From: Pseudorhodoplanes sinuspersici
GTDB lineage: Bacteria > Pseudomonadota > Alphaproteobacteria > Rhizobiales > Xanthobacteraceae
Direction of reading: 5' to 3'
NCBI RefSeq assembly: GCF_002119765.1
Contig: NZ_CP021112.1
Span: forward strand, 4,768,501 to 4,832,500
DNA length: 64,000 bases
Each line of letters begins with the position of its first letter. Positions within the stretch are counted from its first letter, which is position 1. Positions 1 through 64,000 of this stretch are shown here, one piece after another. Both the position numbers and the translations under genes were made by a program. Under the pieces are notes generated by a model, which made no database searches, was not told the origin of the DNA, and saw nothing but the letters and a program-made list of their open reading frames with translations.

Positions 1-220
1 TCATTCAATGATTCTTGGTGCAAATTGCTATCTAGGTGTTAGCGAACTAGCGCTATCTGCTCCGGCGAATAGATGTGAAGTGCGCAACTATAGATTTCCC
101 CTAACTGCTCATTATCGGATGCCGCCGCGGCGCAAACTCCACCCAAACTTATCCCCGCACGCCAAAACTGGATTATATCTCCTCTCATAAAGCGCAGCCG
201 TCTCATGAACGTTTGCGCCG

Positions 221-398
221 ATGGAGCGCCGGGAGGCGCAGCCCCTTCGCGCCAGAAGGGGCGCGCGCCTCGCGGGCGGGTCTCGCAACCCCGCCCGGGT
301 GAGGTTTGCTGACGAGAGCAGACTTGCGGCGCGCGGACGGACCCTCGCAAGGTCCGTTAAAGGGCCTCGCAAGCCCTTGGCGCCTCCCGGCGCTCCAT
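221..398. other. Multi-hairpin palindromic element (candidate structured RNA or MITE-like repeat)
   Basis: An 18-bp sequence at 221-238 is repeated as its perfect reverse complement at 381-398, closing a 178-bp domain. Inside are five successive hairpins: 241-262 (8-bp perfect stem), 273-297 (8-bp perfect stem), 303-324 (imperfect, with G-U pairs), 337-357 (7-bp perfect stem) and 360-378 (6-bp perfect stem). The second, fourth and fifth hairpins all present CTCGCAA in the loop. A short UUCG-loop hairpin follows at 401-412. Open frames crossing the element change strand and frame without any recognisable protein, so I read it as non-coding. Positions 1-220 before it show nothing I can identify. 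It could be a structured RNA upstream of the dodecin gene or a non-autonomous repeat with terminal inverted repeats; sequence alone does not decide. Confidence 0.55.
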
Positions 399-520
399 TC
401 CTGCTTCGGCAGGGAAGGAAAATGGGAAAAGACGTGGCCCGCGTCTTAAAACAACAGGGCCGGCGCAGCGTTGACTGAAAGCGATTGCCCAGGCGGAATG
501 CCAAGACGCGGAGGAACATC

Positions 521-736
521 ATGCAGGATCATATCTACAAGGTGGTCGAACTGGTGGGCTCGTCGGACAGCAGCATCGAGGATGCCATCAATGCCGCAAT
601 CGCACGCGCTCACGGCACGCTCCGTCATCTGCGCTGGTTCGAGGTGGTGGAGACACGGGGCCATATCGAGAACGGCAAGGTGGCTCACTATCAGGTCAGG
701 CTGAAAGTGGGTTTCACCATGGAAGATGCCGGATAG
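521..736 (+). CDS. Dodecin family flavin-binding protein
   Basis: This 71-residue protein matches dodecins, small proteins that assemble into hollow dodecamers storing flavin or coenzyme A in the cytoplasm. The N-terminal strand ([12 protein letters not shown]), the central helix ([14 protein letters not shown]) and the motif [18 protein letters not shown], with the aromatic residue that stacks on the flavin, are all present, and the length is normal. The ATG at 521 is preceded by GGAGG at a good distance; an in-frame TTG at 485 would add 12 residues that the family lacks. The gene stands alone, downstream of the structured element and upstream of lipA on the same strand. Confidence 0.9.
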
Positions 737-902
737 AACGCGGCAAGCCTCCGGCTACGCCCCGTCGCGATGTGATATTTCGATCACGCGCGCTGCGGCG
801 AAGGATTCCAATCTGGCGTGTTTTCGCCGCCTTGCGGTTGCCCTGCAGAATCCGTAAGTAACGACCTTAAGTGCTTGATGCAGCATCCCGTTTGGGGCAC
901 CC

Positions 903-1859
903 GTGACCGTCATCATCGATACCATTTCCCGGCCAAGGCCGCGGCACCCGGAAAAGGCCGGCCGGCCCGACAGCCCGCTGCTGCGCAAGCCGGACTGGAT
1001 CCGGGTCAAGGCCCCGGTGTCGCGGGGCTATAACGCCACGCAGGCGATCGTGCGGGAAAACAAACTGGTCACGGTCTGCGAGGAGGCCGGCTGCCCGAAT
1101 ATCGGCGAGTGCTGGGAGAAGAAGCACGCCACCTTCATGATCATGGGCGACACCTGCACGCGCGCCTGTGCCTTCTGCAACGTCAAGACGGGACTGCCCG
1201 GCGCACTCGATGCGGACGAGCCGGAGCATGTCGCCAGCGCCGTCGCGAAGCTCGGCCTGTCGCATGTGGTGATCACCTCGGTCGATCGCGATGATCTCGC
1301 TGATGGCGGCGCCGACCATTTCGCCCGCACCATCCGCGCCACCCGCGCGCAATGCCCAACGACCACCATCGAGATCCTGACGCCGGATTTCCTGCGCAAG
1401 CCCGGCGCACTGGAACATGTGGTCGCGGCAAAGCCCGACGTGTTCAACCACAATCTCGAAACCGTGCCGTCGAAATATCTCACCGTGCGACCGGGCGCGC
1501 GCTACTTCCATTCAATCCGGCTGTTGCAGCAGGTGAAGGAGCTCGATCCGACCATGTTCACCAAATCCGGCATCATGGTCGGCCTCGGCGAGGAGCGGAA
1601 CGAGGTGCTGCAATTGATGGACGATCTGCGCACTGCGGAGGTCGATTTCATCACCATCGGGCAATATCTGCAGCCGTCGCGCAAGCATCATCCGGTCGCG
1701 CGTTTCGTCACGCCGGATGAGTTCAAGTCCTACGAAGCGGTCGCCTATGCGAAAGGCTTCCTCATGGTGTCGTCATCACCGCTGACGCGCTCGTCGCACC
1801 ATGCGGGAGAGGATTTCGCGCGCATGAAGGCGGCGCGCGACGCGCAATCAAGCACCTGA
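903..1859 (+). CDS. lipA: Lipoyl synthase
   Basis: This radical-SAM enzyme inserts two sulfur atoms into protein-bound octanoyl groups to make lipoyl cofactors for 2-oxoacid dehydrogenases and the glycine cleavage system. The auxiliary iron-sulfur cluster motif CX4CX5C (C59, C64, C70) and the radical-SAM motif CTRACAFC (C85, C89, C92) are both visible, and the C-terminal RSS motif with the serine that ligates the auxiliary cluster is present. The length of 318 residues is normal. The start is a GTG at 903. The next gene, coq10/ratA, begins 13 bases after the stop, as in many alphaproteobacteria, which suggests cotranscription. Confidence 0.97.
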
Positions 1860-1872
1860 GTGCGGGCGAGCG

Positions 1873-2334
1873 ATGCCCGAATTCTCCACCACCCGGCGTG
1901 TGCGCCACAATGCCTCCGACATGTTCGATCTGGTCGCGGATGTCGAAAGCTATCCGCAATTCGTGCCGCTCTGTAACGCGCTGAAGGTCAGAAGCCGAAA
2001 GGAAACACCGGAAGGTGTCATCACCATCGTCGCCGACATGACGGTAGCGTACAAACTGATCCGCGAAACGTTCCGCAGCCGCGTCACGCTCGACCGTGCG
2101 AATCTTCAGATCCTCGTCGAATATCTCGATGGTCCGTTCAGCCGCATGGAAAACCGCTGGGAGTTTCACCCGGTGCAGGACTGGCTGTGCGACGTGAAGT
2201 TCTTCATCTCGTATGAGTTTCGCAGCCGCATGCTCGGCATGCTGATGGGGACGATGTTCGATACAGCTTTCCGCCGTTTCTCGGCCGCGTTCGAGAAGCG
2301 GGCCGATGTGGTTTACGGCCGAAAGACCGCCTGA
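1873..2334 (+). CDS. COQ10/RatA-type START-domain protein
   Basis: This 153-residue single-domain protein belongs to the polyketide cyclase/START superfamily that includes mitochondrial Coq10 and bacterial RatA. The diagnostic N-terminal stretch (MFDLVADVESYPQFVPLC) and the C-terminal helix (MFDTAFRRFSAAFEKRA) are present. In mitochondria and alphaproteobacteria the family is tied to ubiquinone handling; the ribosome-association toxin role of RatA was described in enterobacteria and may not apply here. It follows lipA closely, and its stop lies 3 bases from the stop of the convergent cinA gene. Confidence 0.9.
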   Translation: MPEFSTTRRVRHNASDMFDLVADVESYPQFVPLCNALKVRSRKETPEGVITIVADMTVAYKLIRETFRSRVTLDRANLQILVEYLDGPFSRMENRWEFHPVQDWLCDVKFFISYEFRSRMLGMLMGTMFDTAFRRFSAAFEKRADVVYGRKTA

Positions 2335-2337
2335 CGC

Positions 2338-2859
2338 TTACGCGCCCCGCGGCGGCTGCGCCGCTTCGCCTTCCGCGAGATCATGCAGCATCCGGAACGC
2401 CTGTAAAACCGATTGTTTGCGGATCTCGGGCCGGCCGATATTGCCGAACCGTTTCTCGGCATGCACGAGTCGTCCCGACCGCGACGCTACGGCAAAATGG
2501 ACGAGGCCGACCGGCTTTTCTTCCGAACCACCGTCCGGCCCGGCAACACCCGTCACCGATACAGCAAGATCGACCGGTGCATGGGCGAGGGCGCCGCACG
2601 CCATTTCTTCTGCGGTCTCACGGCTGACGGCTCCATGCTTGTCCAGGGTCGTCGCCGACACGCCGAGCATGTCCTGCTTGGCTTGGTTGGAATAGGTGAT
2701 GAAGCCGCGGTCCAGCATGCTGGAGATGCCGGGCACATCGGCGAGCGTCCCAGCGACGAGACCGGCCGTGCATGACTCTGCCGTCGCCAGAATGAGATTC
2801 TTGCGCTTGCAGATATCGAGCAGGCGCTTGGCGGCTTCAACGATGTCGTCATCCAGCAT
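2338..2859 (-). CDS. pncC: CinA C-terminal domain protein (nicotinamide-nucleotide amidohydrolase)
   Basis: This 173-residue protein consists only of the CinA C-terminal domain, whose best-known activity is deamidation of nicotinamide mononucleotide to nicotinic acid mononucleotide in NAD salvage. The conserved block TAESCTAGLVAGTLADVPG with the active-site serine sits near residue 29, and SVTGVAGPDGG follows near residue 107. The larger N-terminal CinA domain is absent, as in stand-alone PncC proteins. It lies directly downstream of ispDF on the same strand with a 6-base gap, so the two are probably cotranscribed. Confidence 0.92.
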   Translation of the reverse strand: MLDDDIVEAAKRLLDICKRKNLILATAESCTAGLVAGTLADVPGISSMLDRGFITYSNQAKQDMLGVSATTLDKHGAVSRETAEEMACGALAHAPVDLAVSVTGVAGPDGGSEEKPVGLVHFAVASRSGRLVHAEKRFGNIGRPEIRKQSVLQAFRMLHDLAEGEAAQPPRGA

Positions 2860-2865
2860 GGGCGC

Positions 2866-4062
2866 TTAACTCGCCGGCAGGCGGATGGTTGCCATCGCGT
2901 AGGCGACGATGCCCTCGCGACGTCCGATAAAGCCCATGCCTTCGTTGGTGGTGGCTTTCACGCCGACGCGGTCCGGCGTGATCCCGGCGATCTCGGCAAT
3001 GCGCGCGCGCATCGCGTCGCGATTGGGTCCGATCTTCGGTGCCTCGCTGACCACGGTGATGTCGAGATTGGCGATGATGCCGCCACGCGCCTTGAGACGC
3101 TCGACAGCGAATTTGAGGAAGCGGTCGGATGAGGCGCCGCGCCATTGCGGATCGCTCGGCGGAAAATGCGCACCGATATCGCCATCGGCCAGCGCGCCGA
3201 GAATGGCATCGACCAAAGCATGCAGGACGACGTCCGCATCGGAATGGCCCGTCAGACCCTGATCGTGCGGAATACGCACGCCACCCAGCGTCACATGATC
3301 GCCGGGGCCGAATGCATGCACGTCAAAGCCCATGCCGGTTCGAATGTCAGAAAGATTGTCACGCAGCATGGCTTCCGCTCGTTTAAAATCGTCAGGGGTG
3401 GTGAGTTTGATATTCGTCGCTTCACCGGGGAACGTCGAAACCGTCAATCCGGCCCATTCCGCCAGTGCGCCATCGTCGGAGAAGTCGTTCCGGCCATCGC
3501 GCTGCGCGCGCCGATGCACGTCGAGCAATGTCTTGAATGCGAAGGCCTGCGGCGTCTGCACCGCCCGCAGCTCGTTGCGATCGACTGTCCGAACAATCGC
3601 GCCCGCAGTGTCGACCGCTTTGATGGTGTCGACCACCGGCAGGGCAGGGAGGGCCGCTCCGGTGTCTCTGCCCGCTTCTATGGCACGGCGGATCAGTGCT
3701 GGCGTCGCAAAAGCACGCGCTGCATCATGGATCAGCACGTAATCCGGGTCTGCCGCTTCCAGCGCCATCAGCCCGGCCAGCACGGATTCCTGGCGGGTGG
3801 CGCCACCGAATACCGGCGCCGGGAGGTCAAAACCGGCTGCGGCATCCCGATAGAACTCCAGGTCGTCTGGGTGGATCACGACCTGAATGGCCTTCAGCTC
3901 AGGAATGCCGGATAGCAGTTCGAGGCTCCGCCGGAGCGCCGATTGCCCGGCTAACAGCCTGTATTGCTTCGGGATTCCTTCTCCGCTGCGGCTTCCACGA
4001 CCGGCCGCGACCACCAAGGCCACACAATTCAGAGACATCGCCGCACCGCGTTTCGAAACCAT
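2866..4062 (-). CDS. ispDF: Bifunctional IspD/IspF isoprenoid enzyme
   Basis: One chain carries two steps of the MEP pathway. The N-terminal half (about residues 10-235) is 2-C-methyl-D-erythritol 4-phosphate cytidylyltransferase, with the nucleotide-binding signature VVAAGRGSR. The C-terminal half (from about 240) is 2-C-methyl-D-erythritol 2,4-cyclodiphosphate synthase, with the metal-binding GFDVHAF motif and the [11 protein letters not shown] and DIGAHFP blocks. The fusion is common in alphaproteobacteria. An internal ATG at 4038 ([15 protein letters not shown]) gives a more typical N-terminus and may be the true start. The gene is divergent from dusB, with both promoters expected in about 4063-4182. 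Confidence 0.96.
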
Positions 4063-4182
4063 GCTCGGGATCTATGCATAGAAAGTAGTTCTTTTTGCAC
4101 TGCAACACTTGTGTAAAGGTCGGATTTGGCTAAACTCTATGCACCACATGATTGGCCTATTTTTTATGCAGAACGTGCCATT

Positions 4183-5238
4183 ATGAGTAACATTGCGAAC
4201 GGCACGACGATCAGTGTCGGCAGTAAGGTCCTTCCGAACGGAGTGGTCCTGGCTCCGATGTCGGGAGTCACCGATGCTCCTTTCAGGCGGCTGGCGGAAA
4301 CGCTGGGCGCGGGACTTGTCGTATCCGAGATGGTGGCAACGTCAAAGCTTGCCGAGGGCCGGCGGGATGCCGTTTTGCGCGCCGATGGCAAAGGCGTCGC
4401 CATCCACGCACTCCAGTTGGCCGGCTGCGAAGCGCACTGGATGGCCGAGGGGGCACGGATGGCTGAAGCGTCGGGAGCAGACATCATCGACATCAACATG
4501 GGTTGCCCGGCCAAGCACGTGATCAACGGACAATCGGGCTCCGCGCTGATGCGCGATCTCGATCACGCCTTGACCTTGATCGAAGCCACGGTCGGAGCCG
4601 TGTCGGTGCCGGTGACCTTGAAGATGCGGCTTGGCTGGGATCGCGATTGCATCAATGCGCCCGAACTGGCGCGCCGCGCCGAGCAAGCCGGAATCAAACT
4701 CGTCACCGTCCATGGCCGCACGCGCAATCAATTCTACAAAGGCCATGCCGACTGGGCTGCGGTGAACGCGGTCAAACAAGCGGTGTCGATCCCGGTCGTC
4801 ATCAATGGCGACATCACAAGCGTCGACGACGCACGCGTCGCGCTCGCTCAATCGGGCGCCGATCTTGTGATGGTGGGGCGCGCGGCGCTCGGCCGCCCTT
4901 GGCTTCCCGGCGCGATCGCACGGCAGCTTGCCGGCAGCGCCAGGGAAGGCGATCCGCCACTGCAACAGCAGCGGGACATCGCCGCAAAACTCTACCAAGA
5001 CATGGTCGAACATCACGGCACCGAAATCGGCCGCCGTCACGCCCGCAAACATCTCGCCGCAGCCATCGATGTCGGCGGCGATAATGCCGGCGCAACTGCC
5101 GAGCAGATCAAGGCGGGGCGCACGCGGGTGCTGACAGCCGAGACACCGAAAGAAACGCTGCGGCTCTTGCAAGATGTTTTCGACGTCTTTGAAACAATGG
5201 CGGGGCGGCCCACAGATTCATGGAGGGATGCGGCATGA
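4183..5238 (+). CDS. dusB: tRNA-dihydrouridine synthase DusB
   Basis: This FMN-dependent TIM-barrel enzyme reduces uridine to dihydrouridine in the D-loop of tRNAs. The N-terminal [17 protein letters not shown] motif, the catalytic cysteine in [10 protein letters not shown] and the FMN-phosphate motif near GDITSVDDA are all visible. An upstream in-frame TTG at 4126 would add 19 residues not usual for the family, so the ATG at 4183 is preferred. The stop overlaps the ntrB start as ATGA. The association of dusB (nifR3) with ntrBC is classical in alphaproteobacteria. Confidence 0.95.
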
Positions 5239-6392
5239 AACTCGAATCCGCCATCCGGAATACATCGGGATCGCCGGATGCCGTCGTCAACGCACTGCCT
5301 CTTCCGGTCGTGGTGGTGGCGTCTGATGGCAAGATCGTCGATGCCAATGTCGCCGCCGAAGCGTTCTTCGAGGTCTCTGTGCCGGTGCTGAAACGGCATT
5401 CGCTGCGTGAGTTGATTCCGTTCGGCAGCCCGCTGCTGTCGCTGGTCGATCAGGTGCGCGAGCATGGCGGCGCTGTGAACGAATATCGCGTCGACCTTTC
5501 GACACCGCGCAATCCCGGTGAACACATTGTGGACCTCTATGTGGCGCCGCTGAATGAACGCGCCGGCCATGTGGTCGTGATGCTTCAGGAGCGGACGATC
5601 GCCGACAAGATGGACCGTCAGTTGACCCATCGGGGTGCGGCCCGCTCGGTCAGCGCGCTTGCGGCGATGCTGGCCCATGAGATCAAAAACCCGCTGTCCG
5701 GTATCCGCGGCGCAGCCCAGCTCCTCGAACAATCGGCCTCAGATGACGATCGCAGCCTGACGCGCCTGATCTGCGACGAAGCTGACCGGATCGTGAAACT
5801 GGTTGACCGGATGGAAGTCTTCGCCGACGAGCGGCCGATCGAGCGGGAACCGGTCAACATTCACGCCGTGCTCGAACACGTGAAGCGTCTGGCCCAATCG
5901 GGCTTCGCCCGGCATATCCGGTTCCTCGAGGAATACGATCCATCCTTGCCGCCGGTGCTCGCCAACCGCGATCAGCTTGTGCAGGTGTTTCTCAATCTTG
6001 TGAAAAATGCCGCAGAGGCGATCGGAGAAAATGCCATCGACGGCGAGATCCAGATGACCACGGCCTTCCGGCCCGGTGTCCGCCTGACCCTGCCGGGCAG
6101 CCGCTCACGCGTATCGCTGCCGATGGAATTCTGCATCAAGGATAACGGCCCAGGCGTTCCGACCGATCTGCTGCCGCATTTGTTCGATCCATTTGTCACG
6201 ACCAAGGCCTCCGGATCTGGCCTCGGACTTGCATTGGTTGCCAAGATCATTGGCGACCACGGTGGCATTATCGAATGCGAATCCCAGACCCGGCATACCG
6301 TTTTTCGGATTCTCTTGCCGATGTATGCGGGAAACGGTGCTCAGGCCCGGACAGGGGCAAGGGAAACCGCGATGGAAGCCCAAACAATATGA
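5235..6392 (+). CDS. ntrB: Nitrogen regulation sensor histidine kinase NtrB
   Basis: This cytoplasmic kinase phosphorylates NtrC in response to nitrogen status relayed by PII proteins. A PAS domain covers about residues 15-120. The H-box ([13 protein letters not shown]) carries the phosphorylated histidine, and the N-box ([11 protein letters not shown]), the G1 box (DNGPGVP) and the G2 box (SGLGLALV) form the ATP-binding domain. There are no membrane segments. The start at 5235 overlaps the dusB stop by four bases and has GGAGGG seven bases upstream, so coupled translation is likely; an ATG at 5220 is an alternative. ntrC follows after 28 bases. Confidence 0.96.
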
Positions 6393-6420
6393 GCGAAAGC
6401 CAACGGTATAAAGGCTGACG

Positions 6421-7866
6421 ATGCCCATGCCCGCCGGAAACATTCTCGTCGCTGACGACGACGCCGCGATTCGAACCGTGCTCAACCAGGCGCTGTCGCG
6501 CGCCGGCTACGAAGTGCGCTCGACAAGCAATGCCGCAACACTTTGGCGCTGGGTCAGTCAGGGCGAGGGTGATCTTGTGATCACCGACGTCGTGATGCCC
6601 GACGAAAACGCATTCGAACTCATCCCACGGATGAAAAAGCTGCGGCCGGAGCTGCCCATTATCGTCATGAGCGCGCAGAATACGTTCATGACAGCGATCC
6701 GGGCGTCGGAACGCGGGGCCTACGAATATCTGCCGAAACCGTTCGATCTGAAGGAATTGATCGGCATCGTCGGCCGGGCGCTGTCGGAACCCAAGGACAA
6801 GCCGCGGAACGCGGCGCGCCCGGAGGAAGTGGATCAGATTCCGCTTGTTGGCCGATCGGCGGCGATGCAGGAAATCTATCGGCTGCTCGCGCGGCTGATG
6901 CAGACCGATCTAACGGTCATGATCACCGGCGAGTCCGGCACGGGCAAGGAGCTCGTCGCCCGCGCATTGCACGATTACGGCAAGCGCCGCGGCGGTCCAT
7001 TCGTCGCCATCAACATGGCGGCGATTCCACGCGACCTGATCGAGTCCGAATTGTTCGGGCATGAGAAGGGCGCTTTCACGGGCGCCAATACACGCAGCAC
7101 CGGCCGTTTCGAGCAGGCCGAGGGCGGCACGTTATTCCTGGATGAAATCGGCGACATGCCGATGGAGGCGCAGACGCGGCTTCTGCGCGTGTTGCAGCAG
7201 GGCGAATATACGACCGTCGGCGGCCGCACGCCGATCAAGACGGATGTTCGCATCGTCGCAGCCACCAACAAGGATTTGCGGATCCTCATCCAGCAGGGCC
7301 TGTTCCGCGAGGATCTGTTCTTCCGCCTCAATGTCGTGCCGCTGCGGCTGCCGCCGCTGCGCGAACGCGCCGAAGACGTGCCCGATCTGATCCGGCATTT
7401 CTTCATGCTGGCGGAGCGCGAAGGTCTGCCGCGCAAACAGATCGATCCGGCTGCGCTGGAGCGTCTGAAAAAGTATCCTTGGCCGGGCAACGTACGTGAG
7501 ATCGAAAACCTCGCCCGCCGTCTTGCCGCGCTGTATCCGCACGAGGTGATCACGCTTCCGGTCATTGAAGCCGAGCTAACCCAGCCGGCTGTCACGCCGG
7601 AGATCGACACCACCGCACCCGACAACCTGTCGGCTGCGGTCGAGCGCAACCTGGCCCGGTATTTCGCTGGCTTCCCGGATGGCCTGCCACCGCCAGGCCT
7701 TTATCACCGCATCTTGCGGGAAGTGGAGCATCCGCTGCTGACTGCGGCACTGACCGCCACGCGTGGTAATCAGATCCGCGCTGCCGACCTTCTCGGCGTC
7801 AACCGCAACACGCTCCGCAAGAAGATCCGGGATCTCGATATTCAAGTCATCCGCACCACGACCTGA
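6421..7866 (+). CDS. ntrC: Nitrogen regulation response regulator NtrC
   Basis: This sigma-54-dependent activator switches on nitrogen-assimilation genes when phosphorylated by NtrB. The receiver domain carries the acidic pocket DDD and the phosphoacceptor aspartate near residue 56 ([10 protein letters not shown]). The AAA+ domain has Walker A GESGTGKE, the sigma-54 contact motif GAFTGA ([10 protein letters not shown]), and Walker [10 protein letters not shown]. The C-terminal helix-turn-helix of Fis type ends the protein ([17 protein letters not shown]). The length of 481 residues is normal. Confidence 0.97.
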
Positions 7867-7985
7867 TCCTCTCGGTTATTTCCCCGTCGGCTGCCGCGGA
7901 ATTGTCGCAATTTCGCAACAATGTTGTATAAATACATCAACGAATCCGGTCAGCCGACCGATCGCCAGTTCGCACCGGGGGGCCG

Positions 7986-10256
7986 ATGGCCAGCGCTGAC
8001 CAATCGTTGCCGCTCGACAGGTCGGCAGGTATGCCGATGGGCCGCCGCTTGTCCTTCCGGTGGATCAGTTCGACCGCCGTTGGCGCAGCGCTGTTGTCCG
8101 CATTGGCAACATTCCTGGTCCTGTCCGGACTTACGCCGCTTCCACCGACGCATAACGTCGTCGTCAGCCTGCTTGGCATCAATGCCATTGCGGCGCTCAT
8201 TCTGATCGCCGTTATCGCGCAGGAAGCCTATCAAATCGTACAGGCCCGGCGGAGAGGGCGGGCGGCCGCCCGGCTGCATGTCCGCATCGTCGGCCTGTTC
8301 GCCATCATCGCTGCGGTCCCGACCATCCTCGTTGCTGTTGTCGCGACGATCACGCTCGACCGCGGCCTCGACCGTTTCTTCTCGGTCCGAACGAAAGCAA
8401 TCATCGAAAATTCACTGCTGGTCTCCGAAGCGTATCTGCGCGAGCACGCGCAGATGATTCAGGGCGACATTCTCGCCATGGCGCAGGACGTTGCACGCGC
8501 CAAGCCATTGTTTGATTCCGACCGCGAGCGCTTTCAGCAATTCCTGACGGCTCAGGCAACAATCCGCGGCCTGCCGATCGCTGTTATTCTGAACGGCGAA
8601 CTCGAAGTGATCGAGCGCACCAATCTGCGGGTGACGCAGGACTTTGCGATTCCGAACAAGGAAGCTCTGAAAACGCTCAGCGAGACCGAGCCGCAGATCG
8701 CGTTGCTTCCCGACACGAACTACGTTGCCAGCGTGATCAAGCTGCGCGGCTACGACTCGATGTATCTCTATGTCGCTCGGCTGCTCGATCCGCGGGTGGT
8801 ATCGCAACTGCGGGAAACACGCGCCAGCGTCAGTGACTATGCCCTGATGGAGGCACGCCGGCTCGGCGTCACCGTGGCCTTCGGACTGATGTACACCGTT
8901 ATCGCGCTGATCGTGATGCTGTCTGCCGTGCTGATCGGACTGAATTTCGCCAACCGGCTGGTCGCGCCGATCCGCCGCCTGATTGGTGCGGCCAATGTGG
9001 TCGCGACAGGTAATCTGCATGTGCAGGTGCCAGTGCATCGGTCCGAGGGCGACCTCGGCCAGCTTGGCGAAACTTTCAACCGGATGACGCACGATCTGCG
9101 CACGCAACGCGACGACCTCGTCAATGCCCGCGATCTGATCGACAGCCGCCGCCGCTTCAGCGAAGCGGTGCTGGCCGGCGCCAGTGCCGGTATCATCGGC
9201 GTTGATCACGACGGCCGGATCAGCATCCTCAACCGTTCGGCTGAACAATTGATCGCCTCACCCGGCAGTGACGTCATGGGCAAACCATTGCTGGCGGTTG
9301 CTCCCGAACTTGCCGAACTCGTTCGGCAGGCCATCGACAACGGCCAGAGGCTGACGCAAGGGCAGGTGACGCTGAGCCGCAAGGGTCGCGAACGCAATCT
9401 GTCGGTGCGGGTAGCGAGCGAGCAAACGGCTGAAGCCGAACACGGCTATGTGGTGACGCTCGACGACATCACCGAACTGGTTTCCGCACAACGCACCTCG
9501 GCTTGGGCCGATGTCGCGCGCCGCATCGCGCATGAGATCAAAAATCCGCTGACACCGATCCAGCTTTCGGCCGAGCGCCTGCGCCGTAAATACGGAAAAG
9601 TGATCACCGAAGATCGCGCTATCTTCGAGCAATGCACAGATACGATCGTGCGGCAGGTGGACGACATCCGCCGCATGGTCGATGAGTTCTCGCGCTTCGC
9701 ACGAATGCCGAAGCCGGTCATGGAGCGCGAGGATGTTGCCGATACAGTCCGGCAGGCTGTGTTTCTGATGCGTGTCGGGCACCCCGATATCGATATCGAA
9801 TTGTCGATGGTCGAAGATCCGATGCCGGCGCGCTTCGATCGCCGGCTGGTGTCGCAGGCGCTCACCAACATCATCAAAAACGGGACCGAGGCGATCGGCG
9901 TGTTGCCGGAAGGATCGCCGAAAGGCCGCATCGAGGTAACGGCCACGCGTGTCGGCGATCTCGTCAATATCGACGTCATCGACAATGGCATTGGCCTGCC
10001 CAAGGAGCATCGCTCGCGTCTGCTCGAACCCTACGTGACGACGCGCGAGAAGGGCACGGGGCTTGGCCTTGCGATCGTCGGCAAGATTCTCGAAGACCAT
10101 GGCGGTGGCATCGAATTGCACGATGCAGCCGAGAAAGAGCCGGGACGACATGGCGCGTGGATACGTCTGCGTTTTGCCGTCAATCCGCCGCAAGCAAGCG
10201 GCACCAGTTCGAATGAAGACAGCAAAACAAAGCGTACAAGCAGTGTGGCGACATGA
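7986..10256 (+). CDS. ntrY: Membrane sensor histidine kinase NtrY
   Basis: This is the membrane partner of NtrX, implicated in nitrogen and redox sensing in alphaproteobacteria. Three hydrophobic segments lie in about residues 27-115, an extracytoplasmic region follows, and a further membrane segment is near residue 300. A HAMP linker (NRLVAPIRRLIGAANVVATG), a PAS domain (about 385-490), the H-box ([16 protein letters not shown]) and the N- and G-boxes of the ATPase domain come next. At 756 residues it has the family length. The stop overlaps the ntrX start as ATGA, so the two are translationally coupled. Confidence 0.95.
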   Translation: MASADQSLPLDRSAGMPMGRRLSFRWISSTAVGAALLSALATFLVLSGLTPLPPTHNVVVSLLGINAIAALILIAVIAQEAYQIVQARRRGRAAARLHVRIVGLFAIIAAVPTILVAVVATITLDRGLDRFFSVRTKAIIENSLLVSEAYLREHAQMIQGDILAMAQDVARAKPLFDSDRERFQQFLTAQATIRGLPIAVILNGELEVIERTNLRVTQDFAIPNKEALKTLSETEPQIALLPDTNYVASVIKLRGYDSMYLYVARLLDPRVVSQLRETRASVSDYALMEARRLGVTVAFGLMYTVIALIVMLSAVLIGLNFANRLVAPIRRLIGAANVVATGNLHVQVPVHRSEGDLGQLGETFNRMTHDLRTQRDDLVNARDLIDSRRRFSEAVLAGASAGIIGVDHDGRISILNRSAEQLIASPGSDVMGKPLLAVAPELAELVRQAIDNGQRLTQGQVTLSRKGRERNLSVRVASEQTAEAEHGYVVTLDDITELVSAQRTSAWADVARRIAHEIKNPLTPIQLSAERLRRKYGKVITEDRAIFEQCTDTIVRQVDDIRRMVDEFSRFARMPKPVMEREDVADTVRQAVFLMRVGHPDIDIELSMVEDPMPARFDRRLVSQALTNIIKNGTEAIGVLPEGSPKGRIEVTATRVGDLVNIDVIDNGIGLPKEHRSRLLEPYVTTREKGTGLGLAIVGKILEDHGGGIELHDAAEKEPGRHGAWIRLRFAVNPPQASGTSSNEDSKTKRTSSVAT

Positions 10257-11623
10257 CGGCTGAGATTCTTATTGTCGATGATGAACCTGATATTTGCGAG
10301 CTCGTTGCCGGCATCCTGCAGGATGAAGGATACACGACGCGCACGGCACGCGACGCCGATGGCGCGCTCAACGCGATCAAGGCGCGGCGGCCGAATCTTG
10401 TCTTTCTGGATATCTGGCTGCAGGGCTCCAAGCTTGACGGGCTGCAATTGCTCGATGCCGCCAAGCAGGAATTTCCCGATCTCCCGGTTGTCATGATTTC
10501 GGGCCACGGTAACATCGAAACCGCCGTAGCGGCGATCAAGCAGGGCGCCTACGATTTCATCGAGAAGCCATTCAAAGCCGACCGGCTCATCCTTGTTGCT
10601 GACCGCGCGCTGGAAAACTCGCGGCTCAAGCGTGAGGTCAAGGAACTGAAGGCGATTTCGCCTCAGCCATCGGCGCTGGTCGGTAAATCGCCGGCGATCA
10701 ATCAGCTCCGGCAAACGATCGAGAAGGTGGCGCCCACCAACAGCCGCATCATGATCATCGGCACCTCCGGTTCCGGCAAGGAATTATGCGCGCGCACGCT
10801 GCATAATCTCTCTGCACGTGCCAATGGGCCTTTCGTGGTCATCAACGCCGCCGCGATCACACCGGAATCGATGGAGATCGAGCTGTTTGGCATCGAGCAG
10901 AGTAACGGCAGCCAAAGCCGCAAAGCCGGCGCGCTCGAGGAGGCGCATGGCGGCACGCTGTTCATCGACGAAATCGCTGACATGCCCAGAGAAACCCAGA
11001 ACAAGATTCTGCGTGTCTTGGTGGATCAGACCTTCCACCGGGTCGGCGGCACCTCCAAAGTCACCGTGGATGTCCGCGTTATCTCTTCGACCGCTCGCAA
11101 TCTCGAAGCGGAGATCGCGGCGGGCAATTTCCGCGAGGATCTCTACCATCGGCTGTCGGTCGTGCCGATCCGCGTGCCGCCGCTGGCCGAACGGCGCGAG
11201 GATATCCCGCTGCTGGTCGATTATTTCATGGAGCAGATTTCGCTCGCCACCGGCTTGCCCAAACGCACGATGGGCGATGACGCGATGGCGGTATTACAAT
11301 CGCATGACTGGCCCGGCAACGTGCGCCAGCTCCGCAACAACGTCGAACGCCTGATGATTCTCGCCGGCGGCGATCCGAACGCGGTGATCAATTCCAGCAT
11401 GCTGCCGCAGGATGTCGGCTCGATGGTACCGTCGATGCCGAACGGCAATGGCGGCGAGCAGTTGATGAGCTTGCCGCTGCGTGAGGCGCGCGAGATGTTC
11501 GAGCGAGAATACCTCGTTGCGCAAATCAGCCGCTTCGGCGGCAACATTTCACGGACCGCCGAATTCGTGGGCATGGAGCGCTCGGCACTGCATCGCAAGC
11601 TGAAGGCGCTGGGGATTGGCTGA
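10253..11623 (+). CDS. ntrX: Response regulator NtrX
   Basis: This is the cognate regulator of NtrY. A receiver domain with phosphoacceptor aspartate in LVFLDIWLQG is followed by an AAA+ domain with Walker A GTSGSGKE and Walker B LFIDEIADM, and a Fis-type helix-turn-helix (ISRTAEFVGMERSALHRKL). The GAFTGA loop that touches sigma-54 is absent: the corresponding stretch reads GIEQSNGSQSRKAGALEEA. Alphaproteobacterial NtrX proteins are known for this, so it probably does not activate sigma-54 promoters in the standard way. Length is 456 residues. Confidence 0.95.
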   Translation: MTAEILIVDDEPDICELVAGILQDEGYTTRTARDADGALNAIKARRPNLVFLDIWLQGSKLDGLQLLDAAKQEFPDLPVVMISGHGNIETAVAAIKQGAYDFIEKPFKADRLILVADRALENSRLKREVKELKAISPQPSALVGKSPAINQLRQTIEKVAPTNSRIMIIGTSGSGKELCARTLHNLSARANGPFVVINAAAITPESMEIELFGIEQSNGSQSRKAGALEEAHGGTLFIDEIADMPRETQNKILRVLVDQTFHRVGGTSKVTVDVRVISSTARNLEAEIAAGNFREDLYHRLSVVPIRVPPLAERREDIPLLVDYFMEQISLATGLPKRTMGDDAMAVLQSHDWPGNVRQLRNNVERLMILAGGDPNAVINSSMLPQDVGSMVPSMPNGNGGEQLMSLPLREAREMFEREYLVAQISRFGGNISRTAEFVGMERSALHRKLKALGIG

Positions 11624-11657
11624 TCGCAGCACGGAAAACAACTCAAGAGAAACGCCC

Positions 11658-12515
11658 GTGTCACGCATCGCCTATGTCAACGGTCGCTACCTGCCGCGGA
11701 GCGAAGCTGCGGTTCATATCGAGGATCGCGGCTATCAGTTCGCCGACGGCGTCTACGAAGTCTGCGAGGTGAGGGGTGGCCACCTCATCGATGAACGCCG
11801 CCACATGGAACGGCTGTTGCGTTCTTTAAGTGAATTGCGAATTCCGCTGCCGATGCCACTGTCGGCGCTCAGCATCGTGCTGCACGAGGTGGTCCGGCGA
11901 AACGGTGTCCGCGACGGTATCGTCTATCTGCAAATCACACGCGGTGTCGCCAAACGAGACCATGCTTTCCCGCCGGCCGGGACGAAACCCGCCTTGGTGG
12001 TCACAGCAAACCGTATCGACCCGGAGAAGACCGAGCGGCTCGCCGCAGACGGCATCGCGGTCATCACACTGCCGGACAATCGCTGGGACCGGGTCGACAT
12101 CAAATCAATCGCACTGCTGCCGAACGTCATGGCGAAACAGCAGGCGCGAGAGCAGGGCGCTCGCGAAGCGTGGTTTGTCGCTGCCGACGGTACGGTGACC
12201 GAAGGCTCGTCCTCGAACGCCTGGATCGTGACGGGGGACAACGAGGTGGTGACCCGGAAGGCCGACCGGACGATCCTGAAGGGCATCACCCGCACGGTCC
12301 TGCTCGAGGTTCTGAAATCGGAGGGCCTGACACTGACGGAGAGGGCCTTCACGGTCGAGGAAGCTCAGGGCGCCCGGGAGGCGTTCATCACCTCGGCGAG
12401 CCAGGCCGTGATGCCGGTGGTCAGGATCGACGGCCGGCCGATCGGTAATGGTGCACCCGGCCTGCTGGCGACCGCCCTGCGCCGCGATTTCCACCGCTTT
12501 GCGGAGGAATCCTGA
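11658..12515 (+). CDS. dat: D-amino-acid aminotransferase (class IV)
   Basis: This fold-type IV pyridoxal-phosphate aminotransferase interconverts D-amino acids and 2-oxo acids. The PLP lysine lies in VDIKSIALLPN, and the class IV block GWFVAADG-like/VTEGSSSNAWIV is present. The GTG at 11658 gives the family N-terminus SRIAYVNGRYLP; a TTG at 11616 inside the end of ntrX would add 14 unlikely residues. It sits between ntrX and hfq, a conserved position in this order. Confidence 0.93.
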   Translation: MSRIAYVNGRYLPRSEAAVHIEDRGYQFADGVYEVCEVRGGHLIDERRHMERLLRSLSELRIPLPMPLSALSIVLHEVVRRNGVRDGIVYLQITRGVAKRDHAFPPAGTKPALVVTANRIDPEKTERLAADGIAVITLPDNRWDRVDIKSIALLPNVMAKQQAREQGAREAWFVAADGTVTEGSSSNAWIVTGDNEVVTRKADRTILKGITRTVLLEVLKSEGLTLTERAFTVEEAQGAREAFITSASQAVMPVVRIDGRPIGNGAPGLLATALRRDFHRFAEES

Positions 12516-12718
12516 CAATTCGCCGCGCTAAGGCTTTGACCAGCGTGCAAGTTGGGCTTGCGCGGAATCCCGCCGTGCCATCTAATGCATCGCCCCAAGT
12601 CCTCGTTGGGTAAGAAGAACGAGGGACAATGATACTTGGCAATCACTCTAAACTGATCATCTAGCAGAAACGTCTCGCGGCATCGGGAGCTGCGGGCAAG
12701 AAAATGGAAAGCACGGCC

Positions 12719-12976
12719 ATGGCAGCCGAACGAACTCAAAATCTCCAGGACACCTTCCTCAACCACGTCCGCAAGGCCAAAATTCCGCTCACGATATTTT
12801 TGGTGAACGGCGTGAAGCTGCAGGGCGTTGTCACATGGTTCGACAACTTTTGTGTGTTGCTGCGACGGGATGGGCATTCGCAGCTTGTCTACAAACACGC
12901 CATCTCCACCATCATGCCGGGCCATCCGGTCCAGCTTTTCGAGGGTGCGGAAGAGGGCGCAGGAGAAAAAGGCTAG
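12719..12976 (+). CDS. hfq: RNA chaperone Hfq
   Basis: This hexameric Sm-like protein pairs small RNAs with messages. The Sm1 motif ([19 protein letters not shown]) and Sm2 motif ([10 protein letters not shown]) are intact. The ATG at 12719 yields the usual rhizobial N-terminus [15 protein letters not shown]; an ATG at 12704 would add five residues. It is followed with no gap by hflX, the classic neighbour. The 203 bases between dat and hfq probably hold the promoter, but I see no clear consensus there. Confidence 0.97.
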
Positions 12977-14344
12977 TTGCAGCCGCGTAAACGCGATTCA
13001 GCTTCCGACCGCCTGAGCCCGGATCGTTCGGGCACCACTGGGCGTGCGCTGGTGGTCGGCCCCTATCTGCGCAGTCATTCGTCACGTGCGCTTCGCGCCG
13101 AGCGATCGCCCCAGGCGCGGATCGAGGAGGCTGCCGGCCTTGCGCTCGCCATCGACCTCGATGTGGTTGAGACCGGGATCGTCTCGCTGAGCGAGATCCG
13201 GCCTGCGACCTATATCGGCAAGGGCAAGGTCGACGAGCTTGCGGGCCTGATCAAGGCGCGCGAGGTCGATCTCGTCATCATGGATTGCGCATTGTCGCCG
13301 GTACAGCAGCGTAACCTTGAGAAAGCGTGGTCGGCCAAGGTGCTGGATCGCACCGGCCTGATCCTGGAAATCTTCGGCAAGCGCGCCCAGACGAAGGAGG
13401 GCGTGCTGCAGGTCGAGCTTGCGCATCTGACCTATCAGAAGAGCCGGCTGGTGCGCTCATGGACGCATCTTGAACGGCAACGCGGCGGTTTCGGCTTCCT
13501 CGGCGGCCCAGGCGAAACGCAGATCGAAGCCGACCGGCGCATGATCGAGGAGCGCATTGCGCGCATCGAAGCCGAATTGGAAAAGGTCAAGAAACGGCGC
13601 AAGCTGCATCGGGAGAGCCGGCGGCGCGTGCCATATCCCATCGTCGCGTTGGTGGGCTACACCAACGCCGGCAAATCGACGCTGTTCAACCGCATGACGC
13701 GCGCGCAAGTGCTCGAAGCCGACATGCTGTTTGCGACGCTCGATCCGACATTGCGCGCGATCGAACTTCCGCATGGCGCCAAGGTGATTTTGTCCGATAC
13801 CGTCGGCTTCATTTCCGAGCTGCCGACCATGCTGGTGGCTGCGTTCCGTGCGACGCTCGAAGAAGTCGTCGAGGCCGACGTGATCCTGCATGTGCGCGAC
13901 GTTTCGCATGAAGACAGCGACGCCCAGATGCAGGATGTGCAAGACGTCTTGAAAGCGCTCGGCATCGACGATGAGCGGCGCGATCGCGTGATTGAAGTCT
14001 GGAACAAGATCGACCAGCTTGCCCCCGATGATCGCGCTGGCCTGGAGAATGCCGCGGCGCGTATCGCGCCGGATCATCATCCGGTGCTGGTGTCGGCCTT
14101 GACCGGCGAGGGCATCGATACGCTGTTGGCGGCGATCGAAGAACGGTTATCCGAAACGCGCATCGTCCTCGAACTCCTGCTCGACGGGTCGGATGGCGCC
14201 GGCCTGTCATGGCTCCATCGCAATACGGAAGTGATCCGGAAATCCGTTTTGGACGAGGGCAAGATTGCGATCAGCGTGCGGGCCGATCCGGCCAAGGCCG
14301 GTCAGGTGCGGGCACGTTTCAGCGAGGTTGCATCCGCCTCCTGA
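12977..14344 (+). CDS. hflX: GTPase HflX
   Basis: This ribosome-associated GTPase splits stalled or heat-damaged ribosomes. The N-terminal HflX domain is followed by a GTPase domain with G1 GYTNAGKST, G3 DTVGFISELP and G4 NKID. It starts at a TTG immediately after the hfq stop, an unusual start codon but supported by the zero-gap arrangement and the homologous N-terminus. Its 3' end overlaps the convergent mazG gene by 43 bases. Length is 455 residues. Confidence 0.95.
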   Translation: MQPRKRDSASDRLSPDRSGTTGRALVVGPYLRSHSSRALRAERSPQARIEEAAGLALAIDLDVVETGIVSLSEIRPATYIGKGKVDELAGLIKAREVDLVIMDCALSPVQQRNLEKAWSAKVLDRTGLILEIFGKRAQTKEGVLQVELAHLTYQKSRLVRSWTHLERQRGGFGFLGGPGETQIEADRRMIEERIARIEAELEKVKKRRKLHRESRRRVPYPIVALVGYTNAGKSTLFNRMTRAQVLEADMLFATLDPTLRAIELPHGAKVILSDTVGFISELPTMLVAAFRATLEEVVEADVILHVRDVSHEDSDAQMQDVQDVLKALGIDDERRDRVIEVWNKIDQLAPDDRAGLENAAARIAPDHHPVLVSALTGEGIDTLLAAIEERLSETRIVLELLLDGSDGAGLSWLHRNTEVIRKSVLDEGKIAISVRADPAKAGQVRARFSEVASAS

Positions 14345-15171
14345 TGACGGTTTTCACTGGCCGGTCTTTCGTCGTTTTTGGCCTCGTCCCAGAGCGCGTC
14401 CATTTCGGCCAAAGTCGCTTCTGACGGCGTCCTGCCGATCCGCGCCAGCGCGGCCTCGATCGCGGCGAAGCGGCGTTCAAACTTCGCATTAGTGCCACGC
14501 AAGGACGTATCGGCATCGATGTCGAGATGGCGTGCCAGATTGACCAGCGCGAACATCAGATCGCCGATTTCATCAGCCGCCGCCGCATTGTCGGCTGCAT
14601 CCAATGCGCGTTCGATTTCCGCGGTCTCTTCCTTGATCTTGTCGAGCACGGCACGCGGATCATTCCAGTCGAAGCCGACTTTCGATGCCTTCTGCTGCAG
14701 CTTCAATGCACGCGTCAGCGCCGGTAAACCGGACGGAATGCCGGCGAGGGCGCCCGCGTCCTCATCAGCACCACCACGCCGCTGCCGTCGCGCAGCCTTT
14801 TCCTCGGCCTTGATCTTGTCCCACAGACCTTTGACTTCATCGGGCGTCAGATGCCGCGTATCGCCGAAAACATGCGGATGCCGCCGGATCAGCTTTTCGG
14901 TGATCGACTGCACGACATCGCCAAATTCGAATACGCCTTGTTCCTGCGCCATGCGCGCGTGAAAGACGACCTGAAGGAGCAGGTCGCCCAGTTCGTCTTT
15001 CAGATCGTCGAGATCGTTGCGTGTGATCGCGTCAGCGACCTCGTGCGCTTCCTCGATGGTGTAGGGCGCGATGGTCGCGAAAGTCTGTTTCAGGTCCCAG
15101 GGGCAGCCGGTTACAGGCGTACGAAGCGCGGCCATAATCTCGATAAGACGGTGAATGTCGCGTGAAGGTTT
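14302..15171 (-). CDS. mazG: Nucleoside triphosphate pyrophosphohydrolase MazG
   Basis: This enzyme hydrolyses nucleoside triphosphates to monophosphates and pyrophosphate, clearing aberrant nucleotides. The tandem MazG helices are visible: TPVTGCPWDLKQTF, YTIEEAHEVADAI and DLKDELGDLLLQVVFHA, with the metal-binding EEXXE/EXXD residues, and a second repeat around AADEIGDLMFALVNLA. The TTG at 15171 gives the usual start MKPSRDIHRLIEIM; ATGs at 15213 and 15222 are alternatives. The C-terminus overlaps the hflX 3' end on the opposite strand. Confidence 0.94.
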   Translation of the reverse strand, partial: KPSRDIHRLIEIMAALRTPVTGCPWDLKQTFATIAPYTIEEAHEVADAITRNDLDDLKDELGDLLLQVVFHARMAQEQGVFEFGDVVQSITEKLIRRHPHVFGDTRHLTPDEVKGLWDKIKAEEKAARRQRRGGADEDAGALAGIPSGLPALTRALKLQQKASKVGFDWNDPRAVLDKIKEETAEIERALDAADNAAAADEIGDLMFALVNLARHLDIDADTSLRGTNAKFERRFAAIEAALARIGRTPSEATLAEMDALWDEAKNDERPASENRHQEADATSLKRART

Positions 15172-15442
15172 CAACGGCTCTTTACTGCAATTTGAATGAT
15201 TGAGTTTGTCCATACACGGCAATCATCCCGGCCAAAAGGATTATGGCCCAAAACCTTGCCGTTTCGTCCGTGCCTAGCTGTGGATAGTCACAAGGCATCC
15301 TTACCACAATTGCGCCACCGAATTCGCAATTTCGCCATCGAAAATGATCTGTTTTTGCAGCAATAGCACACGCTTATACACCCGTTTTCTTGGCAATTCC
15401 TGATCCATCTACATGCTTCAAGCAGCAATTGGAGGAAGGAAC

Positions 15443-16585
15443 ATGGCTACCAATCTCATCTCTTCAGTTATGCAATTCGTAACGCCGGACCTGATCGCAA
15501 AGATTGCTGCGGCAATCGGTCTTGACCGCAACACCGCACAAAAGGCGACCAGCGCGGGAATTCCAGCCATTCTTGCAAGCTTGGCAGGCCTTGCGTCCAA
15601 GCCAGGCGGTGCACAGCAATTATCCAGCGCGCTGGAACAAGTGACGCCGGGCGGACTGAACAATTTCCTCGGCGCCATCGGCAGCCCGACGCAAGCAGCG
15701 CGGTCTGAAGAGGGCACCAATTTGCTGTCTTCACTGCTGGGAAGCGGGCCCCTGAATGCACTCACATCCGCCATCGGCAGCCATGCTGGAATCAATGCCA
15801 GCAAAAGTGAATCGCTGCTGGGATTGCTTGGTCCCATCGCAATCGGGGCGCTCGGCCAGCAACAGGCTAAGACAGGTCTTGATCCGAAAGGCGTTGTGAA
15901 TCTTCTCGCATCCCAAAAAGATCAGATCGCTGCGGCATTGCCATCCGGTCTTTCCAGCTATCTGCGCGACAGCGGGTTGGCGGGCGCGCTCGATGGGACG
16001 ATCCGGCAAGGCGCTGCAGCGGCTTCCGCCGCCGGACGACGCACCGCCGACATCGGCGAGAGCGCCATGCTTGCGTCAAGACAAGCGGCAGCCGCGACAT
16101 CACAACAGATGGCAACCTGGCCGTTCTGGCTGGCCGGCTTGGCTATTTTGACGGGCCTCGGCTGGATGTACATGGCCAACCGGGACAACACCCAGGTGGC
16201 AGAGCAAACCAGCCGGCCGGCCGCGACAAAAACCGAGACAATGGGCGCTGGAACGCCAAGCCAGACGGCAGCCGAACTGACGGGCCAACTAACCCGCTCC
16301 GTCGACGGCATGCGGACCACGCTGCAGGGCATCACCGATCCGGCCTCCGCGCAGGCGGCTATGCCAAAACTGCAGCAGATGACCACCGACCTCGACAAAC
16401 TCAGCGCAGCGACAAACCAGCTTTCGCCTCAGACACGATCGCTGGTCGCAGCCGAACTCTCGAGTGCGATGCCGGCGTTGAATCAGCTCTTCGACCGTGT
16501 GCTTGCCATCCCGGGCGTCGCCAGCATTGCGCAGCCGCTCATCGAGACCATGCGAACGAAACTCAACGCGATGTCACGTGCCTGA
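15443..16585 (+). CDS. DUF937 domain protein with a C-terminal membrane anchor
   Basis: The first 190 residues are helical, alanine- and glycine-rich and match the DUF937/YidB type (MATNLISSVMQFV, NTAQKATSAGIPAILASLAG). One membrane segment (WPFWLAGLAILTGLGWMYMA) lies near residue 227 and is followed by a soluble region that may be periplasmic, with coiled-coil-like repeats. Function is unknown. The ATG at 15443 has GGAGGAAGG upstream; an ATG at 15413 lacks this. The upstream 270 bases (15172-15442) separate it from mazG and should carry divergent promoters; I see no specific site. It is followed closely by another unknown gene on the same strand. Confidence 0.8.
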   Translation: MATNLISSVMQFVTPDLIAKIAAAIGLDRNTAQKATSAGIPAILASLAGLASKPGGAQQLSSALEQVTPGGLNNFLGAIGSPTQAARSEEGTNLLSSLLGSGPLNALTSAIGSHAGINASKSESLLGLLGPIAIGALGQQQAKTGLDPKGVVNLLASQKDQIAAALPSGLSSYLRDSGLAGALDGTIRQGAAAASAAGRRTADIGESAMLASRQAAAATSQQMATWPFWLAGLAILTGLGWMYMANRDNTQVAEQTSRPAATKTETMGAGTPSQTAAELTGQLTRSVDGMRTTLQGITDPASAQAAMPKLQQMTTDLDKLSAATNQLSPQTRSLVAAELSSAMPALNQLFDRVLAIPGVASIAQPLIETMRTKLNAMSRA

Positions 16586-16622
16586 ACGCGACACAAGCAA
16601 CGCATAGCGAGGAGTGTCAGGA

Positions 16623-17120
16623 ATGGTCGACAAGACGAATTTCACGTCTGACGAATGGACGCTGCTGCTGGAAAGCGTGATGATGGCGGGCATGGCCGTC
16701 ACAGCCGCCGAGCCCAGCGGCCTCTGGGGCTTGCTGAAGGAAAGCTTTGCCAGCGCCGAGGCGCTGGCAAAGGTCAAGCTCGATAACAACAGCGATCCAC
16801 TGGTCAAGGCCGTGGTCGACGATTTCGGTACATCCACAGGACGCAGCGCCGCCCGCGACGGTCTCAAAGCCAAGCTGGCCGGTGCCAGCCCGAGCGAAAT
16901 CAAGGCGCGCTGCATCGAGACCTTGAGTCAGGTCTCGACATTGCTGGACACCAAGGCGCCGGCCGATGCTCCGGCCTTCAAAGCCTGGCTCCGGCAGATC
17001 AGCCAAGGCGTGGCAGAAGCTGCGTCCGAAGGCGGTTTCTTCAGCAGCGGCGTTCAGGTCAGCGACGCCGAGAAGGCGACGCTCACCGAGATCTCCAGTG
17101 CCTTGAAGCTGGCGGCCTGA
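16623..17120 (+). CDS. Conserved hypothetical protein, 165 residues
   Basis: I do not recognise this protein family with certainty. It is soluble, alanine-rich and predicted all-helical, with the N-terminal stretch FTSDEWTLLLESVMMAGMAV and no membrane segment or signal peptide. The ATG at 16623 is preceded by GAGGAG at 16608-16613. It lies 37 bases after the DUF937 gene on the same strand, so the two are probably one operon. The 247 bases after it (17121-17367) contain nothing I can identify. Confidence 0.65.
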   Translation: MVDKTNFTSDEWTLLLESVMMAGMAVTAAEPSGLWGLLKESFASAEALAKVKLDNNSDPLVKAVVDDFGTSTGRSAARDGLKAKLAGASPSEIKARCIETLSQVSTLLDTKAPADAPAFKAWLRQISQGVAEAASEGGFFSSGVQVSDAEKATLTEISSALKLAA

Positions 17121-17367
17121 TCGAGATGACAGAGGACAGGCTGCGGGTGTCGAAAACCGACATCTGCAGCCGGAGTACTGCAGCCCGGCCGGAACGGGCA
17201 TATCCGATTCGCATAAGACATATTATGGAACATATTTAGATGGGCATTTTGGCTGGGATTATTGCTAGCTGACGCTTCGACCCAAGCCTTCACCCGAGCC
17301 GCATGCCGGCCTTATTCAGCAAAATCAAAATGATGCCAGAACTTTCAGACACGCCATCTGATCAACC

Positions 17368-18165
17368 TCACACCGTAATCCGCATGCCATCGAAGGCCGG
17401 CTCGACATGCGGCGGCAAGCTCGCGCGCAGCACGGCGTAATCCAGATCGACATGCATGTTGGTCAGCACAGCCCGTTTCGGCCTCAGCCGCTCGATCCAA
17501 GCTAGGGCCTCCGCCAGCGAAAAATGGCTCGGATGCGGATGATGCCGGAGTGCATCGACGATCCACAGATCGAGCCCGGTCAGCGCCGCGGCGGCTTCGT
17601 CGGACATATTGTTGAGGTCCGCCGAATACGCGATGTTGCCGAACCGGAAGCCCAGCGCCGGGATATCGCCATGCTCGAGCAGCACCGGCAGCGCCGTGAC
17701 CGGACCGCCATCGCCGTCGACGGTCACAGGCTTGCCGGGAACGATCCGATGCTCATTGACGATCGGCGGATAAGCGCTGCCGGGCGGCGTCATGAAGCAA
17801 TAACCGAAGCGGCCATGCATCGCGCGCGAGGTCGGCTCATCCAGATAGACGTCGATCTTGCGGCGATGAAAGATAAACAGCGGCCGCAGGTCGTCGATAC
17901 CATGCGTATGGTCGGCATGCTCGTGCGTGAACAAAACACCGTCGAGCTTCGTGACGTTGGCATCCAGCAATTGCTCGCGCAGGTCCGGCGACGTATCGAC
18001 CAGCACCATTGTCTTGCCGCTCGGGCCTTCGCGCTCGACCAGGATCGAACAACGGCGCCGGCGGTTCTTCGGATTGTCGGGGTCGCAGGCGCCCCAGCCA
18101 AGCGCCGGGCGCGGCACGCCGCCGGACGATCCGCAGCCCAGGATCGTGACCGTCAGTACCGTCAT
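17368..18165 (-). CDS. MBL-fold hydrolase (PhnP/RNase Z-like)
   Basis: This is a metallo-beta-lactamase-fold hydrolase of 265 residues with the zinc motif THEHADHTHGIDD, an N-terminal LGCGSSGGVPRP block and further histidines and aspartates downstream. The domain resembles PhnP-type phosphodiesterases, though the substrate cannot be told from sequence. The ATG at 18165 overlaps the tatD stop as ATGA; open frame upstream of it is only the shadow of tatD. It is the last gene of a leftward chain metG-membrane protein-tatD-MBL, an order common in alphaproteobacteria. Confidence 0.9.
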   Translation of the reverse strand: MTVLTVTILGCGSSGGVPRPALGWGACDPDNPKNRRRRCSILVEREGPSGKTMVLVDTSPDLREQLLDANVTKLDGVLFTHEHADHTHGIDDLRPLFIFHRRKIDVYLDEPTSRAMHGRFGYCFMTPPGSAYPPIVNEHRIVPGKPVTVDGDGGPVTALPVLLEHGDIPALGFRFGNIAYSADLNNMSDEAAAALTGLDLWIVDALRHHPHPSHFSLAEALAWIERLRPKRAVLTNMHVDLDYAVLRASLPPHVEPAFDGMRITV

Positions 18166-18956
18166 GCCGCCGCCGAAAGCTGGCGTGGCACCTTGCTGAA
18201 CAGCCGGAAGAAGTTCTCGGTCGTCTGGTTCGCGATCTCGTCGAACGATACGCCGCGCGTCTCGGCCAGCACCTTGGCGGTTTCGACGACATAAGACGGT
18301 TCGTTGCGCTTGCCGCGGAATTTGCCCGGCGCCAGATACGGCGAATCGGTTTCGACCAGAATGCGGTCGGCTGGCAATTCCGCTGCGATCGCGCGCAAGG
18401 CATTCGAAGTTTTGAACGTCAGGATACCGGTGAAGGAAATCGAGAGCCCAAGCGCAATCGCGCGCATCGCGAGATCGCGGCCGCCGGTAAAGCAATGCAG
18501 CACGGCAGGGAAGGCCCCCTTCCCCGTTTCCTCCTCCAGGATCCGCGCCATATCGTCATCGGCATTGCGCGCATGGATCACCAGCGGCAGACCGGTTTCG
18601 CGGGCAGCGGCGATATGCGCACGGAAGCCTTGCTCCTGTGCATCGCGCGGGCTCGTATCATAGAAATAGTCGAGGCCGGCTTCGCCGATGGCGACGACCT
18701 TCGGATGCGCCGTCTTCGCAACGAGATCAACGGTGCCGATATCCAGTTCCTCATGGGCGTTGTGCGGATGCGTGCCGACCGAGCAGAACACGGCATCGAA
18801 GCGCTCGGCGATCGCCAGCAGCTTCGGCAATTCGCGAGCACGGGTCGAGATCGTGACTATGCGGCCAACGCCTTGCGCACGCGCACGATCGACAATGCCG
18901 TCGAGATCGTTCGCAAAGTCGGGAAAATCGAGGTGGCAGTGGCTGTCGACGATCAT
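18162..18956 (-). CDS. tatD: TatD family metal-dependent hydrolase
   Basis: This TIM-barrel deoxyribonuclease-like enzyme of 264 residues carries the metal-binding HCHLDF motif at the N-terminus, GEAGLDYF, VIHARNADDD and HCFTGG. The ATG at 18956 gives the usual start MIVDSHCHLDF; ATG 18971 and TTG 18992 are alternatives upstream. The stop overlaps the MBL gene start by four bases. The family acts in DNA repair or quality control; the substrate here is inferred from family only. Confidence 0.92.
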   Translation of the reverse strand: MIVDSHCHLDFPDFANDLDGIVDRARAQGVGRIVTISTRARELPKLLAIAERFDAVFCSVGTHPHNAHEELDIGTVDLVAKTAHPKVVAIGEAGLDYFYDTSPRDAQEQGFRAHIAAARETGLPLVIHARNADDDMARILEEETGKGAFPAVLHCFTGGRDLAMRAIALGLSISFTGILTFKTSNALRAIAAELPADRILVETDSPYLAPGKFRGKRNEPSYVVETAKVLAETRGVSFDEIANQTTENFFRLFSKVPRQLSAAA

Positions 18957-18988
18957 GTTCTGCAATGTCATTGTCCAGGCGCTAATTT

Positions 18989-19474
18989 TCAAGCCGCCAA
19001 AGCCGTGATGGCGGCCATGTCGGCCCGCTCGGCCTGCAGATCGGCAACGAATGGCAGCCGTCGGCCGGCAACGCGCAGGGTGATCCAGACCGGTTTGCCG
19101 GCGCCCGTATTGTTTCTGTCATCGGTTTGCGTCTTGGTCGCAACAATGGCCGATTGCGGGACCTGATAGACGCGCGGTGAAAACACGCCAAGCGTCGTCA
19201 GCGTCACGACATCCTGCGCACGCTCGATGCGGATCAGATAGATGCGGCTATAGAAGAGCAAACCGACGAACGGGGCGATGCCAACAAGAAACATCAGCGC
19301 AGCCAGACCGGGCCGTGAGCCGGACGCGCCGACAGCCTCACTCCCCGGAAGCGCGCCGAAGACATGCGCCATCACCATCGCCCAATAGAACCAGCCCACA
19401 GCCCAGACAACCGCTGCCACAACGGCTTTGCGCGTCTTTCCGGCCTGCCGCTCGTTTTCAAACAGCACGGTCAT
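18989..19474 (-). CDS. Membrane protein of unknown function
   Basis: A 161-residue protein with two membrane segments (about residues 15-40 and 57-80), followed by a soluble beta-rich domain with the pattern YLIRIERAQDVVTLTTLG. The layout resembles small bacterial proteins with a PH-like or YcxB-like domain, but I cannot assign it. The ATG at 19474 has a GGAG about ten bases upstream. It lies between metG and tatD in the same direction, with short gaps. Confidence 0.7.
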   Translation of the reverse strand: MTVLFENERQAGKTRKAVVAAVVWAVGWFYWAMVMAHVFGALPGSEAVGASGSRPGLAALMFLVGIAPFVGLLFYSRIYLIRIERAQDVVTLTTLGVFSPRVYQVPQSAIVATKTQTDDRNNTGAGKPVWITLRVAGRRLPFVADLQAERADMAAITALAA

Positions 19475-19496
19475 GAGAAGCGCTCCGTCACCTCTG

Positions 19497-21056
19497 TCAG
19501 GCCTTATCCGCTTCCGGCTCGACATAACGCGGAAACACTGGCGTCGGCGCCGGCAGCATCGTGCCGCCCGCGAGACGATGTGCGCCACCGAGCCGAGAGA
19601 AGTCGCGTTCGTCTGGCGGCACGCCAAGCAGGTCGAGAAACTTGCCGGACGAAACCGGCATGAAGGGCTGCGCCAGAATTGCAATCTGGCGGATCACTTC
19701 GGCGGTGACATACAGCACGGTCGCCTGCCGTGCCGGGTCAGTCTTCGCCAGCGCCCACGGCGCCTCGCCCGCGAAATAGCGATTGGCGTCGGCAACCACG
19801 GCCCAGACCTGAGTCAGCACCTGATGCAGCTGTTGCGTCTTCATCGCCTCGCGTGCGCCGTCGATCATCGCATCGGCGGATGCAAGGATTGCCTTGTCGT
19901 TATCCGAAAAAGCACCGGGGTTAGGCAGCACGCCGCCGAGCTGTTTGCCGATCATGCTCAGCGAGCGCTGCGCGAGATTGCCGAGATCGTTGGCAAGCTC
20001 CGCATTGATGCGGTTGACGATCGCCTCATGGCTGTAATTGCCATCCTGGCCGAACGGAATCTCGCGCAGGAAAAAATAACGGAACTGATCGACGCCATAT
20101 TCGTCGGCCATCGCGAAGGGATCGACGACATTGCCGACCGACTTCGACATCTTCTCACCGCGGTTGAACAGGAAGCCGTGGCTGAAGATGCGATGCGGCA
20201 CGGCAAGTCCCGCCGACATCAGGAAAGCCGGCCAATAGACCGCATGAAAACGCACGATGTCCTTGCCGATCACGTGCAGATTCGCCGGCCAGTATCGGTT
20301 GAACATCTCATTGTCGTCAGGAAAGCCGATGGCGGTGATATAATTCGTCAGCGCATCGACCCACACATACATGATGTGCTTGTCGTTGCCCGGGACGCGG
20401 ATGCCCCAGTCGAAGGTCGTGCGCGAGATCGATAAGTCCTGCAGGCCACCGCGCACGAAGCTTGCCACTTCGTTGAGGCGTTCCTTCGGCAAAACGAAGT
20501 CCGGGTGTTGGGCGTAAAGGTCGAGCAGCTTGTCCTGATAGGCGGACAACTTGAAGAAATAGCTCTCCTCCTCGACCCATTCGACCGGTGTGCCAGATTT
20601 GGTCGCGAGCCGCACCTTGTGCTCGTTCACATGGGTTTCGTTCTCGGCGTAATAGGCCTCGTCACGAACCGAATACCAGCCGGCATATTTCGACAGATAG
20701 ATGTCGCCCGCCTTCTCCATCCGCTCCCAGATCGCCATCGAAGCCTTGTGGTGGCGATCCTCCGTGGTCCGGATGAAGTCATCGTTCGAGCAATTCATGC
20801 GCTCGACCATTTCGCGGAAGCGCTGCGCATTGCGATCGACAAGATCCTGCGCACTCATCCCCTCTTTCGTGGCCGTCTGCTGGATCTTCTGGCCGTGCTC
20901 GTCGGTGCCGGTCAGGAAATAGACGTCGTAGCCGTCGAGTCGCATGAAGCGGGCGATCGCGTCGGTCGCAATCGCCTCATAGGCGTGGCCGATATGCGGT
21001 ACGCCATTGGGGTAGGAAATCGCAGTGGTCAGGTAATAGCTGGGCTTGGCCGGCAT
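19497..21056 (-). CDS. metG: Methionyl-tRNA synthetase
   Basis: This class I aminoacyl-tRNA synthetase charges tRNA-Met. The HIGH motif ([10 protein letters not shown], residues about 19-22) and the KMSKS loop (KMSKSVGN, near residue 300) are intact. At 519 residues it is the shorter form without the C-terminal dimerisation domain, and the knuckle region lacks zinc-binding cysteine pairs. It is downstream of holB on the same strand with a 121-base gap. Confidence 0.96.
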
Positions 21057-21177
21057 CGGATGCGTTCAATCTGGTCTATGGGGTTGGCAAGATTCAAGAT
21101 TTAAGTCCGCTTGCCCGGATCGGAAACCCGGCGCAACCGGAACCGAGTAGCGCGGGCAGGATCGGCCGACAGGGCTA

Positions 21178-22206
21178 TCAGTCGCGAGCGGCCTCGGCAA
21201 GACGGGCGAAGGCCCGGAAAATCAAGGGCTTGCGGTCAAGATTGTAGATATCGGTGGTGCGCGCAACGCTATTGATCTCCTGCCAGACATCGGCGAGGCG
21301 CGCAGCCTTTGCCTTGTCATGCTGAACGATGTTCAAACGCGCCGTCATCCAGTCGTTGATGGCATCGAGCGCCACTTCGAAAGCGCGCAGGTCGCTGATC
21401 GCCAGCGCGTCGGCCAAGGCGTGCAGCTCGCGCGGGTCGGTGACCGGCAACCGCTCCAGCAGTGCCGCAGTCTGCCGACGCAACTTGAAAGCCGGGCCAT
21501 CCAGCAGTGACAAGGCGCGGCCGACACTGCCCTCGGCCGCCTCGATCACATCAGGCTCGACACTCTCTCCCGTCGTCTGCGCCAGCGCCTGACGCAGATC
21601 GCTGGTCGCGAGCGAACGCAGCATCAGCCGATGACAGCGCGAGCGGATGGTCGGCAGGACGGAGCCAGGCGCGTGACTGACAAGAAGAAACAGCGACCGT
21701 GACGGCGGTTCCTCAAGGCCCTTAAGCAGCGCATTGGCACTTTCGGCATTGAGATCGTCGACCGCATCGACAATCACAACACGCCAGCCGCCAAAGCCTG
21801 CAGTCGAGCCGAGAAACATCGCGACCTTGCGCGCATCCTCGACGCGGATGATGCTGCGCAGTTTACCGGTGTCGCCGACCGTACGCTCCAAAACCAGCAG
21901 ATCGGGATGCGACTGCGCCGTGATTAATCCTGCCGTTGGATTGTCTGGTGAGACAGCAAGCGATCTTGCCTCTTGAACCACAGGTGCCGCCGGATCGGGA
22001 TGCGCTAGCACGAAACGGGCCATGCGAAAGGCCAGTGTCGCCTTGCCGATCCCCTGCAGGCCGCCGATCAGCCAGGCGTGCGGAATGCGCCCGGATCGAT
22101 AGGCATCGAGCAGCGTCTGCTCTGCTTCGCTATGCCCGAACAGAACCGAGGTCTCGCGCGGATGGCTGATACCATCCTCATCCGCTGCACCGGCAACGCT
22201 TTTCAC
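21178..22206 (-). CDS. holB: DNA polymerase III subunit delta'
   Basis: This clamp-loader subunit of the replicative polymerase is a 342-residue AAA+ protein. The N-terminal VLFGHSEAEQTLLDAYRSGR and the P-loop GLQGIGKATLAF are visible, followed by the sensor region NALLKGLEEPPSRSLFLLVS and SRCHRL. The start overlaps the tmk stop by four bases, so the two genes are translationally coupled, an arrangement conserved in alphaproteobacteria. Confidence 0.94.
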   Translation of the reverse strand: MKSVAGAADEDGISHPRETSVLFGHSEAEQTLLDAYRSGRIPHAWLIGGLQGIGKATLAFRMARFVLAHPDPAAPVVQEARSLAVSPDNPTAGLITAQSHPDLLVLERTVGDTGKLRSIIRVEDARKVAMFLGSTAGFGGWRVVIVDAVDDLNAESANALLKGLEEPPSRSLFLLVSHAPGSVLPTIRSRCHRLMLRSLATSDLRQALAQTTGESVEPDVIEAAEGSVGRALSLLDGPAFKLRRQTAALLERLPVTDPRELHALADALAISDLRAFEVALDAINDWMTARLNIVQHDKAKAARLADVWQEINSVARTTDIYNLDRKPLIFRAFARLAEAARD

Positions 22207-22871
22207 TGGCCGAGATCCTCGATCGAAAGCGGCGTTGTGGCCGGATCGAGCTTGCGCGACACCGCAGCCCAGATGTCATCGGCGACCGTGTCCTGCGGGC
22301 GGCCGGCATCAACCAGGACGCAGCGATCCGGTTCGCTGCTCGCGAGCTGTCGAAAGGCTTCACGCAGACGCTCGTGGAATGCGAGATCCTCGCTTTCGAA
22401 GCGATCGCTCTCCGCATTGCCACGCCGCGATTTGGCACGAGCCAGACCGATTGTGGCCGGCACATCAAGAACGAATGTCAGATCGGGCTTTGTGTCGCCA
22501 ACCGTGATCTTCTCCAGCCGCTTGATCAGTCGGGAATCAACCTGCCCCAGCACGCCTTGGTAAACACGCGTCGAATCCGAAAAGCGGTCGCAGACGACCC
22601 ACTCGCCGCGTTCAAGCGCCGGACGAATCGTTTGCGTCAAATGATCGTCGCGGGCGGCGGCGAACAGCATCGTTTCGGCCTCGGCACCGAGCGGCTTTGC
22701 GGCACCCGACAATAGGACATGGCGAATGATCTCGGCGACGGTCGAACCGCCGGGTTCGCGGGTCAGGATCGAGGCGATGCCGAGCGTCTTCAGGCGCTCG
22801 GCCAGGCGCTTTGCCTGTGTCGATTTGCCGGTGCCCTCGCCACCTTCAAAGGTGATGAACCTGCCGCGCAT
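22203..22871 (-). CDS. tmk: Thymidylate kinase
   Basis: This 222-residue kinase phosphorylates dTMP to dTDP. The P-loop FEGGEGTGKSTQ is at residues 8-19, the DR(F/Y) motif is CDRFSDST, and the lid region includes RRGNAESDRFE. It lies between dac and holB in one leftward run; the dac gene ends 26 bases downstream of its start region on the same strand. Confidence 0.96.
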   Translation of the reverse strand: MRGRFITFEGGEGTGKSTQAKRLAERLKTLGIASILTREPGGSTVAEIIRHVLLSGAAKPLGAEAETMLFAAARDDHLTQTIRPALERGEWVVCDRFSDSTRVYQGVLGQVDSRLIKRLEKITVGDTKPDLTFVLDVPATIGLARAKSRRGNAESDRFESEDLAFHERLREAFRQLASSEPDRCVLVDAGRPQDTVADDIWAAVSRKLDPATTPLSIEDLGQ

Positions 22872-22897
22872 GAAGCTCTCGTTTGTTGCAGGCGGCG

Positions 22898-24193
22898 TTA
22901 TAGCTTTTTCAGGCCGGCCCGAAACCAGCCGCCGAAGATTTCAGTGACCGAATCCACCGCACGACGATGGATCGGGCCCTGCATCACGCTTTCAGCGGTC
23001 TGCAGCGGAACCTCCAGCGCAACATTGTCGCCGCGCCAGACCTTGAGCGTTCCAACCTTGGCCCCCTGCTCGACCGGCACCCGCAGCGGCCCCTGATAGA
23101 CGACGCGCGCAATGATCCGCTCGGTACTGTTCTTCGGCACCAATATCCGAACCGGTATTTTGCCTGCGGCTTCGAGCGGAACGTAACGCTGTTCGCCGCC
23201 GAACACACGCGCGTCGCCGATCTTCTGGCCTTCGGCGAACAAGAGACGCGACTCAAATCCATTGAAACCAAAATTCAAAAGCTTGCGTGCTTCGTCCGCG
23301 CGCTCGTTCGCGGTCTTGAGGCCGTTCACGGCGACGATCAGGCGCATGTTGTTCTGCACGGCCGAACCAACAAGACCGTAACCGGATTCTTTTGTGAAAC
23401 CGGTCTTCAGACCATCGGCGCCGATATTCATCGCCAGCAGCGGATTGCGGTTCGACTGCCGGATCTTGTTCCAGGTGAAATCCCTCTCGCTGTACCACTT
23501 ATAAAATTCGGGATAGGTCGCAACGATGTGGCGGGCGAGCCTCGCCAGTTCTCGCACGGTGACGCGCTGGTCTGGATCGGGCAGCCCGGTCGGATTGGTA
23601 AAGTTCGATTGCGTCAGCCCAAGCTCGCGCGCCCGCGCATTCATCATCCGCGCGAAGTTTTCCTCGTTACCGGCGATCCCTTCGGCGAGTGCAATGCAGG
23701 CGTCATTGCCGGACTGGATGATAGCTCCCTGCAAGAGGTCCGAGACCTTGATGCGGCTATGGATCGGCGCAAACATCGTCGAGCCGCCGGAGGGCGCCCC
23801 GCCTTTGCGCCATGCGTGCTCGCTGACGACATATTCCTCGTCGAGCTTGACGTTGCCTTCCCTGATCTCGTTGAACACCGTCTCGGCGGTCATCAGCTTG
23901 GCAAGGCTGGCTGGCGCGACCAGCGTGTCCGCGCTCTTCTCGAACAGGACGGTGCCGCTTTCCGCCTCGATCAGGATCGCGTACGGCGCCGCGGTCTGGA
24001 AACCGCCCTCATCCTTGGTCTTGCCGCCGGCCATCGAGGCGGGCGCCGCCTGCAAAGGACTGAGCGCGCTGCCGACGAGCGACACGGCAACCAACGTCGC
24101 GAGAGCACGATACCGAAAAATGCGAAACGGTTTTCGGACGACATCGCGCTCCAATTGATCGAGCGCGCCTTGAACGAGCGATTTCAGATTCAT
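22898..24193 (-). CDS. D-alanyl-D-alanine carboxypeptidase (PBP5 family)
   Basis: This penicillin-binding protein trims the terminal D-alanine from peptidoglycan stem peptides in the periplasm. The active-site SXXK (APASLAKLMTAE), SXN (IQSGNDACIALAEG) and KTG (GLKTGFTKESG) motifs are intact, followed by a PBP5-type C-terminal beta domain. A signal peptide precedes the mature domain (RALATLVAVSLVGSALSPLQ). The ATG at 24193 is preferred over 24229. rlpA lies just upstream on the same strand, giving a small cell-wall cluster. Confidence 0.93.
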   Translation of the reverse strand: MNLKSLVQGALDQLERDVVRKPFRIFRYRALATLVAVSLVGSALSPLQAAPASMAGGKTKDEGGFQTAAPYAILIEAESGTVLFEKSADTLVAPASLAKLMTAETVFNEIREGNVKLDEEYVVSEHAWRKGGAPSGGSTMFAPIHSRIKVSDLLQGAIIQSGNDACIALAEGIAGNEENFARMMNARARELGLTQSNFTNPTGLPDPDQRVTVRELARLARHIVATYPEFYKWYSERDFTWNKIRQSNRNPLLAMNIGADGLKTGFTKESGYGLVGSAVQNNMRLIVAVNGLKTANERADEARKLLNFGFNGFESRLLFAEGQKIGDARVFGGEQRYVPLEAAGKIPVRILVPKNSTERIIARVVYQGPLRVPVEQGAKVGTLKVWRGDNVALEVPLQTAESVMQGPIHRRAVDSVTEIFGGWFRAGLKKL

Positions 24194-24270
24194 CGGACCG
24201 ACAACATTCCCGGCGCGGACCCCGCGCAAACGACGCCCCCAAGCGACGATCGGATTGTCAGGCGGGATTG

Positions 24271-25137
24271 CTAGTAAAGGCCGCGGCCGCTCACGTATCC
24301 GACAGGGCTATCATAGCGCAGCGATGCGGAACCGGAAACCGCCCCACGCGGCCTATCCGCAACCGCTTGATACGTCTGGCGGCGCTCTGCGGCTGTCACA
24401 TCGGTCAGGGATGCGGAGGACGCATCCCCCAGATTGTAGGGTCGGCCAGCCGGAACCGGGACCGGACCGCTAATACCGCCACGCGCTTCCGGCAGGTTGA
24501 GCCCGGTTCGTCCGGCTGATGCCACAAGAATCGGCGTTGGCGCCGGCTCGCCCTGACGCAGGGTCGCCATCAGGCGCGAATCATCGGAGCCTTCAAGCGC
24601 CGCGCGGCCGATATACTCGACCTTCACCCGCGCCACGCCGGCTCCTTTGAAGCCGAGAAGTTGCGCGCTCTTGTGTGAGACATCGAGCACGCGATTACCA
24701 TGGAACGGCCCGCGATCGTTCACGCGTACGACCAGCGATTTCTTGTTCGCCAGATTTGTGACGCGAACATAGGACGGCAGCGGCAGCGTCGGATGCGCGG
24801 CGGTGATCGATTCCATATCGAAAACTTCGCCATTGGCGGTGAGTCGGCCGTGGAAATCCGTGCCGTACCAGGATGCAAGACCCTCGGCCTTGTAGTTGGT
24901 ATTTTCTTCCGGATTATAGGTGCGTCCGGCCACGACATAAGGCTTGCCGACGCGATAGACGCCGCCGCCCTTCGGCGCGCGCTCGCCGAGCTGCACAACG
25001 CGCGGGCTGGCGGAAACTCCATATTTCGGGTCGACTTTGCGGGCGAATTTGTCCGAGGCGGCGCAGTTGGCCAGCAACAGACAGGCTGCGACAGCAGCGA
25101 CCGCGCGAACCGCGCTCTTCCCCCGAATTGACGGCAT
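24271..25137 (-). CDS. rlpA: RlpA-family septal ring lipoprotein
   Basis: This 288-residue protein has a lipoprotein signal with lipobox LLANC and a double-psi beta-barrel domain (GLASWYGTDFHGRLTANGE, VVRVNDRGPFHGNRVLDVS) typical of RlpA, an outer-membrane septal lytic transglycosylase acting on denuded glycan strands. The conserved histidine and aspartate of the catalytic site are present. No SPOR domain is visible at the C-terminus; it ends in a low-complexity tail. It is transcribed towards dac. Confidence 0.9.
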   Translation of the reverse strand: MPSIRGKSAVRAVAAVAACLLLANCAASDKFARKVDPKYGVSASPRVVQLGERAPKGGGVYRVGKPYVVAGRTYNPEENTNYKAEGLASWYGTDFHGRLTANGEVFDMESITAAHPTLPLPSYVRVTNLANKKSLVVRVNDRGPFHGNRVLDVSHKSAQLLGFKGAGVARVKVEYIGRAALEGSDDSRLMATLRQGEPAPTPILVASAGRTGLNLPEARGGISGPVPVPAGRPYNLGDASSASLTDVTAAERRQTYQAVADRPRGAVSGSASLRYDSPVGYVSGRGLY

Positions 25138-25313
25138 TCCGTCCCCAAATCACGTCCCAGGCATCCCCTGCCCGCGATTCACCATAGCGTGACCCGCGCG
25201 ACACGCAAATGGTCCGCATGATCAGTTGGTTAATATGGTATTGTTATCAGGTTGGGATGACCTCTGCCGTGACGCTTGCAATGGTCGCGAGCATCCCCCA
25301 TTGAAGCCGCAAC

Positions 25314-25403
25314 GGAAGGGTGGCCGAGTGGTTTAAGGCACCGGTCTTGAAAACCGGCGTGCCCGCAAGGGTACCGTGGGTTCGAATCCCACCCCTTCCG
25401 CCA
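25314..25403 (+). tRNA. tRNA-Ser (anticodon UGA)
   Basis: A 90-nt gene with a 7-bp acceptor stem (GGAAGGG with CCCTTCC), discriminator G and an encoded CCA. The anticodon stem CCGGT/ACCGG encloses a loop with TGA, the long variable arm typical of serine tRNAs is present, and the T-arm reads GTGGGTTCGAATCCCAC. Its 3' end is the integration site of the adjoining island and remains intact after integration. Confidence 0.97.
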
Positions 25404-25404
25404 G
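25390..25404 (+). repeat. attL core of the island
   Basis: The 15 bases CACCCCTTCCGCCAG at the 3' end of tRNA-Ser are repeated exactly at 36405-36419. A direct repeat of a tRNA 3' end flanking an integrase-bearing segment is the standard mark of tyrosine-integrase insertion. Immediately inside the island the sequence is very A+T-rich (25405-25450), as expected for attachment-site arms. Confidence 0.85.
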
Positions 25405-25446
25405 AAATTTGTTGCAACTATTTGATATATATAAATATTTATAATT

Positions 25447-26010
25447 TCAATCTGAACCGGCCCCAGGCTCGGCCCTAGGCTCCCAATCTCTAAATTCGTG
25501 AGAGAAATGTGCCGGAAAATCGGGGTCGCTAACGGCGGGATTTAGCCGGAGGTTCTTGTACGTCGAGAACACAATGAACACGCTCGCATGACGTGTCATC
25601 GTGAGTAGGTACTGACCGCGGGGCCCACCCGCTCCCTTGGTTATTCGGAGATTGTTGAGCCAATCTTTGATCTGCTGGTCTTCAAAAGTGAGCGGGTCTA
25701 TTGAGTGCGCGAACTTGTTTCTAACCTTGCGGATTATGTGAAGGTCATGGTGCGCGTCAAACGGCATCAACCCAACGGCTAAGGCCAAATCAATCTTCGA
25801 CGCAAAAGTCTCGCAGAACCCCCCTGTTCCAAAAACTCGCTTCTGCACGACTGGATCCAAAATTAATCTGTGAGCCAATGCGACAGTGAGTAGTTCTTCT
25901 AGAATCGCGCCTCCAATGATGGCAGCGCCCCGATCACTTTGCGATGTGACCTCTGAAAGTATCTCCTCCATAGTGAACTTCGTTTTTATGGCGGACAGCG
26001 GGTCGCTCAT
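25447..26010 (-). CDS. MltR-like domain protein (island cargo)
   Basis: This 187-residue protein resembles the MltR (mannitol operon repressor) domain family: SQSDRGAAIIGGAILEELL, a central FGTGGFCETFASKIDLALAVGL, and LHIIRKVRNKFAHS are the family hallmarks. The family name comes from one enterobacterial repressor, and most members have no known role. It lies next to attL, apart from the head genes, at the position where satellites usually carry accessory or anti-phage genes. A role in immunity is conjecture. Its A+T content is higher than that of the surrounding core genes. Confidence 0.72.
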   Translation of the reverse strand: MSDPLSAIKTKFTMEEILSEVTSQSDRGAAIIGGAILEELLTVALAHRLILDPVVQKRVFGTGGFCETFASKIDLALAVGLMPFDAHHDLHIIRKVRNKFAHSIDPLTFEDQQIKDWLNNLRITKGAGGPRGQYLLTMTRHASVFIVFSTYKNLRLNPAVSDPDFPAHFSHEFRDWEPRAEPGAGSD

Positions 26011-26102
26011 TTGTCCTCCGAAAAAGCTTCAAGACTGCGATTTAGTACTTGCGAGGCGAGAATGGTGTCATATGCTTCCACACTCAATAGTTGAGGGGAA
26101 AC

Positions 26103-26252
26103 ATGGCCAAGAAACCGTCCAAAGGTGAAACCACCAGCAACAAAGTCGCGACAATCGCCTCAAAGGGACTCAAAACTCCTAGCAAGCTAACAAACAAAGA
26201 AATTAAGACGATTGCCGCCAGTGCGCTAACGCAGGCTCCCAACAAGAAATAA
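26103..26252 (+). CDS. Small lysine-rich protein, 49 residues
   Basis: A short gene starting at ATG 26103 with GAGGGG seven bases upstream and ending at TAA 26250-26252. The product begins MAKKPSKGETTSNKVATIAS and ends TIAASALTQAPNKK. It is lysine-, threonine- and serine-rich with two similar helical segments (VATIASKGLK and IKTIAASALT), resembling small proteins widespread in proteobacterial mobile regions whose function is unknown. It is the only rightward gene in the island and is divergent from the MltR-like gene. Confidence 0.55.
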   Translation: MAKKPSKGETTSNKVATIASKGLKTPSKLTNKEIKTIAASALTQAPNKK

Positions 26253-26323
26253 AAAGAGCCAGCCACCCTGCGGATGACTGGTCCCACATGCGACGGCTCC
26301 TGAGAGAACGACCGACGCAATCT

Positions 26324-27388
26324 CTATTCTTTGTCAGCCCAATCGAGCAGCGCCAACGCCGGCTTCGGATCAACGCCGGCTTCCTTGGCCATGGCCAGGC
26401 CTTGAATCAGCGTTGCGAATGCACGAGCCGATCCGCCAGCATCGAACGCCTGCAGCGGCGTCATGAGATCAATCGTGACGGTACCGCCGAGTTTGTCCGA
26501 TGCTTCCTCGGCGAGTAGCGCGCCGATCGGCTGCAGTGTCCATTGAGCAAGGTGGCGTTGACCTTCCCGAATAAGCGGACCGGTCGTCGCACTGGAAAAC
26601 ATCGCAGGCAGCACACCGAACGCCATGGCCACGGTGTCGCGTGCCGCGTCGAGCGTTTCCTTGGTCATCGACTTTTCGAGGTCCGGCGACAGGCTCGCGG
26701 GCTTCCAATCCGATACCGGAGCGGGTCCGCCCGCGGCCGACACCTGTACGCTCTCGCGCAGCAGCACCCTGCCCCGTTGACCACGGAATGAACGGCTTAA
26801 TTTCGAATTGTCCGTATCCGGGGATTCCGGCATCGGCACGACTTGCGAACCGATCGGCGCATTCTCGAACACCTCAGCGAGCGCGGACTCGACCGCGTTT
26901 AACATGCCGGCCGTCAGATTGGCGCGCTTCAATGGCGCTGTTCCGTAATAAGGCGCGGCGGGATCCGCACCGGTCCGAAGGTGCAGCACCTCGCCAGCAA
27001 GCGCCGTTTCGGTCGTGCCGCCGCCGGCTTCCGGAATGGAAACGCGATAGGCGGTCGGCCTCCCATAGCGGGTCCGCAAATCCCAATCGCTGCACGGCAC
27101 CAGCATGTCGTCGCGGATCAGGAAGACCGACTCCCCGCGAAGCGCCAGCGACCGGCCGAGCAGTGCCAGCGCCCGCCGATCGAGCATGTCGGTGCCGTCG
27201 ACATCGGCCAGCGTGAAGCCATTTTCCCATAGCGAGACGCACGATTGTGCGGTCGCTGTCAGTTCGGCGATACCGCGCCGGCCGGATATGTAAGCTTCGC
27301 GCGCCTGGATAATTTCAGCCGTGAAGCCGCTGCCGGCACTACGCTTTTCGATTTTTTGAAAACGCTTTAGCCACTTAAACTCAAACAT
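26324..27388 (-). CDS. Phage portal protein, HK97 family
   Basis: This 354-residue protein forms the dodecameric ring through which DNA enters the head. Family features are visible: the N-terminal helix region, GESVFLIRDD, the block GEVLHLRTGADPAAPYYGTAPLKRA, and the C-terminal half with VAMAFGVLPAMFSSATTGPLIREGQRHLAQWTLQPIG. It overlaps the connector gene by eight bases and is the last of the head genes, an unusual position since portal normally follows terminase in HK97-type phages. It is shorter than many portals (about 400 residues). Confidence 0.9.
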   Translation of the reverse strand: MFEFKWLKRFQKIEKRSAGSGFTAEIIQAREAYISGRRGIAELTATAQSCVSLWENGFTLADVDGTDMLDRRALALLGRSLALRGESVFLIRDDMLVPCSDWDLRTRYGRPTAYRVSIPEAGGGTTETALAGEVLHLRTGADPAAPYYGTAPLKRANLTAGMLNAVESALAEVFENAPIGSQVVPMPESPDTDNSKLSRSFRGQRGRVLLRESVQVSAAGGPAPVSDWKPASLSPDLEKSMTKETLDAARDTVAMAFGVLPAMFSSATTGPLIREGQRHLAQWTLQPIGALLAEEASDKLGGTVTIDLMTPLQAFDAGGSARAFATLIQGLAMAKEAGVDPKPALALLDWADKE

Positions 27389-27917
27389 GACGATAAGCCC
27401 TCAACAGGTCGGCAGCGCCCGAATTGGCGATTGCACCGGCCAACCAGGATTCGGAGCGCCGCGAGGCAATGGAAATTGATCCGGCCGTGACAGATTCGGA
27501 CGTGGCGCCGGGCTTGCCGGGTTTCGCGGCCATGTATTCGGCCAGCCGGCGATAGGCTTCGGCTACCGTAGCAGGCACGTCAGCAGCACCGACCGTTGCT
27601 GTGAATTGGTAAGGGCCGCTGCAAGGCAAGCAGTAGCCGCCGAGCGGCGATGCCGTGAGCGTGACGGTCTCCCATTCCCCGGCCCGCGACCACACTTGGA
27701 CGGTGCTAATAGTTGCCGGCGTGAGCGGCGGCACCCACTCCCCCGGCCCTTCCACGACCCAGGTCACTGGCCGCTCCGCCCACCGATGCGCGCACCAGGA
27801 TTCAAGCCGGTCCCAAACGATCGCCGACGCAAGTGCCTCGGCGGCAGCGGAAAGGCCCGAAGGTGCGTCCGGGTACTCCGCAGGCTCGCTTTCGATTTGC
27901 TGAATTGTTGTGGCCAT
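27381..27917 (-). CDS. Head-tail connector protein (gp6-like)
   Basis: A 178-residue protein resembling the gp6-like head-tail connectors of HK97-type phages: an N-terminal helical half (SAAAEALASAIVWDRLESWCAHRW), a beta-rich middle, and a C-terminal helix (VPATVAEAYRRLAEYMA) followed by an arginine-rich end. The ATG at 27917 lies one base beyond the protease stop and the 3' end overlaps the portal start. It is likely the adaptor that docks a helper tail. Confidence 0.72.
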   Translation of the reverse strand: MATTIQQIESEPAEYPDAPSGLSAAAEALASAIVWDRLESWCAHRWAERPVTWVVEGPGEWVPPLTPATISTVQVWSRAGEWETVTLTASPLGGYCLPCSGPYQFTATVGAADVPATVAEAYRRLAEYMAAKPGKPGATSESVTAGSISIASRRSESWLAGAIANSGAADLLRAYRHV

Positions 27918-27918
27918 T

Positions 27919-28587
27919 TCACAGCCTCCATCGGTGCAATGGGTGCGCAGGCACGACCAGACCGGATCCGGTCTGTTCCCAATTGCGCTTGTCCGCCTCG
28001 ATTGGGCTGCCAAAGTCATCAAAAGAGACATTTGCATCATCAGAGGAGACATTCGCCTCTTCGTAAGCAGGCCGGGTCACGATCGAAAGTTCGAACAAGA
28101 TCGCTGCAAAAATCGTCCGGATAAGTGCGCGGCCTATCCGTGGATCTTCTTCCTCGATCTTTTCAGCCTGGTCCGACGGCACCGCGGACGGCGGCGGAAT
28201 ACGAAAGCCGGGTGACAATCCGACAGACAGCCCGGCGGAAATCATTTTCAGAATGTCCGAGCCGTAAGACGTGTCCGCGATCTCTGGCAAAACAGTAGCG
28301 TCGAACGTCAACACTTCGCTGGTATCATTGAATACCAGCGTGCCGGTTTTCTTGCTGGCAAGCGGACGATCGAACGAATGGCCGACCAGCAGCGCGATAT
28401 CTTGCTCGACGCTATCAAGCGAATGCGAGAACGCACCCGGCATGAACTGCTCTTTCTTCGGGCGTCCGCGTTTTCCGCCGTCTGAAAGCACAGCCTTCTT
28501 TCGGTATGGAAATCGGCCTCGAATTACGCGCCGCCCCTTGGCAGCGCGCAACTCAATTTCGCCGATCAAATTGTCGGCGGTCTCCAT
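27919..28587 (-). CDS. HK97-family prohead protease
   Basis: This 222-residue serine protease matures the prohead by cleaving the scaffold part of the capsid protein. The N-terminal IRGRFPYRKKAVLSD and FMPGAFSHSL, the catalytic histidine in LLVGHSFDRPLASK and the region LFELSIVTRPAYEEANV with the catalytic serine are all present. The start codon shares one base with the capsid stop (TGATG). The C-terminal 40 residues repeat an NVSSDDANVSFDD-type sequence. In this island the protease follows rather than precedes the capsid gene. Confidence 0.88.
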   Translation of the reverse strand: METADNLIGEIELRAAKGRRVIRGRFPYRKKAVLSDGGKRGRPKKEQFMPGAFSHSLDSVEQDIALLVGHSFDRPLASKKTGTLVFNDTSEVLTFDATVLPEIADTSYGSDILKMISAGLSVGLSPGFRIPPPSAVPSDQAEKIEEEDPRIGRALIRTIFAAILFELSIVTRPAYEEANVSSDDANVSFDDFGSPIEADKRNWEQTGSGLVVPAHPLHRWRL

Positions 28588-29840
28588 CACTGAATCCCGG
28601 TCAGGATTTCGAGCTGTACAGCTCGGCTTACTGTGACGTCGGCTGTCGCCAGTGCAGTAAGGCGGAGACCGCCCGACGCCGCGTCGCTGTAAACGTCGCG
28701 GATCAAATCGATCGCTCCCCATGTGCCAACAAAGATCGGAGCCACGCCGCCTACACTCGTCGTCAGCAACGCCTTGGTTGCGAGCGGCGAACCAGCCGCG
28801 GCAGCGAGTGCGTTCGACGACATGACGATGTTTCCGGCCGGAATGTTCTTGACCAGTCGGTCCCATTCGGAAACAGCGGTGCCCTCGATCAAGGTGTCAT
28901 CCATGTCGGACCACACCTCCGGACGAATAAGCAGTTTCACCGCAGCAGGACCATTGGCTGCATTGGCCGTAAGGAAGCGCGTCACAGCGGCACGGAATGC
29001 GGACCACGATGCGGCCGCGGTCACAGCCGTACTGGTGATGCCATATGAGCCGACAAGCACGCCGCTCGGCTGACCGTTTGCGCCGGTGCCGAGGAAAACC
29101 GCCTTGTCCAGCGCAACGGAAATCGCGCCGTTCATGTCACGGCGCACCGCCTGCTCCAGACCATCGCCCGACTGCTTCAAGGTCTTGCGGGTGATTTTCA
29201 TCTGGATCCCGAGCGTCGAATTCGGAGCGAGCATGCGCTCGCTGGTCGAATAAACGGTCGGCCCCGGTACGTTGGCAGTCTCGCCATCGGCCCATCCGGC
29301 AGTCACGCTGCCCGATGCAATCGGGTATTCGTTGCTGCCTTGGCCAATGTTGACCATGCTTGCGCCCATACGCACCGCAGCGGAGTCTGCGAAAATTCGA
29401 TCGATAATCGGTGCGGTAGTCACCGGCGACGGCGTGCCCGAAGCGATGGTTTCACCAGCGCGCTTTTCGAGCGCCTGCCACGGCACCGGAACTCCGCGAT
29501 AGCCACCCTGTGAGCGAAGTTCCTCGACGATCTCCGCAGTGGCACCGTCGATCTTGCGGCCTTCGTCCAGGTGCAAGGCAACCTGCCGAAGCTCGAATTT
29601 GCCGATCAGTTCGGCGTATTCCCGGTCTGATCGCGTTTCCAGGTCGGCGCCTGCCTCGCGACGCTCCGTATCTTCGACGATAAGCGAAGCGCGATAGCGC
29701 GTCTCATTGCCGCGATATTCGGTGTCGAGCGTTTCCATCGAACGGGTTTCGTCTTCGGTTGGCTGCGACTTGCCAACTAGGCCCGCGAGCGCCTGCCGAA
29801 TTTCCGACTGACGACGCGAGATTTTTACAGACTCAAGCAT
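28587..29840 (-). CDS. Major capsid protein, HK97 family
   Basis: This 417-residue protein has the two-part HK97 layout: a helical, charged N-terminal delta region (about 1-110) that the protease would remove, followed by the mature fold, with RSQGGYRGVPVPWQALEKR, the segment LDKAVFLGTGANGQPSGVL, and VWSDMDDTLIEGTAVSEWD. The ATG at 29840 has AAGGAG upstream and overlaps the HNH 3' end; a longer frame to 29966 is only the HNH shadow. Confidence 0.9.
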   Translation of the reverse strand: MLESVKISRRQSEIRQALAGLVGKSQPTEDETRSMETLDTEYRGNETRYRASLIVEDTERREAGADLETRSDREYAELIGKFELRQVALHLDEGRKIDGATAEIVEELRSQGGYRGVPVPWQALEKRAGETIASGTPSPVTTAPIIDRIFADSAAVRMGASMVNIGQGSNEYPIASGSVTAGWADGETANVPGPTVYSTSERMLAPNSTLGIQMKITRKTLKQSGDGLEQAVRRDMNGAISVALDKAVFLGTGANGQPSGVLVGSYGITSTAVTAAASWSAFRAAVTRFLTANAANGPAAVKLLIRPEVWSDMDDTLIEGTAVSEWDRLVKNIPAGNIVMSSNALAAAAGSPLATKALLTTSVGGVAPIFVGTWGAIDLIRDVYSDAASGGLRLTALATADVTVSRAVQLEILTGIQ

Positions 29841-30166
29841 AGTGACTCCTTGGGTTGAGGTTTCGCCATCGTGGCGAGCAAATCGCGCCACGCGGCGCGA
29901 GCGGGTGAGACTTCGTTTCCGAAGCCGCATTCGATTTTCGTTTTCGCGGAATGACACGGCACGCAAAGCGTCTGCAGATTGGTCAATTCGAACGCGAGTT
30001 CGGGATCGGTGCGCACAGGCTTGATGTGATCGACTTCAAGGCGACCGACCGCGCTGCACTTCACACATTTGAATCCGTCGCGGCGCTTTGCAGCCAGGCG
30101 CAAGGCTGGCCAGCGCTTGTCACGAATGACTGCAGCGGAGTGTCGAAAATACTCGTTCAAAGCCAT
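29825..30166 (-). CDS. HNH endonuclease of phage packaging type
   Basis: A 113-residue protein with the HNH fold: CVKC zinc knuckle, EVDHIKPVRTDPELAF, NLQTLCVPCHSAKTK. Small HNH proteins next to the large terminase are part of the cos-cleavage machinery in HK97-type phages. It overlaps the terminase 3' end by ten bases and the capsid 5' end by sixteen, so the packaging and capsid genes form one tightly coupled transcript. Confidence 0.9.
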   Translation of the reverse strand: MALNEYFRHSAAVIRDKRWPALRLAAKRRDGFKCVKCSAVGRLEVDHIKPVRTDPELAFELTNLQTLCVPCHSAKTKIECGFGNEVSPARAAWRDLLATMAKPQPKESLCLSL

Positions 30167-31665
30167 ACCGCCTCGCGTGTTTTCTTCTGACCGCGACCGG
30201 AAATCCGAGCGCCTTCGGCAACAGCGAGCACCGTCGCCGATGCCGCATCAATGCGACCGGTCGAACGGGCCTTTGCCATTTTCATATTGTTGGCGGGATC
30301 GCGGAGCGTCACCGCGTCGGCAAATGCGCTGCGTAACAGTAGCGACGGTTTCGACTTCACCTGACCATCAAAACACGCACGTTTAAAGCGGTCGCAATCC
30401 TCGTTGCCGTCCTTAAATCCGAAACCGCGCCATACGATCGGAACGCGAATGCCCGCGCGATCGATAGCCTCCCCCAATTCGGACTGCTTGTAGCGATCCA
30501 TAATCAGGCCGGCGATCGGCTCCCCTTGCACATGCCGCATGACTTCGCCAAGCCACGGTGCAACCGGCACCGTCGCATCGCCGAGTACCGACAGTTCGCC
30601 GCGGCGCTGCATTTCGTTGTAACGATCGCCAACACCGTCAGCCGCGCCGCGGTCGGTGAGGTTCGGGCGTGACGGGAATGTTCCAAGGCATTCGAGCCGT
30701 CCGGTCGCCGGCCAGTAAAAAGCCGCGGCCGTCATGCTGGCGCTGCCGCCGAGATCGATGCCGATGACCACGCTGCCCTCACGGGGAGGCAGATCGGCAG
30801 TCTCACAATTCAGCCACTCGTCGACCGTCAGCAATACGTCTCGCGTTTCAGCGCTGACTCGTTCATTGCGGTTGTAGAGTCGGAATGTCGTGAGGCTCGA
30901 TCCGCCTCGTGCAATTGCTCGACGCGCCTGCGCTTGCAGCCATTCGACCGACGATCCGATACCGTGCATCGCGCCAGGATTGGCGAGTAGCAGCGACTCC
31001 AGATCGTCGACGGGCAGACCCGGCGGCGGCCGATGCTCCTGCCGATAGACGCCCTCTTGTTCCTCATCAAGCCACTTGCTGAAAGGGTGCGCGTCATCAG
31101 GGGCGGACGTCGAAATAATCAACGCGCGACCGTCGCGTTTTCCAAGGCCGGACAGCAGAGCGTGTTCGAGCGCATCCCCGCTGTCACGCTCCCAATGTCC
31201 GCGCTCGTCCAAGATCGCCAGTGTCGGCGCACCGCCCAAGGATGACTTGGCGTCGGACGACAGACAGCGAATGAGATGGCCGCCACCATCGCCAGCGAAT
31301 TCAATCTCCAAGCGTGGCGCCCGGCGGAACGTGATTTGCTTTTGGATTTTCTCAGGGAGGAACTGCGCAAATCCCTGCACGAAATTGAAACAGATACGGG
31401 CTTGGTCGCGCGTGCGCGCAGCAATCGGAATTTCGCGTTTCGGCTGTGCGTCCCATGCGCCAAGCAGCGCACCGAGTCCTACTCCGGCCGAAAGCGCCGT
31501 CTTGGCATTACCCCGTCCGATCGATAGGCACGCAACACTGACGTCCTTTGCCAGCGCGCCCATCACAAATTGCTTTTGGAAAGGCGCCAGCCGCATCGGC
31601 TTTCCAGCCATGGGGCCTTCTGGAATCTTGAGGGTCTGAAGGAATTTGACGGCTTTTTCGGTCAT
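30157..31665 (-). CDS. Phage terminase large subunit
   Basis: This 502-residue motor pumps DNA into the prohead. An ATPase domain carries a Walker A variant (SIGRGNAKTAL) and Walker B (PTLAILDERGHW); the nuclease domain has VVIGIDLGGSASMTAAAFYW, LIMDRYKQSELGEAI and a late aspartate (TGRIDAASA). The ATG at 31665 gives MTEKAVKFLQTLKIPEG; an ATG at 31734 would add 23 residues (GFRAGNLYGGVGFRCLALRSR) and is possible. No gene recognisable as a small terminase lies upstream. Confidence 0.9.
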   Translation of the reverse strand: MTEKAVKFLQTLKIPEGPMAGKPMRLAPFQKQFVMGALAKDVSVACLSIGRGNAKTALSAGVGLGALLGAWDAQPKREIPIAARTRDQARICFNFVQGFAQFLPEKIQKQITFRRAPRLEIEFAGDGGGHLIRCLSSDAKSSLGGAPTLAILDERGHWERDSGDALEHALLSGLGKRDGRALIISTSAPDDAHPFSKWLDEEQEGVYRQEHRPPPGLPVDDLESLLLANPGAMHGIGSSVEWLQAQARRAIARGGSSLTTFRLYNRNERVSAETRDVLLTVDEWLNCETADLPPREGSVVIGIDLGGSASMTAAAFYWPATGRLECLGTFPSRPNLTDRGAADGVGDRYNEMQRRGELSVLGDATVPVAPWLGEVMRHVQGEPIAGLIMDRYKQSELGEAIDRAGIRVPIVWRGFGFKDGNEDCDRFKRACFDGQVKSKPSLLLRSAFADAVTLRDPANNMKMAKARSTGRIDAASATVLAVAEGARISGRGQKKTREAVWL

Positions 31666-31804
31666 GCGGGACCGGAGCGCGAGACAGCGAAACCCCACCC
31701 CTCCGTACAGGTTCCCCGCCCGAAAGCCGGGCATTGGGACCGCAATCGCGCAGCGCGCGCGGCTGATGCGCAGAATGCAAACGGACGAAGGGAGATAGCG
31801 GTCA

Positions 31805-32164
31805 TCATGTGCGCGCTTGCAGGACGAAGCATGCGCCAGCGGGATCACGCTCTACATTGATGACCGTGTACGTGCTGCCGTTGATTGTGATGGTGTTGCC
31901 AGCAACAGGCGTAACGCTCAGTGACGAGGCAACGACATAGACCTTGCGATCATTGCGTAGAATGCTCGTGCCATCGACCTGGCTTGCCTCGTAGTCATCC
32001 ACCCAAGCAGCGCAGATGTGCGGCGTGTCGATGACAGTCGGTTCAAGCGCCGTGCCACCAATGGTCTGCACAGTAAGAACAGCAGCGCCGGGAATGCCTG
32101 CTGCATACAGAGCATCGACGAGTTCGGGTGCGAGGTCGAATACTGACAAGGGTTGCCGGCCCAA
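31805..32164 (-). CDS. Putative head-closure or tail-attachment protein
   Basis: A 119-residue protein with an N-terminal helix (FDLAPELVDALYAAG) and a beta-rich C-terminal half ending VAGNTITINGSTYTVINVERDPAG. That ending is typical of small neck proteins of siphophages that close the portal channel and bind the tail. Assignment is by pattern and location only. The start is uncertain: TTG at 32164 or TTG at 32149; no clear ribosome-binding site is seen, and a terminator lies directly upstream. Confidence 0.55.
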   Translation of the reverse strand: MGRQPLSVFDLAPELVDALYAAGIPGAAVLTVQTIGGTALEPTVIDTPHICAAWVDDYEASQVDGTSILRNDRKVYVVASSLSVTPVAGNTITINGSTYTVINVERDPAGACFVLQART

Positions 32165-32202
32165 TAAAAAACCCGCGCCGGCGGGTGAGCCAGACGCGGG
32201 TT
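32165..32202 (-). terminator. Rho-independent terminator before the head module
   Basis: On the minus strand AACCCGCG (32195-32202) pairs with CGCGGGTT (32170-32177) and is followed by a run of T residues. It separates the 82-residue gene from the head-closure gene, so the structural genes beyond it need readthrough, antitermination or their own promoter. Confidence 0.7.
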
Positions 32203-32238
32203 GATGTTTATGTAACCAGGTAAGATAGAGCGTAAAGC

Positions 32239-32487
32239 TTAATATGTGGTTTCTGATCGAGAAGGTCCGGAAACTGAGAGCAAGCGCTCGCCCGCGAGCA
32301 AGCGTCGGATCTGATCAGCAGGGACACCAAGCTCGAATAGCTTTTCCCTCAAAGATACTACGTCCAGTTTGCCCGCGAAGAACGCATCGATCGCAGAGGT
32401 GAAACGATCGAGATCATCTTCATGATCGAAGATGACGAAATCAGAGCCGTAGCTCTCTCGAATAATTTCGCCAAGTCTGGATGCCAT
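32239..32487 (-). CDS. Island hypothetical protein, 82 residues
   Basis: A small acidic protein (GEIIRESYGSDFVIFDHEDD) ending in a helical region with LFELGVPADQIRRLLAGERL, which could be a short nucleic-acid or protein-binding helix pair. I recognise no family. The ATG at 32487 is preceded by AGAGTG; a GTG at 32493 is an alternative. It sits between the iteron-like array and a terminator. Its place before terminase is where a small terminase or a packaging/capsid-size factor might be expected, but nothing in the sequence supports that directly. Confidence 0.5.
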   Translation of the reverse strand: MASRLGEIIRESYGSDFVIFDHEDDLDRFTSAIDAFFAGKLDVVSLREKLFELGVPADQIRRLLAGERLLSVSGPSRSETTY

Positions 32488-32630
32488 AAACACACTCTAT
32501 ATGATTATCTATTGACATGCTCGATGCATCTGGCCAGCGCACGACAATGATACGTTAGCTCTACCATAAGTCAAAATAAGCCTTTGATTTTATTAGCAAT
32601 TGTTGATTGTACGATATTAAATTCAAGGGT

Positions 32631-32727
32631 GTCACACCGTCACGTCATCGTCACACCGCGTCACATGTGACACGCCCTTTGCCGTCACGTCACGTCACAC
32701 AACCCTATAGGGGTGTGACGGTGTGAC
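32631..32727. repeat. Iteron-like GTCAC array, candidate replication origin
   Basis: Within 97 bases the pentamer GTCAC occurs seven times on the plus strand (32631, 32639, 32650, 32660, 32684, 32689, 32694), and its reverse complement GTGAC three times (32667, 32715, 32723). An A+T-rich stretch lies beside it at 32505-32625. The array abuts the 3' end of the RepA-like ATPase gene. Short iterons plus an A+T-rich region next to a replication ATPase are typical of origins in phage satellites and plasmids. Confidence 0.6.
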
Positions 32728-32731
32728 AGGG

Positions 32732-34132
32732 TCAACCTGGTAATTGACCAATAAGAGGTGAAGGTCCGAGCGTCGGCATTCCAATCCTCACCATGCCATC
32801 GCTTTCCGCAATTCGCTGTGATCTTGCCAGCGCATCCCGCAGTCGCCTAAACGGCTCTCGTGGATTCTTCGCCTCGATATCGAGTACCCCTATTCGGAAT
32901 AATTCGTCGCGCCACCGATCGACCGCAACCGCACCAGCCTGACCATGTTCTTTGATGGCTGTTTTCAATGCGTCCAGTGCGAGCACCTGCCGGTCACTGA
33001 GGCGTGACGTAGCTTTCGGCGCTGCAACAGCCGCCATCGACAGGATGAACGCCGTAACCGCGTCGCCGTCCTCATCGACACCCAGATTCACAACTTCGCC
33101 AGCAAAGCTCGTAAGCGCTCCCTCGGGCTGATCGTTCGCCTTGATGACTGTCGCCGTTTTCACAGCGTCGCCGGTGATGTGGATTTGCAGGTCAACGTCA
33201 CCCTGCCGGGCATTGCTGCCACGCTCGCCCCGCGTCTCGTCCTTGCCGCTGTGACCGACGCCGGCAATGTGGACGTCCAGCAATTCATGGATCCGACGAA
33301 GATTCGCCGCTACAATGTTCTGATCGCGCGCCTTGTCCTCGTCACCGCCACCGGCCGCGATACCTTTTGACCATGTGTCAATCACGATCACGCCGACCGG
33401 CATGCCGAACCGCGCCTCGGCCGCGCGGACAGTCTGCACGATGATATCGACGCAACTCGGATTGAGCATGTCAACGATTTGCCCTGTCACCGCCATCGGC
33501 AAGCCAGACATGCCGTCTCGCTTCGCGTAGGCCGACAGTCGGCGTCGCACCTGATCGGCACGTTCAAAGGCGAAATAGACAACGCCAGCGCGCTCCTTGT
33601 GCTTGAAACCGCGCCAGTCCTTTCCCGCTGCCGTGTGGACCGCAATATCAGTCAGCATCGCGGATTTAAGCGAACCAGGCGCGCCGAACACGCTGGAGTT
33701 TTCGCCTTTCGCAACGACACCCTTCACCAGCCATTTCTTTGGCGTCGGGGTGCTGCATTCATCGAAGAACGTCAGCGGAAGCGCTTGTTCGGCCGATTGC
33801 GTTGCCGGAACGGGAAAAGGGATGACGGACAACGGAATTTCCTTTCTCGAATATTTGAACTGCCATGCATCTTGTTCGGACACGCTGATCCAATGATGCG
33901 GCCAAGCGCAATCAATCTCGTACAGCGAGGGGAAGTGATGGCCGTACTTCGATCGCCACTCCGCTTTTTTGGCGGCGTATTGAGCGAAAGTTACGTCACT
34001 TTCGCGATCTGGCTGCGCGTCGAACCAAGCCTCAATCGCCTCTGCCTCAAGCCTGATCGCCTGGCGAATTTTGTGGCGTTCTCTCTTCTGCTGATGCGCT
34101 TCGTAATCGATAATCTCTGCAAGTGCAGTCAT
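32732..34132 (-). CDS. RepA-like AAA ATPase (replication protein)
   Basis: This 466-residue protein contains a RecA-fold ATPase of the RepA/AAA_25 type: Walker A GAPGSLKSAML (near residue 150), Walker B GVIVIDTW, and the block VHIAGVGHSGKDETRGERGSNARQGDVDLQI. The N-terminal 60 residues are charged and helical. Proteins of this kind act as helicases in plasmids and satellites. With the adjacent iteron-like array this suggests autonomous replication after excision. No separate primase is seen. Confidence 0.8.
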   Translation of the reverse strand: MTALAEIIDYEAHQQKRERHKIRQAIRLEAEAIEAWFDAQPDRESDVTFAQYAAKKAEWRSKYGHHFPSLYEIDCAWPHHWISVSEQDAWQFKYSRKEIPLSVIPFPVPATQSAEQALPLTFFDECSTPTPKKWLVKGVVAKGENSSVFGAPGSLKSAMLTDIAVHTAAGKDWRGFKHKERAGVVYFAFERADQVRRRLSAYAKRDGMSGLPMAVTGQIVDMLNPSCVDIIVQTVRAAEARFGMPVGVIVIDTWSKGIAAGGGDEDKARDQNIVAANLRRIHELLDVHIAGVGHSGKDETRGERGSNARQGDVDLQIHITGDAVKTATVIKANDQPEGALTSFAGEVVNLGVDEDGDAVTAFILSMAAVAAPKATSRLSDRQVLALDALKTAIKEHGQAGAVAVDRWRDELFRIGVLDIEAKNPREPFRRLRDALARSQRIAESDGMVRIGMPTLGPSPLIGQLPG

Positions 34133-34224
34133 TCATGGACTCCAATGTCGATGGAGCCCGACGAGATTTTTCTTGAAAGATTCAGCGAGTGTGCTATTCC
34201 GATGGCACCACCCAATCGAAATAG

Positions 34225-34258
34225 AACCGCTCGGCTGAGTTCACCTCGCCGGGCGGTT
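34225..34258. terminator. Hairpin between two island genes (possible attenuator or terminator)
   Basis: AACCGCTCGGC (34225-34235) pairs with GCCGGGCGGTT (34248-34258) with one mismatch, and T residues follow on the plus strand. It lies between the 52-residue gene and the RepA-like gene. On the minus strand, the direction of the operon, the following sequence is only partly T-rich, so any effect there would be modest. Confidence 0.4.
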
Positions 34259-34263
34259 TTTCG

Positions 34264-34422
34264 TTACTCGTCGCGTTTGCTTGTCGGCTGGATTTGAGCC
34301 AACGCCTCGTCGATTTCGTGCAGTCGATGGCGCAACGTCGCGTTGGCGTCGTCCGCTTTTTTGCGAGCAACCTTTGCGTCGTTAAGAATGGCCATAAGGT
34401 TGTCCAAATCGGCTTTCGTCAT
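34264..34422 (-). CDS. Small coiled-coil-like protein, 52 residues
   Basis: Starts at ATG 34422 with GGAGG upstream and reads MTKADLDNLMAILNDAKVAR, then a charged helix rich in alanine, aspartate and lysine ending in QPTSKRDE. Its regular heptad-like leucines suggest a coiled coil. The start overlaps the preceding gene stop (ATGA). No family recognised; probably a small regulator or accessory factor of the island. Confidence 0.55.
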   Translation of the reverse strand: MTKADLDNLMAILNDAKVARKKADDANATLRHRLHEIDEALAQIQPTSKRDE

Positions 34423-34706
34423 GCCGCCACCTCCTGCCCGCCCATGGCCAGAAATTTCGAATAAGCCGCCACCGCCAATTGCTTGGGAATGTCCCCATCG
34501 AGAAAATGGACCAGCCGTCTGCCATCGCCGAATGTGTCGATCTTCGGTGCCGAGACGACCAAATCGCCCTTCGCCTTTCGGATCAGCAAACACTCGTCAA
34601 TTCCCACGAGTCCGATTTCGCAGTCGAAGTGACAAAGAAGCTTATCGCCGTTTTGCCATTCCCTGACCTTGCGGGATCGGATGCCGACAACCCGAATACT
34701 GGTCAT
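34419..34706 (-). CDS. Island hypothetical protein, 95 residues
   Basis: Starts at ATG 34706 with AAGGAG upstream and overlaps the AlpA-like gene stop by four bases. The sequence has a beta-rich middle (DKLLCHFDCEIGLVGIDECLLIRK) and a helical end (KQLAVAAYSKFLAMGGQ). I do not recognise it. It is the second gene of a short leftward operon AlpA-like, this gene, and the 52-residue gene. Confidence 0.6.
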   Translation of the reverse strand: MTSIRVVGIRSRKVREWQNGDKLLCHFDCEIGLVGIDECLLIRKAKGDLVVSAPKIDTFGDGRRLVHFLDGDIPKQLAVAAYSKFLAMGGQEVAA

Positions 34707-34879
34707 GCTGCGACTCCTTCGCGAGCACGTACCCATTCCTCATTTGCCTGGGCGCTGATGCGAACACAGCGTCCAACTTTGAACGCCCGCGGTGCTTCAC
34801 CACGTGCCTGCAATGCGTAAAAGAACGAACGCGAGAGGCCGTGGGCTTTGCACCATTCCTCAATGCTTTGGGACTTCAT
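34703..34879 (-). CDS. AlpA-like excisionase/regulator, 58 residues
   Basis: A short gene starting at ATG 34879 with GGAGG upstream and ending at TGA 34703-34705. The product is a winged helix-turn-helix protein of the AlpA/excisionase type: MKSQSIEEWCKAHGLSRSFF, then a wing with PRAFKVGRCVRIS and a C-terminal helix with EEWVRARE. AlpA is the standard regulator of Gram-negative PICIs and controls excision and island gene expression. Its position just after the integrase and upstream of the replication module fits that role. A terminator hairpin lies directly upstream. Confidence 0.82.
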   Translation of the reverse strand: MKSQSIEEWCKAHGLSRSFFYALQARGEAPRAFKVGRCVRISAQANEEWVRAREGVAA

Positions 34880-34894
34880 GTCGTAACCTCCAAC

Positions 34895-34932
34895 AAAAAA
34901 CCCCGCTGCGACCAGTCAAGGTCGAAGCAGGG
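34895..34932 (-). terminator. Rho-independent terminator upstream of the AlpA-like gene
   Basis: A 13-position stem with one mismatch and one G-T pair (34901-34932) is followed on the minus strand by six T residues (34895-34900). It would end transcription from the integrase before the AlpA operon. A second, weaker hairpin with a T-run lies at about 34942-34970. Confidence 0.7.
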
Positions 34933-35058
34933 TGCGGGTACAAAAAAAGGCGCCGCCGCGGATCACCGCAGAAGCACCTCAAACAAAAACTCCGTTTCCG
35001 GAATCCTTCAGATTTCCCTTTGTAGCATGTTCGCTGTCCCCGCGCAAGCTGACGTGCG

Positions 35059-36237
35059 CTAGTGGACGTTAACGGAATCTTTCTCGCAGTAATTTGTCCA
35101 AGCGGTCATTAACTCGCGTCGCTTTTCCAATGCGTCGCCGCGTCGATAAGCGGCTTCGACTTCATTCTTGTTCGTGTGAGCCAATGCTGCTTCCGCAATC
35201 TCGCGTGGAAAATTTGTCGCCTCACCGCACCAATCGCGAAAACTCGAACGGAATCCATGCGCAGTGATGGCGCACTTCATGCGCTTTAACACGGCCGTCA
35301 ACGTCATATCGGACATTGGTGTCTTGCCGTTGCGACCAGGAAAGACGAATTCGCTCGTTTTAGCCTCTTGAAGCTTCTGAACAATTGCCACCGCACGACG
35401 CGATAATGGCACCCGATGCACAATGCCCGCTTTCATTCTCTCAGGCGGCACCGTCCAAATCGCTTTGTCAAAATCGAATTCGTCCCAACGCGCTCCGCGC
35501 ACCTCGCCCGAACGGGCGGCGGTCAGGATCGCGAATTCCAGCGCCAGCGCCGCCACGCCTTCCCTGCTCCGAAGGTCGGCCATGAATGTCGGTATGTCAG
35601 CGAACGGCAGCGCCGCGTGATGACCGCGGGTCAGTTTCTGGCGCTTGGGTAGCAGGTGGTCTAGGTGACCACGCCAGCGAGCCGGATTTTCGCCGGAGCG
35701 CAGCCCTTTCGCCTTTGCGGCGTCAAGGATTGCCTCGATCCGGCCGCGCAGACGAACGGCGGTTTCGTTTTTGCTGGTCCAGATCGGCTTGAGCACGCCG
35801 AGCACATCGTCCGTGTCGATGGCGTCGATCGGCCTGCCCCGCATCGGCTTGGCGTATTCCCGCAGCGTCATCCGCCACTGATCCAGATGCTTCGCATTCC
35901 GCAGGCTCGGCGCCACCTTGTGTTCGATATGGTCGTCGGCGAATTCACCAAATGTCACCGGTGAAGCTACCCGCCGAACCGATCGCGGATCCTTGCCATC
36001 GCGCAGCGCGGCCCGCATTGCGGCGGCAATTTCGCGGGCCTTAGCCAGGGTCACGTCTCGCGCGCCGCCGAGGCCGATTTCGCTCTGCTTCGTTCCGCGC
36101 GCAAACATGAACACCCACCGGCGCCGACCATAGCTGGAAATCGAAAGATACAGCCCGCCCCCGTCAGCGTGGCGGCCGGGCTTAGTTTGGGTCCGAACGG
36201 CGTTCGGGCTTAATCTATGAAGAGTTCGAGTCCCCAC
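35059..36237 (-). CDS. int: Tyrosine integrase (P4-type)
   Basis: This 392-residue site-specific recombinase carries an N-terminal arm-binding DUF4102-type domain (RHADGGGLYLSIS), a core-binding domain, and a catalytic domain with the catalytic arginine in TAARSGEVRGARW, the HXXR box HGFRSSF, a second histidine in LAHTNKN and the nucleophilic tyrosine in EAAYRRGD. It presumably integrates into tRNA-Ser. The start is a GTG at 36237; its coding sequence begins inside a tRNA-3'-end-like stretch. Its 3' end faces the AlpA operon. Confidence 0.94.
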   Translation of the reverse strand: MGTRTLHRLSPNAVRTQTKPGRHADGGGLYLSISSYGRRRWVFMFARGTKQSEIGLGGARDVTLAKAREIAAAMRAALRDGKDPRSVRRVASPVTFGEFADDHIEHKVAPSLRNAKHLDQWRMTLREYAKPMRGRPIDAIDTDDVLGVLKPIWTSKNETAVRLRGRIEAILDAAKAKGLRSGENPARWRGHLDHLLPKRQKLTRGHHAALPFADIPTFMADLRSREGVAALALEFAILTAARSGEVRGARWDEFDFDKAIWTVPPERMKAGIVHRVPLSRRAVAIVQKLQEAKTSEFVFPGRNGKTPMSDMTLTAVLKRMKCAITAHGFRSSFRDWCGEATNFPREIAEAALAHTNKNEVEAAYRRGDALEKRRELMTAWTNYCEKDSVNVH

Positions 36238-36246
36238 CGTCCGCCT
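36224..36246 (+). repeat. tRNA-3'-end-like remnant overlapping the integrase start
   Basis: The sequence GTTCGAG-TCCCCACCGT-CCGCCT resembles the T-loop and acceptor end of a serine tRNA (compare GTTCGAATCCCACCCCTTCCGCCA at 25382-25403), but no upstream tRNA half is present. It overlaps the integrase start codon. It may be the remains of an older attachment site or tRNA fragment. Confidence 0.45.
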
Positions 36247-36662
36247 AACTCCCGGCCCTAGTTACGGCCCTAGTTTGTAGCGTGGATACGGGCGCTCACG
36301 CAAGCACGGTGGTGGACGGAGCGATGTATTATTATCTGTTGAATCAATCAGATAGGTTTCATTGATGGACGCCGGAAGACATCAAAAGACACCGGTTATG
36401 ATGACACCCCTTCCGCCAGCCCCGCCGATTTGTGCGATACTCAATCGGCAGCGTAGACAGCGTCGTATGCCCACTCTTGCCTGCTCTCAACCTTCGAGGG
36501 TGAGACCGCTTTCAGAGAGAGCGCCAGGCAGCTTTCGCTCGTCTACCGCCCACAGGAATAGGCCGCAGGGACCACACATCGGCGCTTGACTCACGTCAAC
36601 GCCCCCTACCCGGTCCCGCGATATGCAGACATTATAAGTCACTCTGCGAAGAAATCGCCGCC
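36238..36662. other. Gene-free stretch spanning the right island end
   Basis: This 425-base stretch contains the integrase upstream region, the right attachment core and then chromosomal sequence up to the ferric-reductase-like gene. It has inverted G+C-rich patches around 36251-36275 but no gene I can support. Open frames here cross the attachment site and have no recognisable product. Confidence 0.5.
36405..36419 (+). repeat. attR core of the island
   Basis: CACCCCTTCCGCCAG, an exact copy of the 15 bases at the 3' end of tRNA-Ser (25390-25404). The sequence to the right shows no tRNA, as expected for the displaced copy. Confidence 0.85.
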
Positions 36663-38015
36663 ATGCGGAATATCAAGCGCGCCTTTTGGGGCATGTTGTT
36701 CGTGTTGACCATCTTATGGCTGATCGCAGAGCCACAGGTGTTCCAGCCAGCGAACTTCTTCGCCCTTCGGTCAAGCATGGTCCAATACAGCGGGCTCATC
36801 GCCATGGCTGCCATGAGTGTCGCGATGGTTCTGGCGCTGCGGCCGCGCTGGCCAGAGCAGTGGTTCGGCGGGCTGGACAAGATGTATCGCCTGCACAAGT
36901 GGCTCGGCATCGCGGCTCTCGTCGTCGCAGTGATCCACTGGCTGTGGTCCCAGGGACCGAAATGGGCGGTGGGATGGGGCCTGCTTGAGCGGCCGGCACG
37001 GGGGACAAGGCCGCCTCTGGAAAACCCGATCGAGCAATTCTTCATGACCCTGCGCGGTTCGGCGGAGGGGCTGGGCGAATGGGCGTTCTATGTTACGGTC
37101 TTGCTGATCGCGCTGGCACTCATCAAGTATTTGCCGTATCGCCTGTTTTACAGAACGCATCTCCTGCTGGCGATCGCTTATCTGGTGCTCGTATTCCACA
37201 CGGTGGTGCTGACCAATTTCGGCTATTGGGTATCACCGATCGGATGGGCAATGGCCTTGCTTCTGGCCGCCGGGACATACGCAGCGGTCGTCGTCCTGCT
37301 TGGCCGTGTAGGTGCCGGACGGCAAGTTCAAGGCAGGATTACTTCGCTTCACTATTATCCCGGCGTGAGAGCCCTAGAGACTGAGATTGAAGTGCCGCAC
37401 GGCTGGCCCGGCCACAGGCCTGGCCAATTCGCCTTCGCGACTTCGGATCGCTCCGAAGGGGCGCATCCGTACACGATCGCGTCTGCATGGAACGACAAGG
37501 ATCGGCGCATTACCTTCGTCACCAAGGAACTGGGCGATCATACCAATCACCTGCACGGAAAGCTGCAGATCGGGCAGAACGTGAAGATCGAAGGGCCGTA
37601 TGGCTGCTTCGACTTCGACAATGGCCAACCGCGGCAGATTTGGATCGGCGGCGGCATCGGCATCACGCCGTTCATCGCGGGCATGAAGCATCTCGCGCAG
37701 GAACGGCATACACATCCGGATCAGCCGCGCCCGATCATCGACCTGTTCCACACTACCGCCGACTACGACGAGAACGCCCTCGCTAAACTGAAGGCGGATG
37801 CGGAAGCCTCGCACATCCGCTTGCATCTGCTGATCGACTCGCGAGACGGTCTCCTGACAGGAGATCGCATTCGAGCCGCTGTGCCGAAGTGGCGCGAGGC
37901 CAGCATCTGGTTCTGCGGTCCGGCGGGTTTCGGTGAGGCCCTGCGGCACGACTTCGATGCACAGGGACTGCCCGTGGCGGAGCGTTTCCATCAGGAACTG
38001 TTCGCAATGAGATAA
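36663..38015 (+). CDS. Ferric-reductase-like transmembrane oxidoreductase
   Basis: A 450-residue membrane flavoprotein. Six or so membrane helices fill the first 230 residues (ferric reductase/NOX-type domain, with histidines in RLHKWLG and FHTVVLT positions that would bind haem). The C-terminal half is an FAD/NAD(P) reductase with GHRPGQFAFAT, HPYTIAS (FAD-binding), and GGGIGITPFIAGM (NAD(P)-binding) and a final CGPAGFG. It would move electrons across the membrane; the physiological acceptor is unknown. It begins 244 bases outside the island's right end. Confidence 0.85.
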   Translation: MRNIKRAFWGMLFVLTILWLIAEPQVFQPANFFALRSSMVQYSGLIAMAAMSVAMVLALRPRWPEQWFGGLDKMYRLHKWLGIAALVVAVIHWLWSQGPKWAVGWGLLERPARGTRPPLENPIEQFFMTLRGSAEGLGEWAFYVTVLLIALALIKYLPYRLFYRTHLLLAIAYLVLVFHTVVLTNFGYWVSPIGWAMALLLAAGTYAAVVVLLGRVGAGRQVQGRITSLHYYPGVRALETEIEVPHGWPGHRPGQFAFATSDRSEGAHPYTIASAWNDKDRRITFVTKELGDHTNHLHGKLQIGQNVKIEGPYGCFDFDNGQPRQIWIGGGIGITPFIAGMKHLAQERHTHPDQPRPIIDLFHTTADYDENALAKLKADAEASHIRLHLLIDSRDGLLTGDRIRAAVPKWREASIWFCGPAGFGEALRHDFDAQGLPVAERFHQELFAMR

Positions 38016-38123
38016 AAAGCGCTTTTAGGACGAACGACATGTCCGGGAGCTTCTTCAAAAGAACGCCATCCAAGCTGCAGTACACTGTATGATGCACCAT
38101 CACAGGTGACCGCGAGCGCTCCC

Positions 38124-38531
38124 ATGACCTTCTTCTCCCTTCTCCTCAACATCCTCTGGATCGTCTTTGGCGGTCTCTGGATGGCGGCCGGCTGGCTGAT
38201 CGCGTCGGTGCTCATGGCCATCACCATCATCGGCATTCCCTGGGCGCGCGCGGCGTTCAACATCGCCTTTTACACGTTGCTGCCGTTCGGGCAGACGGTC
38301 GTGTCGCGCGATGCTTATTTCGGCAGGGAAGATATCGGTACCGGCCCACTTGGAATGCTGGGCAACATCATCTGGTTTGTGCTGGCCGGCTGGTGGCTGG
38401 CTTTGGCGCACGTCATCACCGCGATCGGACTTGCAATCACGATCATCGGCATTCCGTTCGCATGGGCGCATCTCAAGCTGGCGGGCCTGGCGCTCTGGCC
38501 GATCGGCAAGATGATTGTTCTGAAAGAATAA
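38124..38531 (+). CDS. yccF: YccF domain membrane protein
   Basis: A 135-residue inner-membrane protein with two copies of the YccF repeat: LLNILWIVFGGLWMAAGWL...TIIGIPWARAAF and GNIIWFVLAGWWLALAHV...TIIGIPFAWAHL. Function is not established. ATG 38124 is chosen over a GTG at 38106 because it matches the family N-terminus. Confidence 0.9.
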   Translation: MTFFSLLLNILWIVFGGLWMAAGWLIASVLMAITIIGIPWARAAFNIAFYTLLPFGQTVVSRDAYFGREDIGTGPLGMLGNIIWFVLAGWWLALAHVITAIGLAITIIGIPFAWAHLKLAGLALWPIGKMIVLKE

Positions 38532-38610
38532 CGATGGCGGACAGCGCCTCACCGGCAGACACCGTCCGCCGGCTTCGCCTGACAAAAGATGTCTCGTCCG
38601 CGTAGCGCGC

Positions 38611-38898
38611 TTACGCAGCCGCCTTGTTCTTGATCGCACCGATAATCGCCGTCAGGATCGCGCCACCGGCACCGCCCGCGATGATATGCGAGATGATGCT
38701 GCCGATGCTCAGATTGCCCGACTGCGCCGCAGCCGTCACAGCCGGTAACGCCAGGGTCACGATCTGCCCCAGCACACCGCCTCCGACAAGTCCTGCGATG
38801 ATATTACCGACCGTACCGAGGTCGAACGTGGGTGAAGACTTGCCGGCACCAGCGCCGCCCAGCGCACCCGCGATCAGATTAATAAGGATCTGCTCCAT
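38611..38898 (-). CDS. Glycine/alanine-rich small membrane-like protein
   Basis: A 95-residue protein starting at ATG 38898 with GGGAGA upstream. It is rich in glycine, alanine and isoleucine with three hydrophobic stretches (GTVGNIIAGLVGGGVLGQIV, IGSIISHIIAGGAGGAILTA), resembling small proteins with glycine-zipper helices. I cannot name it. The 272 bases upstream (38899-39170) show no feature I can support. Confidence 0.65.
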   Translation of the reverse strand: MEQILINLIAGALGGAGAGKSSPTFDLGTVGNIIAGLVGGGVLGQIVTLALPAVTAAAQSGNLSIGSIISHIIAGGAGGAILTAIIGAIKNKAAA

Positions 38899-39170
38899 GT
38901 CAGTCTCCCGTTGCCAATCACGATTCCAAAAGCCTATGCCCGGAATGGGATGTGGGTCGAGATCGCGGTAACGACGTTGCACAGCTTTGAAGCAACGAAG
39001 CAGCAAACAATATTGCACCGCGTCGTCATCATCGATCTCAACCGTCTCCCTTCAGGGCGACTCAAAGATCGCGGGTGCGGATTAACAACGCCACAAAAGC
39101 ATCGGTCGATTTAATGTCGCACGATCACGTATAAAAAGCGGCAAATTTGTACGCGATTTGAACCGTTTGC

Positions 39171-40307
39171 TCACGGCTCCGTGCAACTGACGCGGCCCGT
39201 GAGGACCTTGCCGGCGGTGACTCCCACAGCATTGGCCAGCACCGGATTGGGTACGCCGCGTCCACGTTCGACGATCCAGTAAAGACCGATCCGTCCGCCA
39301 AGGACGATTGACACCAGCGCAATAACCGAACCGACCGACAGCGTCGAAACGCCGGTCACGCCCTGCCCGATGGTGCAGCCCAGAGCGGTGATGCCCCCAA
39401 ATCCCATCATAAAAGCGCCAAGCAGCCGGCGCTTGAGCTCTGCCGCATTCGCCGGGATCTGCCAGCGGAAGGTGCCATCGGTCACGGCTGCAGCAAATGC
39501 ACCGGCAACGAAGCCGATGACGGCCCCGATCGGGAAGTCGATCTGCAATGCCGTGGACAGCATGAAGTACAGCACGGTCTCGCCGAGCGGACCGACAAAG
39601 GTGAACGATTCAATCCGGCGGGTATCGAACGAGTCATAGCCGACAATGCCGGTCGCCCACCAGCCGAGCACCACGATCAAGCCGATCAAGGCGCCGGTAA
39701 TGGCGAAGCGTGGCGTCGCACGAAAGCCGCGATGCATGAACGCGAAAGCTGCAATGGCAAGGCCGATCGCGACAGCCGCAATCGTCGTGGCATGGCCGCT
39801 CAATCCGGCCAGTTCCGGCAAACGCTGCGTGCCGGACGCGCCGAGATTGACTGCCAGCGGGTCAGTCACCGCAACGCGCACGACACCAGTCAGACCGCGC
39901 ATGGTCATCATCGCGGTCACGCCCATGACCAGGAAGGTGATGACCGCCCGCAAATCGCCACCGCCGATCTGACGCAGCGTACCCATGCCACAAGTGCCGT
40001 TCAGCGCCATGCCAAAGCCGAAAACCAGTCCGCCGATGATCAGCCCGCCAAGTTCAAGACGCGAACCGGTGTAGATCGACTTTGTCAGATCGAGTTCGCC
40101 GAACACTTCGAGCGCATGCACGCCGATGATCGCGACGCCGATCGCCAGCAGCCAGGTGCGCAGACGCCGCGTGTCATTGGCGTAAACCGAATCCTCAATC
40201 GCGCCCAGCGTGCAGAAGCGTCCGCGGCGCGCCACAAAGCCGAACGCAAAGCCCAGGCCGAGCCCCAGCAACAGGCGCAGCACGTTCAGCGGAAGATCGT
40301 CAAACAT
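39171..40307 (-). CDS. YeeE/YedE-family transporter (thiosulfate/sulfur transport, SoxT-like)
   Basis: This 378-residue polytopic membrane protein belongs to the YeeE/YedE family, some members of which import thiosulfate using a track of conserved cysteines. Cysteines are in RRGRFCTLGAIED, NGTCGMGTLRQ and ALGCTIGQGVTG, the three expected positions. It lies downstream of the SoxR-like gene on the same strand, 29 bases away, so the repressor and the transporter are probably cotranscribed. Location beside the Sox locus supports a sulfur-compound role. Confidence 0.85.
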   Translation of the reverse strand: MFDDLPLNVLRLLLGLGLGFAFGFVARRGRFCTLGAIEDSVYANDTRRLRTWLLAIGVAIIGVHALEVFGELDLTKSIYTGSRLELGGLIIGGLVFGFGMALNGTCGMGTLRQIGGGDLRAVITFLVMGVTAMMTMRGLTGVVRVAVTDPLAVNLGASGTQRLPELAGLSGHATTIAAVAIGLAIAAFAFMHRGFRATPRFAITGALIGLIVVLGWWATGIVGYDSFDTRRIESFTFVGPLGETVLYFMLSTALQIDFPIGAVIGFVAGAFAAAVTDGTFRWQIPANAAELKRRLLGAFMMGFGGITALGCTIGQGVTGVSTLSVGSVIALVSIVLGGRIGLYWIVERGRGVPNPVLANAVGVTAGKVLTGRVSCTEP

Positions 40308-40336
40308 CTTAAAGCCCCGTCAGCGCGCCAAATTCA

Positions 40337-40684
40337 TCAACGTACAGCCGGCGCGCAGAATGCCGCATGAAGTGCCTGGATCACCTGCTTCACCTCAGGG
40401 CGCGCAAGCGAGTAGTAGATGTTCTTGCCGTCGCGGCGCGTTTCGACCAGATCGTCGGCACGCAACCGTGCAAGTTGTTGCGACACCGCTGGCTGCCGGA
40501 GCTTCAGCAATTGCTCGATCTCGGTGACCGATTTTTCTCCTTCGGTCAGAAGGCATAGGATCACCAGCCGCGCCTCGTGCGACAGCGCTTTCAGAAATTC
40601 GCTCGCCGTCCTGGCGTTCTGCAGCAGCTCGTCGATGTCGAGATCGGGCTTCTTGGGCTTACGGGCCAAAGTCGCAGTGACCAT
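40337..40684 (-). CDS. soxR: ArsR-family repressor SoxR (BigR/SqrR-like)
   Basis: A 115-residue winged-helix protein of the ArsR family (AVSQQLARLRADDLVETRRDG is the recognition region). Cysteines at residues 44 (LVILCLL) and 110 (AAFCAPAVR) match the cysteine pair by which SoxR, BigR and SqrR proteins sense persulfide or sulfane sulfur. It would repress the sox genes until sulfur substrate appears. A shared dyad lies just upstream of this gene and at two other sox promoters. Confidence 0.88.
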   Translation of the reverse strand: MVTATLARKPKKPDLDIDELLQNARTASEFLKALSHEARLVILCLLTEGEKSVTEIEQLLKLRQPAVSQQLARLRADDLVETRRDGKNIYYSLARPEVKQVIQALHAAFCAPAVR

Positions 40685-40710
40685 TACGATCGCTCCAAGT
40701 TATCGAGGCG

Positions 40711-40736
40711 AATACATGCGCCATCTTGCAAGTATT
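40711..40736. promoter_or_regulatory. Candidate SoxR operator upstream of soxR
   Basis: AATACATGC-N8-GCAAGTATT, a dyad with one mismatch between the halves, centred 40 bases upstream of the soxR start. Matching dyads with the same 8-base spacing lie at 41145-41170 and 44071-44096. Confidence 0.65.
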
Positions 40737-40769
40737 TGAAAGGGATGGAACTTTCAAAGTCGGCGGGCG

Positions 40770-41111
40770 CTAGAGCATAAGCTTTTCCAGAACGCCCCAA
40801 AAAAAGAATTCTCCCGGATAGCCCTCGATCCGGGCCTTCTCCTTACCGTTTTCGACGACGACGAATGTCGGCGTGAACCGCACCGGGCTTTTCAGCTCGA
40901 CCGAGGTATCCTTGCCGCGGTCGAGATGCACCTGCCGCAGCGGCAGCTGTTTGCCAATGTCGGTCTTTGGATAGATCGGGCCAATCTCCCGGTCCCAGGC
41001 CTCGCAGTATGGACAGCCGGCCCGCCGGTACATCACGAGTTCGGCCGATAGCGCCGGCGGCACCGATGCCATCAATGCGAAAACAACAAGCAAGCCCTTC
41101 AGGATGCGCAC
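40770..41111 (-). CDS. soxS: Thioredoxin-like protein SoxS
   Basis: A 113-residue secreted thioredoxin-like protein. A signal peptide (residues about 1-23, ending PPALSA) leads to a mature domain with CPYC active site (RRAGCPYCEAW) and a cis-proline segment RFTPTFVVV. SoxS in Paracoccus keeps SoxYZ in an active state. The GTG at 41111 has AAGGGG upstream and gives a normal signal peptide; a longer frame to 41180 is not needed. Divergent from soxW. Confidence 0.85.
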   Translation of the reverse strand: MRILKGLLVVFALMASVPPALSAELVMYRRAGCPYCEAWDREIGPIYPKTDIGKQLPLRQVHLDRGKDTSVELKSPVRFTPTFVVVENGKEKARIEGYPGEFFFWGVLEKLML

Positions 41112-41144
41112 GTGAGCCCCTTTGCAGCACAAGTTTGCTGACCA

Positions 41145-41170
41145 TATAATTGCAAGATATCGAATGTCAT
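41145..41170. promoter_or_regulatory. Candidate SoxR operator between soxS and soxW
   Basis: On the minus strand ATGACATTC-N8-GCAATTATA, matching the soxR-upstream dyad at 6 of 9 and 7 of 9 half-site positions plus a shared ATCTT in the spacer. It lies in the 87 bases between the divergent genes and overlaps the upstream ATG of soxW. Confidence 0.6.
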
Positions 41171-41198
41171 GGATTCTCAAGAGTTGGCGGCAACACTG

Positions 41199-41768
41199 AT
41201 GATCTCACGTAGGACCATGCTGGCAGGATCGGCGGCTTTGCTCGCCCCCTTCCCTCGCCTCGCGGCGGCATCCGAACTGAAGCTGAACGACGACGGGCTC
41301 TACACCAAGCCGTGGTTTCTGGAGAGCTTCCTCGAACTGCCCGACGACCTGAAGGAAGCGGCCGCCAAGAACAAACGCTTCGTCATCATGTGGGAGCTGA
41401 AGGGCTGCCCTTATTGCAAGAAGATTCACGAGATCAACCTGGCCGATCCGACGATCGAAAATTTCATCAAGGACAGGTTCCAAGTCCTGCAGCTCAATAT
41501 CATCGGTTCACGGGAAGTGACGGATTTCGACGGACAGAAACTGCCGGAAAAGCAGTTCGCGCAAAAGTATGGCGTCCGCTACACACCGACCTTCCAGTTC
41601 TTCCCGGACAGCATCGATGGGCTTGCGCAAAAGACACCGACTGCACGCGAAGTCGCGCGCTGGCAGGGCTATATGGAGCCGAAGCCGTTTCTGTCGATGT
41701 TTCGCTTCGTGGCCGACAAAGCCTACGAGAAGATGAGCCTAAACGATTTTCTGAAGGCGAATGGTTGA
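41199..41768 (+). CDS. soxW: Periplasmic thioredoxin SoxW
   Basis: A 189-residue thioredoxin-fold protein with a twin-arginine signal (ISRRTMLAGSAALLAPF), CPYC active site (LKGCPYCKKIHE) and cis-proline region RYTPTFQFFP. SoxW is the periplasmic thioredoxin partner in the Sox system. ATG 41199 starts directly at the Tat signal; the ATG at 41169 would add ten residues and lies inside a likely operator, so I prefer 41199. Convergent with the DsrE gene; a palindromic repeat lies between. Confidence 0.85.
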   Translation: MISRRTMLAGSAALLAPFPRLAAASELKLNDDGLYTKPWFLESFLELPDDLKEAAAKNKRFVIMWELKGCPYCKKIHEINLADPTIENFIKDRFQVLQLNIIGSREVTDFDGQKLPEKQFAQKYGVRYTPTFQFFPDSIDGLAQKTPTAREVARWQGYMEPKPFLSMFRFVADKAYEKMSLNDFLKANG

Positions 41769-41770
41769 TT

Positions 41771-41848
41771 GTCATTCCGGGCGCGGAATCCACACTGCCT
41801 ATCGCGGTTATGGATTCCGGATAGCTGCCTCGTAGCCTCCCGGATGAC
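41771..41848. repeat. Intergenic palindromic repeat
   Basis: Outer arms GTCATTCCGGG (41771) and CTCCCGGATGAC (41837) enclose a pair GGAATCC/GGATTCC. It lies between two convergent genes. It shares the GTCATTCCGG arm with the element at 62393-62478. Could double as a transcription terminator. Confidence 0.6.
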
Positions 41849-41854
41849 GACGTT

Positions 41855-42382
41855 TTACCCCACCTTCAAATACGCAAACCCCTTCGACTGAAGCTCGGCC
41901 ACCGTCGCAACACCGGACGGCACGAATTTCAGGAAAGCATCGTTGCGCGTCTTGTTCAGGTCGATGTTGCTGCGCTTGTAGGTGATCTCGCAAAGATAGG
42001 CCTCGACTTCGAATTTCGCCAAGCCCGCGAGACGCTTGTAGATATCCTCGTCGATCTGGTCCTTCTCCCACGGCGTACCGCTGCGATCGGCGAGAAAGAA
42101 CTTGATGCCCGCACCATGCGCGACGATCACGAGCTTGATCCGCATCGGATCGAACTCATACGCCGACAGATGATTGTTCATGTTGGTCAACATTTGCGAA
42201 AAACGCTGCGGATCGCCGAAATCGCAGTGATAGAGACAGGCGAGATCGGTGTCCTTCTTGATGTCGCCCATCGTGAGTTTGGCCGGAGCCGCGTTCACAC
42301 CTGATGCACCGAGCGCCGCACCGGACAAGGCGAGCGCACCAATGAAGCCGCGTCGGCTGGTCGTGCTGGTGGATTTGGTCAT
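41855..42382 (-). CDS. DsrE-family protein with Tat signal
   Basis: A 175-residue protein with a twin-arginine signal (TTSRRGFIGALALSGAAL) followed by a DsrE/DsrF-like fold: MRIKLVIVAHGAGIKFFL is the core strand-loop-helix. DsrE proteins bind and shuttle sulfane sulfur, usually in the cytoplasm; this one looks exported. The cysteine in EVEAYLCEITYKR matches the conserved DsrE cysteine region. It is downstream of soxX on the same strand with a 139-base gap and is likely part of the soxA-soxX transcript. A role as a periplasmic sulfur carrier is inference. Confidence 0.8.
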   Translation of the reverse strand: MTKSTSTTSRRGFIGALALSGAALGASGVNAAPAKLTMGDIKKDTDLACLYHCDFGDPQRFSQMLTNMNNHLSAYEFDPMRIKLVIVAHGAGIKFFLADRSGTPWEKDQIDEDIYKRLAGLAKFEVEAYLCEITYKRSNIDLNKTRNDAFLKFVPSGVATVAELQSKGFAYLKVG

Positions 42383-42521
42383 ATTCCGTCTCCTCGATAC
42401 GATAGAACGTGATGTCGTCCGAAAACCACTTCGTACTTTTCGGCATCATGCTCTGGTCGTCTTGCGCGACGGCCGGCGCGCATACGCACCGGCCTCAAAA
42501 TTCAAGGATGACCCGGAGCAA

Positions 42522-43142
42522 TCAGTCCTTATTGGCGGGACTGTCCGGGCTCATCAGCAGCGCCACCGCATCCTTGATCTGGTCGATCGTCAATACTTTA
42601 TTCGCACCGAACCGTGGCATATTCGAACACGGAAGCGCCGAATGAGAGTTATATATTTTCTCATACGTCGCTTTCACGTCGGCCTCAGCAAAATTGCGAA
42701 GCTTGCCGTATTGGTAAAGGCTCGGCCCGAGGGTGCCGTAGCTGACCTCCTGTTTCGATATCTGATGACAGGCATAGCAATTGCCACCATTCGGTCGGCG
42801 CGCCGGATAGTCGGTGAAGCGTAGCCCATAGCCGCTCTGCGCCAGCGCCTCGCCCTTCTTCCAGTCACCCAAAAACTTCCCATCGGCCGGATATTCGATG
42901 GTCGCCTTCTCGCGTTTCTGGATCTCGTCGGCGATCGCCTTGGTCGGATTGTTGTGGCTGGCCGAGCATTGCTTCATCGTCTCGTCCTGCGAGAGGCGCG
43001 GGATGAATTCCTCGGGCGCCCCGGGGAAGGCCGCCTTGATCACCGCATCGGCCTTGCCAGCCGGCACGGTTGATTTTTGCTGCGCGAACACAGCGGTGGA
43101 TGCCAGGAGCGCGGCAACGACAATGAAAGGACGCATGTTCAT
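42522..43142 (-). CDS. soxX: Sulfur oxidation c-type cytochrome SoxX
   Basis: The haem subunit of SoxXA, the enzyme that links thiosulfate to SoxYZ. A signal peptide is followed by a region with CSASHNN, then the haem site NCYACHQIS and the distal methionine region NMPRFGA. The 206 residues are normal for this class. ATG 43142 has AAGGA upstream (an in-frame ATG lies two codons on). soxA is 16 bases upstream. Confidence 0.93.
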   Translation of the reverse strand: MNMRPFIVVAALLASTAVFAQQKSTVPAGKADAVIKAAFPGAPEEFIPRLSQDETMKQCSASHNNPTKAIADEIQKREKATIEYPADGKFLGDWKKGEALAQSGYGLRFTDYPARRPNGGNCYACHQISKQEVSYGTLGPSLYQYGKLRNFAEADVKATYEKIYNSHSALPCSNMPRFGANKVLTIDQIKDAVALLMSPDSPANKD

Positions 43143-43158
43143 GAGTTGGTCCTTCCGT

Positions 43159-43983
43159 TCAGCGCTTCAGGCCGGGAGCAGCGATCTCACCGCCCTGCGC
43201 CGTTTTCACAAGATAAGCGATCAGCGCGATGCTGGCGTCCGATCCGAGTTGCAATTGCGGCATTCGCATCTGCCAGTAACAATCATACATGCGGTGCTGC
43301 AGCGTCATCACATGTGTCGTTGAAACGCGATAGGCCGGCCACTCGCCGACGACTTTGCGCGCCTCTTTCGGCTCGGACAGATACGGCAATCCCTGCAGAC
43401 GAATGCGCAGCCCTTCCGCCGCATGGCAGGTGGCGCAGGAGAAATCCATCGGGCCAGAACGGCGGTTGAACAGATCCTCACCGAGCGCAACGACTTCCCT
43501 TTCCTGTGGCAGATCCAGCTTGGCCGCAAATTTCTCGCCCGAAGACTGGTTGGCGACATAGGTCGCGATGGCACCCAGTTCTTTCACCGGCTGGCCGCCG
43601 CCCGGATGCGGACGTTTCACGAGATCAGCGGTGTTAAAGCCTTGTAGCTGCTCCATGCACCAGAGGATTCGGGTTTCTGCGTCCATGACACGGTCGGCGT
43701 CCTTGAAGTAGCGCGGCAATTCTGCAAACGCGCCTTCGACCTTGCCGGGCCCTTTTCCGAGATCGCACTGCTCAAGACTGACGTTTTTCGGGCCGCGCGG
43801 CGTCTTCCATAACGCTTCGCCGCGATCGGAATCGAGAAGACCCGGATTGCTCCATGGATCTTCCTTCAGCATCTGCCGGTAGCGTTCGATGGCTTTTTCG
43901 GTTTCAGCGTCCTGCGCGGCAACGCCAAACGCGAACAACGTACCGAAACCAACGACGATCAAAAATAAGTTGCGAACTCTCAC
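43159..43983 (-). CDS. soxA: Sulfur oxidation c-type cytochrome SoxA
   Basis: The catalytic subunit of SoxXA. A signal peptide leads to a mature domain with one CXXCH haem site (SCATCHAAEG) and a late cysteine (MYDCYWQMR), the ligand and catalytic residue that becomes a persulfide. In the N-terminal domain two cysteines (LEQCDLG, ILWCMEQ) replace a second haem site, so this is the single-haem type. The GTG at 43983 has GGGAGGA upstream; upstream frame to 44052 is not likely coding. 274 residues. Confidence 0.92.
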   Translation of the reverse strand: MRVRNLFLIVVGFGTLFAFGVAAQDAETEKAIERYRQMLKEDPWSNPGLLDSDRGEALWKTPRGPKNVSLEQCDLGKGPGKVEGAFAELPRYFKDADRVMDAETRILWCMEQLQGFNTADLVKRPHPGGGQPVKELGAIATYVANQSSGEKFAAKLDLPQEREVVALGEDLFNRRSGPMDFSCATCHAAEGLRIRLQGLPYLSEPKEARKVVGEWPAYRVSTTHVMTLQHRMYDCYWQMRMPQLQLGSDASIALIAYLVKTAQGGEIAAPGLKR

Positions 43984-44070
43984 TCGGCATCCTCCCGCGC
44001 TGGCGTTTCTTCGCCTCATATCGCTGTACGAAGCATCGGCCTTAAAGATCAAGTGGCCGTTGCCTTAAAC

Positions 44071-44096
44071 AATACATGCATTTCTTCGCATGAGAA
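44071..44096. promoter_or_regulatory. Candidate SoxR operator between soxA and soxY
   Basis: AATACATGC-N8-GCATGAGAA: the left half is identical to that of the soxR-upstream dyad and the spacing is the same. It lies in the 367-base region between divergent soxA and soxY (43984-44350), which contains no gene and probably the promoters of both operons. Confidence 0.6.
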
Positions 44097-44350
44097 GACT
44101 TTGCTGTTTGTGCGCTGCAACGGAGAATATTCATTGCTTCATGCCCACGAATTCGGTAATCACTTTCAACAGAATGAATATGTTCCGTGCTATAAGCGGA
44201 CGCGAGCGAGGAAGCGCGAGGTCGCTGGAGGTGGACGCAAAGCGGCTTGCAGCCGTGTCCCCGCCATGTCATCGAAGCCTTCTTCGGATTGCATTTGAAG
44301 ATCGACCGCGCGTCGCCAAATATGCGCGACCGATTGAAGAGAGGAACGAT

Positions 44351-44809
44351 ATGAGCGCTTTTATCACCCGCAGGCAGGCATTCATGGCCGGCGCCGCTGC
44401 CGTTGCTGCCGCCACGCTGGGACAGTCGATTACGCCCGCCTTTGCAGCCAACAACATCGATGAGATGACAAAGGCATTCACCGGTGGCGCCAAGCCCGTC
44501 GCGGGCAAGGTCAAGCTTGATCTTCCGGAAATCGCCGAGAACGGCAACACAGTTCCGATCACCGTATCGGTCGACAGCCCGATGACCGACAAAGACTATG
44601 TCAGCGACGTCATCATCCTGGCGGATGGCAATCCTAATGCCGGTGTTGCGACGTTCCACTTCTCCCCGGCGAGCGGCGTTGCCGAAGCGAACACGCGCAT
44701 CCGGCTGGCCAATACGCAGAACATCGTCGCCATCGCAAAAACGAATGACGGCAAGTTCTACACCGCATCGAAGGAAGTCAAAGTCACGATCGGCGGTTGC
44801 GGCGGCTGA
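44351..44809 (+). CDS. soxY: Thiosulfate oxidation carrier subunit SoxY
   Basis: SoxY carries sulfur intermediates on a C-terminal cysteine; the sequence ends with the expected GGCGG swinging arm. A twin-arginine signal (ITRRQAFMAGAAAVAAATLG) exports it, probably with SoxZ bound. ATG 44351 has GAGAGGAACGAT upstream. 152 residues, normal length. soxZ follows after 102 bases with a palindromic repeat between. Confidence 0.96.
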   Translation: MSAFITRRQAFMAGAAAVAAATLGQSITPAFAANNIDEMTKAFTGGAKPVAGKVKLDLPEIAENGNTVPITVSVDSPMTDKDYVSDVIILADGNPNAGVATFHFSPASGVAEANTRIRLANTQNIVAIAKTNDGKFYTASKEVKVTIGGCGG

Positions 44810-44834
44810 TTGCCCGCGCACACATCGTTGACGA

Positions 44835-44880
44835 GAGCGTTTTCGAGCGAAGTGGATACCGGTTCGCGTGAAGAAAACGC
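44835..44880. repeat. Palindromic repeat between soxY and soxZ
   Basis: Arms GAGCGTTTTC (44835-44844) and GAAAACGC (44873-44880) enclose AGTGGATACCGGTT. This resembles a hairpin repeat I know as frequent between genes in Bradyrhizobium-like genomes. It may stabilise or attenuate the soxYZ message. Confidence 0.7.
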
Positions 44881-44911
44881 GTCAAAACAAAAAGGAACCA
44901 GGAGTTCATCA

Positions 44912-45247
44912 ATGGCCACATCGTCCGTTAAGCCGCGCATCAAGCTCGACAAGAAGGAAGCCAAGCAGGGCGACATCGTCGAGGTGAAAGCGCTGGTCTC
45001 GCACGTCATGGAAACCGGTCAGCGCAAAAGTGCCGACGGCAACGTGATCCCGCGCAAGATCCTCAACAAGTTCACCTGCACCGTGAACGGCAAGGAAGTT
45101 TTCTCAGCTGATTTCGAGCCGGCGGTGTCCGCCAATCCGTATATCCAGTTCAAGTTCAAGGCGACCGAATCCGGTCCTGTTGTCCTGACTTGGATCGACG
45201 ACGACGGCTCCAAGATCGTCGGCGAGGATTCAATCAAAGTCATCTGA
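44912..45247 (+). CDS. soxZ: Thiosulfate oxidation carrier subunit SoxZ
   Basis: SoxZ binds SoxY and presents its carrier arm to the other Sox enzymes. The small beta-sandwich is recognised by MATSSVKPRIKLDKKEAKQG, GDIVEVKALVSHVMETGQR and the C-terminal TWIDDDGSKIVGEDSIKV. There is no signal peptide, consistent with export as a complex with SoxY. ATG 44912 has AGGAACCAGGAG upstream. soxB follows after 91 bases. Confidence 0.95.
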   Translation: MATSSVKPRIKLDKKEAKQGDIVEVKALVSHVMETGQRKSADGNVIPRKILNKFTCTVNGKEVFSADFEPAVSANPYIQFKFKATESGPVVLTWIDDDGSKIVGEDSIKVI

Positions 45248-45338
45248 CCTTTATCGCCATTGCTCTGAGCCTGTTCGACCAGACGTTCTGCATTGGCCGG
45301 GGTTGTTCGGTCCACTTTGCTTGTGCTGAGGAGCGCAG

Positions 45339-47021
45339 ATGATTTCACGGCGCGATTTCATCCAGTTGGCGGCCGCGACAGCCGCCATTCTCCCGGCCGG
45401 CTGGAGCCGCGCCCTCGCCCAGCAGAAGCTGACGCAAGCGGACCTTCTGCGTTTCGAGCAGCTTGGCAACGTAACGCTGGTGCACGTCACCGACATCCAC
45501 GGCCAACTGCGCCCGGTCTATTTCCGCGAGCCCTCGATTAATCTCGGCACCGGCGATGTGAAGGGCCTTGTGCCACACATCACCGGCAAGGCGTTGCTCG
45601 ATCACTACAAGATCCCGCAAGGCTCTGCTGAAGCCTATGCCCTCGCCTATCCGGACTTTGCAGCATTGGCCAAAAGCTATGGCCGGCTCGGCGGGCTCGA
45701 TCGCATTGCCACTATCGTCAAAGCCATCCGCGCCGAGCGCGGCGACCGCACCGTCTTCCTCGACGGCGGTGACACCTGGCAAAACAGCTTCACCTCGCTG
45801 ACCACCAAGGGGCAGGACATGGTCGATTGCATGGCGCTCTTGAAGCCCGATGCCATGACCGGTCACTGGGAATTCACGCTCGGCACCGATCGCGTGAAAG
45901 AACTCATCGGCCAGCTTGAGTTTCCGTTCCTCGCCCAGAACGTGCGCGATACGGAGTGGGACGAACCGGCATTCGAGGCGATGCGGATGATCGAACGCGG
46001 CGGCGTCAAGATCGCCGTGATCGGTCAGGCTCTGCCCTACACCGCAGTGGCCAATCCGCGCTGGATGATCCCGAACTGGTCGTTCGGCATTCGCGAAAAC
46101 GACCTGAGGGCCAATGTTGAAAAGGCGCGCAAAGACGGTGCCCAGCTCGTCGTGCTGCTCTCGCATAACGGCTTCGATGTCGACCGAAAGCTGGCGTCGC
46201 GAGTCTCCGGCATCGATGTGATCCTCACCGGCCACACGCATGATGCGCTGCCGGCCGTCGTGAAGGTCGGCAAGACCCTGCTGGTCGCCTCCGGTAGTCA
46301 CGGCAAGTTCGTTTCGCGCCTCGATCTCGATGTCCGCGATGGCGAAGTAAAGGGCCATCGTTTTCGGTTGATTCCGGTCTTCTCCGATGTGATCGCACCT
46401 GACGCCGAAATGGCGACAAAGATCGATACGATCCGCAAGCCGCACGAAAAGATGCTCGGTGAAACGATCGGCCGCACTGAGACGACCTTGTATCGCCGCG
46501 GCAATTTCAACGGCACGCTGGATGACGTGATCTGCGACGCGCTTCTGTCCGAACGCGATGCGGAGATCGCGCTGTCACCGGGCTTCCGCTGGGGCGCTTC
46601 GCTGCTGCCAGGCCAGGATATTACCCGCGAGGATATCTATAACGCCACCGCTATCACCTATCCGAATGCTTACCGGATGACGATGAATGGAGCGCGTTTG
46701 AAGGACATTCTGGAGGATGTCGCCGACAACCTGTTCCACCCCGATCCTTATTATCAGCAAGGCGGCGATATGGTGCGCGTCGGCGGCCTCTCCTACACGA
46801 TCGATGTCGGCAAGCCCGGCGGCCAGCGCATTTCCGACATGACGCTGCTCCGAACCGGCAAGCCGCTCGAGCCCGCGCGCGATTACACCATCACCGGCTG
46901 GGCGAGCGTCAACGAGGGCACCGAAGGGCCGCCGATCTGGGATGTTGTGACCAACTACATCACCAAAAAGAAAGTCGTCGCGCCGAAGGAGCTTCAGAAT
47001 GTGCGCGTGATGGGCGTGTAA
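45339..47021 (+). CDS. soxB: Thiosulfohydrolase SoxB
   Basis: SoxB hydrolyses the terminal sulfate from cysteine-S-thiosulfonate on SoxY. It has a Tat signal (ISRRDFIQLAAATAAILPAG), then a metallophosphatase domain with the dimanganese ligands in HVTDIHGQL, DGGDTWQNS, GHWEFTLGTD and LTGHTHDALP, and a 5'-nucleotidase C-terminal domain. 560 residues, normal length. It lies in the soxYZBCD order usual for alphaproteobacteria. Confidence 0.96.
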   Translation: MISRRDFIQLAAATAAILPAGWSRALAQQKLTQADLLRFEQLGNVTLVHVTDIHGQLRPVYFREPSINLGTGDVKGLVPHITGKALLDHYKIPQGSAEAYALAYPDFAALAKSYGRLGGLDRIATIVKAIRAERGDRTVFLDGGDTWQNSFTSLTTKGQDMVDCMALLKPDAMTGHWEFTLGTDRVKELIGQLEFPFLAQNVRDTEWDEPAFEAMRMIERGGVKIAVIGQALPYTAVANPRWMIPNWSFGIRENDLRANVEKARKDGAQLVVLLSHNGFDVDRKLASRVSGIDVILTGHTHDALPAVVKVGKTLLVASGSHGKFVSRLDLDVRDGEVKGHRFRLIPVFSDVIAPDAEMATKIDTIRKPHEKMLGETIGRTETTLYRRGNFNGTLDDVICDALLSERDAEIALSPGFRWGASLLPGQDITREDIYNATAITYPNAYRMTMNGARLKDILEDVADNLFHPDPYYQQGGDMVRVGGLSYTIDVGKPGGQRISDMTLLRTGKPLEPARDYTITGWASVNEGTEGPPIWDVVTNYITKKKVVAPKELQNVRVMGV

Positions 47022-47083
47022 TTTTTTTGCCCAAACACATGCAAATATAAGAATGAATGAAGTTGAGGAATGGGAGCCTCACG

Positions 47084-48370
47084 ATGAAAGAAGAAACGCC
47101 AAAGCCGAAAGGCATCATGTCACGCCGCGCCTTTCTGCGCACCGGCCTCGCCGCCGGCGGCGCCGTCGCAGCCGGCGGCGCGAATGCGATGCCGCCGCAA
47201 GGCAATCCCGCCAATCAGCCGCCCAACGTCCCGGATTGGACGCGTTCGCTTGGTGAGGGCGTTGTGGCCCGCCCCTATGGCAAACCATCGTCTTATGAAT
47301 CCGTCGTCATCCGTAGAGACGTCGAGTGGCTGACAGCCTCGCGCGAAAGCTCTGTCAGCTTCACGCCGTTGCATGCACTCGACGGCATGATCACGCCGAA
47401 CGGCCTGTGCTTCGAGCGTCACCACGCCGGCATCGCCGAAGTCGATCCGGCCGATTATCGGCTGATCCTGCATGGCCTTGTCGACAAGCCGCTGATCTTC
47501 ACACTCGATGACATCAAGCGCATGCCACGTGTCAGCCGCGCCTATTTCTGCGAATGCGCCGCCAATTCAGGGATGGAGTGGCGCGGCGCGCAGCTCAATG
47601 GCTGCCAATACACGCACGGCATGGTCCATTGCGTGATGTATACCGGCGTGCCGCTGAAGACCCTGCTCGACGAAGCGGGCGTCAAGCCGAATGCAAAATG
47701 GCTGTTGCTCGAGGGCGGCGATTCAGCGGCGATGACGCGCTCGCTGCCAATGCAGAAGGCGCTGGACGACGTCCTGATCGCCTATCGCATGAATGGCGAG
47801 ATGCTTTATCCGGAGAACGGCTATCCGGTGCGCGCGGTCATTCCTGGCTGGGAAGCCAATATGTGGGTGAAGTGGCTGCGCCGCATCGAACTTGGCGATC
47901 AGCCGTGGCATCATCGCGAGGAGACGTCGAAATATACCGACCTTCTGGAGAACGGAAAGGCACGGCGTTTCACCTATGTGATGGATGCGAAGTCGGTTAT
48001 CACCAATCCCAGTCCGCAAGCACCGATCAATCATAAATCTGGCTTCACCGTGCTATCGGGTCTCGCCTGGTCCGGCCGCGGCAAGATCGCGCGAGTCGAC
48101 GTCTCGCTCGATGGCGGCCGTAACTGGCAAACGGCCAAGCTTGACGGGCCGATCTTCGACAAGGCCCTGACCCGCTTCTACTACGAATTCGATTGGGACG
48201 GCCGCGAGTTGCTGCTGCAGTCACGCGCCATGGACGAGACCGGTTACGTGCAGCCAAGCAAGAGCGAATTGCGCAAGGTTCGCGGTGTCAATTCCATCTA
48301 TCACAATAACGGCATCCAGACCTGGCAGCTGCACAAAAATGGCGAGGTGGAAAATGTCGAGATTTCTTAA
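47084..48370 (+). CDS. soxC: Sulfane dehydrogenase molybdopterin subunit SoxC
   Basis: The molybdenum-cofactor subunit of SoxCD, which oxidises the sulfane sulfur on SoxY. A Tat signal (SRRAFLRTGLAAGGAVAAGG) precedes a sulfite-oxidase-type domain with the molybdenum cysteine in YFCECAANSG, and a C-terminal dimerisation domain. Start 47084 has GGGAG at good spacing; ATG 47057 would add nine residues. It overlaps soxD by 17 bases. Confidence 0.95.
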   Translation: MKEETPKPKGIMSRRAFLRTGLAAGGAVAAGGANAMPPQGNPANQPPNVPDWTRSLGEGVVARPYGKPSSYESVVIRRDVEWLTASRESSVSFTPLHALDGMITPNGLCFERHHAGIAEVDPADYRLILHGLVDKPLIFTLDDIKRMPRVSRAYFCECAANSGMEWRGAQLNGCQYTHGMVHCVMYTGVPLKTLLDEAGVKPNAKWLLLEGGDSAAMTRSLPMQKALDDVLIAYRMNGEMLYPENGYPVRAVIPGWEANMWVKWLRRIELGDQPWHHREETSKYTDLLENGKARRFTYVMDAKSVITNPSPQAPINHKSGFTVLSGLAWSGRGKIARVDVSLDGGRNWQTAKLDGPIFDKALTRFYYEFDWDGRELLLQSRAMDETGYVQPSKSELRKVRGVNSIYHNNGIQTWQLHKNGEVENVEIS

Positions 48371-49205
48371 ACGCCACGCCGCTGATGTGTCCGCTCGTCC
48401 CCGCCAACGGGTCCGCGCATCGCGCGGCCCGATGACAGGCTCCGGCGGAGACCCAGCAAAAGTAGAAAGACAGGGCTCCCGCCGTCGCGAGAATGAGCGG
48501 AGATTGGGACTTCTTGCCGCGCTTCTCGCGGCATCACTTGCCGCGTTGCCTTCTGGCGATATCCAAGCTGCGCCGAAGAAAGCCGAGGCAGCGCAGACTG
48601 CACCCATCGCTCAGGCCAAGCTCAACATCGGCCGTTCAGCCACGCCTGAAGAAATCTCCGGTTGGGACATCGATATCCGCCCCGACGGCCACGGCCTCCC
48701 CATCGGTAAAGGTACGGTGAAGGAAGGAGAACCGCTTTACGTCGAACGATGCGCGGCATGTCATGGCGAATTCGGTGAAAGCGCCGGACGATGGCCAATC
48801 CTCAGCGGCGGCAACGATTCGCTCGCCAGTCACGATCCGATCAAGTCGGTCGGCTCATACTGGCCCTATGCATCGACATTGATCGACTATATCCGGCGGG
48901 CGATGCCGTTTGGTGCGGCGCAAACGCTGACGAACGACGAGCTCTACGCCATCACGGCCTACGTTCTTTTTCTCAATGACGTCATCAAAACGGAAGATTT
49001 TGAACTCAGCGACAAGAATTTTGGAACGATCAAACTTCCCAACGAAAGCAATTTCTTCGATGATGACCGCGAGACTTCAGAGAAGGCGTTTTGGCGGAAA
49101 GATCCTTGCATGAGCAATTGTGCCGCAGGCCACGCGACGGTCACCGGGCGCGCCCGTGTGATCGATGTGACACCTGAGCAGAGCAAAGGACCAAAGGTGG
49201 AGTGA
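48354..49205 (+). CDS. soxD: Sulfane dehydrogenase cytochrome subunit SoxD
   Basis: The cytochrome partner of SoxC. A hydrophobic segment (LGLLAALLAASLAALPSGDI) is followed by the haem site ERCAACHGEFG, with RAMPFGAAQTLTNDELYA downstream giving the methionine ligand. ATG 48354 has GAGGTGG upstream and overlaps soxC. The first 47 residues before the signal-like segment are arginine- and proline-rich and unusually long; they look like repeat-derived sequence. Near the end DPCMSNCAAGH is a degenerate CXXXCH-like stretch. Confidence 0.9.
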   Translation: MSRFLKRHAADVSARPRQRVRASRGPMTGSGGDPAKVERQGSRRRENERRLGLLAALLAASLAALPSGDIQAAPKKAEAAQTAPIAQAKLNIGRSATPEEISGWDIDIRPDGHGLPIGKGTVKEGEPLYVERCAACHGEFGESAGRWPILSGGNDSLASHDPIKSVGSYWPYASTLIDYIRRAMPFGAAQTLTNDELYAITAYVLFLNDVIKTEDFELSDKNFGTIKLPNESNFFDDDRETSEKAFWRKDPCMSNCAAGHATVTGRARVIDVTPEQSKGPKVE

Positions 49206-49570
49206 TGGGTGCGGCAACGCGACCTTTCGTTTGGAATCCAGACGCCCTCCTGACCTTTGCTGCCCTTTTCCTTCTGCCTGCGACAAATGTGCATGCATCA
49301 GGCGACCGCGCTCTCGGCCAATATCTGTCCTCGGAATGTGTGACGTGCCATCAACTGTCCGGCCGCTTCGACGGGATACCGCCGATCATTGGCTGGCCGG
49401 ATGACGCCTTCGTGCAGATCATGAATGAGTATCGCAACAAGGAGCGGCAAAACCCGGTGATGCAGACAATCGCAGGACGATTGTCACCGGACGAGATCGC
49501 AGCTTTGGCGGCCTATTTCGGCAGCCTGAAAGCCGCAGAGCCGCCGAAGCGCAAGGGAGGAAAATCGTGA
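49205..49570 (+). CDS. Small c-type cytochrome (FccA/SoxE-like)
   Basis: A 121-residue cytochrome with a signal peptide and a haem site SECVTCHQLSG; the methionine ligand is likely in VMQTIAGRLS. Its start shares one base with the soxD stop and its end overlaps the flavoprotein start, so it is probably the cytochrome subunit of the flavocytochrome-c sulfide dehydrogenase encoded next. It has a single haem. Confidence 0.85.
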   Translation: MGAATRPFVWNPDALLTFAALFLLPATNVHASGDRALGQYLSSECVTCHQLSGRFDGIPPIIGWPDDAFVQIMNEYRNKERQNPVMQTIAGRLSPDEIAALAAYFGSLKAAEPPKRKGGKS

Positions 49571-50838
49571 GATCCAATCGCAGACAATTCTTGGGTGGCG
49601 CAGGTGCGCTCGCAGCGTCCGGCATGCTGGCGATGCCGGCGATTGCACAGGCGAAGCCGAAAGTCGTTGTTGTCGGTGGCGGCCCAGGTGGCGCCACTGT
49701 CGCCAAATATGTCGCGCAGGATTCCAAAGGCGCGATCGAGGTCATCCTCGTGGAGCCGGCCAAGCAATTCGTCACTTGCTTTCACTCCAATCTTTATCTC
49801 GGTGGCTTCCGCGATCTGAAATCGATCACGCACGGTTACGGCGACCTCGCGAAGAAACACGGCGTGAAACTCGCCAATACCAGTGCCGCCTCGATCGACC
49901 GCGACAAGAAAGTCGTCAAGCTCGCCAATGGCGCCGGCGTCAATTACGACCGGCTGGTCATTGCACCGGGCATCGATCTGAAATTCGATTCCGTGCCAGG
50001 CTATTCGGAAGCCGCGAGCCAGCAGATGCCGCATGCCTGGAAGGCCGGACCGCAGACGCAGCTTCTCAAGACGCAACTCGATTCCCTGAAAGACGGTGCG
50101 CTGATCGTGATGGTGGCGCCGCCCAACCCTTATCGCTGCCCGCCTGGCCCCTATGAGCGCGCATCGATGATGGCGCATGTACTGAAAGCCAAGGGCCACA
50201 AGAAATCAAAAATCGTCATTCTCGACACGAAGCCGAGTTTCTCGAAGCAGGCGCTGTTCGTGCAAGGCTGGGAACGGCACTATCCCGGCATGATCGAGTG
50301 GCAGGACCCGAAGATGCATGGCGGCATCAAGAACGTCGATCCGAAGACGCTGACGGTCAAGACCGACCTCGGCGAATACAAGGCGCAGCTCGTCAACGTC
50401 ATTCCGGCCCAGATGGCCGGCAGGATTGTGCGCGACGCCGGTCTCGCCAACGACACCGGCTTCTGTCCGATCAAGCCGGAGAGCATGCAATCGGCGATGG
50501 ATGTCAACATCTACATCGTCGGCGATGCCTGCATCCCGGGCGACATGCCGAAATCGGCCTTCTCGGCCAACAGCCAGGCCAAGGTCGCGGCGATGATGAT
50601 CCGCGGCGAATTGATCAAGTCACCAACCTTCCCGGCCCGCTACACCAATACCTGCTGGAGCCTGATCGAGACCGACGACACGGTGAAGATCGGCGGCCGC
50701 TATGAACCCAAGGACGGCAAGATCGCGGCCGTGGAGACGTTCCTTTCCAAGACCGATGAGCCCGCCGCCCTGCGCAAGCAGACGCAGGAAGAAAATATGG
50801 GCTGGTACAAAGGCATCAGCGCGGACATCTTCGGGTAA
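49567..50838 (+). CDS. soxF: Flavocytochrome c sulfide dehydrogenase flavoprotein (SoxF)
   Basis: A 423-residue flavoprotein with a Tat signal (SNRRQFLGGAGALAASG), FAD-binding VVVVGGGPGGATVA, the cysteine that binds FAD covalently (FVTCFHSN), and the redox pair in NPYRCPPGPY and YTNTCWSLIE. It oxidises sulfide and passes electrons to the cytochrome. The GTG start at 49567 overlaps the cytochrome gene stop. The stop TAA shares its last base with the ATG of the next frame (TAATG). Confidence 0.93.
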   Translation: MRSNRRQFLGGAGALAASGMLAMPAIAQAKPKVVVVGGGPGGATVAKYVAQDSKGAIEVILVEPAKQFVTCFHSNLYLGGFRDLKSITHGYGDLAKKHGVKLANTSAASIDRDKKVVKLANGAGVNYDRLVIAPGIDLKFDSVPGYSEAASQQMPHAWKAGPQTQLLKTQLDSLKDGALIVMVAPPNPYRCPPGPYERASMMAHVLKAKGHKKSKIVILDTKPSFSKQALFVQGWERHYPGMIEWQDPKMHGGIKNVDPKTLTVKTDLGEYKAQLVNVIPAQMAGRIVRDAGLANDTGFCPIKPESMQSAMDVNIYIVGDACIPGDMPKSAFSANSQAKVAAMMIRGELIKSPTFPARYTNTCWSLIETDDTVKIGGRYEPKDGKIAAVETFLSKTDEPAALRKQTQEENMGWYKGISADIFG

Positions 50839-51808
50839 TGGACGAACAACATCATCTGTCTTCTCAACCGGCGATGCGGCTCACCCCGCATCGCCGTGCT
50901 GTTTTGGGGGCCTTGCTGCCGCGGCGGTCGCCAGGATGATTAGACCGGACCGCGCATGGGCGGCCATCGCCCCCGTCGCGCACAAGGTCGGCAATATCGA
51001 AGTGATGATCGTCAGCGACGGCGTCCTCAATGTGCCGCTGTCCTTCTCACTGCCGGAGACGCCGCTGTCCGAAGCCGCGGCCTTGTTCAAGGCGCATGGC
51101 ATGCCCGAGGGCGGCGAGCCTGTGCAAACCAATGTTGTGCTGGTGAAGACCGGCAACGACACGGTGCTGATCGATGTCGGCTCCGGTGCGAACTTCCAGC
51201 CGACCGCCGGCAAGCTGCAGGAGAATCTGGAGGCCGCCGGCATTGCGCCGGACACGATTACCAAGGTGGTCTTCACACACGCACACGCCGATCACCTCTG
51301 GGGCGTGCTTGACGATTTCGACGACGCCGAACGCTTCCCCAATGCGAGCTATGTGATCTCGGCCCCCGAATGGGATTTCTGGAGTAATCCGGCGACAGTC
51401 GAAACCGTGCCCGACTGGTTGAAGGGCATGGCGCTCGGCACTGCCCGTATTCTGAAGAAAATCGAAGACAAGGTGGAAAGGCGAAAAGCGGGTGATACCG
51501 TAGCGCCCGGCCTGACCTATGCCGCGACGCCTGGCCACACCCCGGGACACATGTCTGTCATGATCGAAAATGGCGGGCAGCGGTTGATGATCGGCGGCGA
51601 CGTGCTCGCCAACAATGCCATTTCATTCGCCCGGCCGGACTGGCGGATCGGCAGCGATTTCGACCGTGATCGCGCAGCGGCGACCCGCAAATCCCTGCTC
51701 GATCAACTGGCAGCTGGTAAAATACCGCTGGTCGGATTTCATCTTGCATGGCCGGGGCTCGGTATGGTGGAACGCGCCGGTAACGCTTATCGTTTAGTGC
51801 CGCTCTAA
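50838..51808 (+). CDS. MBL-fold hydrolase (SoxG/SoxH-like) with an apparent -1 frameshift in the signal peptide
   Basis: The main frame, open from at least 50936, encodes an MBL hydrolase with the zinc motif THAHADHLWGVLDD, TPGHTPGHMSVMI and a late histidine. SoxG/SoxH-type exported hydrolases follow soxF in Paracoccus. ATG 50838 starts in another frame and runs MDEQHHLSSQPAMRLTPHRR, a Tat signal start, then AVLGALLPRR before TGA at 50937. A -1 shift at TTTGGGG (50903-50909) joins it to GLAAAAVARMIRPDRAWAA, making one good Tat signal. Either there is a mutation or base-call loss, a programmed shift, or reinitiation at the ATGA (50936-50939) giving a cytoplasmic form. Confidence 0.75.
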
Positions 51809-51833
51809 GTTTCGTCCTGCCGTCGAGGGTCCC

Positions 51834-52223
51834 ATGAAATCATTCGTTGTTGCCGCCGCACTGTCGCTTGCTGCTCTTACCTCTCAGGCGCAGGCCCAAG
51901 ATGCCGCCGCCGGAGAGAAGGTCTTCGTGCAATGCCGTGCCTGCCATCAGGTCGGCGAGACGGCAAAAAATGGCGTTGGCCCGGTGCTGAACGGCTTGTT
52001 CGGCCGCAAGTCCGGGACGATCGAAGGATATAATTACAGCGACGCCAACAAGAATTCGGGCATCACCTGGGACGAAGCGGTGTTCGCTGAATATATCCAG
52101 AACCCACGTGCCAAAATCCCCGGCACCAAGATGATCTATGCCGGCCTGAAAGACGAGAAGCGGATCGCCGACCTCACAGCTTACCTTAAGCAGTTCGGCA
52201 AGGACGGAAAGAAAGCGCAGTAA
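51834..52223 (+). CDS. Soluble cytochrome c (c550/c2 type)
   Basis: A 129-residue class I cytochrome with a signal peptide (KSFVVAAALSLAALTSQAQA), haem site CRACHQVGE, and the methionine ligand in IPGTKMIYAG. It would accept electrons from SoxXA, SoxCD or the flavocytochrome and pass them to a terminal oxidase. 25 bases after the MBL gene; a terminator follows. Confidence 0.92.
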   Translation: MKSFVVAAALSLAALTSQAQAQDAAAGEKVFVQCRACHQVGETAKNGVGPVLNGLFGRKSGTIEGYNYSDANKNSGITWDEAVFAEYIQNPRAKIPGTKMIYAGLKDEKRIADLTAYLKQFGKDGKKAQ

Positions 52224-52241
52224 GAGGCGAAGAATCCAGCA

Positions 52242-52270
52242 CGCGCGGTCAGCGATGACCGCGCGTTTTC
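52242..52270 (+). terminator. Rho-independent terminator after the Sox operon
   Basis: ACGCGCGGTC (52242-52251) and GACCGCGCGT (52258-52267) form a perfect 10-bp stem with a six-base loop, followed by T residues. It ends the rightward sox-cytochrome transcript, just before the convergent LytTR gene. Confidence 0.85.
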
Positions 52271-52287
52271 GTTGTTACAATTGCGCT

Positions 52288-53184
52288 CTATACTGCGGCG
52301 CCAGGTGCGTTGGCAGCCTTGCCATGATCCGCTCCCTTTGGCGCGCAAGCGCTTTCGACCGACCTCAGATAACGCTGCGAAACAGGCGCTTTGATGCCGC
52401 CGTTCAAGTGAATCTGGCCGGTGCGACCGATCCGCTCGAAACGGTCAATAGCATCGTCAGCGACCCACCAGGACCGATGCACTTGGCGCCCCGACGTGGC
52501 GGCTTGCGCCTCCGCGATCGCGTCGCTCAGTCGCAGCAGCACCAGCGCCGAACCGCGGTCGGTGTGCACCCGGACATAATGGTCTTCCATCTCGAGGCAT
52601 AGAATTCGGCCGCGCACCTGCAAAGGAAGGCGACTCAACAGCCGATTATTGACCGCGGACAATGTATCTTGAGGACGAATGACAGGGGATGAAGATTCCT
52701 CGCTGATCCAATCGCGCATGATCGGCGAGAACGCCATGGCATTTCCGGACGTCGCCGGCTCAAATCGCCGAACGAACGTCGCGACAGCAATAAGAGCGAC
52801 GCCGGAGCCGATCAGGATGATCTGCAGATAGAGTTCGATGATCTCATAGGGCGTGATTCTCCAGCCCTTCAGAGCGTGGATCCCTGCCCCCGCAATCAGA
52901 ATCATCGGAAGTGCGGCAACGGCAATCACCGTTGCCCGGCGCCACACGGGAGATATCCGGCGAAAGAAATCAAACGCACTCAACAGGCGTTCGACGATCG
53001 CCATCGTCACAAACCAGCACGCCAGCACCGCGCCCCAAAAGCCGACGAGCGCCAGAAAGGGCTGCTTGCTCGAAAAAAAAGGATTCATCCAGGCAAATGC
53101 CGGGGCTAATGCCAGTGCGAGCAAAACCTCCGCAGCGCGCGCCCTTAGCCACTGATCAGTCCGCAAGCTTGCGAAATCACGCAT
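52288..53184 (-). CDS. Membrane-anchored LytTR-family regulator
   Basis: A 298-residue protein with four hydrophobic segments (about residues 15-37, 43-65, 82-103, 115-140) and a C-terminal LytTR DNA-binding domain (CLEMEDHYVRVHTDRGSALV, WWVADDAIDRFERIGR). There is no receiver domain, so it may sense a membrane signal directly. Targets are unknown. The gene is divergent from the MipA gene, with 130 bases between. Confidence 0.85.
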   Translation of the reverse strand: MRDFASLRTDQWLRARAAEVLLALALAPAFAWMNPFFSSKQPFLALVGFWGAVLACWFVTMAIVERLLSAFDFFRRISPVWRRATVIAVAALPMILIAGAGIHALKGWRITPYEIIELYLQIILIGSGVALIAVATFVRRFEPATSGNAMAFSPIMRDWISEESSSPVIRPQDTLSAVNNRLLSRLPLQVRGRILCLEMEDHYVRVHTDRGSALVLLRLSDAIAEAQAATSGRQVHRSWWVADDAIDRFERIGRTGQIHLNGGIKAPVSQRYLRSVESACAPKGADHGKAANAPGAAV

Positions 53185-53314
53185 CGCGAATGGTCCATTT
53201 CATACCGGCGATGCAAATTAACGGAGAATTTGGCGCAATTGCGAAGACGCGCTCAAGCTGCGAGGACAATGCCCTCTAAGCCCCTGCTCATCCAATTCCG
53301 AGCAAGGGTTAACC

Positions 53315-54295
53315 ATGCTGAAGGCTCCGCTGAGAGTTTCCTCTTCCCGTCCCAAGCCTTTGGAAGAGGTCGGGAGAGGAGCATTCGAGACCAAGCCCCA
53401 AGTCGAGAATGCTCCTCACCCCGCACGTTTACAAACAAAGACCGCCTCTGCCGGTCGGCCGCATCTTCCCCTTTTGATTATGATTGCGGCGTTTCCGCCG
53501 CTTTCCACCTTCGCTCACGCCGCCGATGTCGTTCCGCCGGGCAGCCAATCCGCGCCTGTTGCGCAGTTTCCAACGACACCGAGCCTGAACCAGTTTGCCT
53601 TCGTCACCGAAAAGCTGAGCCAATGGAATGTCGTCCTCGGCGGCGGGGCAATGATTGCGCCCAAGTATGAAGGTTCTGACGAGTTTGAAATAAAGCCGGT
53701 GCCATTCGTCACCGCGTCATATGGCGACTGGCTGAGAGTCGACCCGCGCGGCGCTACGGTCAGCCTCTACAGCTTCGGCGATCTGCATCTCAGCGCGAAG
53801 CTGGGTTACGATCTTGGCCGGAAAGAAGACAAATCCGTCCATCTAAGGGGATTGGGCGATATCGATCCCGGGGCCGTCGTCGGGGCAGAACTCGCTTATA
53901 AATTCGGCGCGCTCAAAGTCTTTGGCGAGCTCAACCGCACGATCGGCGGAAGTGACGGCCTGCAGGCCAGATTTGGAGCCGAGCTGGGATACAAATATGA
54001 GCGCTGGCTGTTGACCGCCGGGGCATCCGCCACATGGGCGGATGCCAAATACATGAGCACGTATTTCGGTGTGACGCCGACGCAGTCCGCCAATTCCGGC
54101 CTTCCCGTGTTCGACATCGGGGCCGGCCTGAAGCGTGTCGACGTCAGTGCTTCGGTCACTTACGCCATGACCGAAAACTGGCTGATCCGGGCGCAAGCCG
54201 GATACGGCTTTCTGGTGGGCGACGTCGCCAACAGCCCAATCGTGCAACGGGAAGCACAGCCCTTTGGCATGCTTGCCATTGGCTACAAATTCTAG
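53315..54295 (+). CDS. MipA/OmpV family outer-membrane protein
   Basis: A 326-residue beta-barrel of the MipA/OmpV family, recognised by VVLGGGAMIAPKYEGSDEF near the mature start, repeated aromatic strands and the C-terminal FGMLAIGYKF. Members act as scaffolds or small-molecule channels. ATG 53315 has AAGGG upstream, but the first 45 residues include a palindromic repeat (53376-53417) and only then a signal-like stretch (HLPLLIMIAAFPPLSTFAHA), so the true start may be further in. Confidence 0.85.
   Translation: MLKAPLRVSSSRPKPLEEVGRGAFETKPQVENAPHPARLQTKTASAGRPHLPLLIMIAAFPPLSTFAHAADVVPPGSQSAPVAQFPTTPSLNQFAFVTEKLSQWNVVLGGGAMIAPKYEGSDEFEIKPVPFVTASYGDWLRVDPRGATVSLYSFGDLHLSAKLGYDLGRKEDKSVHLRGLGDIDPGAVVGAELAYKFGALKVFGELNRTIGGSDGLQARFGAELGYKYERWLLTAGASATWADAKYMSTYFGVTPTQSANSGLPVFDIGAGLKRVDVSASVTYAMTENWLIRAQAGYGFLVGDVANSPIVQREAQPFGMLAIGYKF
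53376..53417. repeat. Palindrome inside the MipA reading frame
   Basis: GAGGAGCATTC (53376-53386) and GAATGCTCCTC (53407-53417) are perfect 11-bp inverted repeats separated by 20 bases. They fall in the N-terminal part of the MipA reading frame, before the signal-like segment. Could be an inserted palindromic repeat or a regulatory hairpin in an untranslated leader. Confidence 0.65.
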
Positions 54296-54304
54296 CCTCG
54301 CAAA

Positions 54305-54958
54305 ATGTGCAAAAAGGATAACGCATACCGCCGTTCGATCGGAGGGCATGCAAGTGTTTATTACGACCAGCGATGGCGTCTTTACGCATTGCGATTGTTC
54401 GGGTTGGCGACCTTCATCCTCATTCTGATTGCCGATCCGGTCTGGCAAGATCATCCGATCATCCAGAAAAGCATTCAGTTCATCGGGGCGACGCTGATTG
54501 TCGGCGCTGTGCTGGGACGCCTTTGGTCAACTCTCTACATCGGCGGCCGGAAAAACATCACGCTGATGACCAAGGGCCCCTATTCGATCACACGCAACCC
54601 GCTGTATTTCTTCTCGACGATCGGCAGCGTTGGAGCTGGACTCGTCTTCGGCAGCGTCGCACTGGGAGCGCTTGCGGGCGTTGCCGTCGGCGTCATCCTA
54701 TATGCGACGTCACGCGGAGAGGCTGCCTTGCTCAGTTCACACTTCGGAAGCAGCTATCGGCACTACGCCGCACGGGTGCCCCTGTTCTGGCCACAGCCCG
54801 GGATTTACGAGGAAGCGAGCGACACGACCTTTGATCCGCGTGCCTTGAAGTGGGCGCTGGGTGATACGATCCTATTCCTGCTCGTCATTCCCTTTGCAGG
54901 TGCCGTTGACCTGTTGAGGCATTCCGGCCTGTTGCCACGCCTGATCATGCTCTTTTGA
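54305..54958 (+). CDS. ICMT/PEMT-like membrane methyltransferase
   Basis: A 217-residue membrane protein with about five membrane helices and the motif TKGPYSITRNPLYFFSTIG typical of isoprenylcysteine carboxyl methyltransferase and phospholipid methyltransferase relatives; the late SRGEAALLSSHFGSSYRHY and RVPLFWP fit the SAM-binding end. The substrate is unknown; bacterial members act on lipids or quinone-like compounds. It begins ten bases after the MipA stop, so the two may be cotranscribed. Confidence 0.82.
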   Translation: MCKKDNAYRRSIGGHASVYYDQRWRLYALRLFGLATFILILIADPVWQDHPIIQKSIQFIGATLIVGAVLGRLWSTLYIGGRKNITLMTKGPYSITRNPLYFFSTIGSVGAGLVFGSVALGALAGVAVGVILYATSRGEAALLSSHFGSSYRHYAARVPLFWPQPGIYEEASDTTFDPRALKWALGDTILFLLVIPFAGAVDLLRHSGLLPRLIMLF

Positions 54959-54995
54959 CGAAGACTTGTGAACGAGGCGCCGCTTACACCCCAAC

Positions 54996-55919
54996 CTAAT
55001 GCCGCTGCGGTGCGTAACTGATCAGCGGCCCCGCGATCATCGGTGCCGTCTCCAGATAGCGCGGCACGACCAGACGCTTGCCTGGCTGCAACGATGTATT
55101 CGCACCGACATTGTTGAGCTGCGCTACCACCCAGACCGGCACGCTATAACGTTGCGCAACGGTGCGTGCCGTGTCGCCAGGCTCGGTCTGGATCGCGATC
55201 CCGGAATCCCACAACTCGATCTTCTCGCCGCGCGGCATCACATAGCGGATCGGCACCGTCGGACCTTCGAGCACTGGCGGCATGGTCGCGATCTGCACCA
55301 CCTTGGCGATGATCTGATCCTGTAGGCCGCGGATCTTGACCATGTTGACGTGCAGCACTTCCCAGTAACTGCGCAGATCGACGGTCGCAAAATGACCACG
55401 GAAATCTGCAGACGCGCGAACATAGCCACCGCCGAAGAAGTTCATCGACTGATACATGTTGATGAAGCGGTCGACATTGTTGGGCACATTGGCCGCCTTG
55501 CGGGTCGGATCGAAAGCGACGATCAGGCTGACTGGCACACCCGCCTGTTTCAGCTTCCAGGCGAAACTGATCGCGGCGTCGCCGCCGGCGGAGTGGCCCA
55601 TTGCCATGATCGGCTGCGGATTTTTCTTGTAGCGGGCGATCGCCTCCTCGGCCGGCCCGTACCAGTTCATGTGATTGTAGGTCTCAGATTCAACGACGCC
55701 ACTCTCTCTGATCTTCTCGGAAAGGTGGTCCATCTCCATGGAGGCAAAGCGTCCTCCCATGCCGCGGAAGACGTAGGCCTTGCCCATGGCCATCCCGGTT
55801 TTCTGCGCGGCGAGTTCACCGGTTGGCGAAAGGAACCCCTCGAACACGGAGAGTGACCCGCAGCCGGACAGGCTGGCAGCGACCACGGCCATGGTCGCAA
55901 GGCGCGGCAGGTTGAACAT
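54996..55919 (-). CDS. Lipoprotein with alpha/beta-hydrolase and LysM domains
   Basis: A 307-residue protein with a lipoprotein signal (lipobox LSGC, residues 17-20), an alpha/beta-hydrolase-like core with the nucleophile elbow MGHSAGGDAA, and a C-terminal LysM domain (GDTARTVAQRYSVPVWVVAQLN, QPGKRLVVP). A cell-envelope hydrolase bound to peptidoglycan is a fair inference. It points left, away from rimO. Confidence 0.82.
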   Translation of the reverse strand: MFNLPRLATMAVVAASLSGCGSLSVFEGFLSPTGELAAQKTGMAMGKAYVFRGMGGRFASMEMDHLSEKIRESGVVESETYNHMNWYGPAEEAIARYKKNPQPIMAMGHSAGGDAAISFAWKLKQAGVPVSLIVAFDPTRKAANVPNNVDRFINMYQSMNFFGGGYVRASADFRGHFATVDLRSYWEVLHVNMVKIRGLQDQIIAKVVQIATMPPVLEGPTVPIRYVMPRGEKIELWDSGIAIQTEPGDTARTVAQRYSVPVWVVAQLNNVGANTSLQPGKRLVVPRYLETAPMIAGPLISYAPQRH

Positions 55920-56231
55920 GCGCTTTCAAAGCCCCTTGCTCATCTCGCCGCTTGCACTGCTGAAGGGCGAAGACGCACGCCACCGGCGTTGCTCGGGATG
56001 AAATGCGGATTTCCTTAAAATTTTCCGAAGATTGCAGATATTACCGGCCAACCCTTTGATCTATGACACTTTTCTGACCGCCTACGCGGAGCGAAATTGT
56101 CATTACCTCCGCCTTGGGCCATGAAGAATCACGCAAATGTTAGGTCTGCTGACGGCGCGCCTTAATTAGCGGTTGACCCTTAGGGCCGCCTGCCCTAACG
56201 CCCCGCTTTCAGCCCCCTTTCGAGACCGTCG
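55920..56231. other. Intergenic region between LysM lipoprotein and rimO
   Basis: A 312-base region with no supported gene, separating two divergent genes. TTGACC at about 56172 followed by CTAACG might be a -35/-10 pair for rimO, but this is weak. I see no riboswitch or other structured element. Confidence 0.4.
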
Positions 56232-57563
56232 ATGACCGCCGCGCCGCGCATTTCCTTTGTTTCCCTCGGCTGCCCAAAGGCGCTGGTCGATTCCGAGCGC
56301 ATCATCACGCGCCTGCGCGCCGAGGGCTATGAGCTGGCTCGTGGCCATGCCGGATCGGACGTGACCATCGTCAACACCTGCGGCTTCCTCGACTCCGCCC
56401 AGGCGGAATCTTTGGCCGCCATCGGCGAAGCGATGAAAGAGAACGGCAAAGTCATCGTCACCGGCTGCATGGGTGCCGAACCCGAGAAGATCACCTCGCA
56501 ATTTCCGAAGGTGCTCGCGGTCACCGGCCCGCAGCAATATGAAAGCGTGATGGACGCGGTGCATCGCGCTCTGCCGCCGATGCATGAGCCTTTCGTCGAT
56601 CTCGTGCCACCGCAGGGGCTGAAGCTCACGCCGCGCCACTATGCGTATCTGAAGATTTCCGAAGGCTGTAACAACCGCTGTTCCTTCTGCATCATCCCGA
56701 AGCTGCGCGGCGATCTCGTTTCGCGTCCCGCCGCCGATGTGCTGCGCGAAGCTGAGAAACTGGTCGCGGCGGGCGTGAAGGAGTTGCTGGTGATCTCGCA
56801 GGACACGTCGGCCTACGGCGTCGACGTGAAATATGCGGCGAGCCAGTGGAAGGATCGCGAGGTCCAGACCAAGTTCATTTCGCTCGCGCGCGAACTCGGC
56901 GAATTCGGCGTCTGGGTGCGCCTGCATTATGTCTACCCCTACCCGCATGTTGATGACGTCATCCCGCTGATGGCGGAAGGCCAAAAGACTGGTGGAGTAC
57001 TGCCCTATCTCGACATTCCATTCCAGCATGCGAGCCCGGATGTGCTCAAGCGCATGAAACGGCCCGGCGCGCAGCAGAAGACACTCGACCGCATCAAACA
57101 ATGGCGCGAGATCTGCCCGAGCCTCACCTTGCGATCGACCTTCATTGTCGGCTTCCCCGGCGAAACGGATGCCGATTTCGAGTTCCTGCTCGACTGGCTG
57201 GATGAAGCCGAACTCGATCGCGTCGGCTGTTTCAAATTCGAGCCGGTGGAAGGCGCACCGGCCAACGATCTCGACGGCGCCGTCCCGCAAGAGGTGAAAG
57301 AAGACCGCTGGAACCGCTTCATGCAGAAGCAGCAGAAAATCTCGGCCCGGCGACAGAAGAAGAAGGTCGGCACGCGCCAACAGGTGCTGATCGACGAGTT
57401 GACGCCAACAGGTGGCAAAGGCCGCAGCAAGGCCGACGCGCCGGAGATTGACGGCACCGTGCATGTCGTCAGCCGCCGCCCGCTGCGCGTCGGCGAATTC
57501 GCCAATGTAAAGATCGAGCGTGCCGACGAGTATGATTTATTTGGAACTGTGATTGGATTTTAA
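56232..57563 (+). CDS. rimO: Ribosomal protein S12 methylthiotransferase RimO
   Basis: This radical-SAM enzyme adds a methylthio group to an aspartate of ribosomal protein S12. The N-terminal UPF0004 cluster cysteines are in [26 protein letters not shown] and [10 protein letters not shown]; the radical-SAM motif is [15 protein letters not shown]; a C-terminal TRAM domain ends the protein. 443 residues, normal length. A long open frame on the other strand (56166-57464) is its shadow. Confidence 0.96.
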
Positions 57564-57675
57564 GCTTTTCAGAAGCTGTTGAGTTCGCACTTCTTAGCAT
57601 CCCCATTCTACACCGCGCCCATCCAAGCTTTCTTGACTCTTGCGCGGCATCGCGCGTGTTGGATGGATGTTAAGG

Positions 57676-58680
57676 ATGCAGCTATTCCGCACCCTCTTTC
57701 AAAGACTCTTTCCGGGCAAGGAGTCGGACAATGTGATGTCCAGACCGGAGCCAGATTTCCGCACGATTGCCGAAAACAGCTCCGATATCATCATTGATTT
57801 AGGCCCGGACAAACGAGCTGCATATGTTTCGCCGTCCTGCACCCGCCTTCTGGGGTGGTTGCCCGAGGAATTGATTGGGCGCGGTCCGGAAGTCTTTATT
57901 CTGCCCCAATATATCGCCGCGATCGAAGAGGACATGGCCGCGTTTGCTGACGGCAAACAGGACGAGGGAAAACTCGTCATGCAGGTCCGCGCCAAAGACG
58001 ACCGGCTGCTCTGGGTCGAAGCGAGAGCACGGGTCGTCCGGGACAGGAAAACCGGCCAGATGAACCGACTGATCGTCACCATGCGTGACATCGATGACCG
58101 CAAGCAGTTCGAAGATCAAATGGCCGCCCTGGCCATGACCGATGGACTGACGGGTGTCTTGAATCGTCGTGCCTTTGACGAATCTCTCGCGCGGGAATGG
58201 GAGCACACTGTCCGAACGAGCGGGCAGATGTCGCTCCTGTTGCTCGATATCGACCATTTCAAGGACTTCAACGACACTTACGGACATCAGGCTGGGGACG
58301 ATTGCCTGCGAGTCGTGGCGGCTGCGATACGCAGTGGTCTTAAACGTCCAACCGACATTCTTGCGCGATATGGTGGTGAGGAATTTGCTGTCATCCTTCC
58401 CGATGTCGACGCATCAGGCGCGGTGGAGATTGCCGGGCGCATTCGTCAGGCGGTCGCGAACATGAAAATTCCGCACCTCAAAAGCCAAACGGGACGCGGC
58501 AAAGTAACAGCGAGCATCGGAGTCGCGACGGCGCTTGCACGGAATGGTGGCACGATCCGAATGCCGGAGGGTTTGTTGCTTGCGGCTGATACCGCGCTTT
58601 ACAAGGCGAAACGAAATGGCCGTAACCGCGTGGACACCGCGCTTTTGTTGGCGCCGGGAGGGTCAACGAACGTGGCCTGA
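57676..58680 (+). CDS. PAS-GGDEF diguanylate cyclase
   Basis: A 334-residue cytoplasmic protein with a PAS domain (about residues 25-145) and a GGDEF domain. The active-site motif is GGEEF (RYGGEEFAVILPD) and an RXXD inhibitory site (RPTD) lies five residues upstream, so it is likely an active diguanylate cyclase with product inhibition, making cyclic di-GMP. ATG 57676 gives MQLFRTLFQRLFPGK; GTG 57733 or ATG 57736, with AAGGAG upstream, are also possible. Confidence 0.9.
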   Translation: MQLFRTLFQRLFPGKESDNVMSRPEPDFRTIAENSSDIIIDLGPDKRAAYVSPSCTRLLGWLPEELIGRGPEVFILPQYIAAIEEDMAAFADGKQDEGKLVMQVRAKDDRLLWVEARARVVRDRKTGQMNRLIVTMRDIDDRKQFEDQMAALAMTDGLTGVLNRRAFDESLAREWEHTVRTSGQMSLLLLDIDHFKDFNDTYGHQAGDDCLRVVAAAIRSGLKRPTDILARYGGEEFAVILPDVDASGAVEIAGRIRQAVANMKIPHLKSQTGRGKVTASIGVATALARNGGTIRMPEGLLLAADTALYKAKRNGRNRVDTALLLAPGGSTNVA

Positions 58681-58687
58681 CCGAAGT

Positions 58688-59953
58688 TCAGGATCTTTCC
58701 GTTGACGCGTAGGCCTCCACAAAATCCGTCAGCGCAATAACCGCAAGCCCCATATCGCTCTCGCTCGCGAACTCCGCCGGATTGTGACTGATGCCGCCGC
58801 GGCAACGCACGAACATCATGGCGGTTGGGCAAAAGCCTGCCATCACCTGCGCATCATGACCCGCACCGGACGGAATGCGCATCGGCTTGTGGCCAAAGGT
58901 CGTGATCACGTTCTCCAGCATGTCCTGCATGACCGGCGTGCAAGCGGTGGTCTCCGTCTCATAAAACGACTCGAACGCGACTTCCAACTTGCGACGCAGC
59001 GCCATGCGTTGTGCATCGGCCTTCACCTGCTCGATCGCAGCCTTGCGTTTCGCATCGTTGACGGAGCGAAATTCGAGCGAGAAACCAACACGGCCTGGAA
59101 TAACATTGGTTGCGCCGGGCGATGCTTCGATGCGACCGACTGTTGCCACCATGCCGTCGGCTTCGTTGTCCAATGCGGTCCGCTCGATCGCAAGCATGAG
59201 TTCGGATGCACCCGTCAGTGCGTCATGGCGCATGCGCATCGGCACCGTCCCGGCGTGGCCTGCAGCGCCCAGAACGACCACACGCATACGGGTCTGCCCG
59301 ATGATGCCGGTCACGACACCCAGCGGCAGATTCTCCGCCTCCAGCACAGGTCCCTGCTCGATATGCACCTCAAGAAATCCTGCGACGTTGGCCGGATCGT
59401 AAGCGGCGGCCGTTATCTCATCGATACGCTTGCCATAGGCAACAATCGCATCCGCAAGCGTCACCCCATTGCGATCATGGTCGGACAAGGTCGCGCGATC
59501 GAACTTGCCGACACAGGCCAGCGACGACGACAGCGTCGAGCGAAAACGCGAACCCTCCTCGTCGCCGAAGGCCAGCACATCGATCCCGAATGGCAGGTCG
59601 AGGCCGCGCGCTGCGATTTCCTCGATCGCCAGAATGCCGGCAACGACACCAAGCGGCCCATCGTATTTGCCGGCATCGATGACCGTGTCGATGTGCGAGC
59701 CGGTCAGGAATCGCTTCTTCAGTTCGGGTCGCCAGTGACCGCGTACCGTGCCGAGCGCATCCTCGGTCACCGTCATGCCAGCGTCGCGCATCCATGACGC
59801 AACGAGATCGGCAGCGCGGCGATGTTCGGGCGTCAGGAACAGACGGACGAGGCGATTGGGATCGGACGAGATCGCGCCGAGTTCCGACAACATCGCCTCG
59901 GCTCGCCGGCCGAGCCGCACAACATCAGCACCAATGTCGGCTGCTTTCGTCAT
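58688..59953 (-). CDS. M20-family Zn-dependent amidohydrolase (allantoate amidohydrolase type)
   Basis: A 421-residue peptidase M20/hydantoinase-C family enzyme. The zinc-binding GSHIDTV, a glutamate pair in GDEEGSRF, and the late GAGHDAQVMA and RCRGGISHNP are all visible. Family members act on allantoate, N-carbamoyl amino acids or ureidoglycolate. Position directly downstream of a PuuD-type urate oxidase points to allantoate and purine catabolism. TTG 59959 overlaps the puuD stop; ATG 59953 is the preferred start. Confidence 0.88.
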   Translation of the reverse strand: MTKAADIGADVVRLGRRAEAMLSELGAISSDPNRLVRLFLTPEHRRAADLVASWMRDAGMTVTEDALGTVRGHWRPELKKRFLTGSHIDTVIDAGKYDGPLGVVAGILAIEEIAARGLDLPFGIDVLAFGDEEGSRFRSTLSSSLACVGKFDRATLSDHDRNGVTLADAIVAYGKRIDEITAAAYDPANVAGFLEVHIEQGPVLEAENLPLGVVTGIIGQTRMRVVVLGAAGHAGTVPMRMRHDALTGASELMLAIERTALDNEADGMVATVGRIEASPGATNVIPGRVGFSLEFRSVNDAKRKAAIEQVKADAQRMALRRKLEVAFESFYETETTACTPVMQDMLENVITTFGHKPMRIPSGAGHDAQVMAGFCPTAMMFVRCRGGISHNPAEFASESDMGLAVIALTDFVEAYASTERS

Positions 59954-59955
59954 CG

Positions 59956-61131
59956 TCAATGCGCACGCAGCCAGCGGCCAAGCTGTTCGCGCTCCTCATC
60001 GGTCATGTGCGTCTGGTTACCGAGCGGCATGGCCTTATTGCGAACGGTCTGGATCATAATGAGCTGAGAGTAACGCTTGAGATCGGCCAGCGTTTCCAGC
60101 GTCACGTTCTTCGGCGGCTCCTTGAAGCTTTCATGTGTCGGCCGCCGCGCATGGCACATGGTGCAGTGCTTGGCCGTCATCGCCAGCACCTCGGAATCGG
60201 AAATCACAGGACCGGTATCCGCCATCTGGCGCGGTGCGGTAACGAAGATGGCGCAGATCAATGCGAATGCAGCCATTGGCGCCGCCCAGCCGTATTTCTC
60301 CCATGGCTCGCCGATGTCGATGCGGTTCAGGATGTGCCGGAATAATCCGCCGACGATCAGGATCAGCGCCACCACCATCCAGGCATGCGGATGCGCCGAC
60401 AGGAACGGATAATGCGGCGACACCATCATCAGCAGCACAGGCAGCGTCAGATAGTTGTTGTGCAGCGAGCGCTGCTTGGCAACCTTGCCGTATTTCGCCT
60501 CAGGTTCTTCGCCGCGCAGCAACTGCCCGACCATGATGCGCTGGCCAGGAATGATCGTCACAAACACGTTGAAAGCCATGATGGTGCCGATGAAGGCGCC
60601 GACATGGATGAAAGAACCGCGTCCGGAAAACACCTTGGTGTAAAGCACCGCCGCCAGCAGGATCAAAAGAAACACAGAGGCCGCAAGCGGCACAGTACGG
60701 TCGCCGAAGAAGCGGCACAGACCATCATAGATGAACCAGCCGACTAGCAGCGACGCGATCGAGATCGCGATCGCCTGCCATGGCTCAAGCGGCATCACTG
60801 CTGGATCGATCAGATAGGCGCTGGCATGAAAATAATACTGGATGATGAGGAGGCCGAAACCGGTGACCCAGGTGAGATAGGCCTCCCACTTGAACCAGTG
60901 CAGATGTGGCGGCAGGTTCGGTGGCGCGACGGTGAACTTCTCGACGTGATAGAAGCCACCGCCATGCACTTGCCAGGCCGTGCCGAACACGCCGGGGCTT
61001 TTGCGCTCCTGCTGGTTCAGCGAATAATCGAGGGCGATGAAATAGAAGGACGTGCCGATCCAGCCGATCCCCACGATCATGTGGGCCCAGCGTAAGAGGA
61101 GATTGCCCCATTCTCCGATGAAAACGTCCAT
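59956..61131 (-). CDS. puuD: Membrane urate oxidase PuuD with cytochrome c domain
   Basis: A 391-residue protein with an eight-helix or so membrane domain (MDVFIGEWGNLLLRWAHMIV at the N-terminus, HLHWFKWEAYLTW, and helices up to about residue 300) and a C-terminal cytochrome c domain with haem site HCTMCHARRP and methionine region GNQTHM. PuuD is a urate hydroxylase that passes electrons to the respiratory chain rather than to oxygen directly. It heads the two-gene purine unit with the M20 enzyme. Upstream is a 102-bp palindromic repeat. Confidence 0.9.
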   Translation of the reverse strand: MDVFIGEWGNLLLRWAHMIVGIGWIGTSFYFIALDYSLNQQERKSPGVFGTAWQVHGGGFYHVEKFTVAPPNLPPHLHWFKWEAYLTWVTGFGLLIIQYYFHASAYLIDPAVMPLEPWQAIAISIASLLVGWFIYDGLCRFFGDRTVPLAASVFLLILLAAVLYTKVFSGRGSFIHVGAFIGTIMAFNVFVTIIPGQRIMVGQLLRGEEPEAKYGKVAKQRSLHNNYLTLPVLLMMVSPHYPFLSAHPHAWMVVALILIVGGLFRHILNRIDIGEPWEKYGWAAPMAAFALICAIFVTAPRQMADTGPVISDSEVLAMTAKHCTMCHARRPTHESFKEPPKNVTLETLADLKRYSQLIMIQTVRNKAMPLGNQTHMTDEEREQLGRWLRAH

Positions 61132-61165
61132 AAGTCGCTCTATCGTACAATTCCGACTATTTATC

Positions 61166-61267
61166 CGGCCTCATCCTGAGGAGCACCCTGCAAGGGCGCG
61201 TCTCGAAGGACAAGGCCGGGCCCACCCTTCCAGACGGCTGCTTCGCAGCCTCCTCAGGATGAGGCCG
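61166..61267. repeat. 102-bp palindromic repeat with 18-bp terminal inverted repeats
   Basis: CGGCCTCATCCTGAGGAG (61166-61183) is the exact reverse complement of CTCCTCAGGATGAGGCCG (61250-61267). The middle includes TCTCGAAGGACAAGGCC. Repeats of this type are common between genes in Bradyrhizobium-like genomes. It lies between puuD and the quinone oxidoreductase gene. Confidence 0.8.
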
Positions 61268-61309
61268 AATAGACATTTCGGAATACTAGCAAGCCATGTG
61301 CCGTAAAGC

Positions 61310-62290
61310 TTACGGAACCAGGATCGACGATCCCGTGGTCTCGCGGCTTTCGAGATCCCGGTGCGCCTGCTGCGCATCCTTCAGGGCGTATTTCTGGTTG
61401 ATCGGGATTTTCACCGCGCCGCTGGCAATGACATTGAACAGGTCGTTGGCGGTGGCAAGCAGATCCTCGCGCTTGGCAACATAATTGTTCAGCGTCGGCC
61501 GGGTCGCAAAGAGCGAGCCCTTGGTCTGCAGGATATTGATGTTGAAGGCGTCGATCTGACCGGAGGCCGAGCCGAAGCTCGCGAACATGCCGAGCGGGCG
61601 AATGCAGTCCAGCGATGCCGGGAAGGTGGTCTTGCCAATGCCGTCATAGACGACGTCGCACAGCTTGCCGTCGGTGATCTCCTTCACCCGCGTCGGGAAA
61701 TCCTCATCGCGATAATAGATCACGTGGCGACAACCATTGGCCTTGGCGATCTCGCCTTTCTCTTTCGATCCGACGGTGCCGATCACGGTGGCACCAAGGT
61801 GGTTCGCCCACTGGCACAGGATCTGGCCGACGCCGCCGGCTGCGGCATGCATCAGCACCGTCGAGCCCTTGGTGACCTTGTAGGTGCGATTGACGAGATA
61901 TTGCGCGGTCATGCCTTTCAGCATCATGCCGGCAGCCTGTTCGTAGGAAATGTTGTCTGGGATTTTCACCGCACGATCGGCCGGCAGCAGCCGCTCCTCG
62001 GCGTAACCACCCAGAGCGGTGACATAAGCCACCCGATCGCCGACCTTGATATCGGTGACGCCAGGACCGACCGCAACGACTTCGCCCGCGCCCTCATTGC
62101 CCGACACGAACGGCAGGCCGACCGGTGACGGATACATGCCGATGCGGAAATAGGTGTCGATGAAGTTCACCCCGCAGGCATATTGCTTGATCCGGATCTG
62201 TCCCTGCCCGGGCGCCGCGACTTCGATATCCTCGAATGTCAGCACCTCGGGACCGCCATGTTTATGTACCCGGACCGCTGCAACCATCAT
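61310..62290 (-). CDS. qor: NADPH:quinone oxidoreductase (zinc-independent MDR family)
   Basis: A 326-residue medium-chain reductase, with GVNFIDTYFRIG near the N-terminus, the nucleotide-binding signature HAAAGGVGQILCQWA and the late GSLFATRPTL. The absence of zinc-ligand cysteines fits quinone oxidoreductase. It reduces quinones with NADPH. It has no obvious operon partner. Confidence 0.9.
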   Translation of the reverse strand: MMVAAVRVHKHGGPEVLTFEDIEVAAPGQGQIRIKQYACGVNFIDTYFRIGMYPSPVGLPFVSGNEGAGEVVAVGPGVTDIKVGDRVAYVTALGGYAEERLLPADRAVKIPDNISYEQAAGMMLKGMTAQYLVNRTYKVTKGSTVLMHAAAGGVGQILCQWANHLGATVIGTVGSKEKGEIAKANGCRHVIYYRDEDFPTRVKEITDGKLCDVVYDGIGKTTFPASLDCIRPLGMFASFGSASGQIDAFNINILQTKGSLFATRPTLNNYVAKREDLLATANDLFNVIASGAVKIPINQKYALKDAQQAHRDLESRETTGSSILVP

Positions 62291-62392
62291 CGTTCTCCCA
62301 TCAGCGCGTGCGCTCCCGGCACGCTCAAATCGGGGCGGATCATAGGGGCCGAAAAGGCCGACGCAAGCGGAGACGCGACATATCCATCAAGC

Positions 62393-62478
62393 GTCATTCC
62401 GGAAGCCGCGGAGCGGCTATCCGGAATCCAGTCCGTGGCTGGATTCCGGGCCCACAGGCTTACGCCTGCCGGAATGAC
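62393..62478. repeat. Nested palindromic repeat
   Basis: Outer arms GTCATTCCGG (62393-62402) and CCGGAATGAC (62469-62478) are perfect inverted repeats; inside are CCGGAATCCAG (62421-62431) and CTGGATTCCGG (62439-62449). It lies between the quinone oxidoreductase start and the SDR stop, both on the minus strand. It shares the GTCATTCCGG arm with the element at 41771-41848, so both belong to one repeat class. Confidence 0.8.
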
Positions 62479-62490
62479 AACAAAATCGTT

Positions 62491-63228
62491 CTACCGCGCG
62501 CCCGATACGGTCAGGATCGTACCGCTGGTGTAGCTGGCCTTGTCCGAGATCAGGAACAATATCGCCTCCGCCACCTCCTGTGGCGTGCCGAACCGTCCGG
62601 TCGGAAGCATCGGGGAGACACGCTCCTTCCGGCCAGGTTCATGGATCTCCGTATCGATCGGACCGGGTGAGACCGCATTGACACGGATGCCCTCGCCCGC
62701 CAGTTCGCGCGACAGCCCAATGGTCAGCGAATCCACTGCCCCCTTGGTCGCCGCATACCAGGCATACTCTCCGGCCGCACCGAGCCGCGATTGCACCGAT
62801 GACAAAAACACGATCGAACCGCCGCGGCCACCATGCTTTGTGGAGATCCGCGGGATCGCCGCACGGGCCGTAAAGAATGCACCCATGACATTGACATCGA
62901 CATTCTCGCGCAGCGTCTGCGTCGACACCGCTTCGAAACGCGAATTCTTGCCGGTGACACCGCTGTTATAAACGAGATGGCGCAGCGGCCCGAACGCATC
63001 GACCTCCTTGAACAGGCGCTCGACATCGGCCTCCTGCGCCATGTCGCCCTGGACCGCGATCGCGCGGCCACCGCTGCCTTCGACATCCTTGACGACGTTT
63101 GCCGCCGCATCCGCATTGCTCTTGTAGTTGATGGCGACATCGTAGCCGCATTGCGCGGCAAGCCGTGCGGTTGCGGCGCCGATGCCCCGGCCACCGCCGG
63201 TGATGAGAACAATCTGTCTGTCGGTCAT
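62491..63228 (-). CDS. Short-chain dehydrogenase/reductase
   Basis: A 245-residue classical SDR with the cofactor motif TGGGRGIGAAT, NSGVTGKNS, and the catalytic YXXXK (YAWYAATKG) with serine in LSSVQSRLG. It resembles FabG-type or glucose-1-dehydrogenase-type reductases; the substrate is unknown. Three bases separate its start from the terC stop, so they are probably cotranscribed. Confidence 0.92.
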   Translation of the reverse strand: MTDRQIVLITGGGRGIGAATARLAAQCGYDVAINYKSNADAAANVVKDVEGSGGRAIAVQGDMAQEADVERLFKEVDAFGPLRHLVYNSGVTGKNSRFEAVSTQTLRENVDVNVMGAFFTARAAIPRISTKHGGRGGSIVFLSSVQSRLGAAGEYAWYAATKGAVDSLTIGLSRELAGEGIRVNAVSPGPIDTEIHEPGRKERVSPMLPTGRFGTPQEVAEAILFLISDKASYTSGTILTVSGAR

Positions 63229-63231
63229 TTG

Positions 63232-63972
63232 TTACTTCCGGGTCAGTGTTTTTGGTCGTTTACGCCGGTTGCGAAGCGCGAGCACGTTAAACACCTCGAC
63301 CGCACCCGCAAAGGCCATTGCGAAGTAAATATAGCCGCGCGGAATGTGGAAACCGAGACCGTCGGCCACCAGCGCGACGCCGATCAGCAAGAGGAACGAC
63401 AGCGCCAGCATCTTGGTGGTCGGATATTTCTGGATGAAGGCCGAGACCGGCACGGCGGCGAAATACATCACCAGCATCGCGATCATCACCGCTGCGATCA
63501 TGATTTCGACATCCTGCGCAAGGCCGATCGCGGTGATGATGGAGTCGAGCGAGAAGACGAGGTCGATCGCAACCAGTTGCGCTATGACCCAGCCAAAACC
63601 ATTGCTACCACCGCTGGATTGCTCCTCTTCGTATTCGGCCTCGACCTCTGCGTGGATTTCGCTTGTGCCCTTGGCGAGCAGGAACAAGCCGCCGGCGATC
63701 AGGATCAGGTCGCGCCAGGAAAACTCGTTGCCGAGGATCGCAAAGACCGGCGCGGTGAGCCGCATGATCCAGGTCAATGTCAGCAGCAGCGCGACGCGAA
63801 AGATGAAGGCAAGGCCGAGCCCGATCTGTCGCGCGAGCTTGGCCTGCCGCTTCGGCAACCGCGAAATCAAAACGGAGATAAAGACGATGTTGTCGATGCC
63901 GAGCACGATCTCGAGCACCGAGAGGGTCACCAGCGCAAGCCAGGCATGTGGATCGGTCAACAAGTGAAGCAT
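63232..63972 (-). CDS. TerC family membrane protein
   Basis: A 246-residue protein with about seven membrane helices and the acidic motifs GIDNIVFISVLISRLP and AIDLVFSLDSI of the TerC family, linked to metal-ion (often manganese) export or tellurite resistance. A charged loop (EIHAEVEAEYEEEQSS) lies in the middle. The start is near the window end (ATG 63972). Confidence 0.9.
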   Translation of the reverse strand: MLHLLTDPHAWLALVTLSVLEIVLGIDNIVFISVLISRLPKRQAKLARQIGLGLAFIFRVALLLTLTWIMRLTAPVFAILGNEFSWRDLILIAGGLFLLAKGTSEIHAEVEAEYEEEQSSGGSNGFGWVIAQLVAIDLVFSLDSIITAIGLAQDVEIMIAAVMIAMLVMYFAAVPVSAFIQKYPTTKMLALSFLLLIGVALVADGLGFHIPRGYIYFAMAFAGAVEVFNVLALRNRRKRPKTLTRK

Positions 63973-64000
63973 CTTTGTCCAGTATTCCGTTCAGTCATCC

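Follow-up and report, generated by a model that had tools for sequence, protein, structure and literature searches.

A probable capsid-forming phage satellite in Pseudorhodoplanes sinuspersici and its uniform, tail-less family in Alphaproteobacteria

The 64-kb stretch of Pseudorhodoplanes sinuspersici DNA analyzed here (the window, meaning the whole stretch) holds phage head and packaging genes beside a tRNA-Ser gene, which raises the question of whether they belong to a satellite that builds its own head, to a decaying prophage, or to some other head-producing locus. A preliminary description had favored a satellite bounded by a 15-bp direct repeat of the tRNA 3' end, and these borders stand: the integration target is a tRNA-Ser(TGA) gene predicted with ARAGORN (25314..25403, forward strand), whose 3' end forms attL, and the core CACCCCTTCCGCCAG occurs in exactly two copies in the window, as attL (25390..25404, forward strand) and, identically, as attR (36405..36419, forward strand). 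Recurrence of a 15-mer from the tRNA region less than 20 kb away was seen in 1 of 300 shuffles. As to an empty attB, congeners keep the left flank (dac-rlpA-tRNA-Ser) without the island, their right flank being nonsyntenic. All genes given below lie on the reverse strand. Next to attR is a tyrosine integrase (392 aa; 35059..36237; phrog_1, 1.3e-49; Pfam Arm-DNA-bind_3, Phage_int_M, and Phage_integrase), followed by an AlpA-type excisionase/regulator (58 aa; 34703..34879) with a weak match to phrog_66 (7.6e-5) and homologues in the relatives L032 to L034; the phrog_66 match is stronger in relatives (5.5e-13) than in the window. Then come a small conserved ORF (95 aa; 34419..34706) with homologues 36 to 39% identical in L033 to L035 and a coiled-coil-like ORF (52 aa; 34264..34422), whose start shares bases with the stop of the ORF before it and which has no family match. 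A RepA-like AAA_25 ATPase/helicase (466 aa; 32732..34132; Pfam AAA_25, 1.5e-27; phrog_906 DNA polymerase/primase, 4e-24) points to replication of the element's own; the counterparts in relatives belong to primase/helicase families. Thus, the integrase, the RepA-like ATPase and, by its weaker match, the AlpA-like regulator had been read correctly.

The HK97 capsid, protease, portal, HNH, and large terminase genes previously proposed are likewise all supported by PHROG and Pfam profiles. They comprise the terminase large subunit (TerL; 525 aa; 30157..31734; phrog_9, 5e-58; Pfam ATPase and nuclease domains), whose sole match among PDB profiles is a TerL (6z6d; 3e-51); an HNH endonuclease (113 aa; 29825..30166; phrog_144, 1e-19; Pfam HNH), a predicted packaging nuclease; an HK97-type major capsid protein (417 aa; 28587..29840; Pfam Phage_capsid, 7e-13); an S78 prohead maturation protease (223 aa; 27919..28590; Pfam Peptidase_S78, 3e-16); and a portal protein (354 aa; 26324..27388; Pfam Phage_portal, 4e-14). 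Relative to the mechanical ORFs, starts were reassigned for TerL (31734), the capsid protein (29840; in alignment A1, invariance begins at M43 of its mechanical ORF), the protease (28590), and the adaptor (27917). For the capsid protein, AlphaFold reached a pLDDT of only 43, and the model was left unused. The gene described earlier as a connector is a candidate head-tail adaptor (Ad1-like; 178 aa; 27381..27917): it keeps a conserved position between protease and portal, and its AlphaFold model (pLDDT 84) retrieves phage neck/adaptor proteins on top from the PDB (Foldseek probability 0.99, at an E value of only 0.018), but PHROG and Pfam profile searches gave it no match. Upstream of TerL we add a gene missing from the earlier list, encoding a head closure protein, Hc1 (FII-like; 119 aa; 31805..32164; phrog_161, 2.5e-12; Pfam Phage_attach), which is 31 to 45% identical to the closest phage proteins and is presumed to be a tail-docking part. 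A DUF4145-like ORF adjoining attL (187 aa; 25447..26010; phrog_22031, 7e-14; Pfam DUF4145, 1e-4, just under the cutoff) was also missing from that list and is possible cargo, as might be a small ORF for a possible membrane protein (78 aa; 26084..26320), which has no family match.

A terminase small subunit (TerS) was not recognized by profiles, small-ORF conservation, or position, either in the window or among the noncore ORFs of relatives. An 84-aa ORF (32239..32493) has no PHROG or Pfam match and is not recognizable as TerS, and two weak phrog_57 matches, among the 25 of 36 weak family matches listed for the stretch downstream of the portal in relatives, are probably HTH cross-matches. Since cf-PICIs are described as TerS encoding (PMC10690885), this is a point of difference; the subunit may be too divergent for recognition or supplied by a helper. 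As previously noted, no gene of the island is broken, and PHROG and Pfam profile searches recovered neither tail nor lysis genes from it, which sets it apart from an intact temperate phage; given this gene content, a tail would have to come from another virus.

The island belongs to a single family, with relatives numbering about 200 in genomes and about 500 among viral contigs (IMG/VR); 78 of the 80 genome matches listed are from Alphaproteobacteria. Among 297 genomes of the same taxonomic family, 6, including the window's own, carry 7 loci with TerL at least 61% identical. The gene order TerL-HNH-capsid-protease-(adaptor)-portal recurs in every sufficiently complete locus (94 were laid out in detail), and genes are absent from these 94 only at cut contigs or where matches fall below threshold. 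Distinct tRNA-bounded islands (n = 53) average 10,437 bp (SD, 556; range, 8.5 to 11.7 kb) and use 17 tRNA targets. Their noncore ORFs, among the matches listed, are connectors, AlpA/HTH regulators, and primases/helicases only; tail or lysis genes, whose presence in close islands would have spoken for recent deletion, are not among these matches. Error-tolerant comparison of contig ends recovered circular contigs (L129, L232, and L382); exact end overlaps of up to 400 bp yielded no circularly permuted contig, and L243, considered as one, was rejected because its ends are only 86% alike. In complete circular form the element is represented by one contig from a cultured isolate, Gemmobacter serpentinus HB-1 (unit of 10,340 bp, with ends overlapping by 96 bp and a depth of 941x according to the record title), and by one from a metagenome (unit of 10,640 bp). 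At 10.34 and 10.64 kb, these complete units are too short to hold a tail module as well. Two mutually exclusive adaptor types, conn with Hc1-161 and ad442 with Hc1-25, have been exchanged at least three times along the core tree. The tail-less elements are thus a large, uniform family of about 10.4 kb across Alphaproteobacteria.

In descent, too, the family stands apart from tailed prophages. The island TerLs form a single clade (support of 100) on a stem of 2.65 substitutions, and no sampled prophage, nor HK97 or EcCIEDL933, falls within it. In the sampled genomes an identity gap divides the islands (TerL, at least 61%; capsid, at least 52%) from other hits, which are tailed prophages at no more than about 32%; the best matches in phage databases are 28 to 29% identical, and neither these databases nor the sampled genomes yielded a tailed relative. 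The long stem and the low identity to tailed phages argue for an old satellite lineage over a fresh prophage deletion. Capsid genes nested in a prophage lineage, which would have told against a satellite, were therefore not encountered, and the earlier interpretation is largely upheld.

A conserved DNA site, GGTCCCAATG (31732..31741, reverse strand), overlaps the TerL start codon and is a candidate cos/packaging site. Its exact 9-mer is present in 173 of 229 scanned loci, some of them truncated (140 distinct sequences), and was absent from all outgroups checked. GGTCCCAAT is invariant over deep divergence, even at the wobble positions of GTC CCA, and CCA accounts for only 9.7% of Pro codons in the family TerLs. 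In a scan of IMG/VR with a pattern built on the TGGTCCCAAT site, 98 of 100 loci had a family TerL; the other two, L338 and L406, matched without TerL, probably by chance, and were rejected as members. Three contigs, a small number, start exactly at the site, and a fourth ends nearby. An inverted partner, GG[GA]ACC, lies downstream in only 31 of the 140 sequences and is not claimed. We consider the invariant TGGTCCCAAT site at the TerL start to be probably cos, a role that stays inferential in that the site also encodes TerL residues. The competing view, in which GGTCCCAAT marks the start of TerL translation or regulates TerL and which would affect this single step of the mechanism, draws on its overlap with the start, its coding for V-P-M/I, and the ATG, CTG, or TTG directly before it in many sequences; we find it doubtful, because the site is unlike a ribosome-binding site, does not vary at wobble positions despite deep divergence, coincides with three contig ends and nears a fourth, and lies beside the terminase gene, as fits cos phages.

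What, then, is the island? It could be an ordinary, already catalogued cf-PICI with nothing distinctive, and its gene content does equal the published cf-PICI list except for TerS (PMC10690885, PMC10448857). Some 900 cf-PICI capsids are published (PMC13230959) and the group is polyphyletic, with three capsid radiations (PMC11389934); the family could be among these. Against this, gene order, capsid, and TerL clade differ from those of EcCIEDL933, and our literature search found capsid-forming satellites and Alphaproteobacteria named together only in the context of Streptomyces satellites, so that we regard this explanation as unlikely, if the strongest of the alternatives. Much less probable is a once tailed prophage, now decaying, from which the genes for tail, lysis, and control were deleted: the HK97-type head genes are ordinary and one relative, L063, is indeed in decay, with TerL, capsid, and portal split, but the genes in the window are intact, complete circular tail-less forms exist, and independent deletions do not explain one tail-less layout repeated in about 90 loci and 17 tRNA targets with 5% length variation. 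The family thus largely refutes a prophage remnant. A gene transfer agent (GTA), or another domesticated head-producing locus packaging host DNA, is scarcely credible even though GTAs are common in Alphaproteobacteria and a cluster of GTA-like tail proteins (phrog_4271) lies at about 3.9 Mb in this genome, for that cluster stands apart from the island and the best TerL there meets the island profile at an E value of 0.1 only, while the island has an integrase, att repeats, AlpA, a replication gene, and a sequence-specific site and is patchily distributed (6 of 297 genomes), GTAs being vertically inherited and encoding tail genes.

We conclude that the island is very probably an intact capsid-forming phage satellite with a helper-dependent cycle. 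On the evidence of its sequence, it is a tRNA-Ser insertion with its own integrase, AlpA switch, replication ATPase, and HK97-type head/packaging line; we infer the helper, the tail capture, and the particles. A helper phage would set off excision through AlpA and the integrase, and the excised circle would be replicated by RepA. Capsid protein and protease would assemble a small head, and portal, TerL, and HNH would cut the DNA at the cos-like site where TerL begins and load one unit-length genome; work cited in PMC10448857 has an HNH protein acting with terminase at the HK97 cos. The adaptor and Hc1 would then cap the head and take the helper's siphovirus-type tail, with lysis left to the helper. 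The near-constant length, about 10.4 kb, would be imposed by a small capsid (T=3 or T=4 class), and the choice of helper tails probably depends on the adaptor type. No phage could be named as the helper; the sole tailed prophage found in the genome has another connector type (phrog_442 and phrog_25). We also lean, by a modest degree, toward a separate, class-wide alphaproteobacterial radiation, with one head/packaging line, one invariant cos site over at least four orders, no recognizable TerS, a genome held to about 10.4 kb by the capsid, helper change through adaptor and head-closure swaps, and some integration-less circles. New here are the invariant site at the TerL start, the two exclusive adaptor types, and the two complete circular forms. 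If this picture holds, capsid-forming satellites would be routine in the alphaproteobacterial mobile gene pool, including that of marine Rhodobacterales and rhizobia, and about 500 IMG/VR contigs that now carry only a virus label would belong to tail-less satellites. For finding further members, the 10-bp site is an inexpensive probe at the DNA level, and its proposed packaging role can be tested directly; the choice between two adaptor sets likewise yields a testable rule for the helper tails open to each satellite. The literature search found no experimental satellite-helper system in Alphaproteobacteria; the cultured G. serpentinus HB-1, with its circular copy, is an immediate experimental entry.

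Among known systems, the nearest functional analog is EcCIEDL933, which we take, by its name and gene content, to be positions 1680329-1694760 of E. coli O157:H7 EDL933 (NZ_CP008957). Like the island, it has an integrase, an AlpA-like regulator, its own replication gene, capsid, protease, portal, connectors, HNH, and TerL, and lacks tail and lysis genes. It differs in order (capsid-protease-portal-closure-connector-HNH-TerS-TerL, against closure-TerL-HNH-capsid-protease-adaptor-portal), in length (about 14.4 kb, against 10.4 kb in the island family), in a P27-type TerS that has no recognized counterpart in the family, and in a TerL from another clade; hhalign probabilities between the two are 1.6% for the capsid (homology undetectable) and 16% for the portal. 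The polyphyly of cf-PICIs means that this mismatch of head genes excludes kinship with EcCIEDL933 and not membership in the functional class. Hence, "cf-PICI-like", as the preliminary description had it, holds as a working analogy of gene content and of missing tail and lysis genes, and not as close kinship with the enterobacterial prototype, nor for TerS, which was not found. The episomal Vibrio satellite-plasmids (cf-PISP TG54; PMC13230959) are small, circular, and tail-less, as are L129 and L232, and share capsid, portal, protease, connector, HNH, and terminases with the family; they differ in size (15.8 kb), restriction to Vibrio, and ParA/RepA plasmid genes, and their capsids cluster with those of gammaproteobacterial cf-PICIs (PMC13230959). 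The Streptomyces satellites MulchRoom and MiniFlayer (PMC10690885) resemble the island in having their own packaging and head genes and in helper dependence, as predicted for the island, but have direct terminal repeats, virulent helpers, and no obvious replicase, and are actinobacterial; no homology of theirs to PICIs is reported (PMC10690885). Finally, HK97 and alphaproteobacterial siphoviruses such as phiLM21 share the TerL, HNH, S78 protease, and Hc1 families with the island (Hc1 being 37% identical to that of phiLM21 over a short stretch), but they possess tail modules, their TerLs are at most 28 to 32% identical, and the site at the TerL start is absent from the stretches checked.

The sole tRNA gene of the 64-kb window is a tRNA-Ser(TGA) (positions 25314 to 25403). 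Its 3' end, the 15-bp att core CACCCCTTCCGCCAG, recurs as an exact copy at 36405 and nowhere else in the 64 kb, and when the following 20 kb was shuffled 300 times, any 15-mer from the tRNA region recurred in only one shuffle. All phage-type genes of the window lie on the minus strand between these two copies. The first half of the series comprises an integrase, an AlpA-type regulator, two small ORFs, a RepA-like AAA_25 ATPase, and an 84-aa ORF; the second comprises a head closure protein (Hc1), the terminase large subunit (TerL), HNH, capsid, S78 protease, adaptor, portal, and two further ORFs. Alignment with relatives moved several starts inward of the mechanical ORF calls (TerL, 31734; capsid, 29840; protease, 28590; adaptor, 27917), and the reading frames are intact throughout. 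Thus, both the tRNA-Ser repeat and the gene set of the preliminary description are borne out. The GC content is 58.1% within the island versus 60.3% outside it. A DUF4145-like 187-aa gene (25447 to 26010) adjoining attL is possible cargo, with no close counterpart detected in the relatives examined.

A TerL search of 297 same-family genomes recovered seven matches of at least 61% identity (the window's own plus six loci in five other genomes) before a drop to at most 32%, and a capsid search of 397 genomes of the order recovered matches of 52 to 70% and then at most 32%. The stretches around these matches are islands sharing the core gene order. Wider scans confirmed 197 capsid relatives in the genome collection and recovered viral-contig relatives numbering 501 by capsid and 398 by TerL. 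Alphaproteobacteria account for 78 of the best 80 of the 197 genome matches (50 Rhodobacterales, 20 Hyphomicrobiales, 3 Hyphomonadales, 3 Sphingomonadales, and others without order placement); the remaining two are a MAG named Oceanospirillaceae and one without a class. The order TerL-HNH-capsid-protease-(adaptor)-portal holds in 94 loci, wherever the contig is long enough, with the integrase at one end or the other. Islands lying between the 3' end of a tRNA and a repeat of that end (n = 53, duplicates removed) use 17 tRNA types as targets and average 10,437 bp (SD, 556; range, 8,539 to 11,731). One locus, L063 (G570:C2), is a decaying island with split TerL, capsid, and portal genes. The sole plasmid-collection replicon with a family capsid, at ~396 kb, is NZ_CP039965 (Pseudorhodobacter turbinis; 1.58 Mb), which has capsid matches at two places. 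Three assemblies carry two family islands each (L033 and L034 in G050; L073 and L079 in PBIL01; L135 and L144 in Mesorhizobium tamadayense), so co-residence seems to be tolerated.

We scanned 130 non-core island ORFs against PHROGs and Pfam; the 25 commonest families matched comprise connectors, AlpA/HTH regulators, primases, and helicases, and none is a tail or lysis family. Because tail genes usually follow the portal and this tally covers the 25 commonest families, the post-portal ORFs were scanned separately; the matches listed are regulators only, with no tail genes, and 11 further families have one member each at E > about 0.001. Among loci without a detected tRNA repeat, inspection found repeats at similar spacing in some and no tape-measure-like gene run after the portal within the element. 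Two viral contigs of >20 kb with head genes end just past an integrase-sized ORF downstream of the portal. The lack of tail and lysis genes originally noted for the window island therefore extends to its relatives, and such genes, named beforehand as counting against a satellite if present in close relatives, are absent from the families listed for both ORF sets.

Complete tail-less circles exist, as the overlapping ends of two contigs demonstrate. In the cultured strain Gemmobacter serpentinus HB-1, a 10,436-bp contig (L129) has ends sharing 96 identical bases (unit, 10,340 bp); its record title gives 941 as an absolute coverage, and its assembly yielded no other full-length copy. The metagenome contig L232 (end overlap of 121 bases with one mismatch; unit, 10,640 bp) contains the entire head cassette and a weakly primase-like 1033-aa ORF, with no integrase match and no tRNA. 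The primase-like ORF and the missing integrase in a complete 10.64-kb circle suggest a non-integrating satellite; for most of the family, it is the att sites that point to excision. Six further loci (L239, L241, L242, L243, L244, and L246) are about 89 to 96% identical to L232 in TerL-to-portal DNA. Another circular metagenome contig (L382; IMGVR_UViG_3300009472_001028; unit, 9,339 bp) has a family TerL, the DNA site described below, and an adaptor-like ORF, and in place of the family capsid it encodes a protein of 1236 aa that matches phrog_342 ("internal virion protein with endolysin domain"); we regard the contig as a chimeric assembly or else as another type of satellite.

By k-mer counting, the 9-mer GGTCCCAAT lies upstream of TerL in 39 of 52 islands (best shuffled 9-mer, 7). 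Counted as the exact 9-mer only, it precedes the TerL domain in 173 loci with constant orientation, and many of the other 56 loci are truncated. Translated in the frame of TerL, it gives V-P-M/I and therefore overlaps the start of that gene; the window's TerL ATG belongs to it. An exact match to the 9-mer by definition sets the wobble bases of GTC and CCA; nevertheless, only 9.7% of the Pro codons of family TerLs are CCA and the adjacent Pro codon varies, so the protein alone does not account for an exact match at three loci in four. As an independent specificity test, 2.9 million viral contigs were searched with a 17-base pattern derived from the site, and a family TerL lay on the same strand in 98 of 100 newly fetched loci. 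The 9-mer does not occur in 24 prophage TerL loci, the first 9 kb of HK97, the stretch of phage phiLM21 that was examined, the window strain's own prophage, and EcCIEDL933, the capsid-forming phage-inducible chromosomal island (cf-PICI) of Escherichia coli O157:H7 EDL933. Of the 43 contigs that break off within the 1.5 kb preceding the TerL domain, three (L124, L262, and L277) start exactly at the site, where simple arithmetic under uniform breaks predicts about 0.06 starts within two bases; L232 starts five bases before it. We infer that GGTCCCAAT is the cos or packaging site.

The tail-docking parts come in two types: an adaptor ("conn") between protease and portal, as in the window, or phrog_442 upstream of TerL. 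The two never occur together in a locus, and where Hc1 is recognized, the former is nearly always paired with phrog_161 and the latter with phrog_25; a few loci have the neck protein phrog_169. When mapped on a 181-row tree built from TerL, capsid, and portal joined end to end, the adaptor types require three changes, as do the Hc1 types. We hypothesize that adaptor type determines the helper. Rhizobium phage RHph_X3_2 and Sinorhizobium phage phiLM21 are among the nearest phage relatives of the window Hc1. The strain's own tailed siphovirus prophage (chromosome, about 5.01 to 5.03 Mb) has phrog_442 and phrog_25, the opposite connector type, and on this account does not look like an obvious helper. 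This prophage further encodes a tape measure, tail fibre, HK97 capsid, and HNH, and a GTA-like cluster at about 3.91 to 3.93 Mb encodes a 1295-aa tail protein (phrog_4271) and an HK97 capsid.

We propose that a helper phage would induce the island, which would replicate by its own gene and form small capsids; genomes of the 11-kb class fit T=3 or T=4 heads (compare satellite P4). No small terminase subunit is recognizable in the island. HNH and TerL may cleave cos as in HK97; published work on HNH-terminase cooperation at cos is cited in PMC10448857. Helper tails would then dock on island heads, with release through helper lysis.

The head genes are not nested in a prophage lineage, a placement that had been named as speaking against a satellite: in the TerL tree (51 rows), a branch 2.65 long (support, 100) separates the islands from HK97, same-family prophages, EcCIEDL933, and the strain's own prophage, the last two on long branches that make their exact places unsure. 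The best identities in the phage collection are 28% for TerL and 29%, in one record only, for the capsid. The EcCIEDL933 capsid shows no homology to the island capsid profile (hhalign probability, 1.6%), and the portals match marginally (16%). Judged from its genes, the island family shares its way of working with cf-PICIs (PMC10690885, PMC11389934) and the related cf-PISPs (PMC13230959), in keeping with the cf-PICI-like satellite first proposed. It is set apart from EcCIEDL933 by its lineage, the order of its genes, its size class, and its DNA site.
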